Source: Collinsella sp. An7 (lineage in GTDB: Bacteria > Actinomycetota > Coriobacteriia > Coriobacteriales > Coriobacteriaceae). From it: a stretch of DNA of 48,876 nucleotides. Below the pieces are notes generated by a model that made no database searches, was not told where the DNA came from, and worked only from the letters and a program-made list of their open reading frames with translations. Both the position numbers and the translations under genes were made by a program. The stretch lies in contig NZ_NFHP01000009.1 of the NCBI RefSeq assembly GCF_002159335.1, positions 1 through 48,876 on the forward strand. Direction: 5' to 3'. Shown in pieces: positions 1-48,876 of the stretch. The number at the start of each line of letters is the position of its first letter. Position 1 is the first letter of the stretch.

Positions 1-219
1 CAAGGTGCCCGCCGCGTCCCCTCGCTCTCGGCTCCGGGCCGCGCGGCAAGGAGATATATTGCCAGCCCTCCCCCCGGGGCGCAAGGGGGAATCCGGGGCT
101 CCATAGTTCCTACACAATTTAGAGCTCGCGTTTGGGGTGCATCCCTCTTCCCCTATTCATCTATGCAGCTCTTGAACTGGGAAAATGCATGCACCCCATA
201 AACGCATCCTTATATCTTG
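1..219. other. intergenic, nothing recognised
   Basis: Less GC-rich than the rest of the window. No open frame with a credible ribosome-binding site and no clear hairpin was seen. It lies just past the end of the decayed glycosidase. Confidence 0.5.
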
Positions 220-960
<741 letters not shown>

Positions 961-990
961 CAAAACGGGGTGCCCGAAGACACCCCGTTG
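961..990 (-). terminator. Rho-independent terminator of infC-rpmI-rplT
   Basis: On the minus strand AACGGGGTG and CACCCCGTT pair as a 9-bp stem around a 8-base loop, followed by TTTTGC. It sits about 40 bases past the rplT stop codon, where the operon should end. Confidence 0.85.
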
Positions 991-1026
991 CAGTTCCCCA
1001 AAGGGATGCATGAAGCCGTAGCGGCC

Positions 1027-1386
1027 TTACGCCTCGAGCGCCTTCTTGGCAATGGCGGCGAGCTCGTTGAACGACTCGATGTCTTCGTAGGCCATCTGGG
1101 CGAGCATCTTGCGGTCGAGCTCGATGCCGGCAACCTTAAGGCCGTGCATGAACTGGCTGTAGGAGATGTCGTTCAGACGCGCGGCAGCGTTGATGCGCTG
1201 GATCCAGAGGCTGCGGATCTCGCGCTTCTTGGTGCGGCGATCGCGATACTGATACTGGAGCGAGTGCTGGACCTGCTCCTTGGCGTGCTTGTAGGTACGC
1301 GAAGCGGCACCGTAGTAGCCCTTCGCCATCTTCATAACGGTGCGGTGGTGCTTACGGGCCATAACGCCGCGCTTGACTCGTGCCAT
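1027..1386 (-). CDS. rplT: 50S ribosomal protein L20
   Basis: The 119-residue protein has the family's usual length and start ([19 protein letters not shown]), the basic helix containing [13 protein letters not shown] and the [19 protein letters not shown] segment. L20 binds 23S rRNA early in 50S assembly. In Bacillus it also represses its own infC-rpmI-rplT operon by binding the leader RNA, and the attenuator in front of infC here fits that mode. It is the last gene, 54 bases after rpmI, with AGGAGTG upstream of the ATG. The operon terminator follows at once. Identification is secure; autoregulation is inferred from family knowledge and the leader. Confidence 0.98.
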
Positions 1387-1440
1387 GAAAAATCACTCCT
1401 AAAAGGTATTGCTCAAAACAGAAAAACGGACGGTTCGCTC

Positions 1441-1632
1441 TTAGGCGAGGCGCGAGGTAATCACCTTGCGGTCGGCGGCGGAGAGCTCGGTCTCGCTGCG
1501 GAAGTTGCGCTTGCGCTTGGTGGTCTTCTTGGTGAGGATGTGGCTCTTGAACGCCTTGGCGCGCATAATCTTGCCGGAGCCGGTGACGCGGAAGCGCTTC
1601 TTGGTGCCGCTGTGGGACTTCATCTTAGGCAT
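1441..1632 (-). CDS. rpmI: 50S ribosomal protein L35
   Basis: The 63-residue protein opens [20 protein letters not shown] and contains the [11 protein letters not shown] basic stretch, both diagnostic of L35. It is a small structural protein of the large subunit that sits within 23S rRNA. AGGAG lies close upstream of the ATG. It is the middle gene of the conserved infC-rpmI-rplT operon, 44 bases after infC and 54 before rplT, so all three are very likely on one transcript. Length is normal and nothing is unusual. Confidence 0.98.
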
Positions 1633-1676
1633 GGGGTACTCCTTATCGCTGACAGAACAGGCAAACCGATGAGACG

Positions 1677-2252
1677 CTAGGCGCTCTGCTCGGATGCATC
1701 CTTGGACTTCTCCTTCGACGGCTTCTCGTCGAAGGCACCCTTGATGGGGGCGATGGTCATGATCATGTTGCGGCCCTCGAGCTTGGGCTGCGACTCGACG
1801 GTGGCGTAGGGCTTAAGGTCCTCCGCCAGGCGATCGAGCACGTTCATGCCCTGCTCGGGATGAGCCATCTCGCGGCCGCGGAACATGATGGTGATCTTGA
1901 CGCGCGCGCCCTTCTTGAGGAAGCGCAGCACGTGGCCCTTCTTGGTCTCGTAATCGCCCACGTCGATCTTGGGACGGAACTTCATCTCCTTGACCTCGAC
2001 GCGGGACTGGTTCTTACGAGCCTGCTTGGCCTTCATGGCCTGCTGGTACTTGAACTTGCCGTAGTCCATGACGCGGCAGACCGGGGGATCGGCGTTGGGC
2101 GCGATCTCGACGAGGTCGAGACCCTGCTCATCGGCGACACGCTGCGCATCGCGGATGCCGAAGAGACCGAGCTGCGAACCGTCTACACCGATGAGACGGC
2201 AGCGCGTCGCGGTGATCTCGTCGTTGATGCGCGTGTCATCGTGCTTAGCTAT
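1677..2252 (-). CDS. infC: translation initiation factor IF-3, starting at AUA
   Basis: IF-3 binds the 30S subunit, checks the start codon-initiator tRNA pair and prevents early 50S joining. The protein has the N-domain start ([12 protein letters not shown]), the linker [20 protein letters not shown] and the C-domain with [18 protein letters not shown]; the tail is Lys/Glu/Ser-rich. Homology begins exactly at an ATA codon, 8 bases after a strong GGGAGG, and no ATG, GTG or TTG lies at a sensible distance. I therefore place the start at ATA, giving 191 residues including the initiator. The in-frame ATG about 20 codons upstream falls inside the terminator hairpin of the leader and precedes the ribosome-binding site. 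Rare infC start codons (AUU in E. coli) let IF-3 limit its own synthesis, so an AUA start makes sense. Confidence 0.93.
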
Positions 2253-2287
2253 TTTTGGTACCTCCCTTTTGTGTACGCTCGCTAACG

Positions 2288-2318
2288 AAAAAACCCGGAA
2301 ACCAAAGGGCATCCGGGC
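2288..2318 (-). terminator. attenuator hairpin in the infC leader
   Basis: On the minus strand CCCGGA and TCCGGG pair around a 12-base loop and are followed by six T residues. It lies about 36 bases before the infC start codon and about 140 bases after a likely promoter, so it would end transcription inside the 5' leader. A terminator here is the layout of L20-controlled leaders in Bacillus. The alternative antiterminator pairing was not worked out. Confidence 0.75.
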
Positions 2319-2462
2319 ATCACGTCGTACGCTACGGTGCCAAGCCAGCCGGCAGGACACGTGCAAACCATGTTGTGATAACCAGACAGCTACCCTCGGG
2401 CGCCGCAAGGTGGGGGCGCTTGACCCCGCTTCGTCAGGCACCGCATACGCAGTGTGGGATGC

Positions 2463-2471
2463 ATGATAGCA
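2463..2471 (-). promoter_or_regulatory. candidate extended -10 promoter for infC
   Basis: Reads TGCTATCAT on the minus strand, an extended -10 element (TGN plus TATCAT). No good -35 is visible. Its position would give a leader RNA of roughly 200 bases carrying the attenuator. Confidence 0.4.
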
Positions 2472-2547
2472 CAAGCGCGCGCGGGTGCGGGTCGTTCACG
2501 GGATAATCATGAGGAGGCCTGCGGATTGCAGCGGTGCGGACGATACC

Positions 2548-2598
2548 GGTCGGGCGAACGTGAGAAAAACGCACCCGTCCCCCTTTTCTCACCGACCG
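2548..2598. repeat. two-part inverted repeat between divergent operons
   Basis: An inner perfect 9-bp repeat, GTGAGAAAA / TTTTCTCAC, lies within an outer CGGTCGG / CCGACCG pair. It sits in the 240-bp gap between infC and the oxaloacetate decarboxylase operon. It could be an operator or an RNA hairpin at the start of either transcript. A possible -10 (TAGAAT, 2647-2652) for the rightward operon lies downstream without a clear -35. Confidence 0.4.
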
Positions 2599-2712
2599 CT
2601 CCCCGAAGTTTTGCCGCCGCCCGTCCGGTCGGCTCAAACCGCCCCTTAGAATACGAACTTGTGCGCGCTCAACCACCCTTCGCGTCGCAGCGCGCCGGAA
2701 AGGAGGGCCGCT

Positions 2713-3087
2713 ATGGGCCTTCGCTCTATGATTCGGAGTCTCTTGGGACGTTCCGGCGGTAGCCGCCGAGCGCGCCGACAGGGCCGCACCTTGGTCTCGG
2801 CGCCAGCAGCGCCACGTGTGGCCGAGATTGCGCCGGGCTATCCCGCCTCGGATTGGGAGGAGCTTCCCGCCTACCTCCCGGTCGACCCCGTCGAGCATCG
2901 GCATGCCGTCATCATCGCAACGGCCATCGCCGCGGCGGACCGCCCCGAGAGCTCCTTCTCGGTCAAGCGCGTATCCATCGCGAACCCCGAGTACCGCCGC
3001 GTGGCGTGCATCGCCACGGCGCTTGGAGCGGGAGCGCTCCCAGAGAGCTCCTTTGTGGTCAAGCACATCTATCGTGAGAAAGCTTAG
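2713..3087 (+). CDS. OadG/MmdE-like small protein with internal repeat
   Basis: This 124-residue protein opens the decarboxylase operon. The ATG follows GGAGGGCCGCT; an upstream in-frame start has no such site. The N-terminus is basic (MGLRSMIRSLLGRSGG) and no membrane segment is evident. The C-terminal half holds two related units: AVIIATAIAAADRPESSFSV and VACIATALGAGALPESSFVV. Each resembles the short hydrophobic 'ataiaa...ssF.Vk' motif at the end of OadG/MmdD/MmdE subunits of sodium-pumping decarboxylases, where it helps assemble the complex. Position, 10 bases before the biotin carrier gene, supports a structural role in that complex. The motif match is by eye and function is inferred; a plain 'hypothetical protein' label would also be defensible. 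Confidence 0.65.
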   Translation: MGLRSMIRSLLGRSGGSRRARRQGRTLVSAPAAPRVAEIAPGYPASDWEELPAYLPVDPVEHRHAVIIATAIAAADRPESSFSVKRVSIANPEYRRVACIATALGAGALPESSFVVKHIYREKA

Positions 3088-3097
3088 GAGGAACCCC

Positions 3098-3517
3098 ATG
3101 CTGCGCAAGTTCAAGATCTCGATCGACGGCACGTCCTACCTCGTGGAGATGGAGGAGATCGGCGCCCCCGCGGCGACCCCTGCCGATGCCGTGGCGCCCG
3201 CTGCTCCCGCTCCCGCGGCTGCCCCCGCTCCCGCGGCACCCGCTCCGGCACCCGCCGCCGCGCCCGCCCCTGTGGCCCCGGCTCCCGCGCCCGCACCGGC
3301 CGGCGCGCACGTGCAGACCGCGCCCATGCCCGGCAAGATCGTCGACATCAAGGTCAACGTGGGCGACCCCGTTAAGGTCAACCAGCCCGTCCTCATCCTC
3401 GAGGCCATGAAGATGGAGTCCGAGATCGTGGCGGAGCAGGACGGCGTCATCGCCTCCATCAACGTCGCTAAGGGCGACATGGTAAACCCGGGCGACGCGC
3501 TCTTCTCGCTCTCGTAG
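3098..3517 (+). CDS. biotin carboxyl carrier subunit of the Na+-translocating decarboxylase
   Basis: The 139-residue protein has three parts: a short N-terminal segment (MLRKFKISIDGTSYLVEMEE), a flexible Ala/Pro linker (about residues 23-68), and a biotinyl domain. The domain has the EAMKM site with Lys105 as biotin acceptor, 34 residues from the end as usual. It would carry CO2 as carboxybiotin from the carboxyltransferase to the membrane beta subunit. GAGGAACCCC precedes the ATG. In Klebsiella-type OadA this domain is fused to the carboxyltransferase, whereas here it is a separate gene, as in methylmalonyl-CoA and glutaconyl-CoA decarboxylases. The pyruvate/oxaloacetate-type partner downstream argues for oxaloacetate as substrate. 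Confidence 0.93.
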   Translation: MLRKFKISIDGTSYLVEMEEIGAPAATPADAVAPAAPAPAAAPAPAAPAPAPAAAPAPVAPAPAPAPAGAHVQTAPMPGKIVDIKVNVGDPVKVNQPVLILEAMKMESEIVAEQDGVIASINVAKGDMVNPGDALFSLS

Positions 3518-3629
3518 CCGAGCACCGGCGTGCCGACCGCCCCTAAGGCGCCCAGCCACCGCACCTGCGCACTCCCCTCGACCGCCCGACGGACGCCTCC
3601 GCCGGCGGCGCGACAGAAAGGTTTCCACC

Positions 3630-4745
3630 GTGGAGATATTAATAGAAGGCGTCGTGGCCCTCGTTGCAGAGCCCGGACGCATCGCCATGATGCTCATCGG
3701 CGCGGTGCTCATGTACCTCGGCATCAAGAAGCAGTACGAGCCCACGCTCCTCGTGCCCATGGGTCTTGGCACCATCCTCGTGAACATCCCCGGCTCCGGC
3801 GTGCTCGCCACCGGCGGCCAGCCCGGACCCTTCCAGATCCTCTTTGACGCCGGCATCGAGACGGAGCTCTTCCCGCTTCTGCTCTTTATCGGCATCGGGG
3901 CGATGATCGACTTCGGTCCGCTCCTCTCTAACCCGTTCTTGCTGCTCTTTGGCGCCGCCGCGCAGTTTGGTATCTTCTTTGTGATCATCGTGGCGAGCCT
4001 GCTCGGCTTTGACATCAACGACGCCGCCTCGGCCGGCATCATCGCCGCAGCCGACGGCCCGACCTCGATCTTTGTGGCCAACTCGCTCGGGTCGAAGTAC
4101 ATGGGCGCCATCATGGTCGCCGCCTACTCCTACATGGCACTCGTGCCCATCATCCAGCCCATCGCCGTCAAGGCCGTGACCACCAAGCGCGAGCGCCGCA
4201 TCCGCATGACCTACAACCCGCGGGCGGTCTCCAAGACGGCCAAGATTCTCTTCCCCGTGATCATCTGCATCATCGCCGGCCTCATCGCGCCCGACTCGCT
4301 GCCGCTCGTGGGCTTCCTCATGTTCGGCAACCTGCTGCGCGAGTGCGGCGTGCTCGAGAGCCTCTCGCTCACCGCACAGAACGAGCTCGTGAATCTCATC
4401 TCGATCCTTCTGGGCCTCTGCGTCTCGGTAAAGATGGAGTACCACGACTTCCTGCAGGTCGACACGCTCATCATCATGGCGCTCGGCCTCCTCGGCTTTG
4501 TGATGGACTCCGTGGGCGGCGTGCTCTTTGCCAAGTTCCTCAACCTCTTCCGCAAGGAGAAGATCAACCCCATGATCGGTGCGGCGGGCATCTCGGCCTT
4601 CCCCATGAGCTCACGCGTGATCCAGAAGCTCGCCACCGAGGAGGACCCGCAGAACTTCATCCTCATGCAGGCGGCGGGCGCCAACGTGGCCGGGCAGATC
4701 GCCTCGGTGGTGGCCGGCGGCCTCGTGCTCGGCCTCCTGCTCTAG
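3630..4745 (+). CDS. oadB: Na+-translocating decarboxylase beta subunit
   Basis: A very hydrophobic 371-residue protein of the OadB/MmdB/GcdB family with about nine or more membrane segments. It decarboxylates carboxybiotin and uses the energy to export Na+. Family landmarks include GIGAMIDFGPLLSNP, the reentrant segment around DGPTSIFVANSLG with its essential Asp, NLLRECGVLESLS, and GISAFPMSSRVIQ near the end. The start is GTG, after GAAAGGTTTCCACC; translation from it reads directly into family sequence. It lies 112 bases after the biotin carrier gene and 15 before the tiny membrane subunit. The exact substrate cannot be read from this subunit and is set by the carboxyltransferase encoded downstream. 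Confidence 0.95.
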   Translation: MEILIEGVVALVAEPGRIAMMLIGAVLMYLGIKKQYEPTLLVPMGLGTILVNIPGSGVLATGGQPGPFQILFDAGIETELFPLLLFIGIGAMIDFGPLLSNPFLLLFGAAAQFGIFFVIIVASLLGFDINDAASAGIIAAADGPTSIFVANSLGSKYMGAIMVAAYSYMALVPIIQPIAVKAVTTKRERRIRMTYNPRAVSKTAKILFPVIICIIAGLIAPDSLPLVGFLMFGNLLRECGVLESLSLTAQNELVNLISILLGLCVSVKMEYHDFLQVDTLIIMALGLLGFVMDSVGGVLFAKFLNLFRKEKINPMIGAAGISAFPMSSRVIQKLATEEDPQNFILMQAAGANVAGQIASVVAGGLVLGLLL

Positions 4746-4760
4746 AAGGGAGCGACGCTC

Positions 4761-4901
4761 ATGCCTTTTGACCTCGCAAACCTCGAGATTGCCGTCCAGA
4801 TCCTCGGACTCGGCTGGGGCGGCATCTTTATCGTGATGTTCATCATCTACCTCGTCTCGCTCGCGCTCGGGCGCATCTTCCCGCCGAGCGAGGACGAATA
4901 G
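4761..4901 (+). CDS. 46-residue OadG-like membrane subunit
   Basis: A short gene between oadB and oadA, reading MPFDLANLEIAVQILGLGWG, then a hydrophobic segment (GGIFIVMFIIYLVSLALG), then a charged end FPPSEDE. AAGGGAGCGACGCTC before the ATG supplies a ribosome-binding site. One transmembrane helix and a position inside the decarboxylase operon fit the gamma/delta (OadG) subunit, which anchors the carboxyltransferase to the beta subunit. It is about half the usual OadG length and lacks the long Ala/Pro linker and C-terminal assembly motif. That motif seems to reside in the protein encoded first in this operon. Confidence 0.8.
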   Translation: MPFDLANLEIAVQILGLGWGGIFIVMFIIYLVSLALGRIFPPSEDE

Positions 4902-4928
4902 GTTAGACCCGAGAGGGGTGAGACCCGT

Positions 4929-6323
4929 ATGACCCGCAAGATCCACTTTATGGAGACCATCCTGCGCGATGGCCAGCAGAGCCAGATTGCCACGCGCATG
5001 CCTATCGAGGACATGCTGCCGGTGCTCGAGGACCTCGACGCCGCCGGCTACCATGCGCTCGAGGTGTGGGGCGGCGCCACCTTTGACGCCTGCCTGCGCT
5101 ACCTTAACGAGGACCCGTGGGAGCGGCTGCGCACCATCCGCGCGCATGTGAAGCACACCAAGCTCCAGATGCTGCTCCGCGGCCAGAACCTCTTGGGGTA
5201 CCACAACTACCCCGACGACGTGGTGGCCGCCTTCGTCAAGAAGTCGGTTGAGAACGGCATTGACGTGCTGCGCATCTTTGACGCGCTCAACGACACCCGC
5301 AACCTCACCACCTCGATCCGCGCGGCCAAGGAGGCCGGCGGCGAGGTGCAGGCTGCCATCTCGTACACCACGAGTGACGTGCACACCGTGCGCTACTTTG
5401 TCTCGCTCGCCGTGGAGATGGAGCGCGCCGGGGCCGACTCGATCTGCATCAAGGACATGGCGGGCGTCCTCACGCCCGATGTGGCTACCGAGCTCGTGGG
5501 CGAGATCAAGGCCGCCTGCAGCCTGCCGCTCCAGGTGCACACGCACGGCACGGCGGGCATCGCCCAGATGACCTACCTCAAGGCCGTCGAGGCCGGCGCT
5601 GACATCATCGACACCTGCCTCTCCCCCTTTGCCGAGGGCACCTCGCAGCCGGCCACGGAGTCGATGGCAATCGCGCTCGAGGCGCTCGGCTACGAGACCG
5701 GGCTCGATATCGACCGGCTGGAACGCGTGGCCGAGCACTTCGTGCCCGTGCGCGACCGCTTCCTCGCCGAGGGCGTCCTAAACCCCAAGGTGCTGTCCGT
5801 GGAGCCCAAGGCGCTCCTCTACAAGGTACCGGGCGGCATGCTCTCCAACCTCATCAACCAGCTGCACGATCTTGGGCTCGACGACAAGTACGACGAGGTG
5901 CTCGCCGAGGTGCCGCGCGTGCGCGCCGAGCTTGGCTACCCGCCGCTCGTGACGCCGCTCTCGCAGATGGTGGGCACGCAGGCCCTCATGAACGTGGTGA
6001 CGGGTGAGCGCTACAAGGTGGTCTCGAACGAGATCCGCGACTACGTGCGCGGCATGTACGGCCGCCCGCCGGTAAAGATCAGCCGCGCGATCCGCGAGCA
6101 GATCATCGGCGAGGAGGAGCCCATCACCTGCCGCCCGGCCGACCTCATCCTGCCCGAGCTGGGAACCCTGCGGAAAGAGATTTCCTGCTATGCGCGCTCT
6201 GAGGAGGATGTGCTCAGCTACGCGCTCTTTCCCGAGCAGGCGCGCGACTTCCTCGGCCGGCGCGAGGACCCGTTCTACGACGTACCTGTGCAGGAGGTCA
6301 CCGTCTCGGTGGACGTGGCGTAG
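4929..6323 (+). CDS. oadA: oxaloacetate decarboxylase carboxyltransferase subunit (alpha, biotin domain separate)
   Basis: The 464-residue protein belongs to the pyruvate-carboxylase C-terminal / OadA / transcarboxylase 5S family, which moves a carboxyl group between oxaloacetate and biotin. Visible landmarks are METILRDGQQSQIATRM (residues 8-24, with metal and substrate ligands), GGATFD near 50, the CIKDMAG lysine near 174, and VHTHGTAG near 203. The last has the metal-binding histidines. The C-terminal half has the conserved PGGMLSNL and GTQALMNV segments. It ends without a biotin domain, which is supplied by the separate carrier gene. GAGAGGGGTGAGACCCGT precedes the ATG. Methylmalonyl-CoA decarboxylases use an unrelated alpha subunit, so oxaloacetate is the probable substrate. 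Confidence 0.92.
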   Translation: MTRKIHFMETILRDGQQSQIATRMPIEDMLPVLEDLDAAGYHALEVWGGATFDACLRYLNEDPWERLRTIRAHVKHTKLQMLLRGQNLLGYHNYPDDVVAAFVKKSVENGIDVLRIFDALNDTRNLTTSIRAAKEAGGEVQAAISYTTSDVHTVRYFVSLAVEMERAGADSICIKDMAGVLTPDVATELVGEIKAACSLPLQVHTHGTAGIAQMTYLKAVEAGADIIDTCLSPFAEGTSQPATESMAIALEALGYETGLDIDRLERVAEHFVPVRDRFLAEGVLNPKVLSVEPKALLYKVPGGMLSNLINQLHDLGLDDKYDEVLAEVPRVRAELGYPPLVTPLSQMVGTQALMNVVTGERYKVVSNEIRDYVRGMYGRPPVKISRAIREQIIGEEEPITCRPADLILPELGTLRKEISCYARSEEDVLSYALFPEQARDFLGRREDPFYDVPVQEVTVSVDVA

Positions 6324-6354
6324 CGGGCGCCCGCTGGACCTTTTACCGGCAGTT

Positions 6355-6420
6355 CTTACGCAACAGAGTGCGGCAACGGCGGGACCACGTCTCCGCTGTT
6401 GCCGCACTTTGTTGCGTAAG
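6355..6420. terminator. long inverted repeat between convergent oadA and dnaE
   Basis: Arms of 29 bases pair with only one or two flaws: the left begins CTTACGCAACAGAGTGCGGC and the right ends GTTGCGTAAG. The apex is 8 bases. It sits in the middle of the 187-bp gap where the two operons meet, so it probably ends transcription from both sides. No strong U-tract is present. The stem is unusually long for a terminator and could be a mobile hairpin element. Confidence 0.65.
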
Positions 6421-6510
6421 GACCTGTTTGAGCCGCCTTAGGCGATCATCTGCGGCAGCCGTGCAAAACGAGGCGCGCGGACCGCCGCAGGCAAGCCCGC
6501 GCACCCTTCG

Positions 6511-9500
6511 CTATACCACCGTCACGCGGCCGGCGTTGCCCACGATGGCCTTGGCCTCCGCAATGAGCGGGATGGAGCGGGCGTTCACGCGGGCGGGAAT
6601 CTCGGCACGCATGGTCTGGCCGTCGCGTTGCTCGATAAAGAGCTCCACCCGGTCGCCGCCGGGGTTGGTGGCAAAGAGCGCCGCGAGGCGCGACATGTTG
6701 CCCTGGCTAAAGCGCGCGCTCGGCACCATCACCTCAAAGACCTTGGGCTTGTTGGCCTCGTCGTTGAGCTCGAGCGGCAGCACCTCCTGCGCGATGATCT
6801 GATCGCCGCGGTCGCTTCGCTCAAGCTTGCCGCGCACGCGGATGAACGCGTCGGAGAGCACGGCGCCCGTCTCGGGGTCGGTCTCGCCGTAAAGGAAGCT
6901 CTCGCACTCCTTGTAGACCTTGGGGAACATGACGATGGTCGCCTCGCCCTCCATGTCCTCCAGGCGCACGATCGCCATGGGATCGCCCTTCTTGGTGACG
7001 CGCTTGCCCACCTCGGACACCATGCCGGCAAACCAGTAGGGCTTGCCCTCGGCGATGGGCTTGTTGATGGTGCCGCCGCCGGGCGCCGCGACTTCCACAC
7101 CGGTCTCGATCTGGGCGAGCGTGTACTCGCGGGCCTTGCCGAGCGCGTACTCGTAAGGGCGCAGCGGGTGGTCGGAGACGTAGATGCCGAGCACCTCGCG
7201 CTCGGCCGAGAGCTTGACGTAGCGGTCCCACTCCTGGCCATCGGGCTCGGGTACGCTGACCTCAAAGCCGGAGCCCTCCACATCGCCAAAGAGGTCAAAG
7301 AACGAGACCTGGCCGCTTGCGCGGTCCTTCTGGCGGCGTGCCGCAGCGTCGACGATGTTCTCGGGGTTGGCCTTGTCTACAAAGCTCATGAGCTGGCGGC
7401 GCGGGTAGCCCGACGAGTCGAAGGCGCCTGCCTTGATGAGCGCCTCGATTACGCGGCGGTTGGCCTGGCTCGAGTCCACGCGGTCGACGAAGTCGTGCAG
7501 GTTCTTGTAGGGGCCGCCCTGCTCGCGCTCGCGGATGATGGCCTCGGCCACGCCCTCGCCCACGCCGCGGATGCCCGCGAGACCAAAGCGGATGCCCTCG
7601 GGCACGGCCGTGAACTCGGTACCCGACTCGTTGACGTCTGGCGGGAGCACGGCGATGCCGTCGTGGCGGCAGGCCGAGATGTAGTGCACGATCTTATCGG
7701 TCTTGCCCGTATAGGAGGTGAGCACGGCCGCCATGTACTCGTTGGGGTAATGGGCCTTGAGCCAGGCGGTCTGCATAACGAGGATGGCGTAGCCGGCGGA
7801 GTGCGACTTGTTGAACGCGTAGGACGCGAACTCGAGCACGTCGTCCCAGATGCGCTGGGCGGTCTCGCGCTTGTAGTCGTTGCGCTCGGCGCCGTTCATC
7901 CAGTGGTCGTAGATGGTCTCCTCGCGGCCGTCCTCCCAGCTGAACACCTGCTCGGTGAGCATCTTGATCTTCTTTTTGGCCACGGGCTTGCGGATACGGC
8001 TGTCCGACTCGCCCTTGGAGAAGCCGCACATCTCGACCGAGATGTTCATAACCTGCTCCTGGTAGACCATGGTGCCGTAGGTCTCGCCGAGGATGTCGTC
8101 GAGGCGCGGGTCGTACGAGACGGCGGGCTCCTTGCCGTTCATACGGTTGATGTAGCTCGTGACCATGCCGGCGCCCAGCGGGCCGGGGCGGTAGAGGGCG
8201 ATAAGAGCGACCACGTGCTTGTACTCGGTGGGCTTCATGTTCTTGATCGTGGCCGTCATGCCGGCGGACTCGATCTGAAAGACGCCCGCGGTGTGGCCGG
8301 TCTGCATGAGCTTGAAGATCGCCGGGTCGTCAAAGGGGATGGCGTCGACGTCGATGTCGATGCCGGTGCTCGCCTTGATGTTGGCTTTGGCCTTGGAGAT
8401 GACGGTGAGCGTGCGCAGGCCCAGGAAGTCCATCTTGAGCAGGCCCATGTCGGCCACCGTGTGGCCTTCGTACTGGGTGATCTCGACGCCGCCCTTGGTG
8501 TCGAGCTTGGTGGGCACGTGCTCGTTGACCGGGTCGCGGCAGATGAGGACGGCGCAGGCGTGCACGCCCTCGCCACGCGTGAGGCCCTCGATGGAGAGCG
8601 CCGCGTCGATGATGCGACGGGAGTCGTCGTCGGTCCGGTAGGCGTCGGCAAAGTCGGGGTTGAAGTTCTCCTCGTGCCCCTCCTGGCGCTCGAGTACCTG
8701 GCGGAGCTTGACCTTGGGGTCGCTCGAGATCATCTTGGAGAGCCGCTGGCCCACGTAAACCGGGTAGTCGAGCACGCGCGCCGCATCGTTGATGGCCTGC
8801 TTAGCCTTGATGGTAGAGTAGGTGATGACGTGCGTGACCTTCTCGGAACCGTAGAGCTGACGGACGTGCTCGATTACCTCGAGCCGCCGCTCATCATCGA
8901 AGTCCATATCGATATCAGGCATCTCGGTACGCTCGGGCGAGAGGAATCGCTCGAACATGAGGCCGTTCTCGAGCGGGTCGAAGGTGGTGATGTCCATGGC
9001 GTAGGCCACGATGGCGCCTGCGGCCGAGCCACGGCCCGGGCCGACGCCGATGCCGTGCTGCTTGGCCCAGCGCACGTACTCGGCCACGATGAGGAAGTAC
9101 GCGGCAAAACCCTTGTCGCAGATGACCTTATACTCAAACTCAAAGCGCTCCTTGACGGAGACGCCTCCCACCTCTTTGGTCTCCCAGTCGGGCCCGTAGC
9201 GCTTGGCCAGACCCTCCTCGCACTCGCGGCGGAACTGGCTCTCGTGCGTCTCGCCGGGATCGAGCAGCGGGTAGCGCGGGAGGATGATCTTGCCCCACTC
9301 GAGCTGCACGTTGCACTTTTCGGCAATCTCGAGCGTGTTGTCGCAGGCCTCGGGACAGTAGGGAAAGAGCGCGCGCATCTCGTCCTCGGACTTCATGTAG
9401 AACTCCGAGCCCGTCATGCGGATGCGGTTGGGGTCGTCGACCTTGGAGTTGGTGCCGATGCACATCATGATGTCCTGCACCGGGGCGTCATCGCGCGTGA

Positions 9501-10299
9501 GGTAGTGGAAGTCGTTGGTGGCGATGACCTTGACGCCGATCTGACGGGCGATCTCGATGAGCTTGCGGTCGAGCTCCTCGTCGGTGAGGCCGCTGTCGGT
9601 GGTAAGGCCGTGCTCCTGGATCTCGATGTAGAAGTCGCCCGGGGCAAAGGTGTCGCGAAAGGTCTCGGCCCACCTGAGGGCGCCCTCCATGTCGCCGTGG
9701 TCGATGCAGCGCGGAATGATGCCCGACAGGCACGCCGAGCAGCAGATGAGGCCCTCGGCATGCTTTTGGAGGCTCGGGAGGGTGACGCGCGGCTTGTAGT
9801 AGAAACCGTTGACGGCCGCGTCGGAGACGACCTTCATGAGGTTGATGTAGCCGGTTTCGTTCTTGGCCAGAAGGATGAGGTGGTAGAGCTCGGGCTTGCG
9901 GTCGCGCGCAAGGGTCTCGTCGGGTGTGAAGTAGACCTCGCAGCCAAAAATGGGCTTGATAACCGGAGCGGGCTTGACGGCGTCGAGCGAGCCGCACTCG
10001 TCCCATGCCGCGCGGTCGCGCTCCCACTGGGCGCGGGCGCGCTCGTCCGACGGGGCCTCGCCGAAGTCGCCCTCGGCAAAGGTTGTGCGGTCGTGCTTCC
10101 ACTGCTTGAAGTCGGGCGCGCCGTTGTTGACGGCGTCGCACGCGAGACCGAGCTCGGGGATGCCGTACATGTAGCCGTGATCGGTAAGGGCAACGGCCGG
10201 CATGCCGAGCTCGACCGCGCGCTTGACCATGTCGTCTACGCGGGTGGCACCGTCGAGCATGGAGTATTCGGAGTGGTTGTGCAGGTGAACAAAGGCCAC
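6511..10299 (-). CDS. dnaE: DNA polymerase III alpha subunit
   Basis: The 1262-residue replicative polymerase has four readable parts. They are an N-terminal PHP domain (HLHNHSEYSMLDGA at 5-18, LTDHGYMYG), the GVGPGRGSAAG motif near 417, the catalytic PDIDMDFDDE near 459, and helix-hairpin-helix and OB-fold regions toward the end (YWFAGMVSEVGKR near 1080). The start is GTG, with AGGAG seven bases upstream, and the HLHNHSEYS motif follows directly. The protein is about 100 residues longer than E. coli DnaE. Part of the excess is a charged insert at about residues 66-115 in the PHP domain (KQWKHDRTTFAEGD through DECGSLDAV). The gene is alone on its strand between repeats. A possible -10 (TAGAAT on the minus strand, 10354-10359) precedes it without a clear -35. 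Confidence 0.97.
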   Translation of the reverse strand: MAFVHLHNHSEYSMLDGATRVDDMVKRAVELGMPAVALTDHGYMYGIPELGLACDAVNNGAPDFKQWKHDRTTFAEGDFGEAPSDERARAQWERDRAAWDECGSLDAVKPAPVIKPIFGCEVYFTPDETLARDRKPELYHLILLAKNETGYINLMKVVSDAAVNGFYYKPRVTLPSLQKHAEGLICCSACLSGIIPRCIDHGDMEGALRWAETFRDTFAPGDFYIEIQEHGLTTDSGLTDEELDRKLIEIARQIGVKVIATNDFHYLTRDDAPVQDIMMCIGTNSKVDDPNRIRMTGSEFYMKSEDEMRALFPYCPEACDNTLEIAEKCNVQLEWGKIILPRYPLLDPGETHESQFRRECEEGLAKRYGPDWETKEVGGVSVKERFEFEYKVICDKGFAAYFLIVAEYVRWAKQHGIGVGPGRGSAAGAIVAYAMDITTFDPLENGLMFERFLSPERTEMPDIDMDFDDERRLEVIEHVRQLYGSEKVTHVITYSTIKAKQAINDAARVLDYPVYVGQRLSKMISSDPKVKLRQVLERQEGHEENFNPDFADAYRTDDDSRRIIDAALSIEGLTRGEGVHACAVLICRDPVNEHVPTKLDTKGGVEITQYEGHTVADMGLLKMDFLGLRTLTVISKAKANIKASTGIDIDVDAIPFDDPAIFKLMQTGHTAGVFQIESAGMTATIKNMKPTEYKHVVALIALYRPGPLGAGMVTSYINRMNGKEPAVSYDPRLDDILGETYGTMVYQEQVMNISVEMCGFSKGESDSRIRKPVAKKKIKMLTEQVFSWEDGREETIYDHWMNGAERNDYKRETAQRIWDDVLEFASYAFNKSHSAGYAILVMQTAWLKAHYPNEYMAAVLTSYTGKTDKIVHYISACRHDGIAVLPPDVNESGTEFTAVPEGIRFGLAGIRGVGEGVAEAIIREREQGGPYKNLHDFVDRVDSSQANRRVIEALIKAGAFDSSGYPRRQLMSFVDKANPENIVDAAARRQKDRASGQVSFFDLFGDVEGSGFEVSVPEPDGQEWDRYVKLSAEREVLGIYVSDHPLRPYEYALGKAREYTLAQIETGVEVAAPGGGTINKPIAEGKPYWFAGMVSEVGKRVTKKGDPMAIVRLEDMEGEATIVMFPKVYKECESFLYGETDPETGAVLSDAFIRVRGKLERSDRGDQIIAQEVLPLELNDEANKPKVFEVMVPSARFSQGNMSRLAALFATNPGGDRVELFIEQRDGQTMRAEIPARVNARSIPLIAEAKAIVGNAGRVTVV

Positions 10300-10451
10300 G
10301 GATGCTCTCCTCGTCTGATGCGCTCAGAAATCGCTTCTCTTGCTTGGAACCAGATTCTACCGCACGGTGCGGACCCCAATGGGGGCGCGCGAAGCCGCCA
10401 CACCTTGTTCGATTGCGGGCGGTTGCCCTCACCCGCCGACGGGGTCAAGGC

Positions 10452-10632
10452 CGGCCTGCCTGGCCCCAGCTTCGGACAGTCCTGGGCTCGCTCGGAGGCG
10501 TCACCGGTGCCTCCGGTTCGTGCGGAACTCGCTGGGACCAGGCGGGCCGATCCCGACCTCGTCGGCTGCTGTTGCCTACGGCTGCAGCAACTCGAGCAGG
10601 ACGGGACTTCGCGCTGGGAGGGAAGGATGTTG
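10452..10632 (+). repeat. structured intergenic repeat, copy A
   Basis: Three parts are visible. An outer stem of 19 bp (10452-10470 with 10531-10549) has one mismatch and one G-U. The conserved inside carries TTCGGACAGTCCT, a hairpin GGAGGC...GCCTCC, and TGCGGAACTCGC. A tail ends AAGGATGTTG. The same parts in the same order occur at 11582-11734 (opposite strand) and 13498-13670. No open frame explains it. It lies upstream of dnaE and downstream of the DUF3284 gene. Confidence 0.8.
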
Positions 10633-10894
10633 GACGGGTGCCGGTGATGTGCGGGGCACTTGGTTCTAGCGGGCTTGGCGGCCCTGTCGCCTCGCCGGGC
10701 TTTGCCCGGCTTGGCGCTCTCGCGCTGCGGCTTCGCGCAGGAAGAGGGGTTGCTAAAAATGCCCGCAACATACGGATAGCCGGCCTATGCAGATGCCGAG
10801 AGGGTTCGACCACGGGCGCCACCGTTTGGGAATGTCAGCTGCGCTGCTCGAGAGTGATATTCACAAACTTGCATATTTACGCGTATATATTCAG
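10633..10894. other. hairpin-rich spacer without genes
   Basis: Small hairpins occur in a row, for example GCCGGGC-TTT-GCCCGGC near 10697 and CTGCG-GCTT-CGCGCAG near 10724. They are followed by an AT-rich patch at about 10850-10895. No coding frame with a ribosome-binding site was found. Confidence 0.5.
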
Positions 10895-10932
10895 ACAAAG
10901 AGGCCGGGGAGCACCACTTGCCCCCGGCCTCT
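10895..10932 (-). terminator. terminator after the DUF3284 gene
   Basis: On the minus strand AGAGGCCGGGG pairs with CCCCGGCCTCT across a 12-base loop, followed by TTTGTCT. It lies about 30 bases past the stop codon of the upstream gene. Confidence 0.85.
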
Positions 10933-10960
10933 GTTGCAACAGCCATGTTTGGCCAAAGGG

Positions 10961-11452
10961 CTAGTCCTCTTCGCTCTCCAGCTGCTCCAGGAGCGGGTTT
11001 TGGCCATGGTGGTTCTGGCGATCTTTCTTGGCTTGGCGAACGATGGCCTTGAGCGTCTGGTCGGCGCGGCGCTCGGCGCGCTTCTCGTAGCGGCGCAGGC
11101 GGAAGTTGGCAAAGAGCCCGCGCTCGGGCGCGGGGTTCACGAACTTCTCGCGGTACGTGAGCGTAAGACCGTCCTCGCCACGCGGTTCTACCTGATAGCG
11201 AATGGTATTGCTGCCGGAATCGTAGGCAAAGTGCACCTCATAGACCTCCGGGTAGCGATACTTGCGAATCTTGACGTTCATGGTGACGTTGGACTTGCGG
11301 ACCTGCGAGGAGCGCTTCTGGTACTTGAGCCCGGCGAGCTTATTGCGGCTCACGCGCTTGCCCGTCGCGCGCTGCACGTCATCAATGATGGAACGCTCAA
11401 TCTGGTCGAAGAACTCCTCCGGCGTGACATCCAGCTCCCGCGTGAACTCCAT
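10961..11452 (-). CDS. DUF3284 domain protein
   Basis: A soluble 163-residue protein with no signal peptide or membrane segment. It opens MEFTRELDVTPEEFFDQIER and follows the pattern of the DUF3284 family: a START-like fold with alternating strands, conserved GLKYQKR and RYQVEPRGEDG segments. It ends in a charged, Arg/Lys- and Glu-rich tail. DUF3284 proteins are often found near PTS or beta-glucoside genes in Firmicutes, but no reaction is established. GAGGAGTTTCGAGC precedes the ATG. The gene stands alone, flanked by its own terminator and by repeat copies A and B. Family assignment is by resemblance. Confidence 0.8.
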   Translation of the reverse strand: MEFTRELDVTPEEFFDQIERSIIDDVQRATGKRVSRNKLAGLKYQKRSSQVRKSNVTMNVKIRKYRYPEVYEVHFAYDSGSNTIRYQVEPRGEDGLTLTYREKFVNPAPERGLFANFRLRRYEKRAERRADQTLKAIVRQAKKDRQNHHGQNPLLEQLESEED

Positions 11453-11581
11453 GCTCGAAACTCCTCAAATTCCGCCGCCCACCCGGACGGTCCCCATGCA
11501 CACGGCCTCTATTCTACCCAGAGAGCACCCCACCAACCGCCGCCCTACACCCGAGGCATCCTCACAGCAGCGGCATCCGAG

Positions 11582-11734
11582 CAACATCCTTACCCTCTCG
11601 CAGCCCTAACCCGCTCGTGCAGGGCTGGAGCCGGCGAGGTCCGCCGCGAGTTCCACAGCGAACGGGAGGCGCCAGTGGCGCCTCCCGCCGAGCGAGGACT
11701 GTCCGAAGCGCCGGACCTCGCCGGCTCCAGCCCT
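11582..11734 (-). repeat. structured intergenic repeat, copy B
   Basis: Inverted orientation relative to copies A and C. The outer stem is a perfect 23 bp (11621-11643 with 11712-11734). The inner hairpin GGGAGGCGCC-AGT-GGCGCCTCCC is perfect over 10 bp. Read on the minus strand it carries CTTCGGACAGTCCT before the hairpin, GTGGAACTCGC after it, and a tail ending AAGGATGTTG. The outer-stem sequence is unlike those of A and C, yet fully paired. Confidence 0.85.
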
Positions 11735-11749
11735 CGCAAGTACCGGTTA

Positions 11750-13354
11750 CTACTCCTCGCGGGGACGCGCGAGGTCCTCGAGCTCAACGCCCGGATAGCG
11801 CTTCTTGAAGTTCTCGTTGAACATGTCGGCGAGCTTCTGAGCGGCCTTGTCGTATTCCTCCGGGTCGTCCCAAGTCTGGCGCGGGTCGAGCAGCGTGGTG
11901 GGAACGCCCAGGCACTCGCGCGGCACATCGACACCGAAGATCTCGTCGCGGCGGTAGCCGGCGTCGTCGATCGAGCCGTCCATCGCGGCGCGCACGAGGG
12001 CGCGGGTGTGCGAGAGGGCGATGCGGTGGCCGATGCCGTAGGGGCCGCCCGTCCAGCCGGTGTTGACGAGGTAGACGCGGGTGTTGTGGCGCACAATCTT
12101 CTCGCCTAGCAGGTATGCGTAGACCATGTGGTCGAGTGGCATGAATGGCTCGCCAAAGAGCGCCGAGAACGTGGGCTGCGGCTCCACGATGCCGATCTCG
12201 GTCCCGGCGACCTTGGCGGTGTAGCCGGTGAGGAAGTGGAACATGGCCTCCTCGCGCGAGAGCTTGGAAATGGGCGGCAGCACGCCGTAGGCATCGGCGG
12301 TGAGGAAGAGCACCACGCTCGGGCTTTGGCCCACGCCGGACTCCACGACGCGGTCGATATGCTCGATGGGGTAGGCCGCGCGGCCGTTCTCGGTAATGGA
12401 GCTGTCGGAGTAGATGGGCTCGCGGGTCTTGCGGTTGAGCTTAACGTTCTCGGACACGCTGCCGAAGCGGATGGCATCGAAGATGTCGGGCTCGCGCTCG
12501 TGGGTCAAATCGATCGTCTTGGCGTAGCAGCCGCCCTCGATGTTGAAGATGCCGCGCGGGCTCCAGCCGTGTTCGTCGTCGCCGATGAGCAGGCGCTCCG
12601 GGTCGGCCGAGAGGGTCGTCTTGCCCGTGCCGGACAGACCGAAGAGCACCGCAGTCTTGCCCGTCTTGGGGTCGACGTTGGCCGAGCAGTGCATCGGCAG
12701 CACGCCGTCCTCGATGGGCAGGAGGTAGTTCATCATCGTGAAGATGGCCTTCTTGATCTCTCCGCAGTATCCGGTGCCGGCCACGACGATCTTCTTGTGG
12801 TTCATGTCGAGGATGACAGCCGCGGGCTCAACGCCGTCGCGATCGCGCGAGCAGACGTAGGTGGGAGCCGCGTAGACGGTGATGTCGGGGCGGCCGAACT
12901 GCTCGAGCTCGTCGACCGTCGGGCGGACGAGCATCTGGCGGATGAAGAGCGCCTGATGCGCGCGCTCGGCCACGACCATGACCTTGCGGGCGTACTTGCG
13001 GTCGGCGCCGGCGTAGCCGCGCACGATGAAGAGGTGGCGGCGCTGCGACATGTAGCGCGCGACGTTCTTGCGGACAACTCGGTAGGTGGCCTCGTCGATG
13101 GGCTTGTTCTGCTTGCTCGCCCAGTTGACGTTCTTATCGGCCTCACCGGCGTCGACGATATAGCGGTTCTCGGGCGAGCGGCCGGTGAAGGCGCCCGTCG
13201 AGACCGAGAGCGACCCGGTGGAGGTCAGGTACGCCTCGTGGTGGGAGATGGCATGCTCGATGAGCTTTGCAGGGCACCAATCGACGTGCACGCGGTCCTG
13301 ATCGACCTCGATACCGAGATTGATCAGGATAGATTCGATCATGGGCTCGGTCAT
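11750..13354 (-). CDS. pckA: phosphoenolpyruvate carboxykinase (ATP)
   Basis: The enzyme interconverts oxaloacetate plus ATP with PEP, CO2 and ADP. In fermenting anaerobes it often runs toward oxaloacetate to gain ATP. The 534-residue product has the usual length, with FTGRSPENRY near 60, the PEPCK P-loop GLSGTGKTTLS near 235, and the downstream metal/nucleotide segment LIGDDEHGW. It ends with a normal C-terminus (NTGWTGGPYGIGHRI and beyond). The ATG at the MTEPMIES start has AAGGAG five bases upstream; the longer open frame upstream runs through repeat copy C and is not coding. It shares the C4 node with the oxaloacetate decarboxylase encoded 5 kb away. Confidence 0.97.
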   Translation of the reverse strand: MTEPMIESILINLGIEVDQDRVHVDWCPAKLIEHAISHHEAYLTSTGSLSVSTGAFTGRSPENRYIVDAGEADKNVNWASKQNKPIDEATYRVVRKNVARYMSQRRHLFIVRGYAGADRKYARKVMVVAERAHQALFIRQMLVRPTVDELEQFGRPDITVYAAPTYVCSRDRDGVEPAAVILDMNHKKIVVAGTGYCGEIKKAIFTMMNYLLPIEDGVLPMHCSANVDPKTGKTAVLFGLSGTGKTTLSADPERLLIGDDEHGWSPRGIFNIEGGCYAKTIDLTHEREPDIFDAIRFGSVSENVKLNRKTREPIYSDSSITENGRAAYPIEHIDRVVESGVGQSPSVVLFLTADAYGVLPPISKLSREEAMFHFLTGYTAKVAGTEIGIVEPQPTFSALFGEPFMPLDHMVYAYLLGEKIVRHNTRVYLVNTGWTGGPYGIGHRIALSHTRALVRAAMDGSIDDAGYRRDEIFGVDVPRECLGVPTTLLDPRQTWDDPEEYDKAAQKLADMFNENFKKRYPGVELEDLARPREE

Positions 13355-13497
13355 ACATACTCCTTGGGATAGAGGGCCTATACGCACCATCTTTTTCAGT
13401 ATGACCGATGGGTTTGGGCGATAGTCCCCGCTCGGGGAAAGGTTCGGCGAACGGTAGCTCGCAAAGCCGACGCTGGGTGGTTGCCGCACACGGGTGC

Positions 13498-13670
13498 GCG
13501 GGCCGGGCGGGGCCGAGGTCCCGGCTTCGGACAGTCCTGGCTCGCACGGAGGCGCCACTGGCGCCTCCGGCTCGTGCGGAACTCGCCGGGACCTCGGCCC
13601 CGCCCGGCCCGCCCCCAGCTGCAGCAACACCCCGAACGCGGCGGGTTGACTCGCAGGGGGCAAGATGTTG
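13498..13670 (+). repeat. structured intergenic repeat, copy C
   Basis: The best-formed copy. The outer stem is 28 bp and perfect (13498-13525 with 13585-13612). The inner hairpin CGGAGGCGCC-ACT-GGCGCCTCCG is perfect over 10 bp. Between them lie CTTCGGACAGTCCT and TGCGGAACTCGC, as in copy A. The tail ends AAGATGTTG. It lies about 140 bases upstream of pckA, in the 585-bp gap before addA. Confidence 0.85.
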
Positions 13671-13765
13671 CAGCGGCTACAGAGGTGCAAGGAGAACGGA
13701 GGGCGACACTCGTCCGAACCTGGAGCGGGAGTGGGTCACTTGCTTGTCGGTTGGCCGTGTCCCGC

Positions 13766-13866
13766 CGGCGGCTGGCTTCGCGCCGCCTAGCGCGACTGGG
13801 GGTTCGCAGGCGATATAGTTGTCGCAGCTCAGCCGCATGCCCTCGGCGGCTGGCTTCGCGCCGCCT
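13766..13866 (+). repeat. pair of direct 23-bp hairpin repeats
   Basis: CGGCGGCTGGCTTCGCGCCG followed by CCT occurs at 13766-13788 and again at 13844-13866. Each unit can fold (GGCGGC with GCCGCC). They lie downstream of addA and beyond repeat copy C, in a region with no coding frame. Confidence 0.7.
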
Positions 13867-13939
13867 GGTGCTACTTTGGCACTCCCTGCAAACAGTTCAG
13901 CACGGTCGCCGGAACAGATAGGCGCCGCAGATTCCGAGC

Positions 13940-16900
13940 TTAGAGATGATAAGTAACCGTCTCGGGCTCGGCGGGGTCTGCTGGATCGGGGATCTCCACG
14001 CGGACGAACGTGAGGGTCACGTGGTCGTAGCCGGCATCGTGGAGAACGCGGGCGTAGACCTCCGCCTGGAGACGGTGCTTCTCTTGCAAGGCATCGGGCG
14101 TCTCGGCGGGGGAACCTCCCGTCTTGTAGTCGAGCACGAGGGCCTCACCGGGGCGGGCGGGGTCGGTGGCGAGAAGATCGATGGCGCCCTCCACGTAGGG
14201 GCCGAAGGCGTCGCGATAGGCGGGGTCCCCGGGGACGAAGAACGGCACCTCGGCGCGGAGCTCGGGCCAGGTCAGCACCTCGGCGCGAACGCGCGAGCGC
14301 TCCCAACGGGCAAGGGCCGTCTCGAGGCGCTCGCATTGGGCCGGGGTGACGCCCCACTGCCGGCACTGTGCGTCCACGCGCGCCGCGGGCACGGCGTCGG
14401 CGCCCGTCTCTACGAGCCACTGCGCCAGCGCATGGAAGGCGGAGCCGAGCGCCGTGGGGTCGCCCGCGCCCTCCCCTCCCGGCGTAGGCCGGTCTGCGCG
14501 CGCAGGCGCATCGCGCACCACGGCCTCCTCCCCCGCCGCGCCCTCGGCGTCGGCCGCGCGGACGGAGGCGTCGGCGCGGTCCTCCACCTCAGCATGAAGC
14601 GCCGCGGCAAGCGAAGTGTAGCTATACGAGTCGCGCTCCGGCCGGACGGGGGCGGCAACGTTCGCCTCCACGGGCGCGGGCCACACAAGCGGCACATCGC
14701 GCTCGGCGGCCTCTTCCTCCGGCCCGTCGGCCGCGGCATCGGCAGAGAGGGCGAGAGGATAGTCCTCCGCGGCAAAATGCACCTGCGGCCCCTTGGCCCC
14801 GCGCGAGGGGTAATAGGGAAAATCGAGGTCATCGAGGAGCACGAGCTGGTAGTCGCCCGCGTGCGCCCCCTCAAAGTCGAGCCGGTCGCACCCTAGGTCG
14901 GGCGCGCCGGAAAGCTCCGGATCTTCCGGCAGGATACGCCCCATGACCTCGCCCACGAGCGAGGTCGCATGCCCGGGCATGAGCTCCCCCGCGCTCCGCG
15001 CACCCATCACGAGGATCGCCACCTCGCGCGCACGGGTGAGCGCCACGTAGAGCTTGCGCGCCGCCTCCTCGTAGTCGAGGGTGGCGTTTTTGGTGCGCAT
15101 ATAGGCAAAGGCCTCCGTTGCCGAGGCGGGCACGCGGTCGAGCTCGAGCACCTCCTCGTCGAGCTCGGGGACATCGCCGAGCAGCTCCTTGTCAGACGCC
15201 GGGTCAAAGCGGTTGGGCCGCGCCGCCCAGAGCGTCTCTCCGTCCTCGTCGAGCATCTGGATGCGGTCGCGGCTGGCCGCGATACCGTCGCACTCCGTGA
15301 CAGCGACCACGGGAAACTCGAGGCCCTTGGAGGCGTGGATCGTCATGATGCGCACCGCGTCGCCATCCGCGCCCGAGAGCATCGCCGGCGACTCCTTGGC
15401 ATGCGCCACGTGGTCGGCAAAGCCGCGCGCCACGAGCCGCGGCGCAAGCGCGCAGCCCTCCTCGACCTCCTTCACGATCGCGAGCGCCCGGAGCACGTTG
15501 GCCGCAACGGCATGCTCCTGCGCGCCACCCCGCTCGAGCCGCCAGAGCCAGCCCGACTCGTTGACGGCGTCGCGCGCGATGACCGACATCGGCTCGCGGC
15601 CCACGCGCGCGAGCGCCCGGCTGAGCACCTCGCGCGCGCGGGCGAGCAGCGGAAGCTCGCCAAACTCCTCCATAATCTCGCCCGTAAGCAGCACATCGGC
15701 CGTAACGCTCCGGCTGTCGACCACCCCCGCCTCGGCATCCACATGCGTGGCGAGCGCCAAGAGCTCCGTCGCCCCCAGGGCAAACATCGGCGAGGAGAGC
15801 AGCGGGGTGATTCCCGTCTCGCCATCGTCGGGGTTAGCCAGAAAGTTGAGGAGCGCCCCCACCGTGCCCACCTCGGGCGCACGGCGAAAGACCGACGTGC
15901 CACCCGAGACAACGCAGGGCATCCCCGCGGCGCGCACGGCCTCGGCGTAGACGTCTGCGCGCGAGAGCGCCGCCATGATGATCACCATCTCGCCCGGGGT
16001 AAAGCCCTCCTCGTCGCGCAGGCGCCGGAAGCGCGCGGCGATAGCCTCGGCGCGGGTGCGGGCGCGCTCCTCGGAGGTCCCGCCCACCACGAGCACGGCC
16101 TGGCGCCGCGAGGTCTCGGTGCCGCGGAGCACGCGGGCATGGGCGCGCCGGTCCTCCCCGCACGAGACGAGGTGCAGAAAGTCGCGCCCGAGCCGGTTGG
16201 CGCTGCCGCCCTCAAAAATCCGGTCGGCAAACGAGAGGATGTCGGCGTGGCTGCGGAAGTTGGCGTCGAGGTCGCACACGGTGCCACCAAGCCGCTCGGT
16301 CTCATCCTTCTTGGTGCGAAAGACCGACACGTCGGCCCCGCGGAAGCGGTAGATTGACTGCTGCGCGTCGCCCACCGTGCAGAGCTCGCGCCCGTCGGGG
16401 CTGCAGAGCAGGCGCACGAGCTCCACCTGCTGCTGAGCCGTGTCCTGGAACTCGTCCACCATGACCATGCGGAAGCGCCCGGCAAACTCCCGGCGGACCT
16501 CCTCGTGGTTTTTGAGCGCGTCGTAGGCGAGCGTGAGGAGGTCGTCGTTGTCGAGCACCGCACGCTCGCTCTTGAGCGCCGTGTACTCGGTCTCGACCTC
16601 GGAGGTGAGGGCCATGAGCTCGTTGAGCGCGGCGTCGCGGGCGGCGAGGTAGGCGTCGGCAAAGAATCGGTCGCGTGCCGCGCGCACCTCGCGCACGGCC
16701 GTCTTCTCGTCCTTGCCCATGCCGCGACCCGTGAGCGAGAGCTTGCCGCACGCCGCAAAGCAGACGCGCAGTGCCGCCACGTCGTGCGCCGAGGCCTGCC
16801 AGGCGCCGAGCGCCTCCACGGCCGTGCGCGCCGCCTCGTTGTTGGCGTAGGAGGGCGCCTCCGCTATCTCGCGGTAGGCCTCGATGAGCTCGCGGTAGGC

Positions 16901-17533
16901 GGGCTCTGCCGGCACCCGGTGGAAGGCGGCGAGCCCCTCGGTGGAGGCGGAGGCACGTGCGAGAAGCGCCACCACGATCTTGAGGAGACTGTCGAGGTCG
17001 TGCGAGCCGGCTGCGGGGCTCTCGAGGTTAAAGGTACCAAGGAGCTCGTCATAGGCACCCGACCCCTGCGCGTCCTCGGCGCTCACGCGGCGGAGCACGT
17101 GCTCGGCCGCGCGGCGCTTAAGATCGTCGGCGTATTCCGCCACCGAGAAGCCCGGGTCCACGCCCAAATCGAGCGCGTGGGCACGGATGATGCGGGCGCA
17201 CATGCCGTGGATCGTGGAGATCCAGGCGCCGTCGACCCGCTCAGCCTCGGCCTCCATCCCCTCGGCGATGAGCCCCGCGCGGATGCGCTCCTTGAGCTCC
17301 GCGGCGGCCTTCTCGGTAAAGGTGATGGCGAGCACCTGGTCGATTCCGTCGAGGAAGGGCTCGGGTACCGCCGGATCTGCCCATTCGTCGCGCGGCTTGG
17401 AGCCGGGACGGAGCGCGTAGAGCACCCGCTGGGTGAGCGTGAAGGTCTTGCCCGAGCCGGCTCCCGCAGAAACGAAGAGCGGTCCCTCGAGCGTGCGGAC
17501 GATGCGCTCCTGCTTTTTCTCCAACTGCGGCAT
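13940..17533 (-). CDS. addA: ATP-dependent helicase/nuclease subunit A (AddA, UvrD/RecB type)
   Basis: AddA is the motor and one nuclease of the AddAB complex, which resects double-strand breaks for RecA. The 1197-residue protein shows the SF1A motifs in order: Walker A GAGSGKT (24-30), STIHGMC near 105, Walker B DEFQDT near 360, GDAQQSIYRFRG near 390, IHASKGLEFP near 735 and VALTRARE near 830. The C-terminal PD-(D/E)XK nuclease has GSAFHALAQW near 1035 and LVLDYKTGG near 1135. The start is the ATG one base after the addB stop codon, with GAGGCG upstream, so translation is probably coupled. The longer upstream frame only reads through addB. A low-complexity, acidic Ala/Glu-rich linker precedes the nuclease. 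Confidence 0.93.
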   Translation of the reverse strand: MPQLEKKQERIVRTLEGPLFVSAGAGSGKTFTLTQRVLYALRPGSKPRDEWADPAVPEPFLDGIDQVLAITFTEKAAAELKERIRAGLIAEGMEAEAERVDGAWISTIHGMCARIIRAHALDLGVDPGFSVAEYADDLKRRAAEHVLRRVSAEDAQGSGAYDELLGTFNLESPAAGSHDLDSLLKIVVALLARASASTEGLAAFHRVPAEPAYRELIEAYREIAEAPSYANNEAARTAVEALGAWQASAHDVAALRVCFAACGKLSLTGRGMGKDEKTAVREVRAARDRFFADAYLAARDAALNELMALTSEVETEYTALKSERAVLDNDDLLTLAYDALKNHEEVRREFAGRFRMVMVDEFQDTAQQQVELVRLLCSPDGRELCTVGDAQQSIYRFRGADVSVFRTKKDETERLGGTVCDLDANFRSHADILSFADRIFEGGSANRLGRDFLHLVSCGEDRRAHARVLRGTETSRRQAVLVVGGTSEERARTRAEAIAARFRRLRDEEGFTPGEMVIIMAALSRADVYAEAVRAAGMPCVVSGGTSVFRRAPEVGTVGALLNFLANPDDGETGITPLLSSPMFALGATELLALATHVDAEAGVVDSRSVTADVLLTGEIMEEFGELPLLARAREVLSRALARVGREPMSVIARDAVNESGWLWRLERGGAQEHAVAANVLRALAIVKEVEEGCALAPRLVARGFADHVAHAKESPAMLSGADGDAVRIMTIHASKGLEFPVVAVTECDGIAASRDRIQMLDEDGETLWAARPNRFDPASDKELLGDVPELDEEVLELDRVPASATEAFAYMRTKNATLDYEEAARKLYVALTRAREVAILVMGARSAGELMPGHATSLVGEVMGRILPEDPELSGAPDLGCDRLDFEGAHAGDYQLVLLDDLDFPYYPSRGAKGPQVHFAAEDYPLALSADAAADGPEEEAAERDVPLVWPAPVEANVAAPVRPERDSYSYTSLAAALHAEVEDRADASVRAADAEGAAGEEAVVRDAPARADRPTPGGEGAGDPTALGSAFHALAQWLVETGADAVPAARVDAQCRQWGVTPAQCERLETALARWERSRVRAEVLTWPELRAEVPFFVPGDPAYRDAFGPYVEGAIDLLATDPARPGEALVLDYKTGGSPAETPDALQEKHRLQAEVYARVLHDAGYDHVTLTFVRVEIPDPADPAEPETVTYHL

Positions 17534-17534
17534 T

Positions 17535-20500
17535 TCAGCGCCTCCTCGCGCACATCGTGAGCGGGCAGTGCCCGCAGGAATCTTGAGCCGGTGACGGTGC
17601 CACACGGCCGGCCTCGAGCGCGTCGAGCTCGACGGCAATCGCTCGCTCGACCTGCTCCAAAAGCTCGCCAAACTCGAGCTCGCCATCGTGCTTGGCGGCG
17701 CTCCGCCCGCGCGCGGGCTTGACGCCGGGGTAGCCCGAGACCTTATCGCGCGGGAAGGCCGGCGGCTCGCTCTCCACAAGCGCCGCGGCAACAGCGCCTT
17801 TAACGACGGGACCGCGCGTGCCGAAGTAGACCGCGCCCTGCGGCGAGCCGCCCGTGAGCCGCGCGTAGGCCGTGGCGTAGATGAGCGTCTGCACCTTGGG
17901 TGCGCGGTCGGCCTCGCGCCCGGGGAGCCAGACCGGGCTGAGCTGCTCGTCCTCGTCGAGCGCCATGGTGGGGTCGGGGCAGGCAAACTCCCCGAGCGAG
18001 GCACGGTTTTTGTAGTCGATGATCACAAAGCGCTCGCCTGCACCCGCCGCGGGCGCCGTGTCGATGCGGTCAATCCGGCCGCCGAGCGGACGGCCCGCAT
18101 AGGAGACGCCCTCCTTGTCGAAGGCGTACTCCAAAAGCGCCGGCGAGAAAATGCTGAGCATATCGCTCTCGTGGCGCACGACCTCACGGAGCTTGGGGCG
18201 CATGGCCTCGATCTGGTTGCGCTCGAGCTCGTCGGTGGCCACAAGCGGGCCCTTGATGGTCTGTGGCTTGCCGCCGGTGGCCTTGCTGTAGCGCCCATGC
18301 GTGTGCTTGCCGCGGGCGTGGTCGTCGCGCGTCTCGTCAAAGGCAATTTCGAGCTCGGCAAGACACGCGTCGAGGTTGGCAGGGGTCACGCGCGCAAGGC
18401 CCGCCTCGATGAGCCGCTCATGGAAGCGCTGCATAACATCGTGGACGAAGTTGCCCATCTCGATGGGGCCAAAGCCCGCGTCGAGCCGGCGGGTCGAGAC
18501 GCGGTTGGTGACGAGCCACCGGTAGGGGCAGGCGAGATAGCTCTCGATCTGGGAGGCCGAGAGCGTGCGCGGGCGTGGCTCGCCACCCACGACGCGCGTG
18601 GGCAGGAGGAGGAAGGGGTTGAGCTCGGGCGCAAGGGCGTGCTCGGCGGGACGGGGCGCACGGTCGACGCAGGCACCGCGGCCACCCGCCGGGTCGAGGT
18701 TGGCAAAGAGCGCTCCCTCCGTGGGGAGCGGTTCTGCGTGCGCGGCAGGCGTACGCGCGGGGAGCGCCGCCTCGCGGGCGCGAAGCTCGGTGAGGGCGAG
18801 CGCGGGATAGAGCTCCTCGCCATGGGCATCGTGCGCGACGTAAGCGAGTGCCGCAGACGTGCGCGCGGTCCCGAGCGCACAGCGAAACGCGCGGCGCTGA
18901 CGCGGGGCGGGGGCCATGGCATACGGGGCGGCACCGAGCTTCTCGGCAAGAAGGTCTGCCACCGTGGCACGGACCGAAAGCGGATAGGATGCGGCGTCGG
19001 CATCGGCCAGAAGGACCGCGTCGTAGCTCATCGGCGCCGCAGCGGCAAGGGTATCGATCGTGGTGAGGGTCACCTGGACGGGGCGGTCGCTCACGGCTTG
19101 CGGGGCAACGGTATACGCCGCGCGCACGCGCAGGGCGGGGAGCACGGTAAAGACCCGCTCCTCCCCCACGCCCCATGCGCGCGCCTCCTCAAAGAGCGAG
19201 AGCGCGGCATCGAGCGCGGCGAGCTCGGCCTGCTGTGCGGCCGCACCCGCGGAACCAAACGCACCGGCAGGCGCGCCGGCGGCAGCCTCGCGCATGAGGG
19301 CGAGCGCGCGGGCATAGGCACCGCGGCGGATGGCATCGAGCACGTCGCGCACCACGATGGGGCGCGGCTCGGTGGCGGGCAGGCCCTCGGCCTCGGCGGC
19401 AGCCGCACGGTCGTGAGCCCGCTGGCGCTCGCGGCTCTGGAGCCGATCAAGCTCAGCCCAGAGCGTATCGCGGGTGAGCTTGCGCGTCTTGCGGAGATGA
19501 CTGTCGAGCGTACGCGCCGCGCGGGAGGCGGCAGGGCCGAGTCCCGAGAAGGGCGAGCGCATCCAATCGGGCAGCTCGGGCGCGGGCCACCACGTACTCG
19601 GCTCCTCCGTCTCGAGGCGCTCGACAACGTCGGCGAGCATAAAGAAGGCCTCGCCGGCGCGCGTGCGCTCAAAAGCGAGAGATTCCTCCCCGGCTACGGC
19701 GATGCCGCGTGCCGCTAGGCGAGGCGCAAGGTCGCGGAGCGCCGCGAGCGGGCGCGGCACCGCGACGGCGATGGTCGCCGTCGCGCCCGACTCGGGGGAA
19801 TCCGCCTGCGCGACGACGTCCTGCCCGCCTGCCGCCACATTGGAGACAGCCTCGTGCGCCAACTCGTCGATGAGCTGGGTGTAGGCGGCGGCGCGCGCCG
19901 TCGGCCCCGCCACCTCGGCGATACGCGGGACGAGGGGCACCGAGGCGTGCGGTCCCTCCTCCGACGCGGCGTCATCGCACGCTGGCAGTGCGCACGACCT
20001 AACGGTAACGCCTTCCTCCAACAACACCGTGCGCAACTCACTTGCAAGTGCATCGGCCTCGGGCTCAGCGAGGATCGCGACCTCGCCCTCCCCCGCCACC
20101 GCGGTGAGCAGGCAGGATAGGTGGCGCGGATACTCGGCGATGCCCCGCACGGCGACCGCCCGGGCACATGCGGGCGCCCCCTCCGCTAGAAAACCGGTTG
20201 CAAGCAGGGTCGCCGCCGCCGACGGCTCGAGGTACCCCGCAGCATCGAGGCACTCACCATAGGCGGCAACGAGCTCGACCACCCGGCGCTCTGCGGCGGT
20301 CAGCTGGGCGCCAGACGCCTTGTCCTGAAGCGCGGGCAGCAGATCGCGCGCCGCCTGTGCGAGCATCTCGACCATACCGCGCGTCTCGCGGAGCTCCTCG
20401 CGCCCCGCATGGGGCGTCGGGGCCGAGTGCGCAGCAGCACCCGCCCTCCCGCGCTCCGCATGGGGCGCCATGTCCTCATCTTCGAAAGCCACGACAGAAG

Positions 20501-20828
20501 CGTCCCCCACGCCGCTCGAGCGCGACGCACCCTCGGAGGCATCCGCCAGCACCTGGGCTGCAAGGAGCTTTCGCGCCTTGGTGCCCACGAGCGCCCGACC
20601 GTCTCCCATGAGCTCCCAGAGGGAAGCGATCCACGCGGTGGGCGTCGTTACCTCAACGGCAAGGCCGCACCCGGCATTGGCGAGCGCCCGGCGGCAGAGC
20701 TCGCGCTCGGCAAGGCTCGGCACGATGAGCGTCGCACGGCCATGCGTGCGCACGAGCTCGGCCAGGACCGCAATCTCGCCCGAGGCAGGTACTGTGCCGC
20801 CGCGCGTTTTATAGAGAGCAACCGCCAT
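17535..20828 (-). CDS. addB: ATP-dependent nuclease subunit B (AddB/RexB type)
   Basis: AddB is the second nuclease and Chi-scanning subunit of AddAB. The 1097-residue protein has the AddB-type C-terminal nuclease (GGRIDRID near 917, IIDYKNR near 937). It also has the four-cysteine iron-sulfur staple: one Cys in LACPYRW near 766 and three at 1085, 1088 and 1093 (CGHC then C), close to the Bacillus spacing. No Walker A motif is visible near the N-terminus, so the helicase-like domain is probably inactive as a motor. The first ATG is preceded only by a weak site, so the start is less certain than the rest. It directly precedes addA. Confidence 0.88.
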   Translation of the reverse strand: MAVALYKTRGGTVPASGEIAVLAELVRTHGRATLIVPSLAERELCRRALANAGCGLAVEVTTPTAWIASLWELMGDGRALVGTKARKLLAAQVLADASEGASRSSGVGDASVVAFEDEDMAPHAERGRAGAAAHSAPTPHAGREELRETRGMVEMLAQAARDLLPALQDKASGAQLTAAERRVVELVAAYGECLDAAGYLEPSAAATLLATGFLAEGAPACARAVAVRGIAEYPRHLSCLLTAVAGEGEVAILAEPEADALASELRTVLLEEGVTVRSCALPACDDAASEEGPHASVPLVPRIAEVAGPTARAAAYTQLIDELAHEAVSNVAAGGQDVVAQADSPESGATATIAVAVPRPLAALRDLAPRLAARGIAVAGEESLAFERTRAGEAFFMLADVVERLETEEPSTWWPAPELPDWMRSPFSGLGPAASRAARTLDSHLRKTRKLTRDTLWAELDRLQSRERQRAHDRAAAAEAEGLPATEPRPIVVRDVLDAIRRGAYARALALMREAAAGAPAGAFGSAGAAAQQAELAALDAALSLFEEARAWGVGEERVFTVLPALRVRAAYTVAPQAVSDRPVQVTLTTIDTLAAAAPMSYDAVLLADADAASYPLSVRATVADLLAEKLGAAPYAMAPAPRQRRAFRCALGTARTSAALAYVAHDAHGEELYPALALTELRAREAALPARTPAAHAEPLPTEGALFANLDPAGGRGACVDRAPRPAEHALAPELNPFLLLPTRVVGGEPRPRTLSASQIESYLACPYRWLVTNRVSTRRLDAGFGPIEMGNFVHDVMQRFHERLIEAGLARVTPANLDACLAELEIAFDETRDDHARGKHTHGRYSKATGGKPQTIKGPLVATDELERNQIEAMRPKLREVVRHESDMLSIFSPALLEYAFDKEGVSYAGRPLGGRIDRIDTAPAAGAGERFVIIDYKNRASLGEFACPDPTMALDEDEQLSPVWLPGREADRAPKVQTLIYATAYARLTGGSPQGAVYFGTRGPVVKGAVAAALVESEPPAFPRDKVSGYPGVKPARGRSAAKHDGELEFGELLEQVERAIAVELDALEAGRVAPSPAQDSCGHCPLTMCARRR

Positions 20829-21031
20829 GCGTCCTCCGTTCCGCCGTTCGGTCTTCTAGATACTACCCTAGCGGCTCGTGCGGACAGAACTTTTCAACCC
20901 GCGCACAACGCCCGTACGCAACGGGCCGCCCCCGCCAACGCGAGGGCGACCCTCTCTCACGCTATTGCCCTTCTATAGCATCTCGCCCGCAAGCCGCACT
21001 CGATCCGGGTGCGACCGAGCCGGCGCCGACG

Positions 21032-21550
21032 CTACCCGACGCGCTTCTCCATGATGTAGTCGTCCATGACAAAGCCGCTGCCGATATCGGTCTCCACGGC
21101 GTCGATCGTCGAAAAACCGTTGCCCTCGTAGGCACGGATGCCCAAAACGTTTCCCTTGTTGACGGTGAGGTACATGGCATCGAGCCCGCGGGAGCGGCAG
21201 AGCTCGGTATAGAAGCGCACAATCGCGCTTGCAAAGTGCTTGCCGCGCTCCTCGGGCTTGAGGTAGATCTTGGAGATAAAGAACCGGTTGGTCTCGGGCT
21301 CCACGCGGCCGCCCGTGTAGCCCACGATGCGCCCGTCGTCCGCCGCGCAGACAAACCAGTACTCGTAGGCGTGCTCGGCGATGTCGCGCCGGATAGCGTC
21401 GAGCGACTGGAAGTTCTCGACCATGTAGCGGGTCTGGTCCTCGCCAATGAGCGGTGGCCAGTATCCCTCCCAGATCTCGCGCGCGAGGGCGGCGAGACGT
21501 TCCTCATTCTCGGGCGTAGTAACCGGCGTAAGCCCAATCAAATCTTGCAT
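21032..21550 (-). CDS. GNAT family N-acetyltransferase
   Basis: A 172-residue single-domain acetyltransferase. The acetyl-CoA-binding motif A is visible as IYLKPEERGKHFASAIV, preceded by the strand GRIVGYTGGRVE and followed by YLTVNKGNVLGIRAYEGNGF. All are typical GNAT landmarks. Such enzymes transfer acetyl from acetyl-CoA to an amine; the substrate cannot be told. GGGGAG sits five bases before the chosen ATG. A GTG two codons upstream would abut the ribosome-binding site and is less likely. It stands alone between addB and the TrpR-like gene on the same strand, with about 100 bases to the latter. Confidence 0.88.
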   Translation of the reverse strand: MQDLIGLTPVTTPENEERLAALAREIWEGYWPPLIGEDQTRYMVENFQSLDAIRRDIAEHAYEYWFVCAADDGRIVGYTGGRVEPETNRFFISKIYLKPEERGKHFASAIVRFYTELCRSRGLDAMYLTVNKGNVLGIRAYEGNGFSTIDAVETDIGSGFVMDDYIMEKRVG

Positions 21551-21649
21551 GAGCACTCCCCTTTGTCGATGGGCCGCCGCGGCATCTCACCGCAGCCCGG
21601 CCAAACCCGCCCGGTGGCAACCCAGCTGCCAAGCCGCATCGCCACAGGT

Positions 21650-21949
21650 CTAAACGCCGTCCTCCAGGCGGATGAGCATCTGACGGTAGCCGCCGCGCTC
21701 GCCGTTGAGCGCCTTGGAGACGCGGCTCACCGTGGTGGACGACGCACCCGTGCGCGTCTGCACCTCAACGTAGGGCTCTCCCTCGTCGAGCAGGCGCGCC
21801 ACCTGCAGGCGCTGGGCAAAGTCGCAGATCTCGCGCGGGGTGCAGAGGTCGGCCAGAAACGCCTCGACCTCGTGCTCATCCCCGAGAAGCGTTAACGCGT
21901 GCACGAGTTGGTGCACGTCCTCATTTTGGTACAGCTTCTCGAGATCCAT
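21650..21949 (-). CDS. TrpR-related regulator of the YerC/YecD family
   Basis: A 99-residue protein beginning MDLEKLYQNEDVHQLVHALT. It has the TrpR-like helix-turn-helix: CTPREICDFAQRLQVARLL, then VEVQTRTGASSTTVSRVSKA. This matches the YerC/YecD family of small DNA-binding proteins related to the tryptophan repressor; residues for tryptophan binding are not evident and the ligand is unknown. GGAGGTCACC precedes the ATG. The longer upstream open frame has no family sequence. Neighbours are an acetyltransferase and apbE, which do not suggest a regulon. Confidence 0.9.
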   Translation of the reverse strand: MDLEKLYQNEDVHQLVHALTLLGDEHEVEAFLADLCTPREICDFAQRLQVARLLDEGEPYVEVQTRTGASSTTVSRVSKALNGERGGYRQMLIRLEDGV

Positions 21950-22200
21950 GGTGACCTCCGCATCGACGATTTCTCGGGTGCGGCGGCGCCGCCGCGGCCC
22001 GCCCGAGCCAGTGTAGCACACCACTACGCTAAAGTGCTCGCAACCCCCTGCCCTAGACAAGAACAGGGAATCCACTCTCTACAGGGCGGTACGCCCATCG
22101 TCGGGCGGCCCCGCCTGCCCTCAGACAAGCCCGGCCGCCGCCGACCCCCGCCGCCGGACTGTCACGTCGCCCCCCCCGGCAAACGGCCTCCGCCGCCGGG

Positions 22201-23412
22201 CTACAGCCGGGGCAGCGTAGGGATGAGCGAGAGCCGCTCGGCAAGGCCAGAGGTCCACTGCACGCGGTCGCGCTCGTCGATGAGCACGGCCTCCACACCG
22301 GGGAGCTCCTCCACAAAGGCGCGCCCGCGCTCCATCCCCATCATAAAGACCGTGGTCGACCAGCCGTCGCCATCGATGGAGCGGTCGGAGATGATGGTCG
22401 CGCTCACAAGGTCGCTCGCCGCGGGCATGCCCGTGCGCGGGCTCAGGATGTGGTGGTAGGTGACGCCCCCGCGGGTAAACGACCGCTCGTGCACGCCGCT
22501 GGTGACGACCGACCCGTCCCGCACCTCAACAAGCGCCCGATGATGGGCCGCGTCGAAGGGGTTGACGATGCCGATGCGCCACGGGTCGCCCGCACGGTGG
22601 GGCGGCCGGGCGTCGGGCGCGGCGGGGCGCCCCCCGCCCACAAGCACGTTGCCGCCGAGGTTGAGCACGTAGCGCTCCACTCCGTGCTCCACGAGAATGC
22701 GGGCGAGGTCGTCGGCGATGTAGCCCTTAGCGATGCCGCCGAGGTCGAGGACCGTCTTGGGATCGGTGATCGAGAGGGTCGGACGGGACGCGGAAGCGGC
22801 CCGGCCCGCAGGCGCGGACGGGTCCGCCGGCTCCTCCCTCACCCGGATACGCTCGGCGCCCACGTGCTCGAGGGCGCGCGCGAGCTCGAGCTTGCTCGGC
22901 ACTCGGCCCGTATGGAAGTCCCAAAGCGAGGTTATCGTGCCCATCGTGATATCAAAGAGGCCCTCGCTCGCCGCGCCGTAGCCAAGGGCGAGCCGGGTGA
23001 GCTCGGCTGTCTCGGGCGTCACGGGCACCGGCTGGGGCGCGGCGGCGTGGGCACGGGAGATATCGGAGTCAGCCCGGGTGCGCGAGAGTGTCCACTCAAA
23101 AAACGCACAGCGCTCCGCCGCCGCGACGAGCGCCGCATCGAGCCGCGCGCGGACCGCGGGATCATCCGCATCCTCGTCGTCGGCGGGATAGGCGTAGAGG
23201 AGCACGTCGGTGTTAAAGACAAAGAGCTCTGCTCGGCGCGCGCCCAACTCAGCATCGGCGAGACGGCAGGCGGGCTCGTCCGATCGGCCGGAGGGGCAGG
23301 CGGCGGCGTCCCCGCCGCCCGGTACGTCGCCCGGCGCCGCGCCGCCGGCCGCAGGTGCCCCCGGGCGTGCGTCCTCAATAATTGATACGTTATGGGTATC
23401 GTTTCCTGCCAT
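22201..23412 (-). CDS. apbE: FAD:protein FMN transferase (ApbE family)
   Basis: ApbE attaches FMN from FAD to a Thr or Ser in flavoproteins. The 403-residue protein shows the family pattern: FNTDVLLYAYP, FFEWTLSRTRADSDISR, the GLFDITMG segment, KTVLDLGGIAKGYIADD, NLGGNVLVGG and, near the end, DGDGWSTTVFMMG. There is no signal peptide or lipobox. The first 60 residues are Gly/Ala/Pro-rich and probably disordered, so the enzyme may act in the cytoplasm. The ATG at MAGNDT has GGGGAAGG seven bases upstream; an ATG two codons earlier is too close to that site. It is transcribed away from the small membrane-protein gene. No substrate flavoprotein gene is adjacent. Confidence 0.9.
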   Translation of the reverse strand: MAGNDTHNVSIIEDARPGAPAAGGAAPGDVPGGGDAAACPSGRSDEPACRLADAELGARRAELFVFNTDVLLYAYPADDEDADDPAVRARLDAALVAAAERCAFFEWTLSRTRADSDISRAHAAAPQPVPVTPETAELTRLALGYGAASEGLFDITMGTITSLWDFHTGRVPSKLELARALEHVGAERIRVREEPADPSAPAGRAASASRPTLSITDPKTVLDLGGIAKGYIADDLARILVEHGVERYVLNLGGNVLVGGGRPAAPDARPPHRAGDPWRIGIVNPFDAAHHRALVEVRDGSVVTSGVHERSFTRGGVTYHHILSPRTGMPAASDLVSATIISDRSIDGDGWSTTVFMMGMERGRAFVEELPGVEAVLIDERDRVQWTSGLAERLSLIPTLPRL

Positions 23413-23719
23413 TTCCATACCTTCCCCACCAACGGGCCGCGTCGGTACTGGTCCGAGGCGGAATCGGGCATAATCATGCGAACCGGCGACCGCCGGCCGC
23501 GCAGCAGCGTGCTCGCGTCGCGCAAAGGAACGTGTCCGCGCGGGCCGCTACCATGGTAGCGCAAGGGTGCTCGGCTATGCGCCCCTTGGCTGCGGCTTGG
23601 GCGCATGCTTTTGTGGGGCCCGCGGGCGTCTGCCGCCAGGCCCGGCCTCGCCCGGCACAACCCGCCGCGCTCGGCCGCACGCAACCGTGCGCCACCCCAT
23701 CACCCCGAAAGGAGGGTCC
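23413..23719. other. divergent intergenic region, apbE / membrane protein
   Basis: This must hold promoters for both flanking genes. Only weak hexamers are visible (for example TTATGC on the minus strand near 23475). No hairpin or gene was found. Confidence 0.4.
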
Positions 23720-24085
23720 ATGCGGTTTTTGCTCAACTGGCTCGTCGCCTCGATCGCCATCGCCGTCGCGGCGGCGCTCGTTCCCGGGATTGTTCCCTTT
23801 GGCCCCGTCGACGCCTGGCTTGCCTTTGCCTTCGCGGGGCTCTTCCTCGGAATCGTCGACTCGCTCATCAAACCGGTGCTATCGCTGCTCTCGCTTCCGC
23901 TCACCATCGTGACCTTTGGCATCTTTCAGCTCGTGGTCAACGCGCTCATGCTCTCGCTTGCCGGGTGGCTCTCGCTCAACCTGCTCGGCGCGGGCATCGC
24001 GATCGCGAGCTTTGGGTCCGCCTTTGCCGGCGCCATCGTGGTGAGCATCATGTGTACCATCCTGGGCTTCATCACGCGCGACTAG
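23720..24085 (+). CDS. small membrane protein, phage holin family 4 / YvlD type
   Basis: The 121-residue protein is almost entirely four hydrophobic segments: MRFLLNWLVASIAIAVAAAL, then WLAFAFAGLFLGIVDSLIKP, LSLPLTIVTFGIFQLVVNAL and FAGAIVVSIMCTILGF. The 'GlvnslIkPil..lslPltivTlGlF.lvinal' pattern is that of the phage holin family 4 superfamily (PF04020). Its chromosomal members such as YvlD are of unknown function, often linked to envelope stress rather than lysis. GAAAGGAGGGTCC precedes the ATG, which excludes the longer upstream frame. No phage genes are nearby. A short GC hairpin (CCGGGC/GCCCGG) follows the stop. Confidence 0.88.
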   Translation: MRFLLNWLVASIAIAVAAALVPGIVPFGPVDAWLAFAFAGLFLGIVDSLIKPVLSLLSLPLTIVTFGIFQLVVNALMLSLAGWLSLNLLGAGIAIASFGSAFAGAIVVSIMCTILGFITRD

Positions 24086-24241
24086 ACCCGGGCAGATGCC
24101 CGGCGCATGCCGCGACGCCGATGGGGCTCAGGACCTTCACCCGCCGCCTCGAAAGGCAGCATGCTCACCGACCGCACGCGGCACCTGCGCCGCACACCAC
24201 TGCTACCGGGGTGGTGCGACCGCCCCGCACAAGGAGGCATC

Positions 24242-25174
24242 ATGGCCATCTACACATCCATCGACCAGATCATCGGCAAGACCCCGCTTCTTGAGCTCAC
24301 CGGCATGGAGCACCGCGAGGGGCTCCGGGCCCGCGTGCTCGCCAAGCTCGAGTCGCGCAACCCCGGCGGTTCCGCCAAGGACCGCATCGCACGCAACATG
24401 ATCGACGAGGCCGAGCGCGCGGGGCTTCTGCGTCCGAACGAGGGCTACACCATCATCGAGCCCACGTCGGGCAACACCGGCGTCGGCCTCTCGATGATCG
24501 CGGCGGCGCGCGGCTATCGCGCCGTCATCGTCATGCCCGAGACCATGAGCGAGGAGCGCCGCCGCCTCATGCGCGCCTACGGCGCGGAGCTCGTGCTCAC
24601 GCCAGGCTCCGAGGGCATGGCGGGCGCCATCCGCCGGGCCGAGGAGCTTGCGGCCGAGACGTCCAAGAGCATCATCGCCGGCCAGTTTGAGAACCCCGCC
24701 AACCCTGCCGCGCACTACGCCACGACCGGCCCCGAGATCTGGGAGGACACCGAGGGCACGGTCGACATCCTTGTGGCGGGCGTGGGTACGGGCGGCACCA
24801 TCTCGGGCGCGGGGCGCTACCTCAAGGAGCGCAACCCCGAGCTCAAGGTCGTTGCCGTGGAGCCCGCCGACTCGCCCGTGCTCGAGGGCGGCGTGCCCGG
24901 CCCGCACAAGATCCAGGGCATCGGCGCAGGGTTTGTGCCCAAGGCGCTCGACACCGATATCTACGACGAGATCATCCCCGTCACCACCGAGGACGCCTTT
25001 GCCACGGGTCGGGCGCTCGGTCGCGAGGACGGTGTGCTCGTGGGCATCTCGTCCGGCGCGGCGGCGTGGGCGGCGCTCGAGGTAGCCCACCGTCCCGAGA
25101 ACGCGGGCAAGACCATCGTCGTGTTGCTCGTGGACACGGGCGAGCGCTACCTCTCGACCGACCTCTTTGCGTAA
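24242..25174 (+). CDS. cysK: cysteine synthase A (O-acetylserine sulfhydrylase)
   Basis: A PLP enzyme making cysteine from O-acetylserine and sulfide. The 310-residue protein has [10 protein letters not shown] near the start, the Schiff-base lysine in NPGGSAKDR (Lys46), the TSGNTG loop that binds the substrate carboxylate, and [13 protein letters not shown] for the PLP phosphate. The serine of SSGAAAWAA near the C-terminus contacts the pyridine nitrogen. GGAGGCATC precedes the ATG. mnmA starts 19 bases after its stop, so the two are probably cotranscribed. This is sensible because MnmA needs cysteine-derived sulfur. No riboswitch or CymR-type site was recognised upstream. Confidence 0.96.
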
Positions 25175-25193
25175 ACGGCGGAGGGGAGCGCAG

Positions 25194-26321
25194 ATGGTGC
25201 AGAAGCCGCGCGTGCTGGTGGCGATGAGCGGGGGCGTGGACTCGAGCGTCGCCGCTTGGCGTCTTATCGAGGCCGGCTTTGACTGCGTGGGCGCAACCAT
25301 GATCCTGCACGACGCTGCGTCTGGCTCCCAGCTTGGCGGCTCGCCTGCGCCCGCAGGCGAGCCGGCCGACGTTGCGACGGCGCGTGGCGTGGCCGAACGA
25401 CTCGGTATCCCCTTCCATGTGCTCGACTGCCGCGCCGCGTTTGAGCAAGCCGTGGTGGAGGAGTTCGTCGCCGCCTACGAGCGCGGCGTTACCCCCAACC
25501 CCTGCTGCATCTGCAACCGGCACATCAAGTTTGGCCTCTTGTGGGACCGAGCGCGCAGGCTCGGCTGCGACTTCATGGCAACGGGTCATTACGCGCGCAT
25601 CGTACGCCGCCCGCTCGCAGACGGTCGCACGGTCCCCGCGCTCGCCAAGGCGCGCGACCTCAGCAAAGACCAAAGCTACTTTCTCTATGGGATTGGGCAC
25701 GAGGCGCTCGAGCATACCCTCTTTCCCCTGGGCGACCTCACCAAAGAAGGCGATGTGCGGCGCATCGCGCGCGGGCAGGGCTTTGCCAATGCGGAGAAGC
25801 GCGACAGCCAGGGCATCTGCTTTGTGCCAGGCAACGACTTTGCCACCTTTATCGAGCGGCGGCGCGGGCGCGCACTCCCCGAGGGCGAGGTGCTCGATAC
25901 CGCGGGCCACGTGCTCGGGCGCCACCACGGCGCCATCCGCTACACGGTGGGCCAGCGCAAAGGCCTCGGTATCGCCGCCGAGCGGCCGCTCTACGTAACG
26001 GCGATCGATGCCGTCGCCAATACGGTGACGCTCGGCAACGAGGAAAGCCTCATGGCCGGCTCGCTCGTCGCGGACGACTGGGTGTGGACCGCCCCCGCCA
26101 ACGAGATGGAGGCGGCGCTCGATAGTGCAGGGCCCGAAGGACTCGCCGTGGGCGCCAAGATCCGCTACCGCCAAGAAGACCAAACTGCTCGCCTTATGCG
26201 TGACGAGGCCGGCCGTATGCGCATCGACTTTGAGGTGCCCCAGCGCGGCATCGCCCCCGGCCAGGCCGTCGTGATCTACCGGGGAGACATCGTCCTCGGC
26301 GGCGGCACCGTCCTCCGATAA
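25194..26321 (+). CDS. mnmA: tRNA-specific 2-thiouridylase
   Basis: MnmA adenylates and thiolates uridine 34 of Lys, Glu and Gln tRNAs. The 375-residue protein has the PP-loop SGGVDSSVAAW (12-22), the first catalytic cysteine region NPCCICNRHIKFG near 102-114, GHYAR, KDQSYFLYG, and the second cysteine in GICFVPG near 209. The C-terminal beta-barrel ends AVVIYRGDIVLGGGTV. GGAGGGGAG lies five bases before the chosen ATG; a TTG nine codons upstream overlaps cysK and is less likely. Length is normal. It is followed by a 34-bp inverted repeat that may end the transcript. Confidence 0.96.
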   Translation: MVQKPRVLVAMSGGVDSSVAAWRLIEAGFDCVGATMILHDAASGSQLGGSPAPAGEPADVATARGVAERLGIPFHVLDCRAAFEQAVVEEFVAAYERGVTPNPCCICNRHIKFGLLWDRARRLGCDFMATGHYARIVRRPLADGRTVPALAKARDLSKDQSYFLYGIGHEALEHTLFPLGDLTKEGDVRRIARGQGFANAEKRDSQGICFVPGNDFATFIERRRGRALPEGEVLDTAGHVLGRHHGAIRYTVGQRKGLGIAAERPLYVTAIDAVANTVTLGNEESLMAGSLVADDWVWTAPANEMEAALDSAGPEGLAVGAKIRYRQEDQTARLMRDEAGRMRIDFEVPQRGIAPGQAVVIYRGDIVLGGGTVLR

Positions 26322-26331
26322 TGGCTCGATT

Positions 26332-26417
26332 GTTAGGTACCCGGCCATTGCACCAGCGGCAAATCATGGGTGATTTTGAACACGATTTGCCGCTGGTGCA
26401 ATGGCCGGGTACCTAAC
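26332..26417. repeat. perfect 34-bp inverted repeat with 18-base loop
   Basis: Left arm 26332-26365 (GTTAGGTACCCGGCCATTGC onward) and right arm 26384-26417 pair without a mismatch. TTTTCG follows, so it could serve as a strong terminator for cysK-mnmA. The sequence TCGATTG lies at both outer borders (26326-26332 and 26421-26427), as a target-site duplication would. A perfect stem of this length is far beyond what termination needs. Confidence 0.85.
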
Positions 26418-26480
26418 TTTTCGATTGAAAACGAAGCTCGTCCGCCTTCATCAGTGCGATAAAGGCAGGCGGGCAGAATA

Positions 26481-26515
26481 ATGGGTCAAATGGAACACGT
26501 CCCCAAATGACTCAT
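26481..26515. repeat. REP-like element, copy 1
   Basis: ATGGGTCA and TGACTCAT form the ends (one G-T pair) around AATGGAACACGTCCCCAAA. An almost identical unit lies at 35673-35710, and related ones at 29520 and 43771. Confidence 0.75.
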
Positions 26516-26540
26516 GTAGGTGGAGCCCCCGACAACGAGC

Positions 26541-26592
26541 GGACCCCGGGTGCGCCGGATCGCCGTGAAGCGAGGCGGCGTGCCCGGGGCCC
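26541..26592. repeat. 16-bp stem-loop downstream of fucO
   Basis: GGACCCCGGGTGCGCC pairs with GGCGTGCCCGGGGCCC with one mismatch and two G-U pairs, around a 20-base loop. It is not followed by a T-run and is not related by sequence to repeats A-C. Confidence 0.55.
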
Positions 26593-26607
26593 GCGCAACG
26601 GCGGCCC

Positions 26608-26635
26608 GTTCCGCGGTTCGGCAGAACCGCGGAAC
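26608..26635 (-). terminator. hairpin just past the fucO stop
   Basis: GTTCCGCGGTTC and GAACCGCGGAAC are perfectly complementary over 12 bp with a 4-base loop, starting about 5 bases after the fucO stop codon. No U-tract follows on the minus strand, so it may stabilise the 3' end rather than terminate. Confidence 0.6.
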
Positions 26636-26639
26636 TCAC

Positions 26640-27800
26640 TTACGCCATGATCTTCTTGAAGAGCTCCACGACGGTGTCGTGATCGGCCTCGCGCGGGTTG
26701 CCCGGATAGCAGGCGTCGGCGAGGGCGTCGTCGGCGATCTGATCGAGCTCGTCAGCCTTGATGGCCTCGCAGACCTTGGGGATGTTCACGTCCTCGGAGA
26801 GCTGGCGCACGGCGGCGATGGCGGCATCGGCGGCCTCGTCGGTGGTCATGCCCGTGGTGTCAACGCCCATGGCAACGGCGACGTCGGCCAGGCGCTCAAC
26901 CACAACCGGCTTGTTGAACTCCATGGCGATCGGCAGGAGCATAGCGCAGGCCACACCGTGCGGGGTGTCGTAGTGCGCCGAGAGCGTGTGCGCCATGGCG
27001 TGGTCGATGCCCAGACCCACGTTGGAGAAGCCCATGCCGGCGATGTACTGGGCAAGCGCCATGCCCTCGCGGCCCGAGCCCGGCTCGCCGCTCTTGGCCT
27101 CGGCCACGGCGTCGCGCAGGTTCTTGGAGATGAGCTCGATCGCCTTGAGGTGGAACATGTCGGTGAGCTCCCAGGCGCCCTTGGTGGTGTAACCCTCGAT
27201 AGCGTGGGTGAGCGCGTCCATACCGGTGGAGGCGGTGAGGCCGGCCGGCATGGTGGCCATCATCTCGGGGTCGACCACGGCGACCTCAGGCGCGTCGTTG
27301 GTGTCGACGCACACGAACTTGCGGACCTTCTCCACGTCGGTGATGACGTAGTTGATGGTGACCTCAGCAGCGGTGCCGGCGGTGGTGGGCACGGCGATGG
27401 TGAAGACGGCGTGCTTGGTGGTGGGGGCGACGCCCTCGAGGGAGCGCACATCGGCGAACTCGGGGTTGTTGATGATGATGCCGATGGCCTTGGCGGTGTC
27501 CATAGCCGAGCCGCCGCCCACGGTCACGATGCAGTCGGCCTCAGCAGCCTTGAAGGCCTCGACACCGTCCTGCACGTTCTGGATGGTGGGGTTGGGCTTG
27601 ACCTCGTCGTAGAGGCTCCAGGCAATGCCCGCCTCGTCAAGCAGGTCGGTGACCTTTTTGGTGACGCCGAACTTCACCAGGTCGGGGTCGGAGCAGACAA
27701 AGACCTTCTGGTAGCCGCGACGCTGAATCTCGCCGGGGATCTCCTTGATGGCGCCGGCGCCGTGGTACGAGATGGTGTTGAGCACGATGCGGTTGGACAT
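26640..27800 (-). CDS. fucO: lactaldehyde reductase (iron-containing alcohol dehydrogenase)
   Basis: FucO reduces L-lactaldehyde from fucose or rhamnose breakdown to 1,2-propanediol, regenerating NAD+. The 386-residue protein follows E. coli FucO closely: NNPEFADVRSLEGV (111-124), PTTAGTAAEVTINYVITD (138-155) and KFVCVD. The nucleotide-binding GGGSAMDTAKA is at 95-105. The metal ligands align as Asp195, His199, His267 and His281. GGAGGCCCT precedes the ATG. There is no fucose or rhamnose cluster around it, so it may serve general propanediol or ethanol formation. Three hairpin structures lie in the 320-bp region behind it. Confidence 0.9.
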   Translation of the reverse strand: MSNRIVLNTISYHGAGAIKEIPGEIQRRGYQKVFVCSDPDLVKFGVTKKVTDLLDEAGIAWSLYDEVKPNPTIQNVQDGVEAFKAAEADCIVTVGGGSAMDTAKAIGIIINNPEFADVRSLEGVAPTTKHAVFTIAVPTTAGTAAEVTINYVITDVEKVRKFVCVDTNDAPEVAVVDPEMMATMPAGLTASTGMDALTHAIEGYTTKGAWELTDMFHLKAIELISKNLRDAVAEAKSGEPGSGREGMALAQYIAGMGFSNVGLGIDHAMAHTLSAHYDTPHGVACAMLLPIAMEFNKPVVVERLADVAVAMGVDTTGMTTDEAADAAIAAVRQLSEDVNIPKVCEAIKADELDQIADDALADACYPGNPREADHDTVVELFKKIMA

Positions 27801-27952
27801 AGGGCCTCCTTGGTTGAATGCTGCCGGCGCCCAGATCCGGCGCCCGCATTACTGTATACCCGCAAGATCGCACCCACGGGGGTGATTTTCTCCGAGCGGG
27901 CAGACGCTACCGGGAGAGCGGCGGCCGCCCCGCCGACAGCACAGGGGCGGGC

Positions 27953-28642
27953 CTAGCCGCGTGCGAGGGGACCGCGGGCATGCTCCCGGTCGATGAACAT
28001 GAGGAGGAACGCGGCGAGATCGAGCAGGGAGCAGACGGCTATGGCATGCAGGCCGATCGCCTCGACGAACCAGTTGCCCATGACCGCGCCCGCCACGAAG
28101 CATACGATGACCCCGAAATACAGCACGCCGTTCTCCAGGAAGCCCCGCTTACGGGTGACTATGTAGTCGTCGACGCTCTGGAGCGCCGAGCGCAGGTTGC
28201 CGATGCACATGGTGGTGGCGATACCGTGACCGTGGATCTTCCTGAACGACTCGACCTGCATGCCGCAGGCGAATGACGTGAGGCAGTTCGCCGGGAGGTT
28301 GAGCGCCGACGGCAGGAAGCTGACGCCGAGAAGTATCACCGCCTCGGCGAGCACCGTCACCTGGCGCCAATGGATGCGGCTCGAGAATCTCTCGTGGAAC
28401 AGGTCGGCGAGCATGATGCCCGCGGCGAAGCTCAGCACGGGGAAGAGGTAGCGGAGCGCCAGAAGCGGGTCGCCCTCCGAGATGTGGACACCCACCAGCA
28501 GGATGTTACCCGTCTGCGCGTTGGCGAAGACGCCGTCGCGCGCCACATAGGAGTAGACGTCCATGAACCCGCCGGCGAGCGCGAGGATCACGCCCAGCTC
28601 GATCGATTCGGAAACCTGCTTCGCTCGCTCCATGGGAGCCAC
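27953..28642 (-). CDS. DUF1275 (YoaK family) membrane protein
   Basis: A hydrophobic 229-residue protein with about six membrane segments. It shows the YoaK/DUF1275 signature: ALAGGFMDVYSYVARDGVFANAQTGN, where the conserved G-x-D-x-x-S-Y and TGN motifs are visible. Later come SFACGMQVESFRKIHGHG and TTMCIGNLRSA. Family function is unknown; a transport role has been suggested but not shown. The first possible start is a GTG preceded by AAAGGG; an ATG three codons downstream is the alternative, with no better ribosome-binding site. No operon partner is evident. Confidence 0.85.
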   Translation of the reverse strand: MAPMERAKQVSESIELGVILALAGGFMDVYSYVARDGVFANAQTGNILLVGVHISEGDPLLALRYLFPVLSFAAGIMLADLFHERFSSRIHWRQVTVLAEAVILLGVSFLPSALNLPANCLTSFACGMQVESFRKIHGHGIATTMCIGNLRSALQSVDDYIVTRKRGFLENGVLYFGVIVCFVAGAVMGNWFVEAIGLHAIAVCSLLDLAAFLLMFIDREHARGPLARG

Positions 28643-28768
28643 CGTGCCCTTTCACGTGGACCATGACGCCGTTTGGCACCGGCTCACTATCCTAGCGCAA
28701 GCGGGCCCCGGGCGCGCAAGCGTATTCCGGGAACACGGCACCGTCATGTCGGTGGCAGCCGAGAGGCG

Positions 28769-28999
28769 CTAGCAGACACGCGAGCCCCCGTCGCAGCCCT
28801 CATCGCCCTCGACCTGAGAAGATCCGAAGGCGCCGGCGGGCGATATGTCGAAAGGAAAGGTTCCACAGCGGTTGAACGCCGCTATGAACATGCGGATGGC
28901 GTTGGAGGGTGTGGTCCCCACGCGCTGGGTCGCCGCCGCGAAGGCTGCCTTTTCGCAAGGCAGCACCTTCGCAACGACCGGGGTCATGTGTTCTGCCAT
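28769..28999 (-). CDS. RelB/DinJ-type antitoxin, apparently without a toxin
   Basis: A 76-residue protein. Its middle (AFAAATQRVGTTPSNAIRMF followed by IAAFNRCGTFPFDIS) has the ribbon-helix-helix layout of RelB/DinJ antitoxins, including the 'lGtTpS.Air.Fv....g.iPFd' pattern. These proteins neutralise RelE/YafQ RNases and repress their own promoter. GAGGAACCGCC precedes the ATG. The last 20 residues are short of hydrophobic content and may be the toxin-binding tail, or a decayed one. No RelE/ParE-like frame follows in the 120 bases to the next gene or lies upstream. It is an orphan, either a relic or a regulator. Confidence 0.7.
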   Translation of the reverse strand: MAEHMTPVVAKVLPCEKAAFAAATQRVGTTPSNAIRMFIAAFNRCGTFPFDISPAGAFGSSQVEGDEGCDGGSRVC

Positions 29000-29150
29000 G
29001 GCGGTTCCTCGTGCTACGGCGTTGCTGCGGTTGCGGAACGGCGTGCCTGTTGCACTACGGATGGATGGTTGCGCGCCGCTCCCTGGTGCGTTTTGGTGTA
29101 TTGGTATGACTCTGTTTTACTAAGTAATACCCCAAGAGGAAGAGTACCAG

Positions 29151-29184
29151 AAACGCCGCCGCACCACAAGGTGCGACGGCGTTT
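29151..29184. terminator. bidirectional terminator-like hairpin
   Basis: AAACGCCGCCGCACC pairs with GGTGCGACGGCGTTT over 15 positions with one mismatch and a 4-base loop (ACAA). A-rich and T-rich flanks on both sides would allow termination either way. It lies 400 bases downstream of the helicase gene and upstream of the antitoxin. Confidence 0.7.
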
Positions 29185-29386
29185 TGAGGAGCTAACGATG
29201 TTGAGGGTGCTGAGGGTCGGCGCACATTATTCAGCGTCAAGCTCGCCCCGGCCGGCCGCATCGTGCAAAATCCCCGGCAATGAACCCGACAGTGAACCCG
29301 CGCATGAACTCGTGAAGGAAGCGCTGGTAGGGGACGCGCGCTTTCGCGCGCAATGCGCTTGTGCACCGGGGAAACCGCCCCGTAGC

Positions 29387-29461
29387 GCATTTGCGGGTTC
29401 ATTGCCGCGCGAAATGCACGGAGTGCCCCGACAAAAGGCCCGGTCGTGAACCCGCAAATGC
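29387..29461. repeat. 15-bp inverted repeat, 45-base spacer
   Basis: GCATTTGCGGGTTCA and TGAACCCGCAAATGC are perfect inverses. TGAACCCG also recurs nearby at about 29281 and 29294. Purpose unknown. Confidence 0.55.
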
Positions 29462-29519
29462 ACCCGCCGGCGCGGAGGCCGGATAGAAGGAGTAAGTCAT
29501 AAGACGGTTGGGCCGCTCC

Positions 29520-29558
29520 AAGCGACCCATTTTGGCCCCGTCCTAAAATGAGTCACTT
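29520..29558. repeat. REP-like element, copy 2
   Basis: AAGCGACCCAT and ATGAGTCACTT form the ends (two mismatched C/T positions), around TTTGGCCCCGTCCTAAA. It shares the GACYCAT ends and a GTCC core with the units at 26481, 35673 and 43771. It lies about 35 bases after the helicase stop codon. Confidence 0.6.
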
Positions 29559-29592
29559 GCCCACCGGCCCATTCGTGAGCGGCAGGCCCAGC

Positions 29593-31746
29593 CTACCGCT
29601 TGCCACCGCGGTCACCGGGGCGGCGGCCCGTGGCACCACCGTAGGGAATGCCCTGCGACTTGCCGCCGTGACCGTACCCGGCGCGGTTATCGCGGCCGCC
29701 CGCGCGGCCGGAGCGCGCCCCGCGGCTGCGGCGCTCGCTCACCTGGTCGGCGTTGCGCCAGTCGTGCGCCGCGGGCGAGAGCGAGGGGTTGCGGTTCTCC
29801 CCGCCCGAGCGCTGCGAGCGACGCGCCCTGGACGAGGACTTGCCGTCCGCAGCGTCTCCCCGCCCAAACCGCTCTCCATGCGCGGAACGTCCGCCGCGAG
29901 CAGCATCGCGCCCGCCGCCGCGCGAGGTGGAAGACGCCTTGCGGCGGGACCCAGACGCCTGGTCCTCCTTGCCAGCGCGAACACCATCCTCGGAGGCAGC
30001 CTGCGCATGACGGCGATCGTAGCGCGACCAGCCAGCGTGATCGCTCGACCCCTTCACCGGCGCCGGCTCGTACTCGGCGCGCACCGCGCGGCCAAACGCC
30101 ACGGCCTCGGTCGCGTCGCTCGCGTGCACCCGCGCCTTGCCCGCATGCTTGGGCCTGGCCGGTCGCGGCGACCGCTCCCCCGCCGCAGCGCCGCGCGCGG
30201 ACCCGTCGCGCGCCGCGCTGTGAGCCGCCTGGGCACCGGACCTGCGGCGGCTGCCGGCGCCATCGCCCGCACCCCGGCCGTTCCGCGCCGCAGCGCCGCC
30301 AGATGCGCGCCCGCCGCGCTTGGAGGTCGACTTCCCGCGCTTGGTCTTCTTCTTGCCCGGCTTTTGCGCCGGCACGCGCGCCGGGTCCACGACGGGCGGC
30401 TTCTCGCCCAACTCGAGACCTGTCGCGTCGAACAGCTCAGCGGTCTTGCCCATGAGCGCCTCGATGGCAAAGAACTCGTCCACGTCGTTCTCGGTCACAA
30501 AGGTCAGCGCCCAGCCCAGCTCGCCGGCACGCCCCGTGCGCCCAATGCGGTGGATGTAGTCCGTCGGCTCCTCGGGCACATCAAAGTTGACCACATAGCG
30601 CACATCGGAGATGTCGATGCCGCGCGCGAGCACGTCAGTGGCCACGAGCACATCGCACGCGCCGCGGCGGAAGTCGGCCAGGGCACGCTCGCGCTGGCCC
30701 TGGCTGCGGTTGCCGTGGATGGGAAGCGCCTTGATGCCCGCGCGGTTGAGGCGCCGGCAGCAGGCGTCGGCGCGGTGCTTGGTGCGCGTAAAGACGATCA
30801 CGCGCTCAGCCCCCTCGCGCTTGAGCACCTCGGCGAGCAGGGCGTTTTTGGCCTCGAGTGAGACGGGCAGCACGTACTGGTCGACGGTCTCGGCCGTTGA
30901 GGTGGCCGGCGCGATCTCCACGCGGGCGGGGTCGCCCACCAGGTCGGTGATGGCGCCGACGGCCTTATCGTCGAGCGTGGCCGAGAAGAGGAGCGTCTGG
31001 CGCTCCTCGGGCGTCTGGCCCACAATCTTGCGGACGGCGGGCAGAAAGCCCATGTCGAGCATACGGTCGGCCTCGTCGAGCACGAGCACGCGCACCTCGC
31101 CGAGGTTCGCGGCACCCTGGTCGATAAGATCGACGAGGCGCCCCGGCGTGGCCACCAGCACGTCGCAGCCGCGCTTGAGGGCGCTCTTCTGCGGGTTGTA
31201 CGACACGCCGCCCACCACCGTTACCGCGGTGTGGTGGGTGCGGCGAGAGATCTTTGCTGCCACCTCGTCGATCTGCTGGGCAAGCTCGCGGGTGGGCGTG
31301 ATGATGAGCATGAGCGGGCCGCGACCCTGTGCCTCGCGACGGGCGCGGGCGCGCGCCGCCGGGCTCTTACCGCCGCTCTTGGGGGCAACGGCGACGTGCC
31401 CGAGGTTATTGAGCGCGGGCAGCAGAAAGGCGGCCGTCTTGCCGGTGCCCGTCTGGGCCGCGGCGAGCAGGTCGCGGCCGGCGAGCACCTCGGGGATGGC
31501 GCGCTCCTGAACCGGGGTGGGCGCGGTATAGCCGAGGTCGCGCACGGCGGCGAGGACAGCGGGCGAGAGGCCGAGGTCGTCAAAGCTCGGCGCGTTGCCC
31601 GCAGGGCCGACGGACAGGGGCCCGGCCGCCCCGGCAGCGGGCGCGACGGCCTCCGGCGCGGGCGAGCCCGCTTCCCCGGCGCCGTGCGGCACCGCCCCGT
31701 CCGCCTTGGACGCGGTCACGTGCAGATTCTCTTCGGTTGTAGACAT
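29593..31746 (-). CDS. DEAD-box RNA helicase, RhlE-like with long basic tail
   Basis: An ATP-dependent RNA helicase probably acting in ribosome assembly or RNA decay. The 717-residue protein begins MSTTEENLHVTASK and has a 45-residue disordered Ala/Gly/Pro segment. Then come the Q motif with FDDLGLSPAVLAAV, AQTGTGKT, PTRELAQQ, VATPGR, DEADRMLDMGF, SAT, DVLARGIDI and HRIGRTGRAG. From about residue 460 to the end it is low-complexity and rich in Arg, Gly and Ser (KKKTKRGKSTSKRGGRASGG and similar), an RNA-binding tail of the kind seen in RhlE/CsdA-type helicases. The ATG has only GGAA upstream, a weak site, but a longer N-terminus reads as non-family sequence. Confidence 0.93.
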   Translation of the reverse strand: MSTTEENLHVTASKADGAVPHGAGEAGSPAPEAVAPAAGAAGPLSVGPAGNAPSFDDLGLSPAVLAAVRDLGYTAPTPVQERAIPEVLAGRDLLAAAQTGTGKTAAFLLPALNNLGHVAVAPKSGGKSPAARARARREAQGRGPLMLIITPTRELAQQIDEVAAKISRRTHHTAVTVVGGVSYNPQKSALKRGCDVLVATPGRLVDLIDQGAANLGEVRVLVLDEADRMLDMGFLPAVRKIVGQTPEERQTLLFSATLDDKAVGAITDLVGDPARVEIAPATSTAETVDQYVLPVSLEAKNALLAEVLKREGAERVIVFTRTKHRADACCRRLNRAGIKALPIHGNRSQGQRERALADFRRGACDVLVATDVLARGIDISDVRYVVNFDVPEEPTDYIHRIGRTGRAGELGWALTFVTENDVDEFFAIEALMGKTAELFDATGLELGEKPPVVDPARVPAQKPGKKKTKRGKSTSKRGGRASGGAAARNGRGAGDGAGSRRRSGAQAAHSAARDGSARGAAAGERSPRPARPKHAGKARVHASDATEAVAFGRAVRAEYEPAPVKGSSDHAGWSRYDRRHAQAASEDGVRAGKEDQASGSRRKASSTSRGGGRDAARGGRSAHGERFGRGDAADGKSSSRARRSQRSGGENRNPSLSPAAHDWRNADQVSERRSRGARSGRAGGRDNRAGYGHGGKSQGIPYGGATGRRPGDRGGKR

Positions 31747-31965
31747 ATATGCGGTTCCATTCTGCGCGGTGCGGCACCCTCGGCGCCCACCGCGTCTGCA
31801 AAGCGATCTAAAGAAAAAACAGCGGCATCGTATCGGCGTGGGAACGCCGCAACGGGAGCAGTATCCGCCGGAGCTAAGTATACGTGCGCAGCGCCGCCAC
31901 GCCCCGCCCCTGCACGCAATTACCACGCTGATTCGGCAATGAGAGCACACGATCCCGCTTCGCCC

Positions 31966-31996
31966 TTGACACCCCCAGGGGGTGGGGGTGTAGGAT
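31966..31996 (+). promoter_or_regulatory. copA promoter with CsoR-type operator
   Basis: TTGACA at 31966-31971 is a perfect -35. TAGGAT at 31991-31996 (19-base spacer) or TGTAGG (17) would be the -10. The spacer is almost entirely ACCCCCAGGGGGTGGGGGTG, a G/C-tract pseudo-palindrome of the kind bound by CsoR. The operon encodes a CsoR, so copper-relieved repression is the likely control. Confidence 0.75.
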
Positions 31997-32036
31997 GGGC
32001 ACAGCAACAACGAGGGACCTCGCAGAAAGGACCCCT

Positions 32037-34415
32037 ATGGCACACGAACAGTTTGATGTGGGCGGAATGACCTGCGCCGCCTGCCAGGCACATGTCACGC
32101 GCGCCGTCGAGAAGCTCGACGGCGTCCAAAACGTTGCGGTCAACCTGCTCTCAGGCTCCATGGCCGTGGACTTTGATGACGCCACCGTCACCGACGAGCA
32201 GATCTGCGCCGCCGTGGACCGCGCAGGCTACTCGGCATGTCCCGTCGGCGGCACGCCCAGCGGAGCCGCCGGCGCGACGGGAACGTCCGCCACCCCCACC
32301 AGCGCCCCGCGGCTCGAGTCGCCCACCAAAAAGCTCGAGGCAACGGCGCGCGCCATGAAGACGCGCCTTATCACCTCGTTCGTTTTCTGGATCCCGCTCT
32401 TCTACATCGGGATGGGCCACATGGTGGGGCTTCCCGTGCCCGGCATCTTTGCCGACCCCGCGCACGCCATGACGCTCGCCCTCACCGAGCTCGTGCTCAC
32501 GCTGCCCATTCTCTATGTCAACCGCGCCTACTTTGAGAACGGCTTTAAGTCGATGGTCCACGGCGCCCCCACCATGGACGCGCTCATCGCCGTGGGCGCC
32601 ACGGCGAGCGTGGCGTGGTCGGTCTACGCAATGTTCGTCATGGCCGACCAGCTCGCCGCAGGCACCGCTGCGGGCGTGCACGCCGCGCACATGACGGCGA
32701 TGGATAACCTCTACCTCGAGAGCGCCGGCACCATCCTCACCCTCGTCACCGTGGGCAAGTACCTCGAGACGCGCAGCAAGTCCAAAACCGGAGGCGCCCT
32801 CGAGAAGCTCATCGACCTTGCCCCCAAGCGCGCCCGCATCGTGGAGGCCGACGGCACCGAGGCCGAGGTGCCCGTAGAGTCGATCGCGCTCGGTGCGACC
32901 GTAATCGTGCGCCCGGGTGAGTCGATTCCCGTGGACGGCGTGGTGCTGGAGGGCACCTCCGCCGTGGACGAGAGCGCACTCACTGGCGAGTCGATCCCCG
33001 TGGAGAAGCGCCCCGGCGACACGGTCAACGCCGCGACCGTCAACCGCACCGGCTCCTTTACCTTCCGAGCCACGCGCGTGGGCGCCGACACCGCGCTCGC
33101 CAAGATCATCCGCCTTGTGGAGGACGCCAACGCCACCAAGGCGCCTATCGCGCGGCTGGCCGACAAGGTCGCCGGTGTCTTTGTGCCCGTGGTGCTCGGC
33201 ATTGCCGTGGTGACGTTTGTGGCCTGGCTCGTTGCGGGCGGAAGCATCAACCAGGCGCTCACCTCGGCCGTTGCCGTGGTGGTTATCAGCTGCCCGTGCG
33301 CGCTCGGACTCGCCACGCCCGTCGCCATCATGGTGGGCACGGGCAAGGGAGCCGAGATGGGCGTGCTCTTTAAGAGCGCCGAGGCGCTCGAGACGCTCCA
33401 CAAGGTGAGCTGCGTAGTGCTCGACAAGACGGGCACCATCACCGAGGGGCGTCCGGCCGTTACCGACGTGCTGCCCGCGCGCCGCGCCGACGGCTCGCTC
33501 GCCATGAGCGAGAAGGCGCTGCTCAAGCTTGCCGCCGCGCTGGAAAAGAAAAGCGAGCACCCGCTGGCCGAGGCCATCATGGCGCGTGCCGAAGAGCGGG
33601 GGATCGTCGCCCGCACGGTGGAGGATTTTCAGGCGATACCCGGCCGCGGTGTGACCGCACGCGAGGGGCAGAGCGTCATCGCCGCCGGCAACGCCGCGCT
33701 TATGGCAGAGCTTGGCATAGAGGTTGCCGCGGAGGACGTGGAGGCGTTTGCGCGCGAGGGCAAGACGCCGCTCTTCTTTGCCCGCAACGGCGAGCTTGCC
33801 GGGACCATCGCCGTGGCCGACGAGGTCAAGCCCACGAGCGCCGCGGCCATCCGGACGCTCGGCGAGCTGGGCGTCTCGACCGCCATGCTCACCGGCGACA
33901 ACCGCCTCACCGCCGAGGCGATCGCGCGGCGCGTGGGCGTGGGCAAGGTGATCGCCGACGTTATGCCCGCCGACAAGGAGCGGCACGTGCGCGAGCTGCA
34001 GGACGCGGGCCGGACCGTGGCCATGGTGGGCGACGGCATCAACGACTCCCCCGCCCTCGCGCGCGCCGACGTGGGCCTCGCCATCGGCACCGGCGCGGAT
34101 ATCGCCAAGGAGGGCGCCGACGTGGTGCTCATGAGAAGCGATCTTATGGACGTCGCGCGGGCGATCGAGCTCTCGCGCGCCACCATCCGCAACATCAAGC
34201 AGGACCTCTTCTGGGCACTCTTCTACAACGCATGCGGCATCCCGCTGGCGGCGGGGGTCTTCTTCCCGCTGCTGGGCTGGCAGCTCTCGCCGATGTTCGG
34301 CGCGGCGGCCATGAGCCTCTCGAGCGTGTGCGTGGTCACCAACGCACTGCGCCTGCGGGGGTTCCGTCCCAAGGTGGCCGACCGAATCGCCGCGGTGCAG
34401 CAAGGGCGCGCCTAA
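32037..34415 (+). CDS. copA: copper-exporting P1B-type ATPase
   Basis: CopA pumps Cu(I) out of the cell using ATP. The 792-residue protein has one N-terminal metal-binding domain (GMTCAACQ, Cys13 and Cys16), then eight expected membrane helices. It carries TGES near 319, the CPC transport motif ([12 protein letters not shown], near 419), the phosphorylation site DKTGTIT near 463, SEHPLAEA near 506 and GDGIND near 665. AAAGGA lies five bases before the ATG. A linker rich in Ala, Thr and Ser follows the metal-binding domain. The gene sits directly behind the CsoR-type operator and ahead of copZ and csoR. Confidence 0.96.
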
Positions 34416-34521
34416 GCCGCAAGGCAAGCACCTGGTCCCCGCTTCAGCCGACGCCCGGCTTATACTTGCTACCCAGCGAGCAAAATCGCTCGCCCGGATA
34501 TAGACACATGGCAGGTCGTTC

Positions 34522-34620
34522 GGCTTTTCCAGGTGCCGCAGATCGGCGCGAACGAGGAGGGAGCGCGCCTTATGGCGGCGACCAACGAGTGAACGCCGAG
34601 GTGCGGCGCCTGAGAAAGCC
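34522..34620 (+). promoter_or_regulatory. inverted repeat in the copA-copZ gap
   Basis: GGCTTTTCCAGGTGCCGC (34522-34539) pairs with GCGGCGCCTGAGAAAGCC (34603-34620) at about 15 of 18 positions. The loop holds a small start (GAGGAGGGAGCGCGCCTT then ATG) and only six codons. A -10-like TATACT near 34460 lies upstream. This may be an mRNA-processing or copZ-leader structure. Confidence 0.4.
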
Positions 34621-34642
34621 GAACCCAACGAAAGGAGTACGT

Positions 34643-34864
34643 ATGCATTACACCATCAAGACCGAGGGCCTCCACTGCGGACACTGCGACGCATCGGTGG
34701 AAACCGAGCTCATGAAGGTCGCCGGCGTGACCGACGCCGACGCCGACCACGAGACCAACACCGTTGAGGTCGAGTGCGACGGTGAGGTTGCGGCCGAGGC
34801 GCTCGAGGCGGCCGTGACCGCCGCGGGCGACGGGTTCAGCGTCGTCTCGATCGCCGCGGCCTAG
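34643..34864 (+). CDS. copZ: copper chaperone, heavy-metal-associated domain
   Basis: A 73-residue single HMA domain with the metal motif GLHCGHCDASVE. It would carry Cu(I) to CopA. The rest follows the fold: VAGVTDADADHETNTVEVEC, then a C-terminal helix. AAAGGAGTACGT precedes the ATG. The longer upstream frame overlaps copA and carries no domain. The CxxC motif is GHC-type (CGHC) rather than the CAAC of CopA. It starts about 230 bases after copA, and csoR begins one base after its stop codon. Confidence 0.93.
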   Translation: MHYTIKTEGLHCGHCDASVETELMKVAGVTDADADHETNTVEVECDGEVAAEALEAAVTAAGDGFSVVSIAAA

Positions 34865-34865
34865 C

Positions 34866-35138
34866 ATGCAGGCCGACCGCGAGAAAACGCTCCGCCTGCT
34901 GCGCACCGCGCGCGGGCAGATCGACGGCATCATCCGCATGGTCGAAGCCGACCGCTACTGCATCGACATCTCGACGCAGCTCATGGCGACCGAGTCCATC
35001 CTCGCGCGCATCAACGCCGACGTGCTCAAAGCGCACCTCGAGCACTGCGTGACGACGGCACTGGAATCGGGCACGCCGGAGGAGAAGGCCGAGAAGCTCG
35101 CCGAGATTGAGCGGGTCATCGACAAGCTGGCAAAGTAA
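34866..35138 (+). CDS. csoR: copper-sensing transcriptional repressor
   Basis: A 90-residue all-helical repressor of the CsoR/RcnR (DUF156) family. The copper ligands are present with the standard spacing, Cys32, His57 and Cys61 (as Cys36-His61-Cys65 in Mycobacterium). The basic RLRTARGQIDGIIRMVE-type N-terminal helix, here RLLRTARGQIDGIIRMVE, contacts DNA. Cu(I) binding releases it from the operator before copA, closing a feedback loop. The ATG lies one base past the copZ stop, so translation is probably coupled; no separate ribosome-binding site is obvious. No terminator was identified right after it. Confidence 0.95.
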   Translation: MQADREKTLRLLRTARGQIDGIIRMVEADRYCIDISTQLMATESILARINADVLKAHLEHCVTTALESGTPEEKAEKLAEIERVIDKLAK

Positions 35139-35303
35139 CCGTGCTGACCGCGGCGAGCGGGTCGATGCGTTGCCCGACCTGCCGCGGTGGGCGGGGTCTC
35201 CTCCGGGCTCGGCGGTCTGCGGCCTCGCTGCGCGACTCGCCCCGAAGAAGACACCCACCCGCCGCTCCCGTAACATCATGGCACCGCACTGCGGAGCCTT
35301 CGG
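35139..35303. other. spacer after csoR
   Basis: Very GC-rich, no gene. It leads into a long inverted repeat. Confidence 0.5.
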
Positions 35304-35462
35304 AAAACTCGACCCCCGATGTGCGTGTATCTTTTGGGAACGTTCAGTAGCACTCTATCGCACTAAAGCGCTCAACTGGCCTTTTGTGGGGCAGAATCCC
35401 GGAAAACAGCCAAGCTATCCGCCCTCCTGCAAAAGATACACTCACATCGGGGGTCGAGTTTT
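35304..35462. repeat. 33-bp terminal inverted repeats, MITE-like
   Basis: Left arm 35304-35336 (AAAACTCGACCCCCGATGTG onward to CTTTTG) and right arm 35430-35462 pair at 32 of 33 positions, enclosing about 93 bases of lower GC. The right end runs into TTTTTT, so it could also act as a terminator for csoR. The interior has no coding frame. Size and symmetric ends suggest a small non-autonomous mobile element. Confidence 0.65.
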
Positions 35463-35672
35463 TTGAAGCTGCGTTGCAGCCCGCACGGAAGGGCTTTCTC
35501 GCACCCTGACAGAACCCCGCGAGAGCAAGGCGAACGAAGTAGGTGGGAGGCGGGAGCGCCCGCCTGAAAGGCAGCGGCGCTTTTTTCGACGCTGTTCATA
35601 ATCTGGAGTTATCAACGATTTGGAACGCGTGCCGTCCGTTTGCGCGACAGCAATCCTGGGGTCGCCGCAACC
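35463..35672. other. spacer with small hairpins, no gene
   Basis: Contains GCTGCGTTGCAGC, GGCGGGAGCGCCCGCC and a T-run near 35580. Frames open here have no family resemblance or ribosome-binding site. Confidence 0.45.
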
Positions 35673-35710
35673 AAATGGGTCAGATGGAACACGTCCCCAA
35701 ATGACCCATT
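35673..35710. repeat. REP-like element, copy 3, at the murI stop codon
   Basis: AATGGGTCA and TGACCCATT are perfect ends around GATGGAACACGTCCCCAAA. It differs from the unit at 26481 by only two or three bases. Its last two bases are part of the murI TAA. Confidence 0.8.
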
Positions 35711-36668
35711 AGAGCAGTGCCGCCGCCGTGCGCTCGAGAACGACGGGCGCCACGTGCTCGACCTTGCCGAGCGGCTGCCCAAAGACAAAGGAGCCCGCCT
35801 CCGCAAACGCGTCCACGTCGCCCGAGGTCGTGGCAAAGCGGTGACGCGGCACGGTGCCCATCGGAGCGAGCTCTTCGCGGCGGGCAAGCATCTCCGCGAG
35901 CTCACGCGTGATCTCCTCGGCCGACGACACCACGCGCACCCCCGGGCCCAGCGCAGCCCGGATGGGCCCCACCAGCAGGGGAAAATGCGTGCACCCGAGC
36001 ACCACGGTATCGATGCCGTGCCCGGTGAGCGGCGCCACGCGCTCGGCAACCTGAGCGCGCACCTCGGGCGTGTCGAACACGTCCACACCGCCGAGCCAAC
36101 GCGCGCCATCGCGCACCCCGGCTGCGAGCTCGCGCTCGACCGTCTCCACAAACTCCGGCGCCGCGCAGCCAAACACGTCCACGCCCGCGTCAAAGTCCTG
36201 GATGGCCCGCGCGTACGCACCCGACCGTATGGTGAGCTCGGTGGCGAGCACGCCCACCTTACGCGAGCGCGTGCTGTGGATGGCCGCCCGTGCGCCCGGC
36301 ACGATCACGCCGATAACCGGCACGCTGAACGTCTGCTGCGCTAGATGGAGCGCCGCCGCGGTGGCGGTGTTGCAGGCGATCACCATCACCTTGACGTTCT
36401 GCCGCGTGAGCCAGCTCCCCACCTGCAACACAAACGAGCGCACCTCGGCCTCGGAACGCGTGCCGTAGGGACAGCGCTCGGTGTCGCCGATGTAGCAGAT
36501 TGACTCGCCGGGCAGGCCGTGGGCGATGGCGCGCGCCACGGTAAGGCCGCCGAGCCCCGAGTCAAAGACGCCGATCGGGCGCGCATCGCCCGGCGTAGGC
36601 ACCACCGCCTCGGCGCCCGCGCGCCCCACCGCACGCAGCCCCGACGCGCCCTCGCAATCCCCCGCCAT
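35709..36668 (-). CDS. murI: glutamate racemase
   Basis: MurI converts L- to D-glutamate for peptidoglycan. The 319-residue protein has IGVFDSGLGGLTV (Asp36 region), the first catalytic cysteine in ACNTAT (Cys99), PVIGVIVPGA, and the second in LGCTHFP (Cys226). It carries about 30 extra residues before the family start (MAGDCEGASGLRAVGRAGAE onward). The ATG three bases after the upstream HAD gene's stop has GGAGGCGTAGACC before it, so this extension is probably real. Overlap with the HAD ribosome-binding context suggests a two-gene operon. The stop codon borders a REP-like element. Confidence 0.95.
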   Translation of the reverse strand: MAGDCEGASGLRAVGRAGAEAVVPTPGDARPIGVFDSGLGGLTVARAIAHGLPGESICYIGDTERCPYGTRSEAEVRSFVLQVGSWLTRQNVKVMVIACNTATAAALHLAQQTFSVPVIGVIVPGARAAIHSTRSRKVGVLATELTIRSGAYARAIQDFDAGVDVFGCAAPEFVETVERELAAGVRDGARWLGGVDVFDTPEVRAQVAERVAPLTGHGIDTVVLGCTHFPLLVGPIRAALGPGVRVVSSAEEITRELAEMLARREELAPMGTVPRHRFATTSGDVDAFAEAGSFVFGQPLGKVEHVAPVVLERTAAALL

Positions 36669-36671
36669 GGT

Positions 36672-37592
36672 CTACGCCTCCAGCTCGCCCGTCACCGCGG
36701 CAAGCACGGTGCGCATCGCCGCAACCCAGCCGTCGATCGTGCGTCCGTGCGTCAGCAGCGCGGAGTCGTGCGCGGCGAGGAACGTCTCGGCCGCAGGGTC
36801 CTTGAGCCCGTTCTCGACGAGGACAAACTGAGCCGTGGCGTCTGCCATCAGAAAGTCCGACGAGGCGTCGCCGATCGAGAGCGTCTCCGCCGGGTCGATG
36901 CCGCGGCGCTCACAGAACCGCTCGATCGCGCGCCCCTTGCCAAGGCCGCGCGGCTGGATGTTGAAGGCGCGGCCGCGCACGCCCTCGGGCAGGTTGAGCG
37001 TTGTGGGGGCAGAGATGTAGTTGAGGTAGCCGTTGGAGACCCAATCGAGCGGCAGGCCCGAGGCGTCGAGGATCCCCTGCGCCACGGCATCGTCCACCTC
37101 GCCGCGAATCCCCACAGTTACCTCGCGGTACTTGTAGCCGTTCGCCATGTCGTTGTGATACTCGAGCATGCCCGGCCAGCGCGTCACGAACTCGTCGCAC
37201 ACGCCCGCCGCCTCGATCACCTCGTGCGGGGTCTTGCCGTCCGCCGGGTCAAAGGGCATGTCGGCGGTGAAGTACTCCCAGTCGTTATGCTCGCGGTCGA
37301 GCATGATGAGCCCGCCCATCTCGCCGATGTAGCTGTTGAGGCCGAGCACACGGGTGTCCTCGTGGAGCATCGAGCGGTTGCGCCCCGAGCACGGGATGAC
37401 CTCGATGCCGGCGCGCACAAGCTCCACGAGCGTTGCGGCAAAGTCAACGCTGGGCTCGCCGGCGGCGTTTTTGAGCACGCACGAGCCGGGCCCCATCATG
37501 GTACCGTCGAGGTCAGTGAACACGTAGCGCACGCGTGCGTAGCGCTCCTTGAGCTCCGTCGCGGACAGGTCGGTGAGAAATGCGTTTGCCAT
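36672..37592 (-). CDS. HAD-superfamily hydrolase, Cof/type IIB
   Basis: A 306-residue phosphatase of the haloacid dehalogenase superfamily. Motif I is YVFTDLDGTMMGPG, near residue 24. Motif II is the IPCSGRNRS segment. The GLGKGRAIERFCERRGI lysine motif III and GDASSDFLMADAT motif IV come later. The type IIB cap lies between. Such enzymes dephosphorylate sugar phosphates or related metabolites; the substrate is unknown. GGGAGGAGCC precedes the ATG; the longer frame upstream is not family sequence. It lies directly before murI. Confidence 0.9.
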   Translation of the reverse strand: MANAFLTDLSATELKERYARVRYVFTDLDGTMMGPGSCVLKNAAGEPSVDFAATLVELVRAGIEVIPCSGRNRSMLHEDTRVLGLNSYIGEMGGLIMLDREHNDWEYFTADMPFDPADGKTPHEVIEAAGVCDEFVTRWPGMLEYHNDMANGYKYREVTVGIRGEVDDAVAQGILDASGLPLDWVSNGYLNYISAPTTLNLPEGVRGRAFNIQPRGLGKGRAIERFCERRGIDPAETLSIGDASSDFLMADATAQFVLVENGLKDPAAETFLAAHDSALLTHGRTIDGWVAAMRTVLAAVTGELEA

Positions 37593-37900
37593 GGCTCCTC
37601 CCGGGCAGGGTCGTCGGCGCGGCGCGGCCCAGGTGCCAAGGCGGGCCGCGAGCGGCGGGCGCGGGCTCCCCCGGCACCGCCAACGCCCCCTATCATACCG
37701 GTCGCGGCGCGGCGGGGCACGCTCGGCGCTCCGCCGCCATCGCAAAAGCGCGAGCGTGGCGCACGGGGTATAACCGCAGTGAACGCCGCCGGGCGGCGCG
37801 TTCGCAACGAAACGCCCCATGCGCCCATGCACAGCGGGTCCGAGACAGCAGGCGGGCCGCCCGGCACCGTGTCCAGGTTCGGACGATGGGAGGTACAGAG
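37593..37900. other. divergent intergenic region, HAD gene / universal stress protein
   Basis: Two -10-like elements face apart: TATGAT on the minus strand (37692-37697) and TATAAC on the plus strand (37769-37774). Neither has a clear -35. No gene or repeat was found. Confidence 0.35.
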
Positions 37901-38374
37901 ATGCTGTTCAAAAAGGTACTGGTTCCCTACGACGAGTCGGACCACGCCAAGAGCGCGCTCCACATCGCCTTCGGCATGGTGGGCGACGACCCCGAGGCCG
38001 AGGTCCACGTGGTGACCGCCGTCTCGGTGGGGGCGCTCCCCGATCCGCTCTTTGGCGGCACCTCGCTCGAGAGCCCGTTTGCCGTGACGAGCCAGATGGA
38101 CTACGACGCCATTCTCGGATCGCTGCTGCAGCACACGCGCGACGACATGGCGGGCGTGATCGAGGGCGCGCGCGACGGCGCGGTGTGCAAGGTGGAGACC
38201 AACGCCATCGTGGCGGCATCGCCCGTGGAAGGCATCGCCGAGTACGTGGAGAGCCACGACATCGACCTTGTGGTGATGGGCCGGCGCGGCCTCGGGCGGC
38301 TCTCGGGCATGATCGGCAGCGTGAGCTACGGCGTGCTGCGCTCGGTAAGCGTGCCGGTGATGACGGTCAAGTAG
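37901..38374 (+). CDS. universal stress protein A family
   Basis: A 157-residue single UspA domain. It begins MLFKKVLVPYDESDHAKSAL and ends with the ATP-binding signature GRRGLGRLSGMIGSVS (G-2x-G-9x-G-S/T), then VLRSVSVPVMTVK. ATP-binding members act as stress-linked sensors or chaperones; the partner is unknown. A Phe-rich loop (DPLFGGTSLESPFAV) lies in the middle. GGGAGGTACAGAG precedes the ATG. A strong terminator follows, so it is monocistronic. Confidence 0.93.
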   Translation: MLFKKVLVPYDESDHAKSALHIAFGMVGDDPEAEVHVVTAVSVGALPDPLFGGTSLESPFAVTSQMDYDAILGSLLQHTRDDMAGVIEGARDGAVCKVETNAIVAASPVEGIAEYVESHDIDLVVMGRRGLGRLSGMIGSVSYGVLRSVSVPVMTVK

Positions 38375-38441
38375 CACCAACGGGGCGAACGAGACAGCAG
38401 GGCGAGAGCGCGTCGCACCGCCTTGCCCCTTCTCATAAAAT

Positions 38442-38480
38442 GAACCGGTCGATTGCATAGTCCAATCGACCGGTTCTTTC
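38442..38480 (+). terminator. Rho-independent terminator after the universal stress gene
   Basis: GAACCGGTCGATTG pairs perfectly with CAATCGACCGGTTC (14 bp, 7-base loop) and is followed by TTTCTATT. It lies 67 bases past the stop codon. Confidence 0.9.
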
Positions 38481-38551
38481 TATTAGATGGAATTGGACAC
38501 GACGGAAGCAGCGGGCAGCCACACGGAGAGGCAGAGCCCGCCGGTGCCGCG

Positions 38552-40165
38552 CTAGAACGTTACGTTGCCGAACTCGGAGAGCTCGAGCTCGGGGTTGTGC
38601 TCGCGCGCCCAATCGACGTTCCAGGGGCTCGTAAAGAGCAGAAGCTTGCCGCCGCGCATGTCCTCGACGCGCAGCGTGTCGCGCGTGAGGTCGAGCTTGG
38701 CCACGTCGACCGTGCCCGGCTCGTTGGCGATCCAGCGGATGTCGGTGTAGCCGAGCGGCTGGCGGCGCACCTCAACGCGGTACTCGCTCTTAAGGCGCTG
38801 CTCGAGCACGTCAAACTGCAGCTCGCCGACCACACCCACGATGACGCTCTCCATACCGGCGCCGAGCTCGCGGAAGATCTGGATGGCGCCCTCCTGCGCA
38901 AGCTCTTCCATACCCTTGACGAACTGTTTGCGCTTGAGGGTGTCCACCTGGCTCACGCGGGCAAAATGCTCCGGCGCAAAGGTGGGGATGCCCGCATAGC
39001 GCACGGTGCGCTTGCCGGCGCAGAGCGTGTCGCCGATGGAGAAGATGCCCGGGTCAAAAAGTCCCACGATGTCGCCCGCATAGGCCTCGTCCACAATCGC
39101 GCGGTCGTCTGCCATCATGGCCGTGCCCGTGGCGAGCTTGATCTTGCGGCCGCCCTGCACGTGCGTCGCCTCCATGCCGCGCTCGAACTTGCCCGAGCAG
39201 ATGCGCACGAAGGCGATGCGGTCGCGGTGGTTCTTGTCCATGTTGGCCTGAATCTTAAAGACAAAGCCCGAGAACGGCGCCTCCACAGGGTCGACCGGCT
39301 CACCCGTCGCCGCATCGGTGTGCGGGCCGGGCGCCGGGGCAAGGCGCAGGAAGTCCTTGAGGAAGGGCTCCACGCCGAAGTTGGTGAGCGCCGAGCCAAA
39401 GAACACGGGAGAGAGCTTGCCGGTGCGGACGGCCTCGAGGTCAAACTCGTCGCCCGCGCCGTCGAGGAGCTCCACGTCGTCCATAAGGTTTTTGTGGTTC
39501 TCCTCACCGATGAGCGCGTCGAGCGCTGGGTCGCCGAGCTCGGCCTCGATCTCGCCCACCTTCTTGGTGGCGTTGGCGTGGCCGTCGCCCTCAAAGGCCA
39601 GCACGTGGCGGCTCGCACGGTCAAACACGCCGCGGAAGTTCTGGCCGCAACCGATGGGCCAGTTCATGGCGTAGGTGCCGATGCCGAGCACGTTCTCGAT
39701 CTCTTCCACGAGGTCAAAGGGGTCGCGCGTCTCGCGGTCGAGCTTGTTGATAAAGGTAAAGATGGGGATGCCGCGCAGCGCGCAGACCTTGAAGAGCTTG
39801 ACGGTCTGCGCCTCGACGCCCTTGGCGCCGTCGATGACCATGACGGCGGCGTCGGCCGCCATGAGGGTGCGGTAGGTGTCCTCCGAGAAGTCCTGGTGGC
39901 CGGGGGTATCGAGGATGTTGACGCAGCAGCCCTGGTAGGTGAACTGCAACACCGAGCTCGTGACGGAGATACCGCGCTGCTTCTCGATGTCCATCCAGTC
40001 GGAAACCGCGTGCTTGGCGCTCGACTTGCCCTTGACCGAACCGGCGGCCTGGATGGTGCCGGTGTAGAGCAGAAGCTTCTCGGTGAGCGTGGTCTTGCCC
40101 GCATCGGGGTGCGAGATGATGGCGAACGTTCGGCGCGAGGCGATCTCGTCGGCGATGCTTGGCAT
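38552..40165 (-). CDS. prfC: peptide chain release factor 3
   Basis: RF3 is the GTPase that recycles RF1/RF2 after stop-codon recognition. The 537-residue protein has G1 SHPDAGKTT (18-26), the RGISVTSS switch region, DTPGHQD, NKLD, and the class-specific domain II/III sequence to the end (SPWNVDWAREHNPELELSEF). Unlike EF-G it lacks the tRNA-mimic domains. GGGAGGGGAGACC precedes the ATG at MPSIADEIA. The gene is alone; the region upstream holds an unusual tandem repeat array, and similar motifs occur beyond its 3' end. Confidence 0.95.
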   Translation of the reverse strand: MPSIADEIASRRTFAIISHPDAGKTTLTEKLLLYTGTIQAAGSVKGKSSAKHAVSDWMDIEKQRGISVTSSVLQFTYQGCCVNILDTPGHQDFSEDTYRTLMAADAAVMVIDGAKGVEAQTVKLFKVCALRGIPIFTFINKLDRETRDPFDLVEEIENVLGIGTYAMNWPIGCGQNFRGVFDRASRHVLAFEGDGHANATKKVGEIEAELGDPALDALIGEENHKNLMDDVELLDGAGDEFDLEAVRTGKLSPVFFGSALTNFGVEPFLKDFLRLAPAPGPHTDAATGEPVDPVEAPFSGFVFKIQANMDKNHRDRIAFVRICSGKFERGMEATHVQGGRKIKLATGTAMMADDRAIVDEAYAGDIVGLFDPGIFSIGDTLCAGKRTVRYAGIPTFAPEHFARVSQVDTLKRKQFVKGMEELAQEGAIQIFRELGAGMESVIVGVVGELQFDVLEQRLKSEYRVEVRRQPLGYTDIRWIANEPGTVDVAKLDLTRDTLRVEDMRGGKLLLFTSPWNVDWAREHNPELELSEFGNVTF

Positions 40166-40280
40166 GGTCTCCCCTCCCGCCGCGCGGCGGCGCGGCATGC
40201 ACGGTGTTGCGATAACCCGACGTATTGTAGCGAATCGCGCGCGGAGGAACCGTGGAGAGGGGCTGGGGGCGGTGGATGAC

Positions 40281-40444
40281 GGGTTCTTTCTGCTGAGGCG
40301 CGGGCGCGGCCGAGTCTTTCTGCCGGGGCGTAGTCGCGTCTGATTCCTTCTACCGACGCATGTACGTGACCGATTCCTTCTACCAGCGTGCGGCCGATCC
40401 CGTTCGCCACGACGCGTCCAATTCCTTCTACTAGAAAGATTCGG
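40281..40444. repeat. degenerate tandem array, 30- then 24-bp units
   Basis: Units start at 40281, 40311, 40341, 40371, 40395 and 40419. Each carries a variant of YGATTCCTTCTACC (for example TGATTCCTTCTACC and CGATTCCTTCTACC) and a CG-rich remainder. Period is exactly 30 for the first three steps and 24 for the next two. On the minus strand the period is in frame (VEGIGRVVA, LVEGIGHVHA, SVEGIRRDYA), but no start or family sequence supports a gene. It lies upstream of prfC. Confidence 0.7.
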
Positions 40445-40495
40445 TCATAATCTGGGACTTTTTTGACGGATTCGTTCTAGTAGAAGGAACTGGAC
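40416..40495. repeat. 21-bp inverted repeat at the end of the array
   Basis: GTCCAATTCCTTCTACTAGA with A following (40416-40436) pairs with its inverse at 40475-40495 with one G-T flaw. The loop contains CTTTTTTG. It uses the same TTCCTTCTA motif as the array, and further AGAAGGAATCGGACA copies follow at about 40506. Confidence 0.65.
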
Positions 40496-40561
40496 AGGCG
40501 GAAACAGAAGGAATCGGACACAGCCGGCCGCAGTAACGCGCGGCACGTGGCAACGACCCCG

Positions 40562-42472
40562 TCAACTGCGCCAGCGGTTAAGACAGGCAAAGAACTCTTG
40601 GCGGCGCGGGAGCGCGAGGCCGCAGGCAACGGCTCGGCCACCCGCGAGCGCCTCCCAGCCGTCGCGGTCGAGCTCGTCAAAAAGTCCGTCGACCATCTCC
40701 GCGAGCGAGCGGCTTCCATCCAGCAGACGGCGCTCCAGCACGAGCCTCGCAAGCTGGGCGAGAACCGCCGTCTGCTCGACATCGACCAACTGCTCCACCA
40801 GACGCAAGTCCGCCGAACCATTGCCGACCGAAAACCCGTCCCTACCCCGGACACGCACCATGAGGCGGTCTCTGCCCGCGTTCCCGCCGGAGCGGGTGCC
40901 CGCGCGCGAACCGTCGCGCCCTCCGCCGCGCGAACCACTGCCACCCGTGGCCCCTGTCCGCAGCACGAGCCTTCGACTAGGGCGCTCGCCCAGTGCATCG
41001 ACCGGCACCGTGTCGGCACGAGTCTCCGATTGTGCCGCGCCGCGCTCGTCCGGCACCGTACGGATGCCCCGCTCGCGGCAGACCTCGCGCACCCGCTCGG
41101 TCACGTCGCTCGACTCGTAGCGGTCCATCTGCAAAACCGTATTGGCCACCGAGAAGAACGCGCCCGAGCTCCCCACCACGAGCACCGTCGAGACACCGTG
41201 GCGCTCCCAGAGCCCGCGCACGCGCGCCACGAAGGGCGTGATGGGCTCATGCTCCGCCGCAACGACCGCCTCCATCAGCTCGTCGCGCACCATGAAGTTT
41301 GTGGCGGAGGTGTCCTCGTCGATGAGCAGCACCCGCGCGCCGGCCTCCAGCGCCTCCACGGTGCCCGCCGCCTGCGAGGTACTGCCGCTCGCGTCCTCCG
41401 TGGAAAACGAGCGGGTGTCTCGGCCGTCGGGCAGATTGGAGATGAAGGGTGCTATGTCAACGTCGTGCACCGCGCGACCGTCCTCGGCGCGGAGCTTGAC
41501 GGCGGTCGCATCGGTGATGACGAGCTCGCGCCCGTCGCACGCCGCATGGTTATAGATGCCCTCCTGCAGGGCCTTGAGCAGGGTCGACTTGCCGTGGTAG
41601 CCACCGCCCACGATGAGCGTGACGCCGCGCGGGATGCCCATGCCCGCCGTGGGGCCGCGATGCGGCAGATCGAGCGTGACGCGCAGGCTCGCCGGCGAGC
41701 GAAAAGGCGTGGCGCCCACAAGGGGACGCGCCGAGACGCCGCTCGCACGCGGCAGCACCGCGCCGTCGGCAACAAAGGCCACAAGGCCGCGGCGGTCGAG
41801 CTCGGCGCGCACCGCTGCCTGGTCGTCCGTGAGGTCGGCCGCGGCGCGGGCCGCATGCAGGAGGTCGCCCTCCCAAGCCGCCGCGGAGTCCTCGGACCCC
41901 GCGCCACGCCCAGCGCGCATCCCTCGGGCCGCCTCCGCACGCACGGCGGCACCCGCACCCGTAGCCCGCGACCCGCGCACCATAAGCGCTCGCTCCACGC
42001 AGCGCGGCACGAGCTCAAGGAGCATCCGCGCGAGCGAGCGAGCGTCGGTGGTGCGCCCGTGCGCCGGGAACCCCGCCACGAAGCGCAACACCGCGCCGTC
42101 CTCGTAGAGGTCGCAGGCAGAGCGCGCGAGCACCTCGGGGCCGGGCGAGCTCGTGGCGATAAGCCCGCTTTTGCCCGAGCCGCCCACCACGCGGCTCACC
42201 CGCGCTGCCTCGCGCGCAAACCGCCGCACGAGCAGATCCTCCACGGCGATGCGCCGGTGCGGCACGTCCATAAGCTCGAGCGGCAAGCCGAGCACCTCCA
42301 TCGGCACAAACACCGAGAGCTCTGAGGGCGCTGCAAACGGATCGCCCTGCACGTGATCAATCGACAACTCAAAGTCGCCGAAGTCGTACACGCCCCGGAG
42401 CTCCTTGTATGCCGGGTAGTTCCGTCGGTCGATCGCCGCCAATCGACGCCTCAGATCGTCACTCGTCTGCAT
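40562..42472 (-). CDS. P-loop ATPase of the ABC_ATPase (PF09818) family
   Basis: A 636-residue soluble protein of unknown function. It opens MQTSDDLRRRLAAIDRRNYP. The central ATPase has Walker A GGGYHGKSTLLKALQ, and RVLLIDEDTSATNFMVRDEL as Walker B with an unusual Glu-Asp-Thr. A third segment is VSTVLVVGSSGAFFSVANTV. This combination is the signature of the predicted ABC-class ATPase family PF09818. A Gly/Arg/Ser-rich insert (GSGSRGGGRDGSRAGTRSGG) interrupts the C-terminal part, and another disordered Arg/Ala/Gly stretch lies before the P-loop. GGAGGGCGC precedes the ATG; the longer upstream frame runs antisense through the next gene. Family function is not established. Confidence 0.85.
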   Translation of the reverse strand: MQTSDDLRRRLAAIDRRNYPAYKELRGVYDFGDFELSIDHVQGDPFAAPSELSVFVPMEVLGLPLELMDVPHRRIAVEDLLVRRFAREAARVSRVVGGSGKSGLIATSSPGPEVLARSACDLYEDGAVLRFVAGFPAHGRTTDARSLARMLLELVPRCVERALMVRGSRATGAGAAVRAEAARGMRAGRGAGSEDSAAAWEGDLLHAARAAADLTDDQAAVRAELDRRGLVAFVADGAVLPRASGVSARPLVGATPFRSPASLRVTLDLPHRGPTAGMGIPRGVTLIVGGGYHGKSTLLKALQEGIYNHAACDGRELVITDATAVKLRAEDGRAVHDVDIAPFISNLPDGRDTRSFSTEDASGSTSQAAGTVEALEAGARVLLIDEDTSATNFMVRDELMEAVVAAEHEPITPFVARVRGLWERHGVSTVLVVGSSGAFFSVANTVLQMDRYESSDVTERVREVCRERGIRTVPDERGAAQSETRADTVPVDALGERPSRRLVLRTGATGGSGSRGGGRDGSRAGTRSGGNAGRDRLMVRVRGRDGFSVGNGSADLRLVEQLVDVEQTAVLAQLARLVLERRLLDGSRSLAEMVDGLFDELDRDGWEALAGGRAVACGLALPRRQEFFACLNRWRS

Positions 42473-42616
42473 GCGCCCTCCTTGTCCGCCTGCCCGCCGC
42501 CGCGCGGGCCCTCGCCCGCCGCGGCGCCTCTCCATGGTATGCGCTGCGGGCTGTACGGTGCGGGAGCGGGACAGAATCGGGTACAACTTCCTCAGCCACC
42601 GAGAGAAAGGACCGCT

Positions 42617-43015
42617 ATGGACGACGTGCTCGAGTTCCTCAAAGCCGCCAAGACCTACTACCTCGCCACGGTGGATGAGGAGGGCAATCCGCGGGTCAGG
42701 CCCTTTGGCACCATCGCCAAATTTGAGAGCAGGCTCTACATCCAAACCGGCAAGAAGAAGGCCGCCTCGCGCCAGATGCACGCGCATCCGCGCATCGAGA
42801 TCTGCGCCGTAGGCAAGGGCGGCACGTGGCTGCGCCTTGCCGCCGACGCCGTGGAGGACGACCGCGTTGAGGCACGACAGGCTGTGCTTAACGAGTACCC
42901 CGGCCTGCACCGCATGTATGCCGCCGACGACGGCAACTGCGAAGTCTTCGCCCTGGAAAACGCCACGGCGACCTTCTGCTCCTTTACCGCCGAGCCCCGG
43001 ACCGTCACGTTCTAG
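42617..43015 (+). CDS. pyridoxamine 5'-phosphate oxidase-fold protein
   Basis: A 132-residue protein of the split-barrel FMN-binding superfamily. It begins MDDVLEFLKAAKTYYLATVD, with the typical EEGNPRVRPFGTIAKFESRLY and TGKKKAASRQMHAHPRIEIC segments. Relatives bind FMN, F420 or heme and act as small oxidoreductases; the true PdxH reaction is not implied. AGAAAGGACCGCT precedes the ATG. It is divergent from the PF09818 ATPase gene, and ogt follows about 110 bases later on the same strand. Confidence 0.88.
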   Translation: MDDVLEFLKAAKTYYLATVDEEGNPRVRPFGTIAKFESRLYIQTGKKKAASRQMHAHPRIEICAVGKGGTWLRLAADAVEDDRVEARQAVLNEYPGLHRMYAADDGNCEVFALENATATFCSFTAEPRTVTF

Positions 43016-43128
43016 CGGATTGCGCGCGCAGGCGCCCTTCCCCACCCCGAGCGACGGACACCCACGTGCCCGCCGCTTTTGCTCTAGGTGCGATCGGATC
43101 TTCGCTACAGCAAGGGAGACAGGCTTTC

Positions 43129-43659
43129 ATGGATGTGATGACCAGCGCATATGCTTCGCCGCTGGGCACTATTACGCTTGCCGCAGACGAGCGGGGGCTT
43201 GCCGGCTTGTGGTTTGACGGGCAGCAGCATTTTGGGGAGCTCGGCTCTGCGCAGCGGCGTCTTGATACCGCCACCAACGTCGACACGCAAGACCCCGCCG
43301 CGCAGCACACAATTGACGCAACGCGCGCATGGCTTGACGCCTACTTTGCAGACGAGAACCCCGGGAGCCTACCGCCACTTCATCTGCAAGGCACGCCATA
43401 CCAACAGCGCATATGGCACCTTCTGCTGGACATCGAGCCCGGCACCACGACGACCTACGGTGCGCTCGCGCAGGCATACGAGGAACGTTTCGGAACGCGC
43501 ACTTCTCCGCGCGCCGTCGGATCGGCGGTCGGACGCAATCCCGTCTCCCTCATCGTGCCCTGCCACCGCGTGCTGGGGGCGGACGGCAGCCTCACCGGCT
43601 ACGCCGGCGGTGTTGAACGCAAGCGGGCGCTGCTCGCGTTGGAACGCGCATCAGTCTGA
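43129..43659 (+). CDS. ogt: methylated-DNA--[protein]-cysteine S-methyltransferase
   Basis: This suicide enzyme removes O6-alkyl groups from guanine. The 176-residue protein has the N-terminal domain, the TPYQQRIWHLLLDIEPG helix, the GTTTTYGALAQA wing region, RAVGSAVGRNPVSLIVPCHR with the acceptor Cys145, and the C-terminal GYAGGVERKRALL. GGGAG lies ten bases before the ATG. A second ATG three codons later (MTSAYASP) is possible, but an upstream extension reads as non-family sequence. Base composition is less extreme than neighbours. Confidence 0.95.
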   Translation: MDVMTSAYASPLGTITLAADERGLAGLWFDGQQHFGELGSAQRRLDTATNVDTQDPAAQHTIDATRAWLDAYFADENPGSLPPLHLQGTPYQQRIWHLLLDIEPGTTTTYGALAQAYEERFGTRTSPRAVGSAVGRNPVSLIVPCHRVLGADGSLTGYAGGVERKRALLALERASV

Positions 43660-43770
43660 CGCCGCAGGGCGGAGCCTACTCAACCATCCTTCTCGCTTTT
43701 GTCCACCAAATCGAAGCATCGCTCGCTACCCAAAGCCCCGCCGAGAAGCGCAAGCCCGAATGTGGTCGCC

Positions 43771-43805
43771 ATGACTCAAAACAACCCCGTCCCAATATGA
43801 GTCAT
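43771..43805. repeat. REP-like element, copy 4
   Basis: ATGACTCA and TGAGTCAT are perfect inverse ends around AAACAACCCCGTCCCAATA. It shares the ATGACTCA ends and CCCCGTCC core with the unit at 29520. It lies 50 bases ahead of the arabinofuranosidase gene. Confidence 0.65.
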
Positions 43806-43857
43806 CCTCGTGCAGCGCTACACTGACAAGCGAGCCGCTACTCGGGAGGGAGCCCCT

Positions 43858-45405
43858 ATGGCCCAGAAGAATCTTCTTGCCGCCCGCCTTGTTGTTGATG
43901 ACGACTTTGAGGTGGGCCCTGTTAACGACCGGCTGTTTGGCTCGTTTGTCGAGCACCTCGGCCGCTGCGTCTACACCGGCATCTACGAGCCCGGGCACCC
44001 CACCGCCGATAGCCACGGCTTTCGCGGGGACGTTATCGAGCTCGTCAAGGAGCTCGGCGTCACCACCGTCCGCTACCCCGGCGGCAACTTTGTGTCCGGG
44101 TACCGCTGGGAGGACGGCGTCGGCCCCAAAGAGCAGCGCCCGCGCCGCCTCGACCTTGCCTGGCACTCCACCGAGACCAACGAGTTTGGCCTGCACGAGA
44201 TGGCCAAGTGGCTCGAGGTCACCGGTGGCAACGAGCTGATGGAGGCCGTCAACCTGGGCACGAGGGGCCTGCAAGAAGCCCTCGACCTGCTGGAATACGC
44301 CAACGTGCCGGACGGCACCGCCCTCTCCGAGCAGCGTCGCGCCAACGGCGCGGACAAACCCTTCAACATCCGCATGTGGTGCCTCGGCAACGAGATGGAC
44401 GGCCCGTGGCAGCTCGGCCACAAATCCGCCGAAGACTACGGCACGCTCGCCGCGTCCGTAGCCGCCGGCATGCGCCAGATTGACCCGGACTTGGAGCTCG
44501 TGGTGTGCGGCTCCTCCAATCACGGCATGCCGACCTTTGGCGCCTGGGAGCAGACCGTGCTGGAGAAGACCTACGAGAACGTAGACTTTATCTCCTGCCA
44601 TGCCTACTACCAGCCGTATCTAAACGAGGACGGTACGCGCGACATGGCGAGTTTCCTCGCCTCCAGCGTGGACATGGACGGCTTTATCAAAGACGTCGCC
44701 GCCACGATTGACGCCACCAAAGCCCGCCTCAAGAGCACGCACGACGTGCATATCTCGTTTGATGAGTGGAATGTCTGGTATCAGGGCGAGGAGCCGAGCA
44801 AGGTGCCCGAAGGCATCGGCAACTGGCCGGTGGCGCCGCGCCTGCTCGAGGACGTCTACAGCGCCGCCGATGCCGTGGTGGTCGGCGACCTCCTGATCGC
44901 CCTGCTCAAGAACGCCGACCGCGTGCACGCCGCCAGTCTAGCGCAGCTTGTTAACGTCATCGCCCCGATCATGACGGAGCCGAGTGGTCCGGCTTGGCGC
45001 CAGACCACGTTTTTCCCGTTCTCGGCGACCGCGCGCCTGGCCAAGGGCGGCACCGTGCTGAAGCCCAAACTCGCCGCGGACCGCGTGGACACGCCGCGCT
45101 ATGGAGCGGTCGACGGCGTTAACGCCGTGGCCGTGCGCTGCGCCAACGGCTCGCTCGCCATTTTTGCCGCAAACCGTTCGCTCGAGGTGAGCGCCGCGTT
45201 TGAGATCAAGCTGCCGGAGGGCACAGAGCCTGCGTTTGTTGAGGCGCAGACGCTGCACAACGATGACCCGCTTGCCGCAAACACGCTCGACGACCAGAAC
45301 CGCGTGAGGCTGCAGCCCAACGAGTCGGCCGGCTACGATGCCGCCGCCGGCGTGGTGCGCGTGCTGCTGCCCGCGGTGAGCTGGACCGTGCTGCACATCA
45401 GTTAA
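43858..45405 (+). CDS. alpha-L-arabinofuranosidase, GH51
   Basis: The enzyme releases arabinose from arabinan or arabinoxylan fragments. The 515-residue protein has the GH51 start (LFGSFVEHLGRCVYTGIYEP), PGGNFVSGYRWEDGVGP, the acid/base Glu179 in CLGNEMDGPW, and the nucleophile Glu303 in FDEWNVWY. The C-terminal beta domain ends PAVSWTVLHIS. There is no signal peptide, so it acts on imported oligosaccharides. GGGAGGGAGCCCCT precedes the ATG. No transporter or other pentose gene is adjacent; it is bordered by a REP-like unit and the IS remnant. It may be a carried-in gene. Confidence 0.95.
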   Translation: MAQKNLLAARLVVDDDFEVGPVNDRLFGSFVEHLGRCVYTGIYEPGHPTADSHGFRGDVIELVKELGVTTVRYPGGNFVSGYRWEDGVGPKEQRPRRLDLAWHSTETNEFGLHEMAKWLEVTGGNELMEAVNLGTRGLQEALDLLEYANVPDGTALSEQRRANGADKPFNIRMWCLGNEMDGPWQLGHKSAEDYGTLAASVAAGMRQIDPDLELVVCGSSNHGMPTFGAWEQTVLEKTYENVDFISCHAYYQPYLNEDGTRDMASFLASSVDMDGFIKDVAATIDATKARLKSTHDVHISFDEWNVWYQGEEPSKVPEGIGNWPVAPRLLEDVYSAADAVVVGDLLIALLKNADRVHAASLAQLVNVIAPIMTEPSGPAWRQTTFFPFSATARLAKGGTVLKPKLAADRVDTPRYGAVDGVNAVAVRCANGSLAIFAANRSLEVSAAFEIKLPEGTEPAFVEAQTLHNDDPLAANTLDDQNRVRLQPNESAGYDAAAGVVRVLLPAVSWTVLHIS

Positions 45406-45474
45406 GGTCGGCTGGCTGCACCCCACCCGGTACTGAACTGCGTCCCAAAACTTGGACGCGATAAATGATAGCCG

Positions 45475-46457
45475 CTAGACGGCCGCCCGAAGGGCCTGCT
45501 CCCGGAACTCCGCCGGGGTCAGGCCCTTCAGCTTGACTGAATCTACCCCGATTCCGTTTACACCCCTGCGCTGCCCTCGGGGCGGCGCCCTCCGTGCGCC
45601 CCGCCTCGAACTCCTCGGGGCTGAGGCTCCCCAGCGCGGAGCGTATCCGCACCCTGCTGCAGGAGCGCCCGATGCACACGAAGATCTCCGGCGCCGCCTG
45701 CTCGCGCGTCTCGAACGTGCGGGCGCGCACGCGCTCGGCCCTGACGGGCCCCGTGGGCGACCCCGTCGCGGCGTTGTCCCACGGCGACGATACGGGGCCC
45801 GTGGAGGGCCCGATGCCCGCGGCGCGCATCGTCTTCCCGAGCGGGGGCGACGCGTGCTGGGGGCCGCGGTCCGGATGGCGGATGCGGCCCCTCGGCGGGC
45901 GCCGCCCCGCGATCGCCGTCCCGAGCGCGTCGTCGGCGAGCCCGGCGGCCGTGCGCGGCGCCATGAACCGGCCGACGATCCCGCGCGACCGTATGTCCAT
46001 GACGGCCGCCGGGCAGATCCGGCCCCGATGGGTCCTCGCATAGGCGATGTCGGCGAGCCGCGCGCGGTTCGGGCCGTCCGCGCGGAATTCCCGGCGCACC
46101 GGGTCGGGCGCGGTGTCGGCCTGCGGGGCGGCCGGTTCGGCCGCGCCCCCCCGGGCGCCTGGCGCCGCCCCCGGTGGTGCCGGACAGGCCCTCCTCGCGC
46201 ATGATGCGCGCCGCGCGCCTGCGCGACGTGCGCTCGCCGGAGCGCCCGAGCTCGGCGAGGACCTTGGGGGCGCCGTAGACGCCGCGGCCGGCGGCGTATA
46301 TCCCGGAGATCGCCGCGGCCGGCTCGGCGTCGCGCAGGTCGCGCGCGCTCGGCGGCCGCCTTCTCCATGCGCGGTGGCCCCGCCTGGTGACATGGAGGGC
46401 CGCGCACATCCCGGATATGTTCCAGGCGCCCTCGTCGAGCGGGATGGAAGCGGACTT
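45475..46457 (-). pseudogene. IS3-family transposase orfB, frameshifted
   Basis: Read across three frames. The start is SIPLDEGAWNISGMCAALHV followed by TRRGHRAWRRRPPSA and IMREEGLSG. The next frame holds ARLADIAYARTHRG, then MDIRSRGIVGRF, IRHPDRGPQHAS and SALGSLSPEEFEA. A third frame ends with KLKGLTPAEFREQALRAAV. These are the HTH_21, DDE integrase core (rve) and terminal segments of IS3 OrfB. At least two shifts are needed. The catalytic Glu expected 36 residues after the second Asp is Gly here (DNAATG where relatives have DNAVAE). Confidence 0.85.
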
Positions 46458-46477
46458 CGCCCCCTCCGCCCGCGAGC

Positions 46478-46770
46478 CTACGGCTGCCTGCCGGCGAAGA
46501 GGGCGCCCGCTTTTAAAAGTACCTCGCTCCCCCTCCTCAGCCGCTCGTTCCCGCGCCTCGGCCCGCGGAGGTCCCCCGCCGTCTGGAAGGGGCTGTCCCC
46601 TGCCGGCGCCTGCGCGGCGTCGGCCCTCCCGACCCGGTCCGACGGGCTCCCCGGGTCGACGCCGGGCTCGCGGGCGGTCTCCGCGCAGGCACCGCCCCGC
46701 CCCCTGTGCAGCCTCGCCGCCTGCTGCCTGAACCCTGCCGAGTACTCGGGCGACGGATGTCCCGCCCCAT
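46478..46770 (-). pseudogene. IS3-family orfA, frameshifted
   Basis: MGRDIRR in one frame continues in another as SPEYSAGFRQQAARLHRGRG, then CAETAREPGVDPGSPSDRV and a C-terminal ERLRRGSEVLLKAGALFAG. That is the helix-turn-helix and leucine-zipper layout of IS3 OrfA. One shift near 46750 separates the parts. Confidence 0.75.
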
Positions 46771-46973
46771 GCCCCCCTTCCCCGTTTGCGGCATCATGCC
46801 CAAACGGAACTCGATGTGTCAACGGGAATGGGGCAGATTCAGAGAACCCGCTCACAGCCGCCCCCGGGCGCGTCCGTACGCGGTGGCGCGCCGCTGCTGC
46901 TCGCGGCCCAACCGGTCGGTCTCGGAGGTGCCGAGCCGGCCATCGTCCCGCGCATCGCGCCGAGCCGGCCCCT
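46771..46973. other. junction between IS remnant and prophage genes
   Basis: A short minus-strand frame reads GRLGTSETDRLGREQQRR, then ATAYGRARGRL before a stop. It may be the tail of a lost phage or chromosomal gene, but it was not identified. Confidence 0.4.
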
Positions 46974-47015
46974 TTATATGATTGTCGCGACCGCGGTTAC
47001 CGCGCCCGCGTCCAT
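46974..47015 (-). pseudogene. 13-codon stub of the next phage gene
   Basis: ATG, 13 codons (MDAGAVTAVATII) and TAA, six bases after the upstream minor capsid gene's stop, preceded by GGGTAACGGGC. In related head-tail operons a tail gene begins here. The stub suggests it was cut off when the region decayed. Confidence 0.4.
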
Positions 47016-47020
47016 GCCCG

Positions 47021-47419
47021 TTACCCAACATGCCTCAACACCGTGCAGATCAAGGTGAAACCCCACAGCCACCGCCCGGACCCGTCGCGCCCGCGCGGAC
47101 CGGAGCCGTCGGAGTCCGCCGAGGCGATCCTCACCCCGTCGACGTCGATCGGCCACGCCGCCCCGCGCAGTGCCCGCTCTGCAGCCAGGCAAACGGCCTC
47201 CGCGGCACCGGCCTCCTCGCGGTACACCAGCACGCCGACGTCCACGCGCCCGCGCTCGCCGCCGTCAGCCAGGCGCGCCTCCCGCGCGAAGGCCCCTTGG
47301 GTCACCACGATCGGCTCGGCGCAAAACCCCGCCGAGGGCGGGGCGCAGAACACGCCCGCGAAGCCCAGCGCACAGAGCATCGACGCCACCGCGCCCGCCG
47401 CATCGCTGCAAGGAGCCAT
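47021..47419 (-). CDS. phage minor capsid / tail-completion protein
   Basis: A 132-residue protein starting MAPCSDAAGAVASMLCALGF, with AEPIVVTQGAFAREARLADG in the middle and a GRDGSGRWLWGFTLICTV end. This arrangement, with a C-terminal 'G.D..Gr..w.f.v..tv' strand, resembles small head-tail proteins of the Minor_capsid_3 kind. Its ATG overlaps the stop codon of the preceding gene (TGATG), so translation is coupled. Family assignment is tentative. It appears intact although the genes on both sides are broken. Confidence 0.5.
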   Translation of the reverse strand: MAPCSDAAGAVASMLCALGFAGVFCAPPSAGFCAEPIVVTQGAFAREARLADGGERGRVDVGVLVYREEAGAAEAVCLAAERALRGAAWPIDVDGVRIASADSDGSGPRGRDGSGRWLWGFTLICTVLRHVG

Positions 47420-47748
47420 CAGCCCACCTCCAGTTCCCAGTGGTGCACGTGCCCGCGCACCACGCAGCAGCGCCGGCACCTGAGCACGTGCGCGCTCGGC
47501 CCCGCGCCCACCAGCACGCGCGACCCCGCGGGCACCTCGAAGGCGCCCCCCGAGCTCGCCGCGTCGACGAAGATCCGCCCCGCGCCGCCGTCCGCGCTGC
47601 GGTGGGCGTCGTCCACGGCAGATTCCGTACGCTCGAAGCGCACGTGCCTCACCAGCGCGGACGGCCCGTACGTCCCGTCGCCCGCAGCCGGCCACACCAG
47701 CATGTCGTCGGGCAGCAGCCGCCTCGGAATCGTCCTCAGAAAGCGCAC
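47419..47748 (-). CDS. phage head-completion (Minor_capsid_1-like) protein
   Basis: A 109-residue protein starting at GTG (MRFLRTIPRRLLPDDMLVWP) after GAGGTAG. It contains RHVRFERTESAVDDAHRS and ends HVHHWELEVG. The 'lp.D...y......v...RvE......' build and the W-E-L-E-V-G end fit the Minor_capsid_1 family, which seals the head to the tail. Its start touches the stop codon of the head-tail connector gene, and its stop overlaps the next start, so the head genes form a coupled string. Confidence 0.55.
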   Translation of the reverse strand: MRFLRTIPRRLLPDDMLVWPAAGDGTYGPSALVRHVRFERTESAVDDAHRSADGGAGRIFVDAASSGGAFEVPAGSRVLVGAGPSAHVLRCRRCCVVRGHVHHWELEVG

Positions 47749-48100
47749 CTACCTCACCCCCGCGAAGGCGAGCTCCGTGCCGGCGAGCTCCGCCAGCGCA
47801 GCAGCCCGCGCCACCTCGGCGCCCGTCGTGCCGTCGTCGCGGCAGTTCGTCACGGAGAACTCCCCCGACGGAGAAGCCGCCCACGCGCCCCTCGCCGTAC
47901 TCGGCGAATGCCTCGGCGGCCGCGCACGCCGCGCGCCGCCAGGCGTCGGCGACATCGGCGTCCCACTCGGGCCGCACCTCCCGCGCGCCCGTGAGCGCGC
48001 CGACGCACCGCAGCGCCGCCGGCATCGCCTCGGAGAGCGCGGCCGGGAAGAGCTCCCCGCCGTACCCGTCCCGGTAGAACCCATAGGAGACGGCAGCCAT
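47749..48100 (-). pseudogene. phage head-tail connector, frameshifted
   Basis: The first frame reads MAAVSYGFYRDGYGGELFPA to GRVGGFSVG; the remaining protein, EFSVTNCRDDGTTGAEVARA to ELAFAGVR, is in another frame. Skipping one base in a run of five G residues near 47864 joins them into one product of about 117 residues. That fits gp6/gp15-type connectors (many Ala/Glu helices). Either the gene is dead or the homopolymer count is a sequencing error. Confidence 0.6.
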
Positions 48101-48110
48101 CGCGCGCCCC

Positions 48111-48767
48111 TTACGCCGCCGGCGCCGCGCTCACGCGCACGCCGTCCAGCTTGTTGTCCAGCAGCTCCACGATGCCGTACTTCCGGCACTTCATCATGTA
48201 GGAGTCCAGCGTCTCCAGCTCGTCGGGGCTGAACGCACGGCTCGCCACGTGCTTGTCGAACTTGATGACCGCCGAGCGCTCAACCACCATCCAGTTGATG
48301 TCCTTCGCGGCCGCGCCCTTCGAGTAGCCGAACCGGTCGCCCTCGCCGCTGTTCAGGGTGATCTCCGTGTAGAATCGGCTCTGCGGCACCTCGACAATGC
48401 GGCTGAAGCGCGTGAGCACGCGGTTCGAGCGGTTGGGGTTCGCGAGGGAGAAGTCGTCCAAGATGCCCTTCAGCGTGGGCGTGATGAACAGGATGCGCGA
48501 GCCCGTCGTGACCTCCGACTCGTCCATCTCGTTCGTCACGGTGCGCAGGGACGCCAGGATGTCCTCCGCCTCGGCGGCGGAGAGGTCCTCGTCCGTAACG
48601 GTCACGCCGGCGTGGCCGGCGATCTCCGAGAACGTGAACGCGTCGGCCTCCGGCGCCACCTGCGTGCGCTGCAGCTCGCTGCCCGCCTCCACGAAGCAGT
48701 CGAGCACGCCCGCCTCCTCCACGTCTATGACGTCGGCCAGAAGGCGGATACCTCGGTTGTCTAGCAC
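48111..48767 (-). pseudogene. phage major capsid protein, N-terminus missing
   Basis: The open part (218 residues) contains SRILFITPTLKGILDDFSLA, RVLTRFSRIVEVPQSRFYTE, KDINWMVVERSAVIKFDKHV and DSYMMKCRKYGIVELLDNKL. Those are features of HK97-like or P22-like coat proteins of Firmicutes and Coriobacteriia phages. Full proteins are about 290-300 residues. Here the first 70-80 are replaced by repeats with no frame, and the GTG start has no ribosome-binding site. Downstream on the strand come the connector and head-completion genes, so gene order is still that of a phage head operon. Confidence 0.7.
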
Positions 48768-48776
48768 GCGTAAATA

Positions 48777-48827
48777 GTACCGCTGTTCCGCCTACCGAGT
48801 ACCGGCGTTCCGCGCACGCGGTACCGG
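48777..48827. repeat. 22-bp tandem repeat at the broken capsid gene
   Basis: GTACCGCTGTTCCGCCTACC with GA, then GTACCGGCGTTCCGCGCACG with CG, then GTACCGG: two and a third units of 22 bp. They lie exactly where the capsid gene loses homology. Confidence 0.55.
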
Positions 48828-48876
48828 CCCCAACCGAATAGCCTTTCCTCAGGAGGGGGCGCCGCCCGGGTGCCCC

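Follow-up and report, generated by a model that had tools for sequence, protein, structure and literature searches.

A short palindromic repeat occurs three times in the window, the whole 48,876-nt stretch of Collinsella sp. An7 that was analysed, and represents a real, order-wide and apparently undescribed family of the REP and Correia kind with reversed conservation, in which the centre is conserved and the arms are site-specific. Members of the family are short (~100–160 bp), non-coding and palindromic, with long inverted arms whose sequence is particular to each site. From comparisons between loci and strains, we consider it probable, at roughly two in three, that hairpin-templated copying, together with recombination, keeps the arms of this dispersed palindromic DNA repeat complementary, a reading that explains the data better than a cis-acting RNA does.

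Three copies of the element in the window

The sequence-only reading had proposed three copies sharing one order of blocks, and this order was borne out, with the block CTTCGGACAGTCCT found in each copy. The features are as follows.

10452–10551, plus strand: copy 1, intergenic, with arms at ~10452–10470 and ~10531–10550
10470–10483, plus strand: block CTTCGGACAGTCCT of copy 1
10494–10514, plus strand: inner hairpin of copy 1
10524–10532, plus strand: block GGAACTCGC of copy 1
6511–10299, minus strand: dnaE, on one side of copy 1
10961–11452, minus strand: DUF3284 gene, on the other side of copy 1
11621–11734, minus strand: copy 2, outer arms at 11708–11734 and 11621–11647; sense to pckA, with its edge ~15 nt past the pckA stop codon
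11695–11708, minus strand: block CTTCGGACAGTCCT of copy 2
11665–11685, minus strand: inner hairpin of copy 2
13498–13612, plus strand: copy 3, intergenic, outer arms at 13498–13525 and 13585–13612; antisense to pckA (upstream of the pckA start)
13525–13538, plus strand: block CTTCGGACAGTCCT of copy 3
13548–13568, plus strand: inner hairpin of copy 3
13578–13586, plus strand: block GGAACTCGC of copy 3
13940–18004: gene for a UvrD-type helicase/nuclease, to which copy 3 is also antisense

The paired element thus spans ~100–115 bp in the window. The extents first proposed (to 10632, from 11582 and to 13670) proved too long, taking in an extra 3' stretch that lies outside the conserved structure except for the GATGTTGC motif described below. 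The arms of copy 1 form ~18–19 pairs with one mismatch, those of copy 2 are 27 nt long and 96% complementary, and those of copy 3 are 28 nt long and 100% complementary; the fold z-scores of the three copies are −2.9, −7.1 and −8.5, respectively. Relative to the neighbouring genes, copies 1 and 3 lie antisense. The 2.37 Mb genome contains nine matches to the pattern GGACAGTCCTN{20,50}GGAAC, a count that exceeds chance, and none to its reversed control.

Several copies in the An7 genome are followed, ~60–100 nt on the 3' side, by an A-rich stretch and the motif (A)GATGTTGC(A), which lies at 10620–10640, 11580–11595 and 13655–13670 in the window and near position 1640 of another locus (L001), sometimes with GCAACA upstream. 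The enrichment of this motif is limited to the An7 genome.

Architecture and distribution of the family

Alignment of the window copies with those from elsewhere in the genome and from Collinsella ihumii, Collinsella sp. An307, Olsenella and Tractidigestivibacter left only an asymmetric internal loop conserved, in which CTTCGGACAGTCCT faces TGCGGAACTCGC. Across the family the stems measure 20–40 bp and the core ~60 bp. Sequence and length are variable in the outer arms and likewise in the inner hairpin; the latter, which had been taken for part of the conserved core, is therefore not conserved, and only the loop surrounding it is. Arms differ at every locus examined. Within one genome, the core and the proximal arms reach 98–99% identity between loci whose distal arms are unrelated, which points to dispersal or strong homogenisation. 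Because no pre-insertion empty site of unambiguous polarity was found among the orthologous sites, dispersal is read from the distribution of the copies. One intact copy (L005/L006, G000:C15:96930–97093) carries a degraded copy nested inside its 5' arm. At five Olsenella/Tractidigestivibacter loci (L025, L026, L027, L030 and L032), one copy occupies a constant position adjoining the conserved block gaaagacggttcctcggaactgcatgggtttcc, and pieces of that block reappear in inverted orientation downstream.

A covariance model that was trained on 16 copies detected 18 copies in the An7 genome (E < 1e-5). The lack of further copies, named in the sequence-only reading as grounds for abandoning a dispersed element, is thus not what we found, and the wider search with the model, which it had also proposed, extended the element with its conserved core and copy-specific paired arms far past the window. 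The family was present in 60 of the 65 sampled Coriobacteriaceae genomes, commonly with 10–34 copies each, and 140 of 296 genomes of the class had a match (E 1e-6), where single weak matches outside Coriobacteriales may be due to chance. Among 396 sampled Actinomycetota, 22 were positive at E 1e-7, all of them in Coriobacteriales. Judged by the genomes sampled in these searches, the family appears confined to Coriobacteriales, an order in which it occurs in three families. The same core was recovered from both of the remaining positive families, presumably Atopobiaceae and Eggerthellaceae, going by the Olsenella loci named above and by general taxonomy. Conservation of the core over three families implies a constraint beyond the DNA-repeat model, and it points to a recognising factor in common gut bacteria.

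Scanning against 4227 Rfam families at the gathering score gave no match for the element, whether in the window or at 20 loci from relatives, where tRNA genes were the only matches, and Rfam in E-value mode on the element region returned only chance matches elsewhere. A phage collection likewise yielded no match. The one match in a plasmid collection was a large C. aerofaciens replicon, and a pattern match in Natronococcus (L029) looks like a chance hit inside coding sequence. A typical element is also borne by positions 1–8000 of a contig labelled as a Bdellovibrio MAG (JAGIAF010000141.1, L033), probably a misbinned Coriobacteriales contig. Our full-text search of open-access literature found no description of this repeat.

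Origin of the paired changes in the arms

Covariation counts as the standard proof that an RNA is structured, and the sequence-only reading had argued that independent arms which stay paired are the mark of selection on structure. In 118 distinct copies, nearly every position of the outer arms shows all four Watson–Crick pairs. However, among the non-Watson–Crick cells of the same copies, with the conserved core-proximal positions set aside, G-U was not in excess over A-C, which argues against selection at the RNA level, since such selection would tolerate G-U.

We compared orthologous elements at 11 sites in up to 14 related Collinsella genomes of one species group. The flanking genes at these sites are 87–100% identical, yet most sites hold several alleles, and in most alleles the arms are perfectly matched. 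At one site (L158), the alleles GCCCGCCGCGTGAGGGGTGTGGGGG, GCCCGCCGGGTGCCGGGGCAGGGG and GCCCGGCGTGGGCGGGGAGCGGCGCGTAA each stand opposite their own complement; at another (L154), GGGACCGC, GGGACTGC, GGGGCTGC and GGGGCTGG occur in four different strains, each with a matching partner; the matched arm changes are successive across the four strains. Minimum spanning trees of the alleles, from which probable chimeras were left out, placed 42 columns altered on both sides between nearest alleles, with 8 allele steps involving at least two paired columns, against 47 one-sided substitutions, namely 15 G-U, 16 A-C and 16 other. The 1:1 ratio of G-U to A-C indicates that no filter for RNA pairing acts on one-sided mutations, and hence that the paired changes have another origin. 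Whole arm pairs were also swapped between strains at one site, and the outermost arm ends were kept at a site while the inner arms differed. Some of the matched swaps may be plain allele import or ectopic conversion, which would preserve pairing without hairpin copying.

Taken with the inversion of the core described below, these patterns leave selection on structure unsupported as the reason for the paired arms. Uncompensated drift of the arms, which had been named as a possible refutation, does occur in the form of single-sided changes and chimeras, yet it is regularly erased. The covariation of the family is, on these comparisons, mostly of DNA origin as we see it, and perfect pairing alone is hence no evidence of a working RNA. 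A textbook case of covariation that close orthologues appear to trace to DNA copying is a caution to anyone running RNA discovery pipelines, and the family offers a natural test of how compensatory changes come about.

Core inversion, chimeric arms and losses

At one of the 11 sites (L160), two strains (G006 and G011) share the same arms and the same core, yet their cores point in opposite directions; this is the only clean core inversion observed. In several strains the element at the rpsL site is chimeric, with its two arms taken from different alleles, as is that at the L155 site in G014. Within one arm allele, cores and inner hairpins vary. Losses include deletions and the fusion of a convergent pair (G010, L161), and some leave a single arm next to an intact flank. 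We considered whether two apparent empty sites (rpsL in G028 and L161 in G038) record insertion with inverted duplication of the flank; both were treated as deletions, since the loss at L160 in G038 had removed flanking sequence as well. In one genome (G048), a different long hairpin lacking the core lies upstream of pckA (L088, ~3220–3290), and two close relatives (G049 and G050) carry the element at that place.

Proposed mechanism of arm maintenance

The patterns above suggest that a hairpin would form when the DNA is single-stranded in replication or repair, after which one arm would serve as template for the other, through template switching or arm-to-arm gene conversion. Such copying would remove mismatches, export new mutations to both arms and occasionally flip the core, while ordinary recombination between copies and strains would give rise to swaps and chimeras. 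Template switching predicts several paired changes at once, stem extension and loop inversion (PMC8794818). The hairpins attributed to it by Monttinen and Loytynoja (2022, PMC8794818) resemble the present elements in their perfect stems, multi-base paired changes and inverted loops, but were found in rRNA and microRNA genes, whereas here a dispersed bacterial repeat shows them at many orthologous sites. The conserved core might, less securely, be the target of a trans-acting protein that disperses the element in a REP-like manner. The family itself is non-autonomous. Among the three natures initially suggested, namely a structured RNA, a single-stranded DNA hairpin recognised by an enzyme and a mobile element with copy-specific ends, the last two fit best. 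With ~10–34 copies per genome in many sequenced Collinsella, arm correction, core inversion and allele exchange are directly measurable.

A bolder version, which we hold only tentatively, is that this is a new kind of bacterial repeat, in which a dedicated protein of the host or the element recognises the core and drives the whole process, giving each site new, perfectly matched arms, flipping the core and exchanging it between sites. If this were true, stems would diversify fast and always remain complementary across a whole bacterial order.

Genomic context and the possibility of a cis-acting RNA

With a crude gene caller, 115 of 120 copies were intergenic and 5 overlapped genes; in an annotated 33 kb stretch of C. 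aerofaciens, all four copies lie between annotated genes. Single copies with a sense gene on their 5' side lie at a median of 26–32 nt past the stop codon, a spacing not seen for antisense copies. Pairs of copies less than 500 bp apart numbered 20, with ~1 expected by chance; 19 of them, including two from one duplicated locus, were convergent and none divergent. The sense spacing counts against the DNA-repeat model, because a repeat blind to strand would not predict it, and together with the convergent pairing it means that the element may have a strand-related role.

These two observations are why we retain, as an unlikely alternative, a cis-acting RNA of 3' untranslated regions, in which the transcript would form the hairpin, a protein would bind the internal loop and compensatory selection would keep the stem. 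The strong covariation, the conservation of the loop over three families and the place of copy 2 after the pckA stop codon agree with such an RNA. However, copies between co-directional genes show no strand preference, being antisense as commonly as sense (43 versus 36), and the strand relative to the gene is inconsistent, the core even being inverted between strains at L160. The near equality of G-U and A-C, both in the arms and among one-sided changes, and the lack of an Rfam match also speak against it.

The spacers of the convergent close pairs in G006, G042, G021, G032 and G000 are unrelated between loci. A duplicated convergent pair in G042 was considered as a moving unit and rejected, as it is part of a segmental duplication that covers 4 kb or more (L175/L177, C1 988600–992700 and 354000–358100, inverted, 98.7% identical). 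In another genome, two small genes, toxin-antitoxin-like by reading, lie between the elements of a convergent pair (L253, G025:C13).

Relation to known repeats and a candidate mobiliser

The ends of Correia elements are conserved inverted repeats, whereas the ends here are different at every site. In other respects, the Correia repeat enclosed elements of Neisseria (PMC2649163) are alike, being ~100–150 bp long and intergenic, with inverted repeats round a conserved core and without a transposase. REP, BIME and REPIN sequences are likewise short, dispersed, intergenic, non-coding, non-autonomous and present in many copies, frequently as inverted pairs, but REPs conserve the sequence of the stem, whereas the present repeats conserve the internal loop and have a stem particular to each site. 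Collinsella-1 (RF01700) shares the paired stems, the conserved internal loop and the Collinsella host, although the element matches neither it nor any other Rfam family at the gathering score. A survey of structured RNAs in the gut listed 250 palindromic candidates, some of them possibly REP sequences (PMC8040213); the present family may be among them.

The likeness to REPs raises the idea that a Y1 (RAYT-type) transposase recognising a single-stranded DNA hairpin mobilises the element in trans, which we think rather doubtful. Y1 transposases of this type are present in many genomes that carry the family, and the two co-occur above expectation (93 genomes with both, odds ratio 4.6); five of five zero-copy Coriobacteriaceae that were checked lack Y1, and the convergence of close pairs is shared with REP doublets. 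Nevertheless, the association is loose and confounded by phylogeny, and two complete or near-complete genomes with many copies (G021 and G127) have no Y1 match at all. Around ten Y1 genes, the covariance model found no element out to a distance of 1.5 kb, so that, as a further difference from REPs and REPINs, no cognate RAYT adjoins the element; doublet spacers are not common to loci, and no fixed foot sequence was identified. With this weak association, no linkage and several element-rich genomes without Y1, RAYT was rejected as the obvious mobiliser. One Y1 locus (L327, G058) bears a different palindromic repeat, GAGACAGTTGTGCC..., at 1009–1092 and 1954–2032, possibly the REP of that transposase itself.

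Insertion into existing palindromes and transcription termination

Improbable, in our judgement, is a model in which the element inserts in the loop of existing palindromes such as terminators, the outer arms being native and the inner part mobile. It would explain why proximal arms and core are common to loci while distal arms are not, why outermost arm ends are kept at a site where inner arms differ, and why one arm sometimes survives a loss next to an intact flank. Yet relatives have at the site of copy 2 an unrelated terminator hairpin and not the arms, the loss at L160 in G038 is a deletion that took flanking sequence with it, and separate canonical terminators, by reading, often persist further downstream of the copies. 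That the family consists of intrinsic terminators is very improbable and largely refuted: hairpins do lie close to gene 3' ends, and copy 2 occupies the place of the pckA terminator hairpin of relatives, but many copies are antisense or close to start codons, and a T tract follows the arm in only 2 of 99 copies, counting either strand.

Follow-up and report, generated by a model that had tools for sequence, protein, structure and literature searches.

The long hairpin located behind mnmA in Collinsella sp. An7 is a small mobile-type repeat and not a one-off terminator, as the 86-bp palindrome that forms it is present seven times, on six contigs, in the 2.37-Mb An7 genome (18 contigs). We consider it likely that the palindrome is a small, lineage-restricted, non-coding and non-autonomous interspersed repeat; by the features tested, it represents a new, low-copy member of the broad group of small palindromic interspersed repeats, is confined to its lineage, and is neither a REPIN nor a MITE. 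The original prediction had regarded a very small mobile element as possible, and strong support for this comes from the seven dispersed copies and from the loci of relatives that lack the element, from which we infer that it has been mobile.

The palindrome downstream of mnmA

The analysis concerned a window of 48,876 nt, that is, the whole stretch of DNA under study, from contig NZ_NFHP01000009.1 (assembly GCF_002159335.1). Repeat search and covariance model placed the palindrome at positions 26332 to 26417, with the left arm at 26332 to 26368, a loop of 12 nt at 26369 to 26380, and the right arm at 26381 to 26417; no strand is assigned to it, to its flanks, or to the other repeats of the window described below. 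The arms, 37 nt each, form 36 of 37 pairs (97% complementary), 34 of them uninterrupted, and the earlier description of a perfect 34-bp inverted repeat with TCGATTG on both sides was thus accurate, in that 34 consecutive pairs and both TCGATTG copies are present. Among perfect inverted repeats of the window with a loop of 3 to 20 nt, the runner-up comprises 14 pairs, and the longest in each of 12 dinucleotide shuffles of the window reached 11 or 12 pairs; the stem far exceeds chance expectation.

Each end of the palindrome consists of the conserved terminal 12-mer GTTAGGTACCCG, on the forward strand at 26332 to 26343 and on the reverse strand at 26406 to 26417, both assigned on the basis that the 12-mer is found in the genome 14 times, always at an end of one of the seven copies. 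The element lies 10 bp after the stop codon of mnmA (tRNA 2-thiouridine synthase; 25167 to 26321, forward strand) and faces a convergent neighbor, the gene of a lactaldehyde reductase (Fe-ADH; 26640 to 27800, reverse strand).

A family of whole palindromes

The original prediction proposed a search for other copies of the arms, and six more palindromes were found in the An7 genome, at C5:134, C11:110485, C14:80742, C15:3813, C17:14468 (C17a), and C17:60418 (C17b), with 83 to 90% identity to the window copy. A covariance model built on eight sequences, namely, the seven An7 copies and the copy of Collinsella sp. An307 (G003), recovered the same seven copies in the An7 genome and no further convincing one. 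The genome contains 14 occurrences of the 12-nt end GTTAGGTRCCCG, each of them an end of one of the seven copies, and the reversed control pattern had no match there; moreover, no solo arms, half elements, or larger element with these ends were found in the An7 genome. It follows from the occurrence of the 12-mer solely as 14 paired ends that the repeated unit is the whole palindrome. Furthermore, the loops align between copies, mostly as GATTTTG or close to it, which points to one common ancestor and not to seven independent palindromes.

The mismatches between the arms of the seven An7 copies amount to 25 pairs, only 1 of which is located among the 12 outermost positions (binomial P of 0.0007 under a uniform spread). 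In particular, the ends GTTAGGTACCCG are near invariant and the inner stem is variable. The statistics on mismatches and flanks refer to the seven An7 copies, with the An307 copy left out, and alignment A2, its fold, and its pair counts refer to all eight sequences.

The genomic contexts of the copies are mixed: the window copy lies between convergent genes, the C14 copy between tandem genes, the C15 copy 5' of a DUF4143 gene, and the C5 copy next to a segment that recurs at contig ends. Such a mixture argues against a family of terminators. Three copies (window, C14, and C17a) are found in spacers that hold another repeat family, and about 85 bp with about 78% identity, consisting of a repeat and a terminator-like stem, are shared beside the palindrome, in mirrored order, by the window (26428 to 26514) and the C17a spacer (C17:14372 to 14455). 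It follows that some copies could stem from the duplication of larger segments.

An eighth candidate, at C14:186586 to 186656, matched the model with 27 bits and was not counted, as it is a different long hairpin, whose further matches share only short stretches with the arms of the family (best of four shuffle tests, 0.021). Repeats that carry a motif resembling TGCGGTTCACTCANCTAAACGGCAAAA form another group in the genome, in some cases within long hairpins, and this group includes this same hairpin (L090) together with C13:169558, C13:192435, and C15:56610.

Flanking sequences and the apparent target-site duplication

The two TCGATTG copies had been read as a target-site duplication, an interpretation that the family does not sustain. 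The pair is asymmetric about the palindrome: the left copy (26326 to 26332) overlaps the arm by one base, as the arm starts with the final G of TCGATTG, and the right copy (26421 to 26427) begins 3 nt past the arm. At the seven An7 copies, direct repeats across the junctions reach at most 7, 4, 4, 4, 5, 4, and 5 nt, so that the window is the only one of seven with a flanking match above 5 nt, and the An307 copy has no junction direct repeat of 4 nt or more. Under the identical search rule, about 2.8% of random flank pairs show an exact match of at least 7 nt, and seven An7 copies were examined.

The flanks of all copies fit a symmetric consensus, with CCNGATA before and TATCNGG after the element, of which the window flanks CTCGATT (26325 to 26331) and TTTTCGA (26418 to 26424) are variants; C occupies position -7 in 11 of 14 flanks, and A occupies position -1 in 12 of 14. 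In the outer 8-nt flanks, the matching between loci is 0.44, against 0.26 for DNA drawn at random nearby (0 of 3,000 draws reach 0.44). The value stays the same if comparisons among the three flanks located in similar repeat units are omitted. Since TCGA is self-complementary and the flanks are symmetric, a direct TCGA repeat is to be expected at the window copy, and only three extra letters are coincidental; the apparent duplication of TCGATTG is thus probably due to chance. The flank consensus represents either a worn terminal part of the element or the kind of target it prefers, and the sharp fall of conservation from position 1 to position -1 would favor a target preference.

These data bear on the alternative that best survives, namely, that the element is a MITE of a cut-and-paste (DDE) insertion sequence, in which the arms would be terminal inverted repeats and either TCGATTG (7 bp) or TA (2 bp) would be the duplicated target. 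The size of 86 bp, the lack of coding capacity, the conserved ends, the repeated TCGATTG at the window copy, and the agreement of the 2 nt on either side of the element at four of seven copies (TT, TA, TA, and TG) would all suit such an origin. However, the other six An7 copies are devoid of a direct repeat longer than 5 nt, and a symmetric consensus ending in TA is sufficient by itself to yield TA on both sides, although a duplication of only 2 bp is possible. A parental insertion sequence with the same ends was searched for and rejected: neither it nor an isolated end or single arm of it occurs in the An7 genome, and BLAST of 59 other genomes returned only the An307 palindrome. Likewise, an IS630/Tc1-type transposase was discarded as the mover, as DDE_3, the one DDE family tested, is absent from the An7 genome. 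On balance, we regard a MITE origin as unlikely.

Distribution and empty loci

The element was detected in 2 of 60 genomes by BLAST, in 2 of 396 genomes of the class by the two-ended pattern, and in 2 of 9 genomes of the genus by the covariance model, in each case those of An7 and An307. The latter has a single copy, which is orthologous to the C15 copy and whose flanks align throughout. When genome_contigs, in which An7 was possibly not included, was scanned for the two-ended pattern, An307 and one metagenome-assembled genome (MAG) of Bdellovibrionota were returned. No match to the element was found in phages or plasmids, nor in viral_contigs in two scans, and viral carriage was rejected on these grounds. 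The element is restricted to one Collinsella-related lineage. In the literature on such repeats in Collinsella and Coriobacteria, we found no paper on this repeat, and among the papers containing GTTAGGTACC or longer forms, none concerned repeats, as judged by title.

The nine genomes of the genus, one per species, were screened for the flanks of all seven copies, and 20 orthologous stretches, a part of those listed, were fetched. Where both neighbors could be recognized, the element was missing in five of five fetched stretches for the window locus, four of four for C14, four of four for C17a, and three of three for C11; four loci, that of the window among them, are therefore without the element in all the relatives compared. 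According to the covariance model, the genomes with empty loci hold no copy anywhere, except for the single C15-type copy of An307. Both C17b stretches and two of the six C17a stretches (G005 and G006) matched on one side only and were not counted as empty, and neither was the C5 locus, which has no two-sided orthologue.

The original prediction had also proposed a search for empty sites with a single TCGATTG at the window locus. The element is absent there in five of five relatives; however, no clean site of that kind was found, as the spacer around the element is also missing or unalignable in the relatives compared (in G005, 113 bp separate the matched segments of mnmA and the reductase gene). 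These are accordingly empty loci and not clean sites, and the spacer may have been deleted or replaced as a whole. If the copies were inserted, a clean empty site would read CCNGATATCNGG or similar.

Comparison with known palindromic elements

REPINs, as described in excerpts of PMC3116915, are doublets of REP sequences that form hairpins and are moved in trans by RAYTs. The An7 element resembles them, as they appear in these excerpts, in its two inverted arms and spacer, which can form a hairpin, in its dispersed intergenic location, in its non-autonomous character, in the strong conservation of the presumed recognition parts, and in the lack of a supported target duplication. Different from REPINs as they appear there, it has 7 copies and not hundreds, one continuous 37-bp stem in place of two separate REP hairpins, and no solo arms, singlets being usual in REP families. 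Furthermore, the palindrome does not adjoin the Y1 transposase gene of the genome, no GTTAGGTRCCCG occurs outside the seven copies, and the ends are paired (GTTAGG/CCTAAC), with no unpaired GTAG or CGTC tag of the REP kind.

In the portion of PMC3733652 that deals with TIRYT transposases (TIRtrons), a Y1 gene is flanked by long inverted repeats, which also make up moderately abundant dispersed families; different from these, no GTTAGGTACC ends are present on either side of the one Y1 transposase gene found in An7. A different palindromic repeat of the window, at 26480 to 26515 (GGGTCATTTGGGGACGTGTTCC type; AATGGGTCAAATGGAACACGTCCCCAAATGACTCAT), with many matches in the An7 genome, many of them partial, resembles the TGGGGACGGGT repeats around that gene (L031) and, within the same portion of the source, the GGGGWSAS motif and the terminal repeats of TIRtrons. 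The MITEs RUP, NEMIS, and ERIC, as summarized in part of PMC3733652, share with the An7 element a non-coding and dispersed nature, inverted ends, and a size range (70 to 300 bp) that includes it; different from them, the An7 element is nearly all arm, has no supported target duplication, and has no parental insertion sequence that could be found.

Integron attC sites were considered by sequence only, based on excerpts of PMC3053210. The bounds GTTAGGT and ACCTAAC fit GTTRRRY and RYYYAAC, but the order of the core sites is reversed (RYYYAAC followed by GTTRRRY in attC, GTTAGGT followed by ACCTAAC here), and the stem has no extrahelical bases. The identity with an attC site was rejected owing to the wrong order of the core sites.

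Transcription termination and selection on the stem

Termination of cysK-mnmA had been named as the plain alternative, and we considered an ordinary bidirectional terminator, or a stem at mRNA 3' ends, between mnmA and the convergent lactaldehyde reductase gene. The proximity to the mnmA stop codon, the very stable fold (-77 kcal/mol with flanks), and the TTTT directly after the right arm of the window copy, a partial fit to the T-run that follows the GC-rich stem of an intrinsic terminator, are consistent with it, and termination is conceivable as a side effect. However, the same palindrome stands at six unrelated sites, the T-run after the arms is not conserved across the seven copies, the mnmA locus of five relatives does without the palindrome, and a scan for terminators found none, although its loop limit of 8 excludes a loop of 12 nt. 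Termination as the nature of the element is thus improbable; the window copy may also form the 3' end of the mnmA transcript, and any such role is secondary. For annotation, caution is advisable, as the long hairpin behind mnmA is repeat DNA and not a conserved regulator.

The original prediction further held that so flawless a stem is recent or strongly selected, which our data do not show. In the alignment of eight sequences, 5 of 37 pairs are changed on both sides, and pairing drops from 94% to 29 to 39% when the partner is slid, which would suit a structured RNA; however, column shuffles reach the observed pairing conservation in 46 of 500 cases and the observed covariation in 45 of 500. 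The C15 copy and its An307 orthologue differ at 4 of 86 positions, compared to an identity of 95 to 97% in the flanks, and all four differences sit in pairs that are unmatched in C15 and of which none is unmatched in An307. The C15 copy drifts like its flanks, with no visible selection on the stem. Given in addition that no neighboring gene is conserved among the copies and that Rfam returned only two microRNA families at 41 to 43 bits, compared to gathering thresholds of 99 to 100, as generic hairpins do, a conserved structured RNA or cis-regulatory element under stem selection is the least credible of these alternatives and very improbable.

Some variants occur in both arms of a copy, namely, G19 in the window copy and CCTGAG in C17b. 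Template switching homogenizes the arms of inverted repeats, as reported in excerpts of PMC8604942 and PMC8794818, and the two-arm variants can have arisen in this way.

A possible mechanism

The copied unit is the entire palindrome of 86 bp; should the weaker flanks of 7 nt belong to it, the unit would measure about 100 bp. In the step that we propose with most confidence, a protein acting in trans would recognize either the folded hairpin or its conserved ends, and whole palindromes would be copied or moved by it to intergenic sites with no long duplication of the target, in a way comparable to that proposed for REPINs and Y1 (HUH) transposases. An enzyme that reads the ends or the folded strand best accounts for three features, namely, that whole units have spread, that their ends are conserved, and that long duplications are lacking. 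By analogy, the Y1 (HUH) class would be the likeliest, with a probability that we place somewhat short of even, the remainder falling to an unrecognized or lost enzyme. The sole Y1 transposase gene of the An7 genome (L031) is flanked by TGGGGACGGGT inverted repeats, which are different from the palindrome, and scores 75.6 bits against the NCBIfam model of the REP-associated tyrosine transposase, below the cutoff of 80. A RAYT was rejected as the direct partner owing to this difference in the repeats, and no partner transposase with the ends of the palindrome was found in the An7 genome.

Second in confidence, the arms would be made or kept perfect by template switching during replication and not by selection on RNA. 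Third, with the window copy located between convergent genes, mnmA transcripts would end in a very stable stem. The low copy number, the occurrence as whole units only, and the absence from most relatives make the element a usable case for the study of how such elements start, and it allows one to ask which enzyme moves them and whether they stay perfect because template switching corrects the arms.

A palindrome in Bdellovibrionota and other inverted repeats

The match in the Bdellovibrionota MAG (L033, 7235 to 7314) is a perfect palindrome of 80 bp with the same 11-nt ends GTTAGGTACCC, a boundary at the same base, and an unrelated interior; it is present in one copy in its genome and was the sole match among 114 genomes in a search of the phylum. 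By a rough estimate, one or a few chance matches of the two-ended pattern are expected in the 257-Gb collection, and homology is therefore not claimed. If palindromes with constant ends GTTAGGTACCC and exchangeable interiors were moved by an unrecognized enzyme that reads the ends alone, the system would extend across phyla, a scenario that we hold to be highly doubtful. About 1 kb from the Bdellovibrionota palindrome there is another long inverted repeat (L033, about 6170 to 6316), which has GGGTGCCAGGCACC ends.

Other inverted repeats were observed in the window itself: one at 35298 to 35468, with arms of 39 nt that are 92% complementary and 93 nt apart, and two GC-rich ones at 13498 to 13612 and 11621 to 11734, with arms of 28 nt (100%) and 27 nt (96%), respectively, and 59 to 60 nt between the arms.
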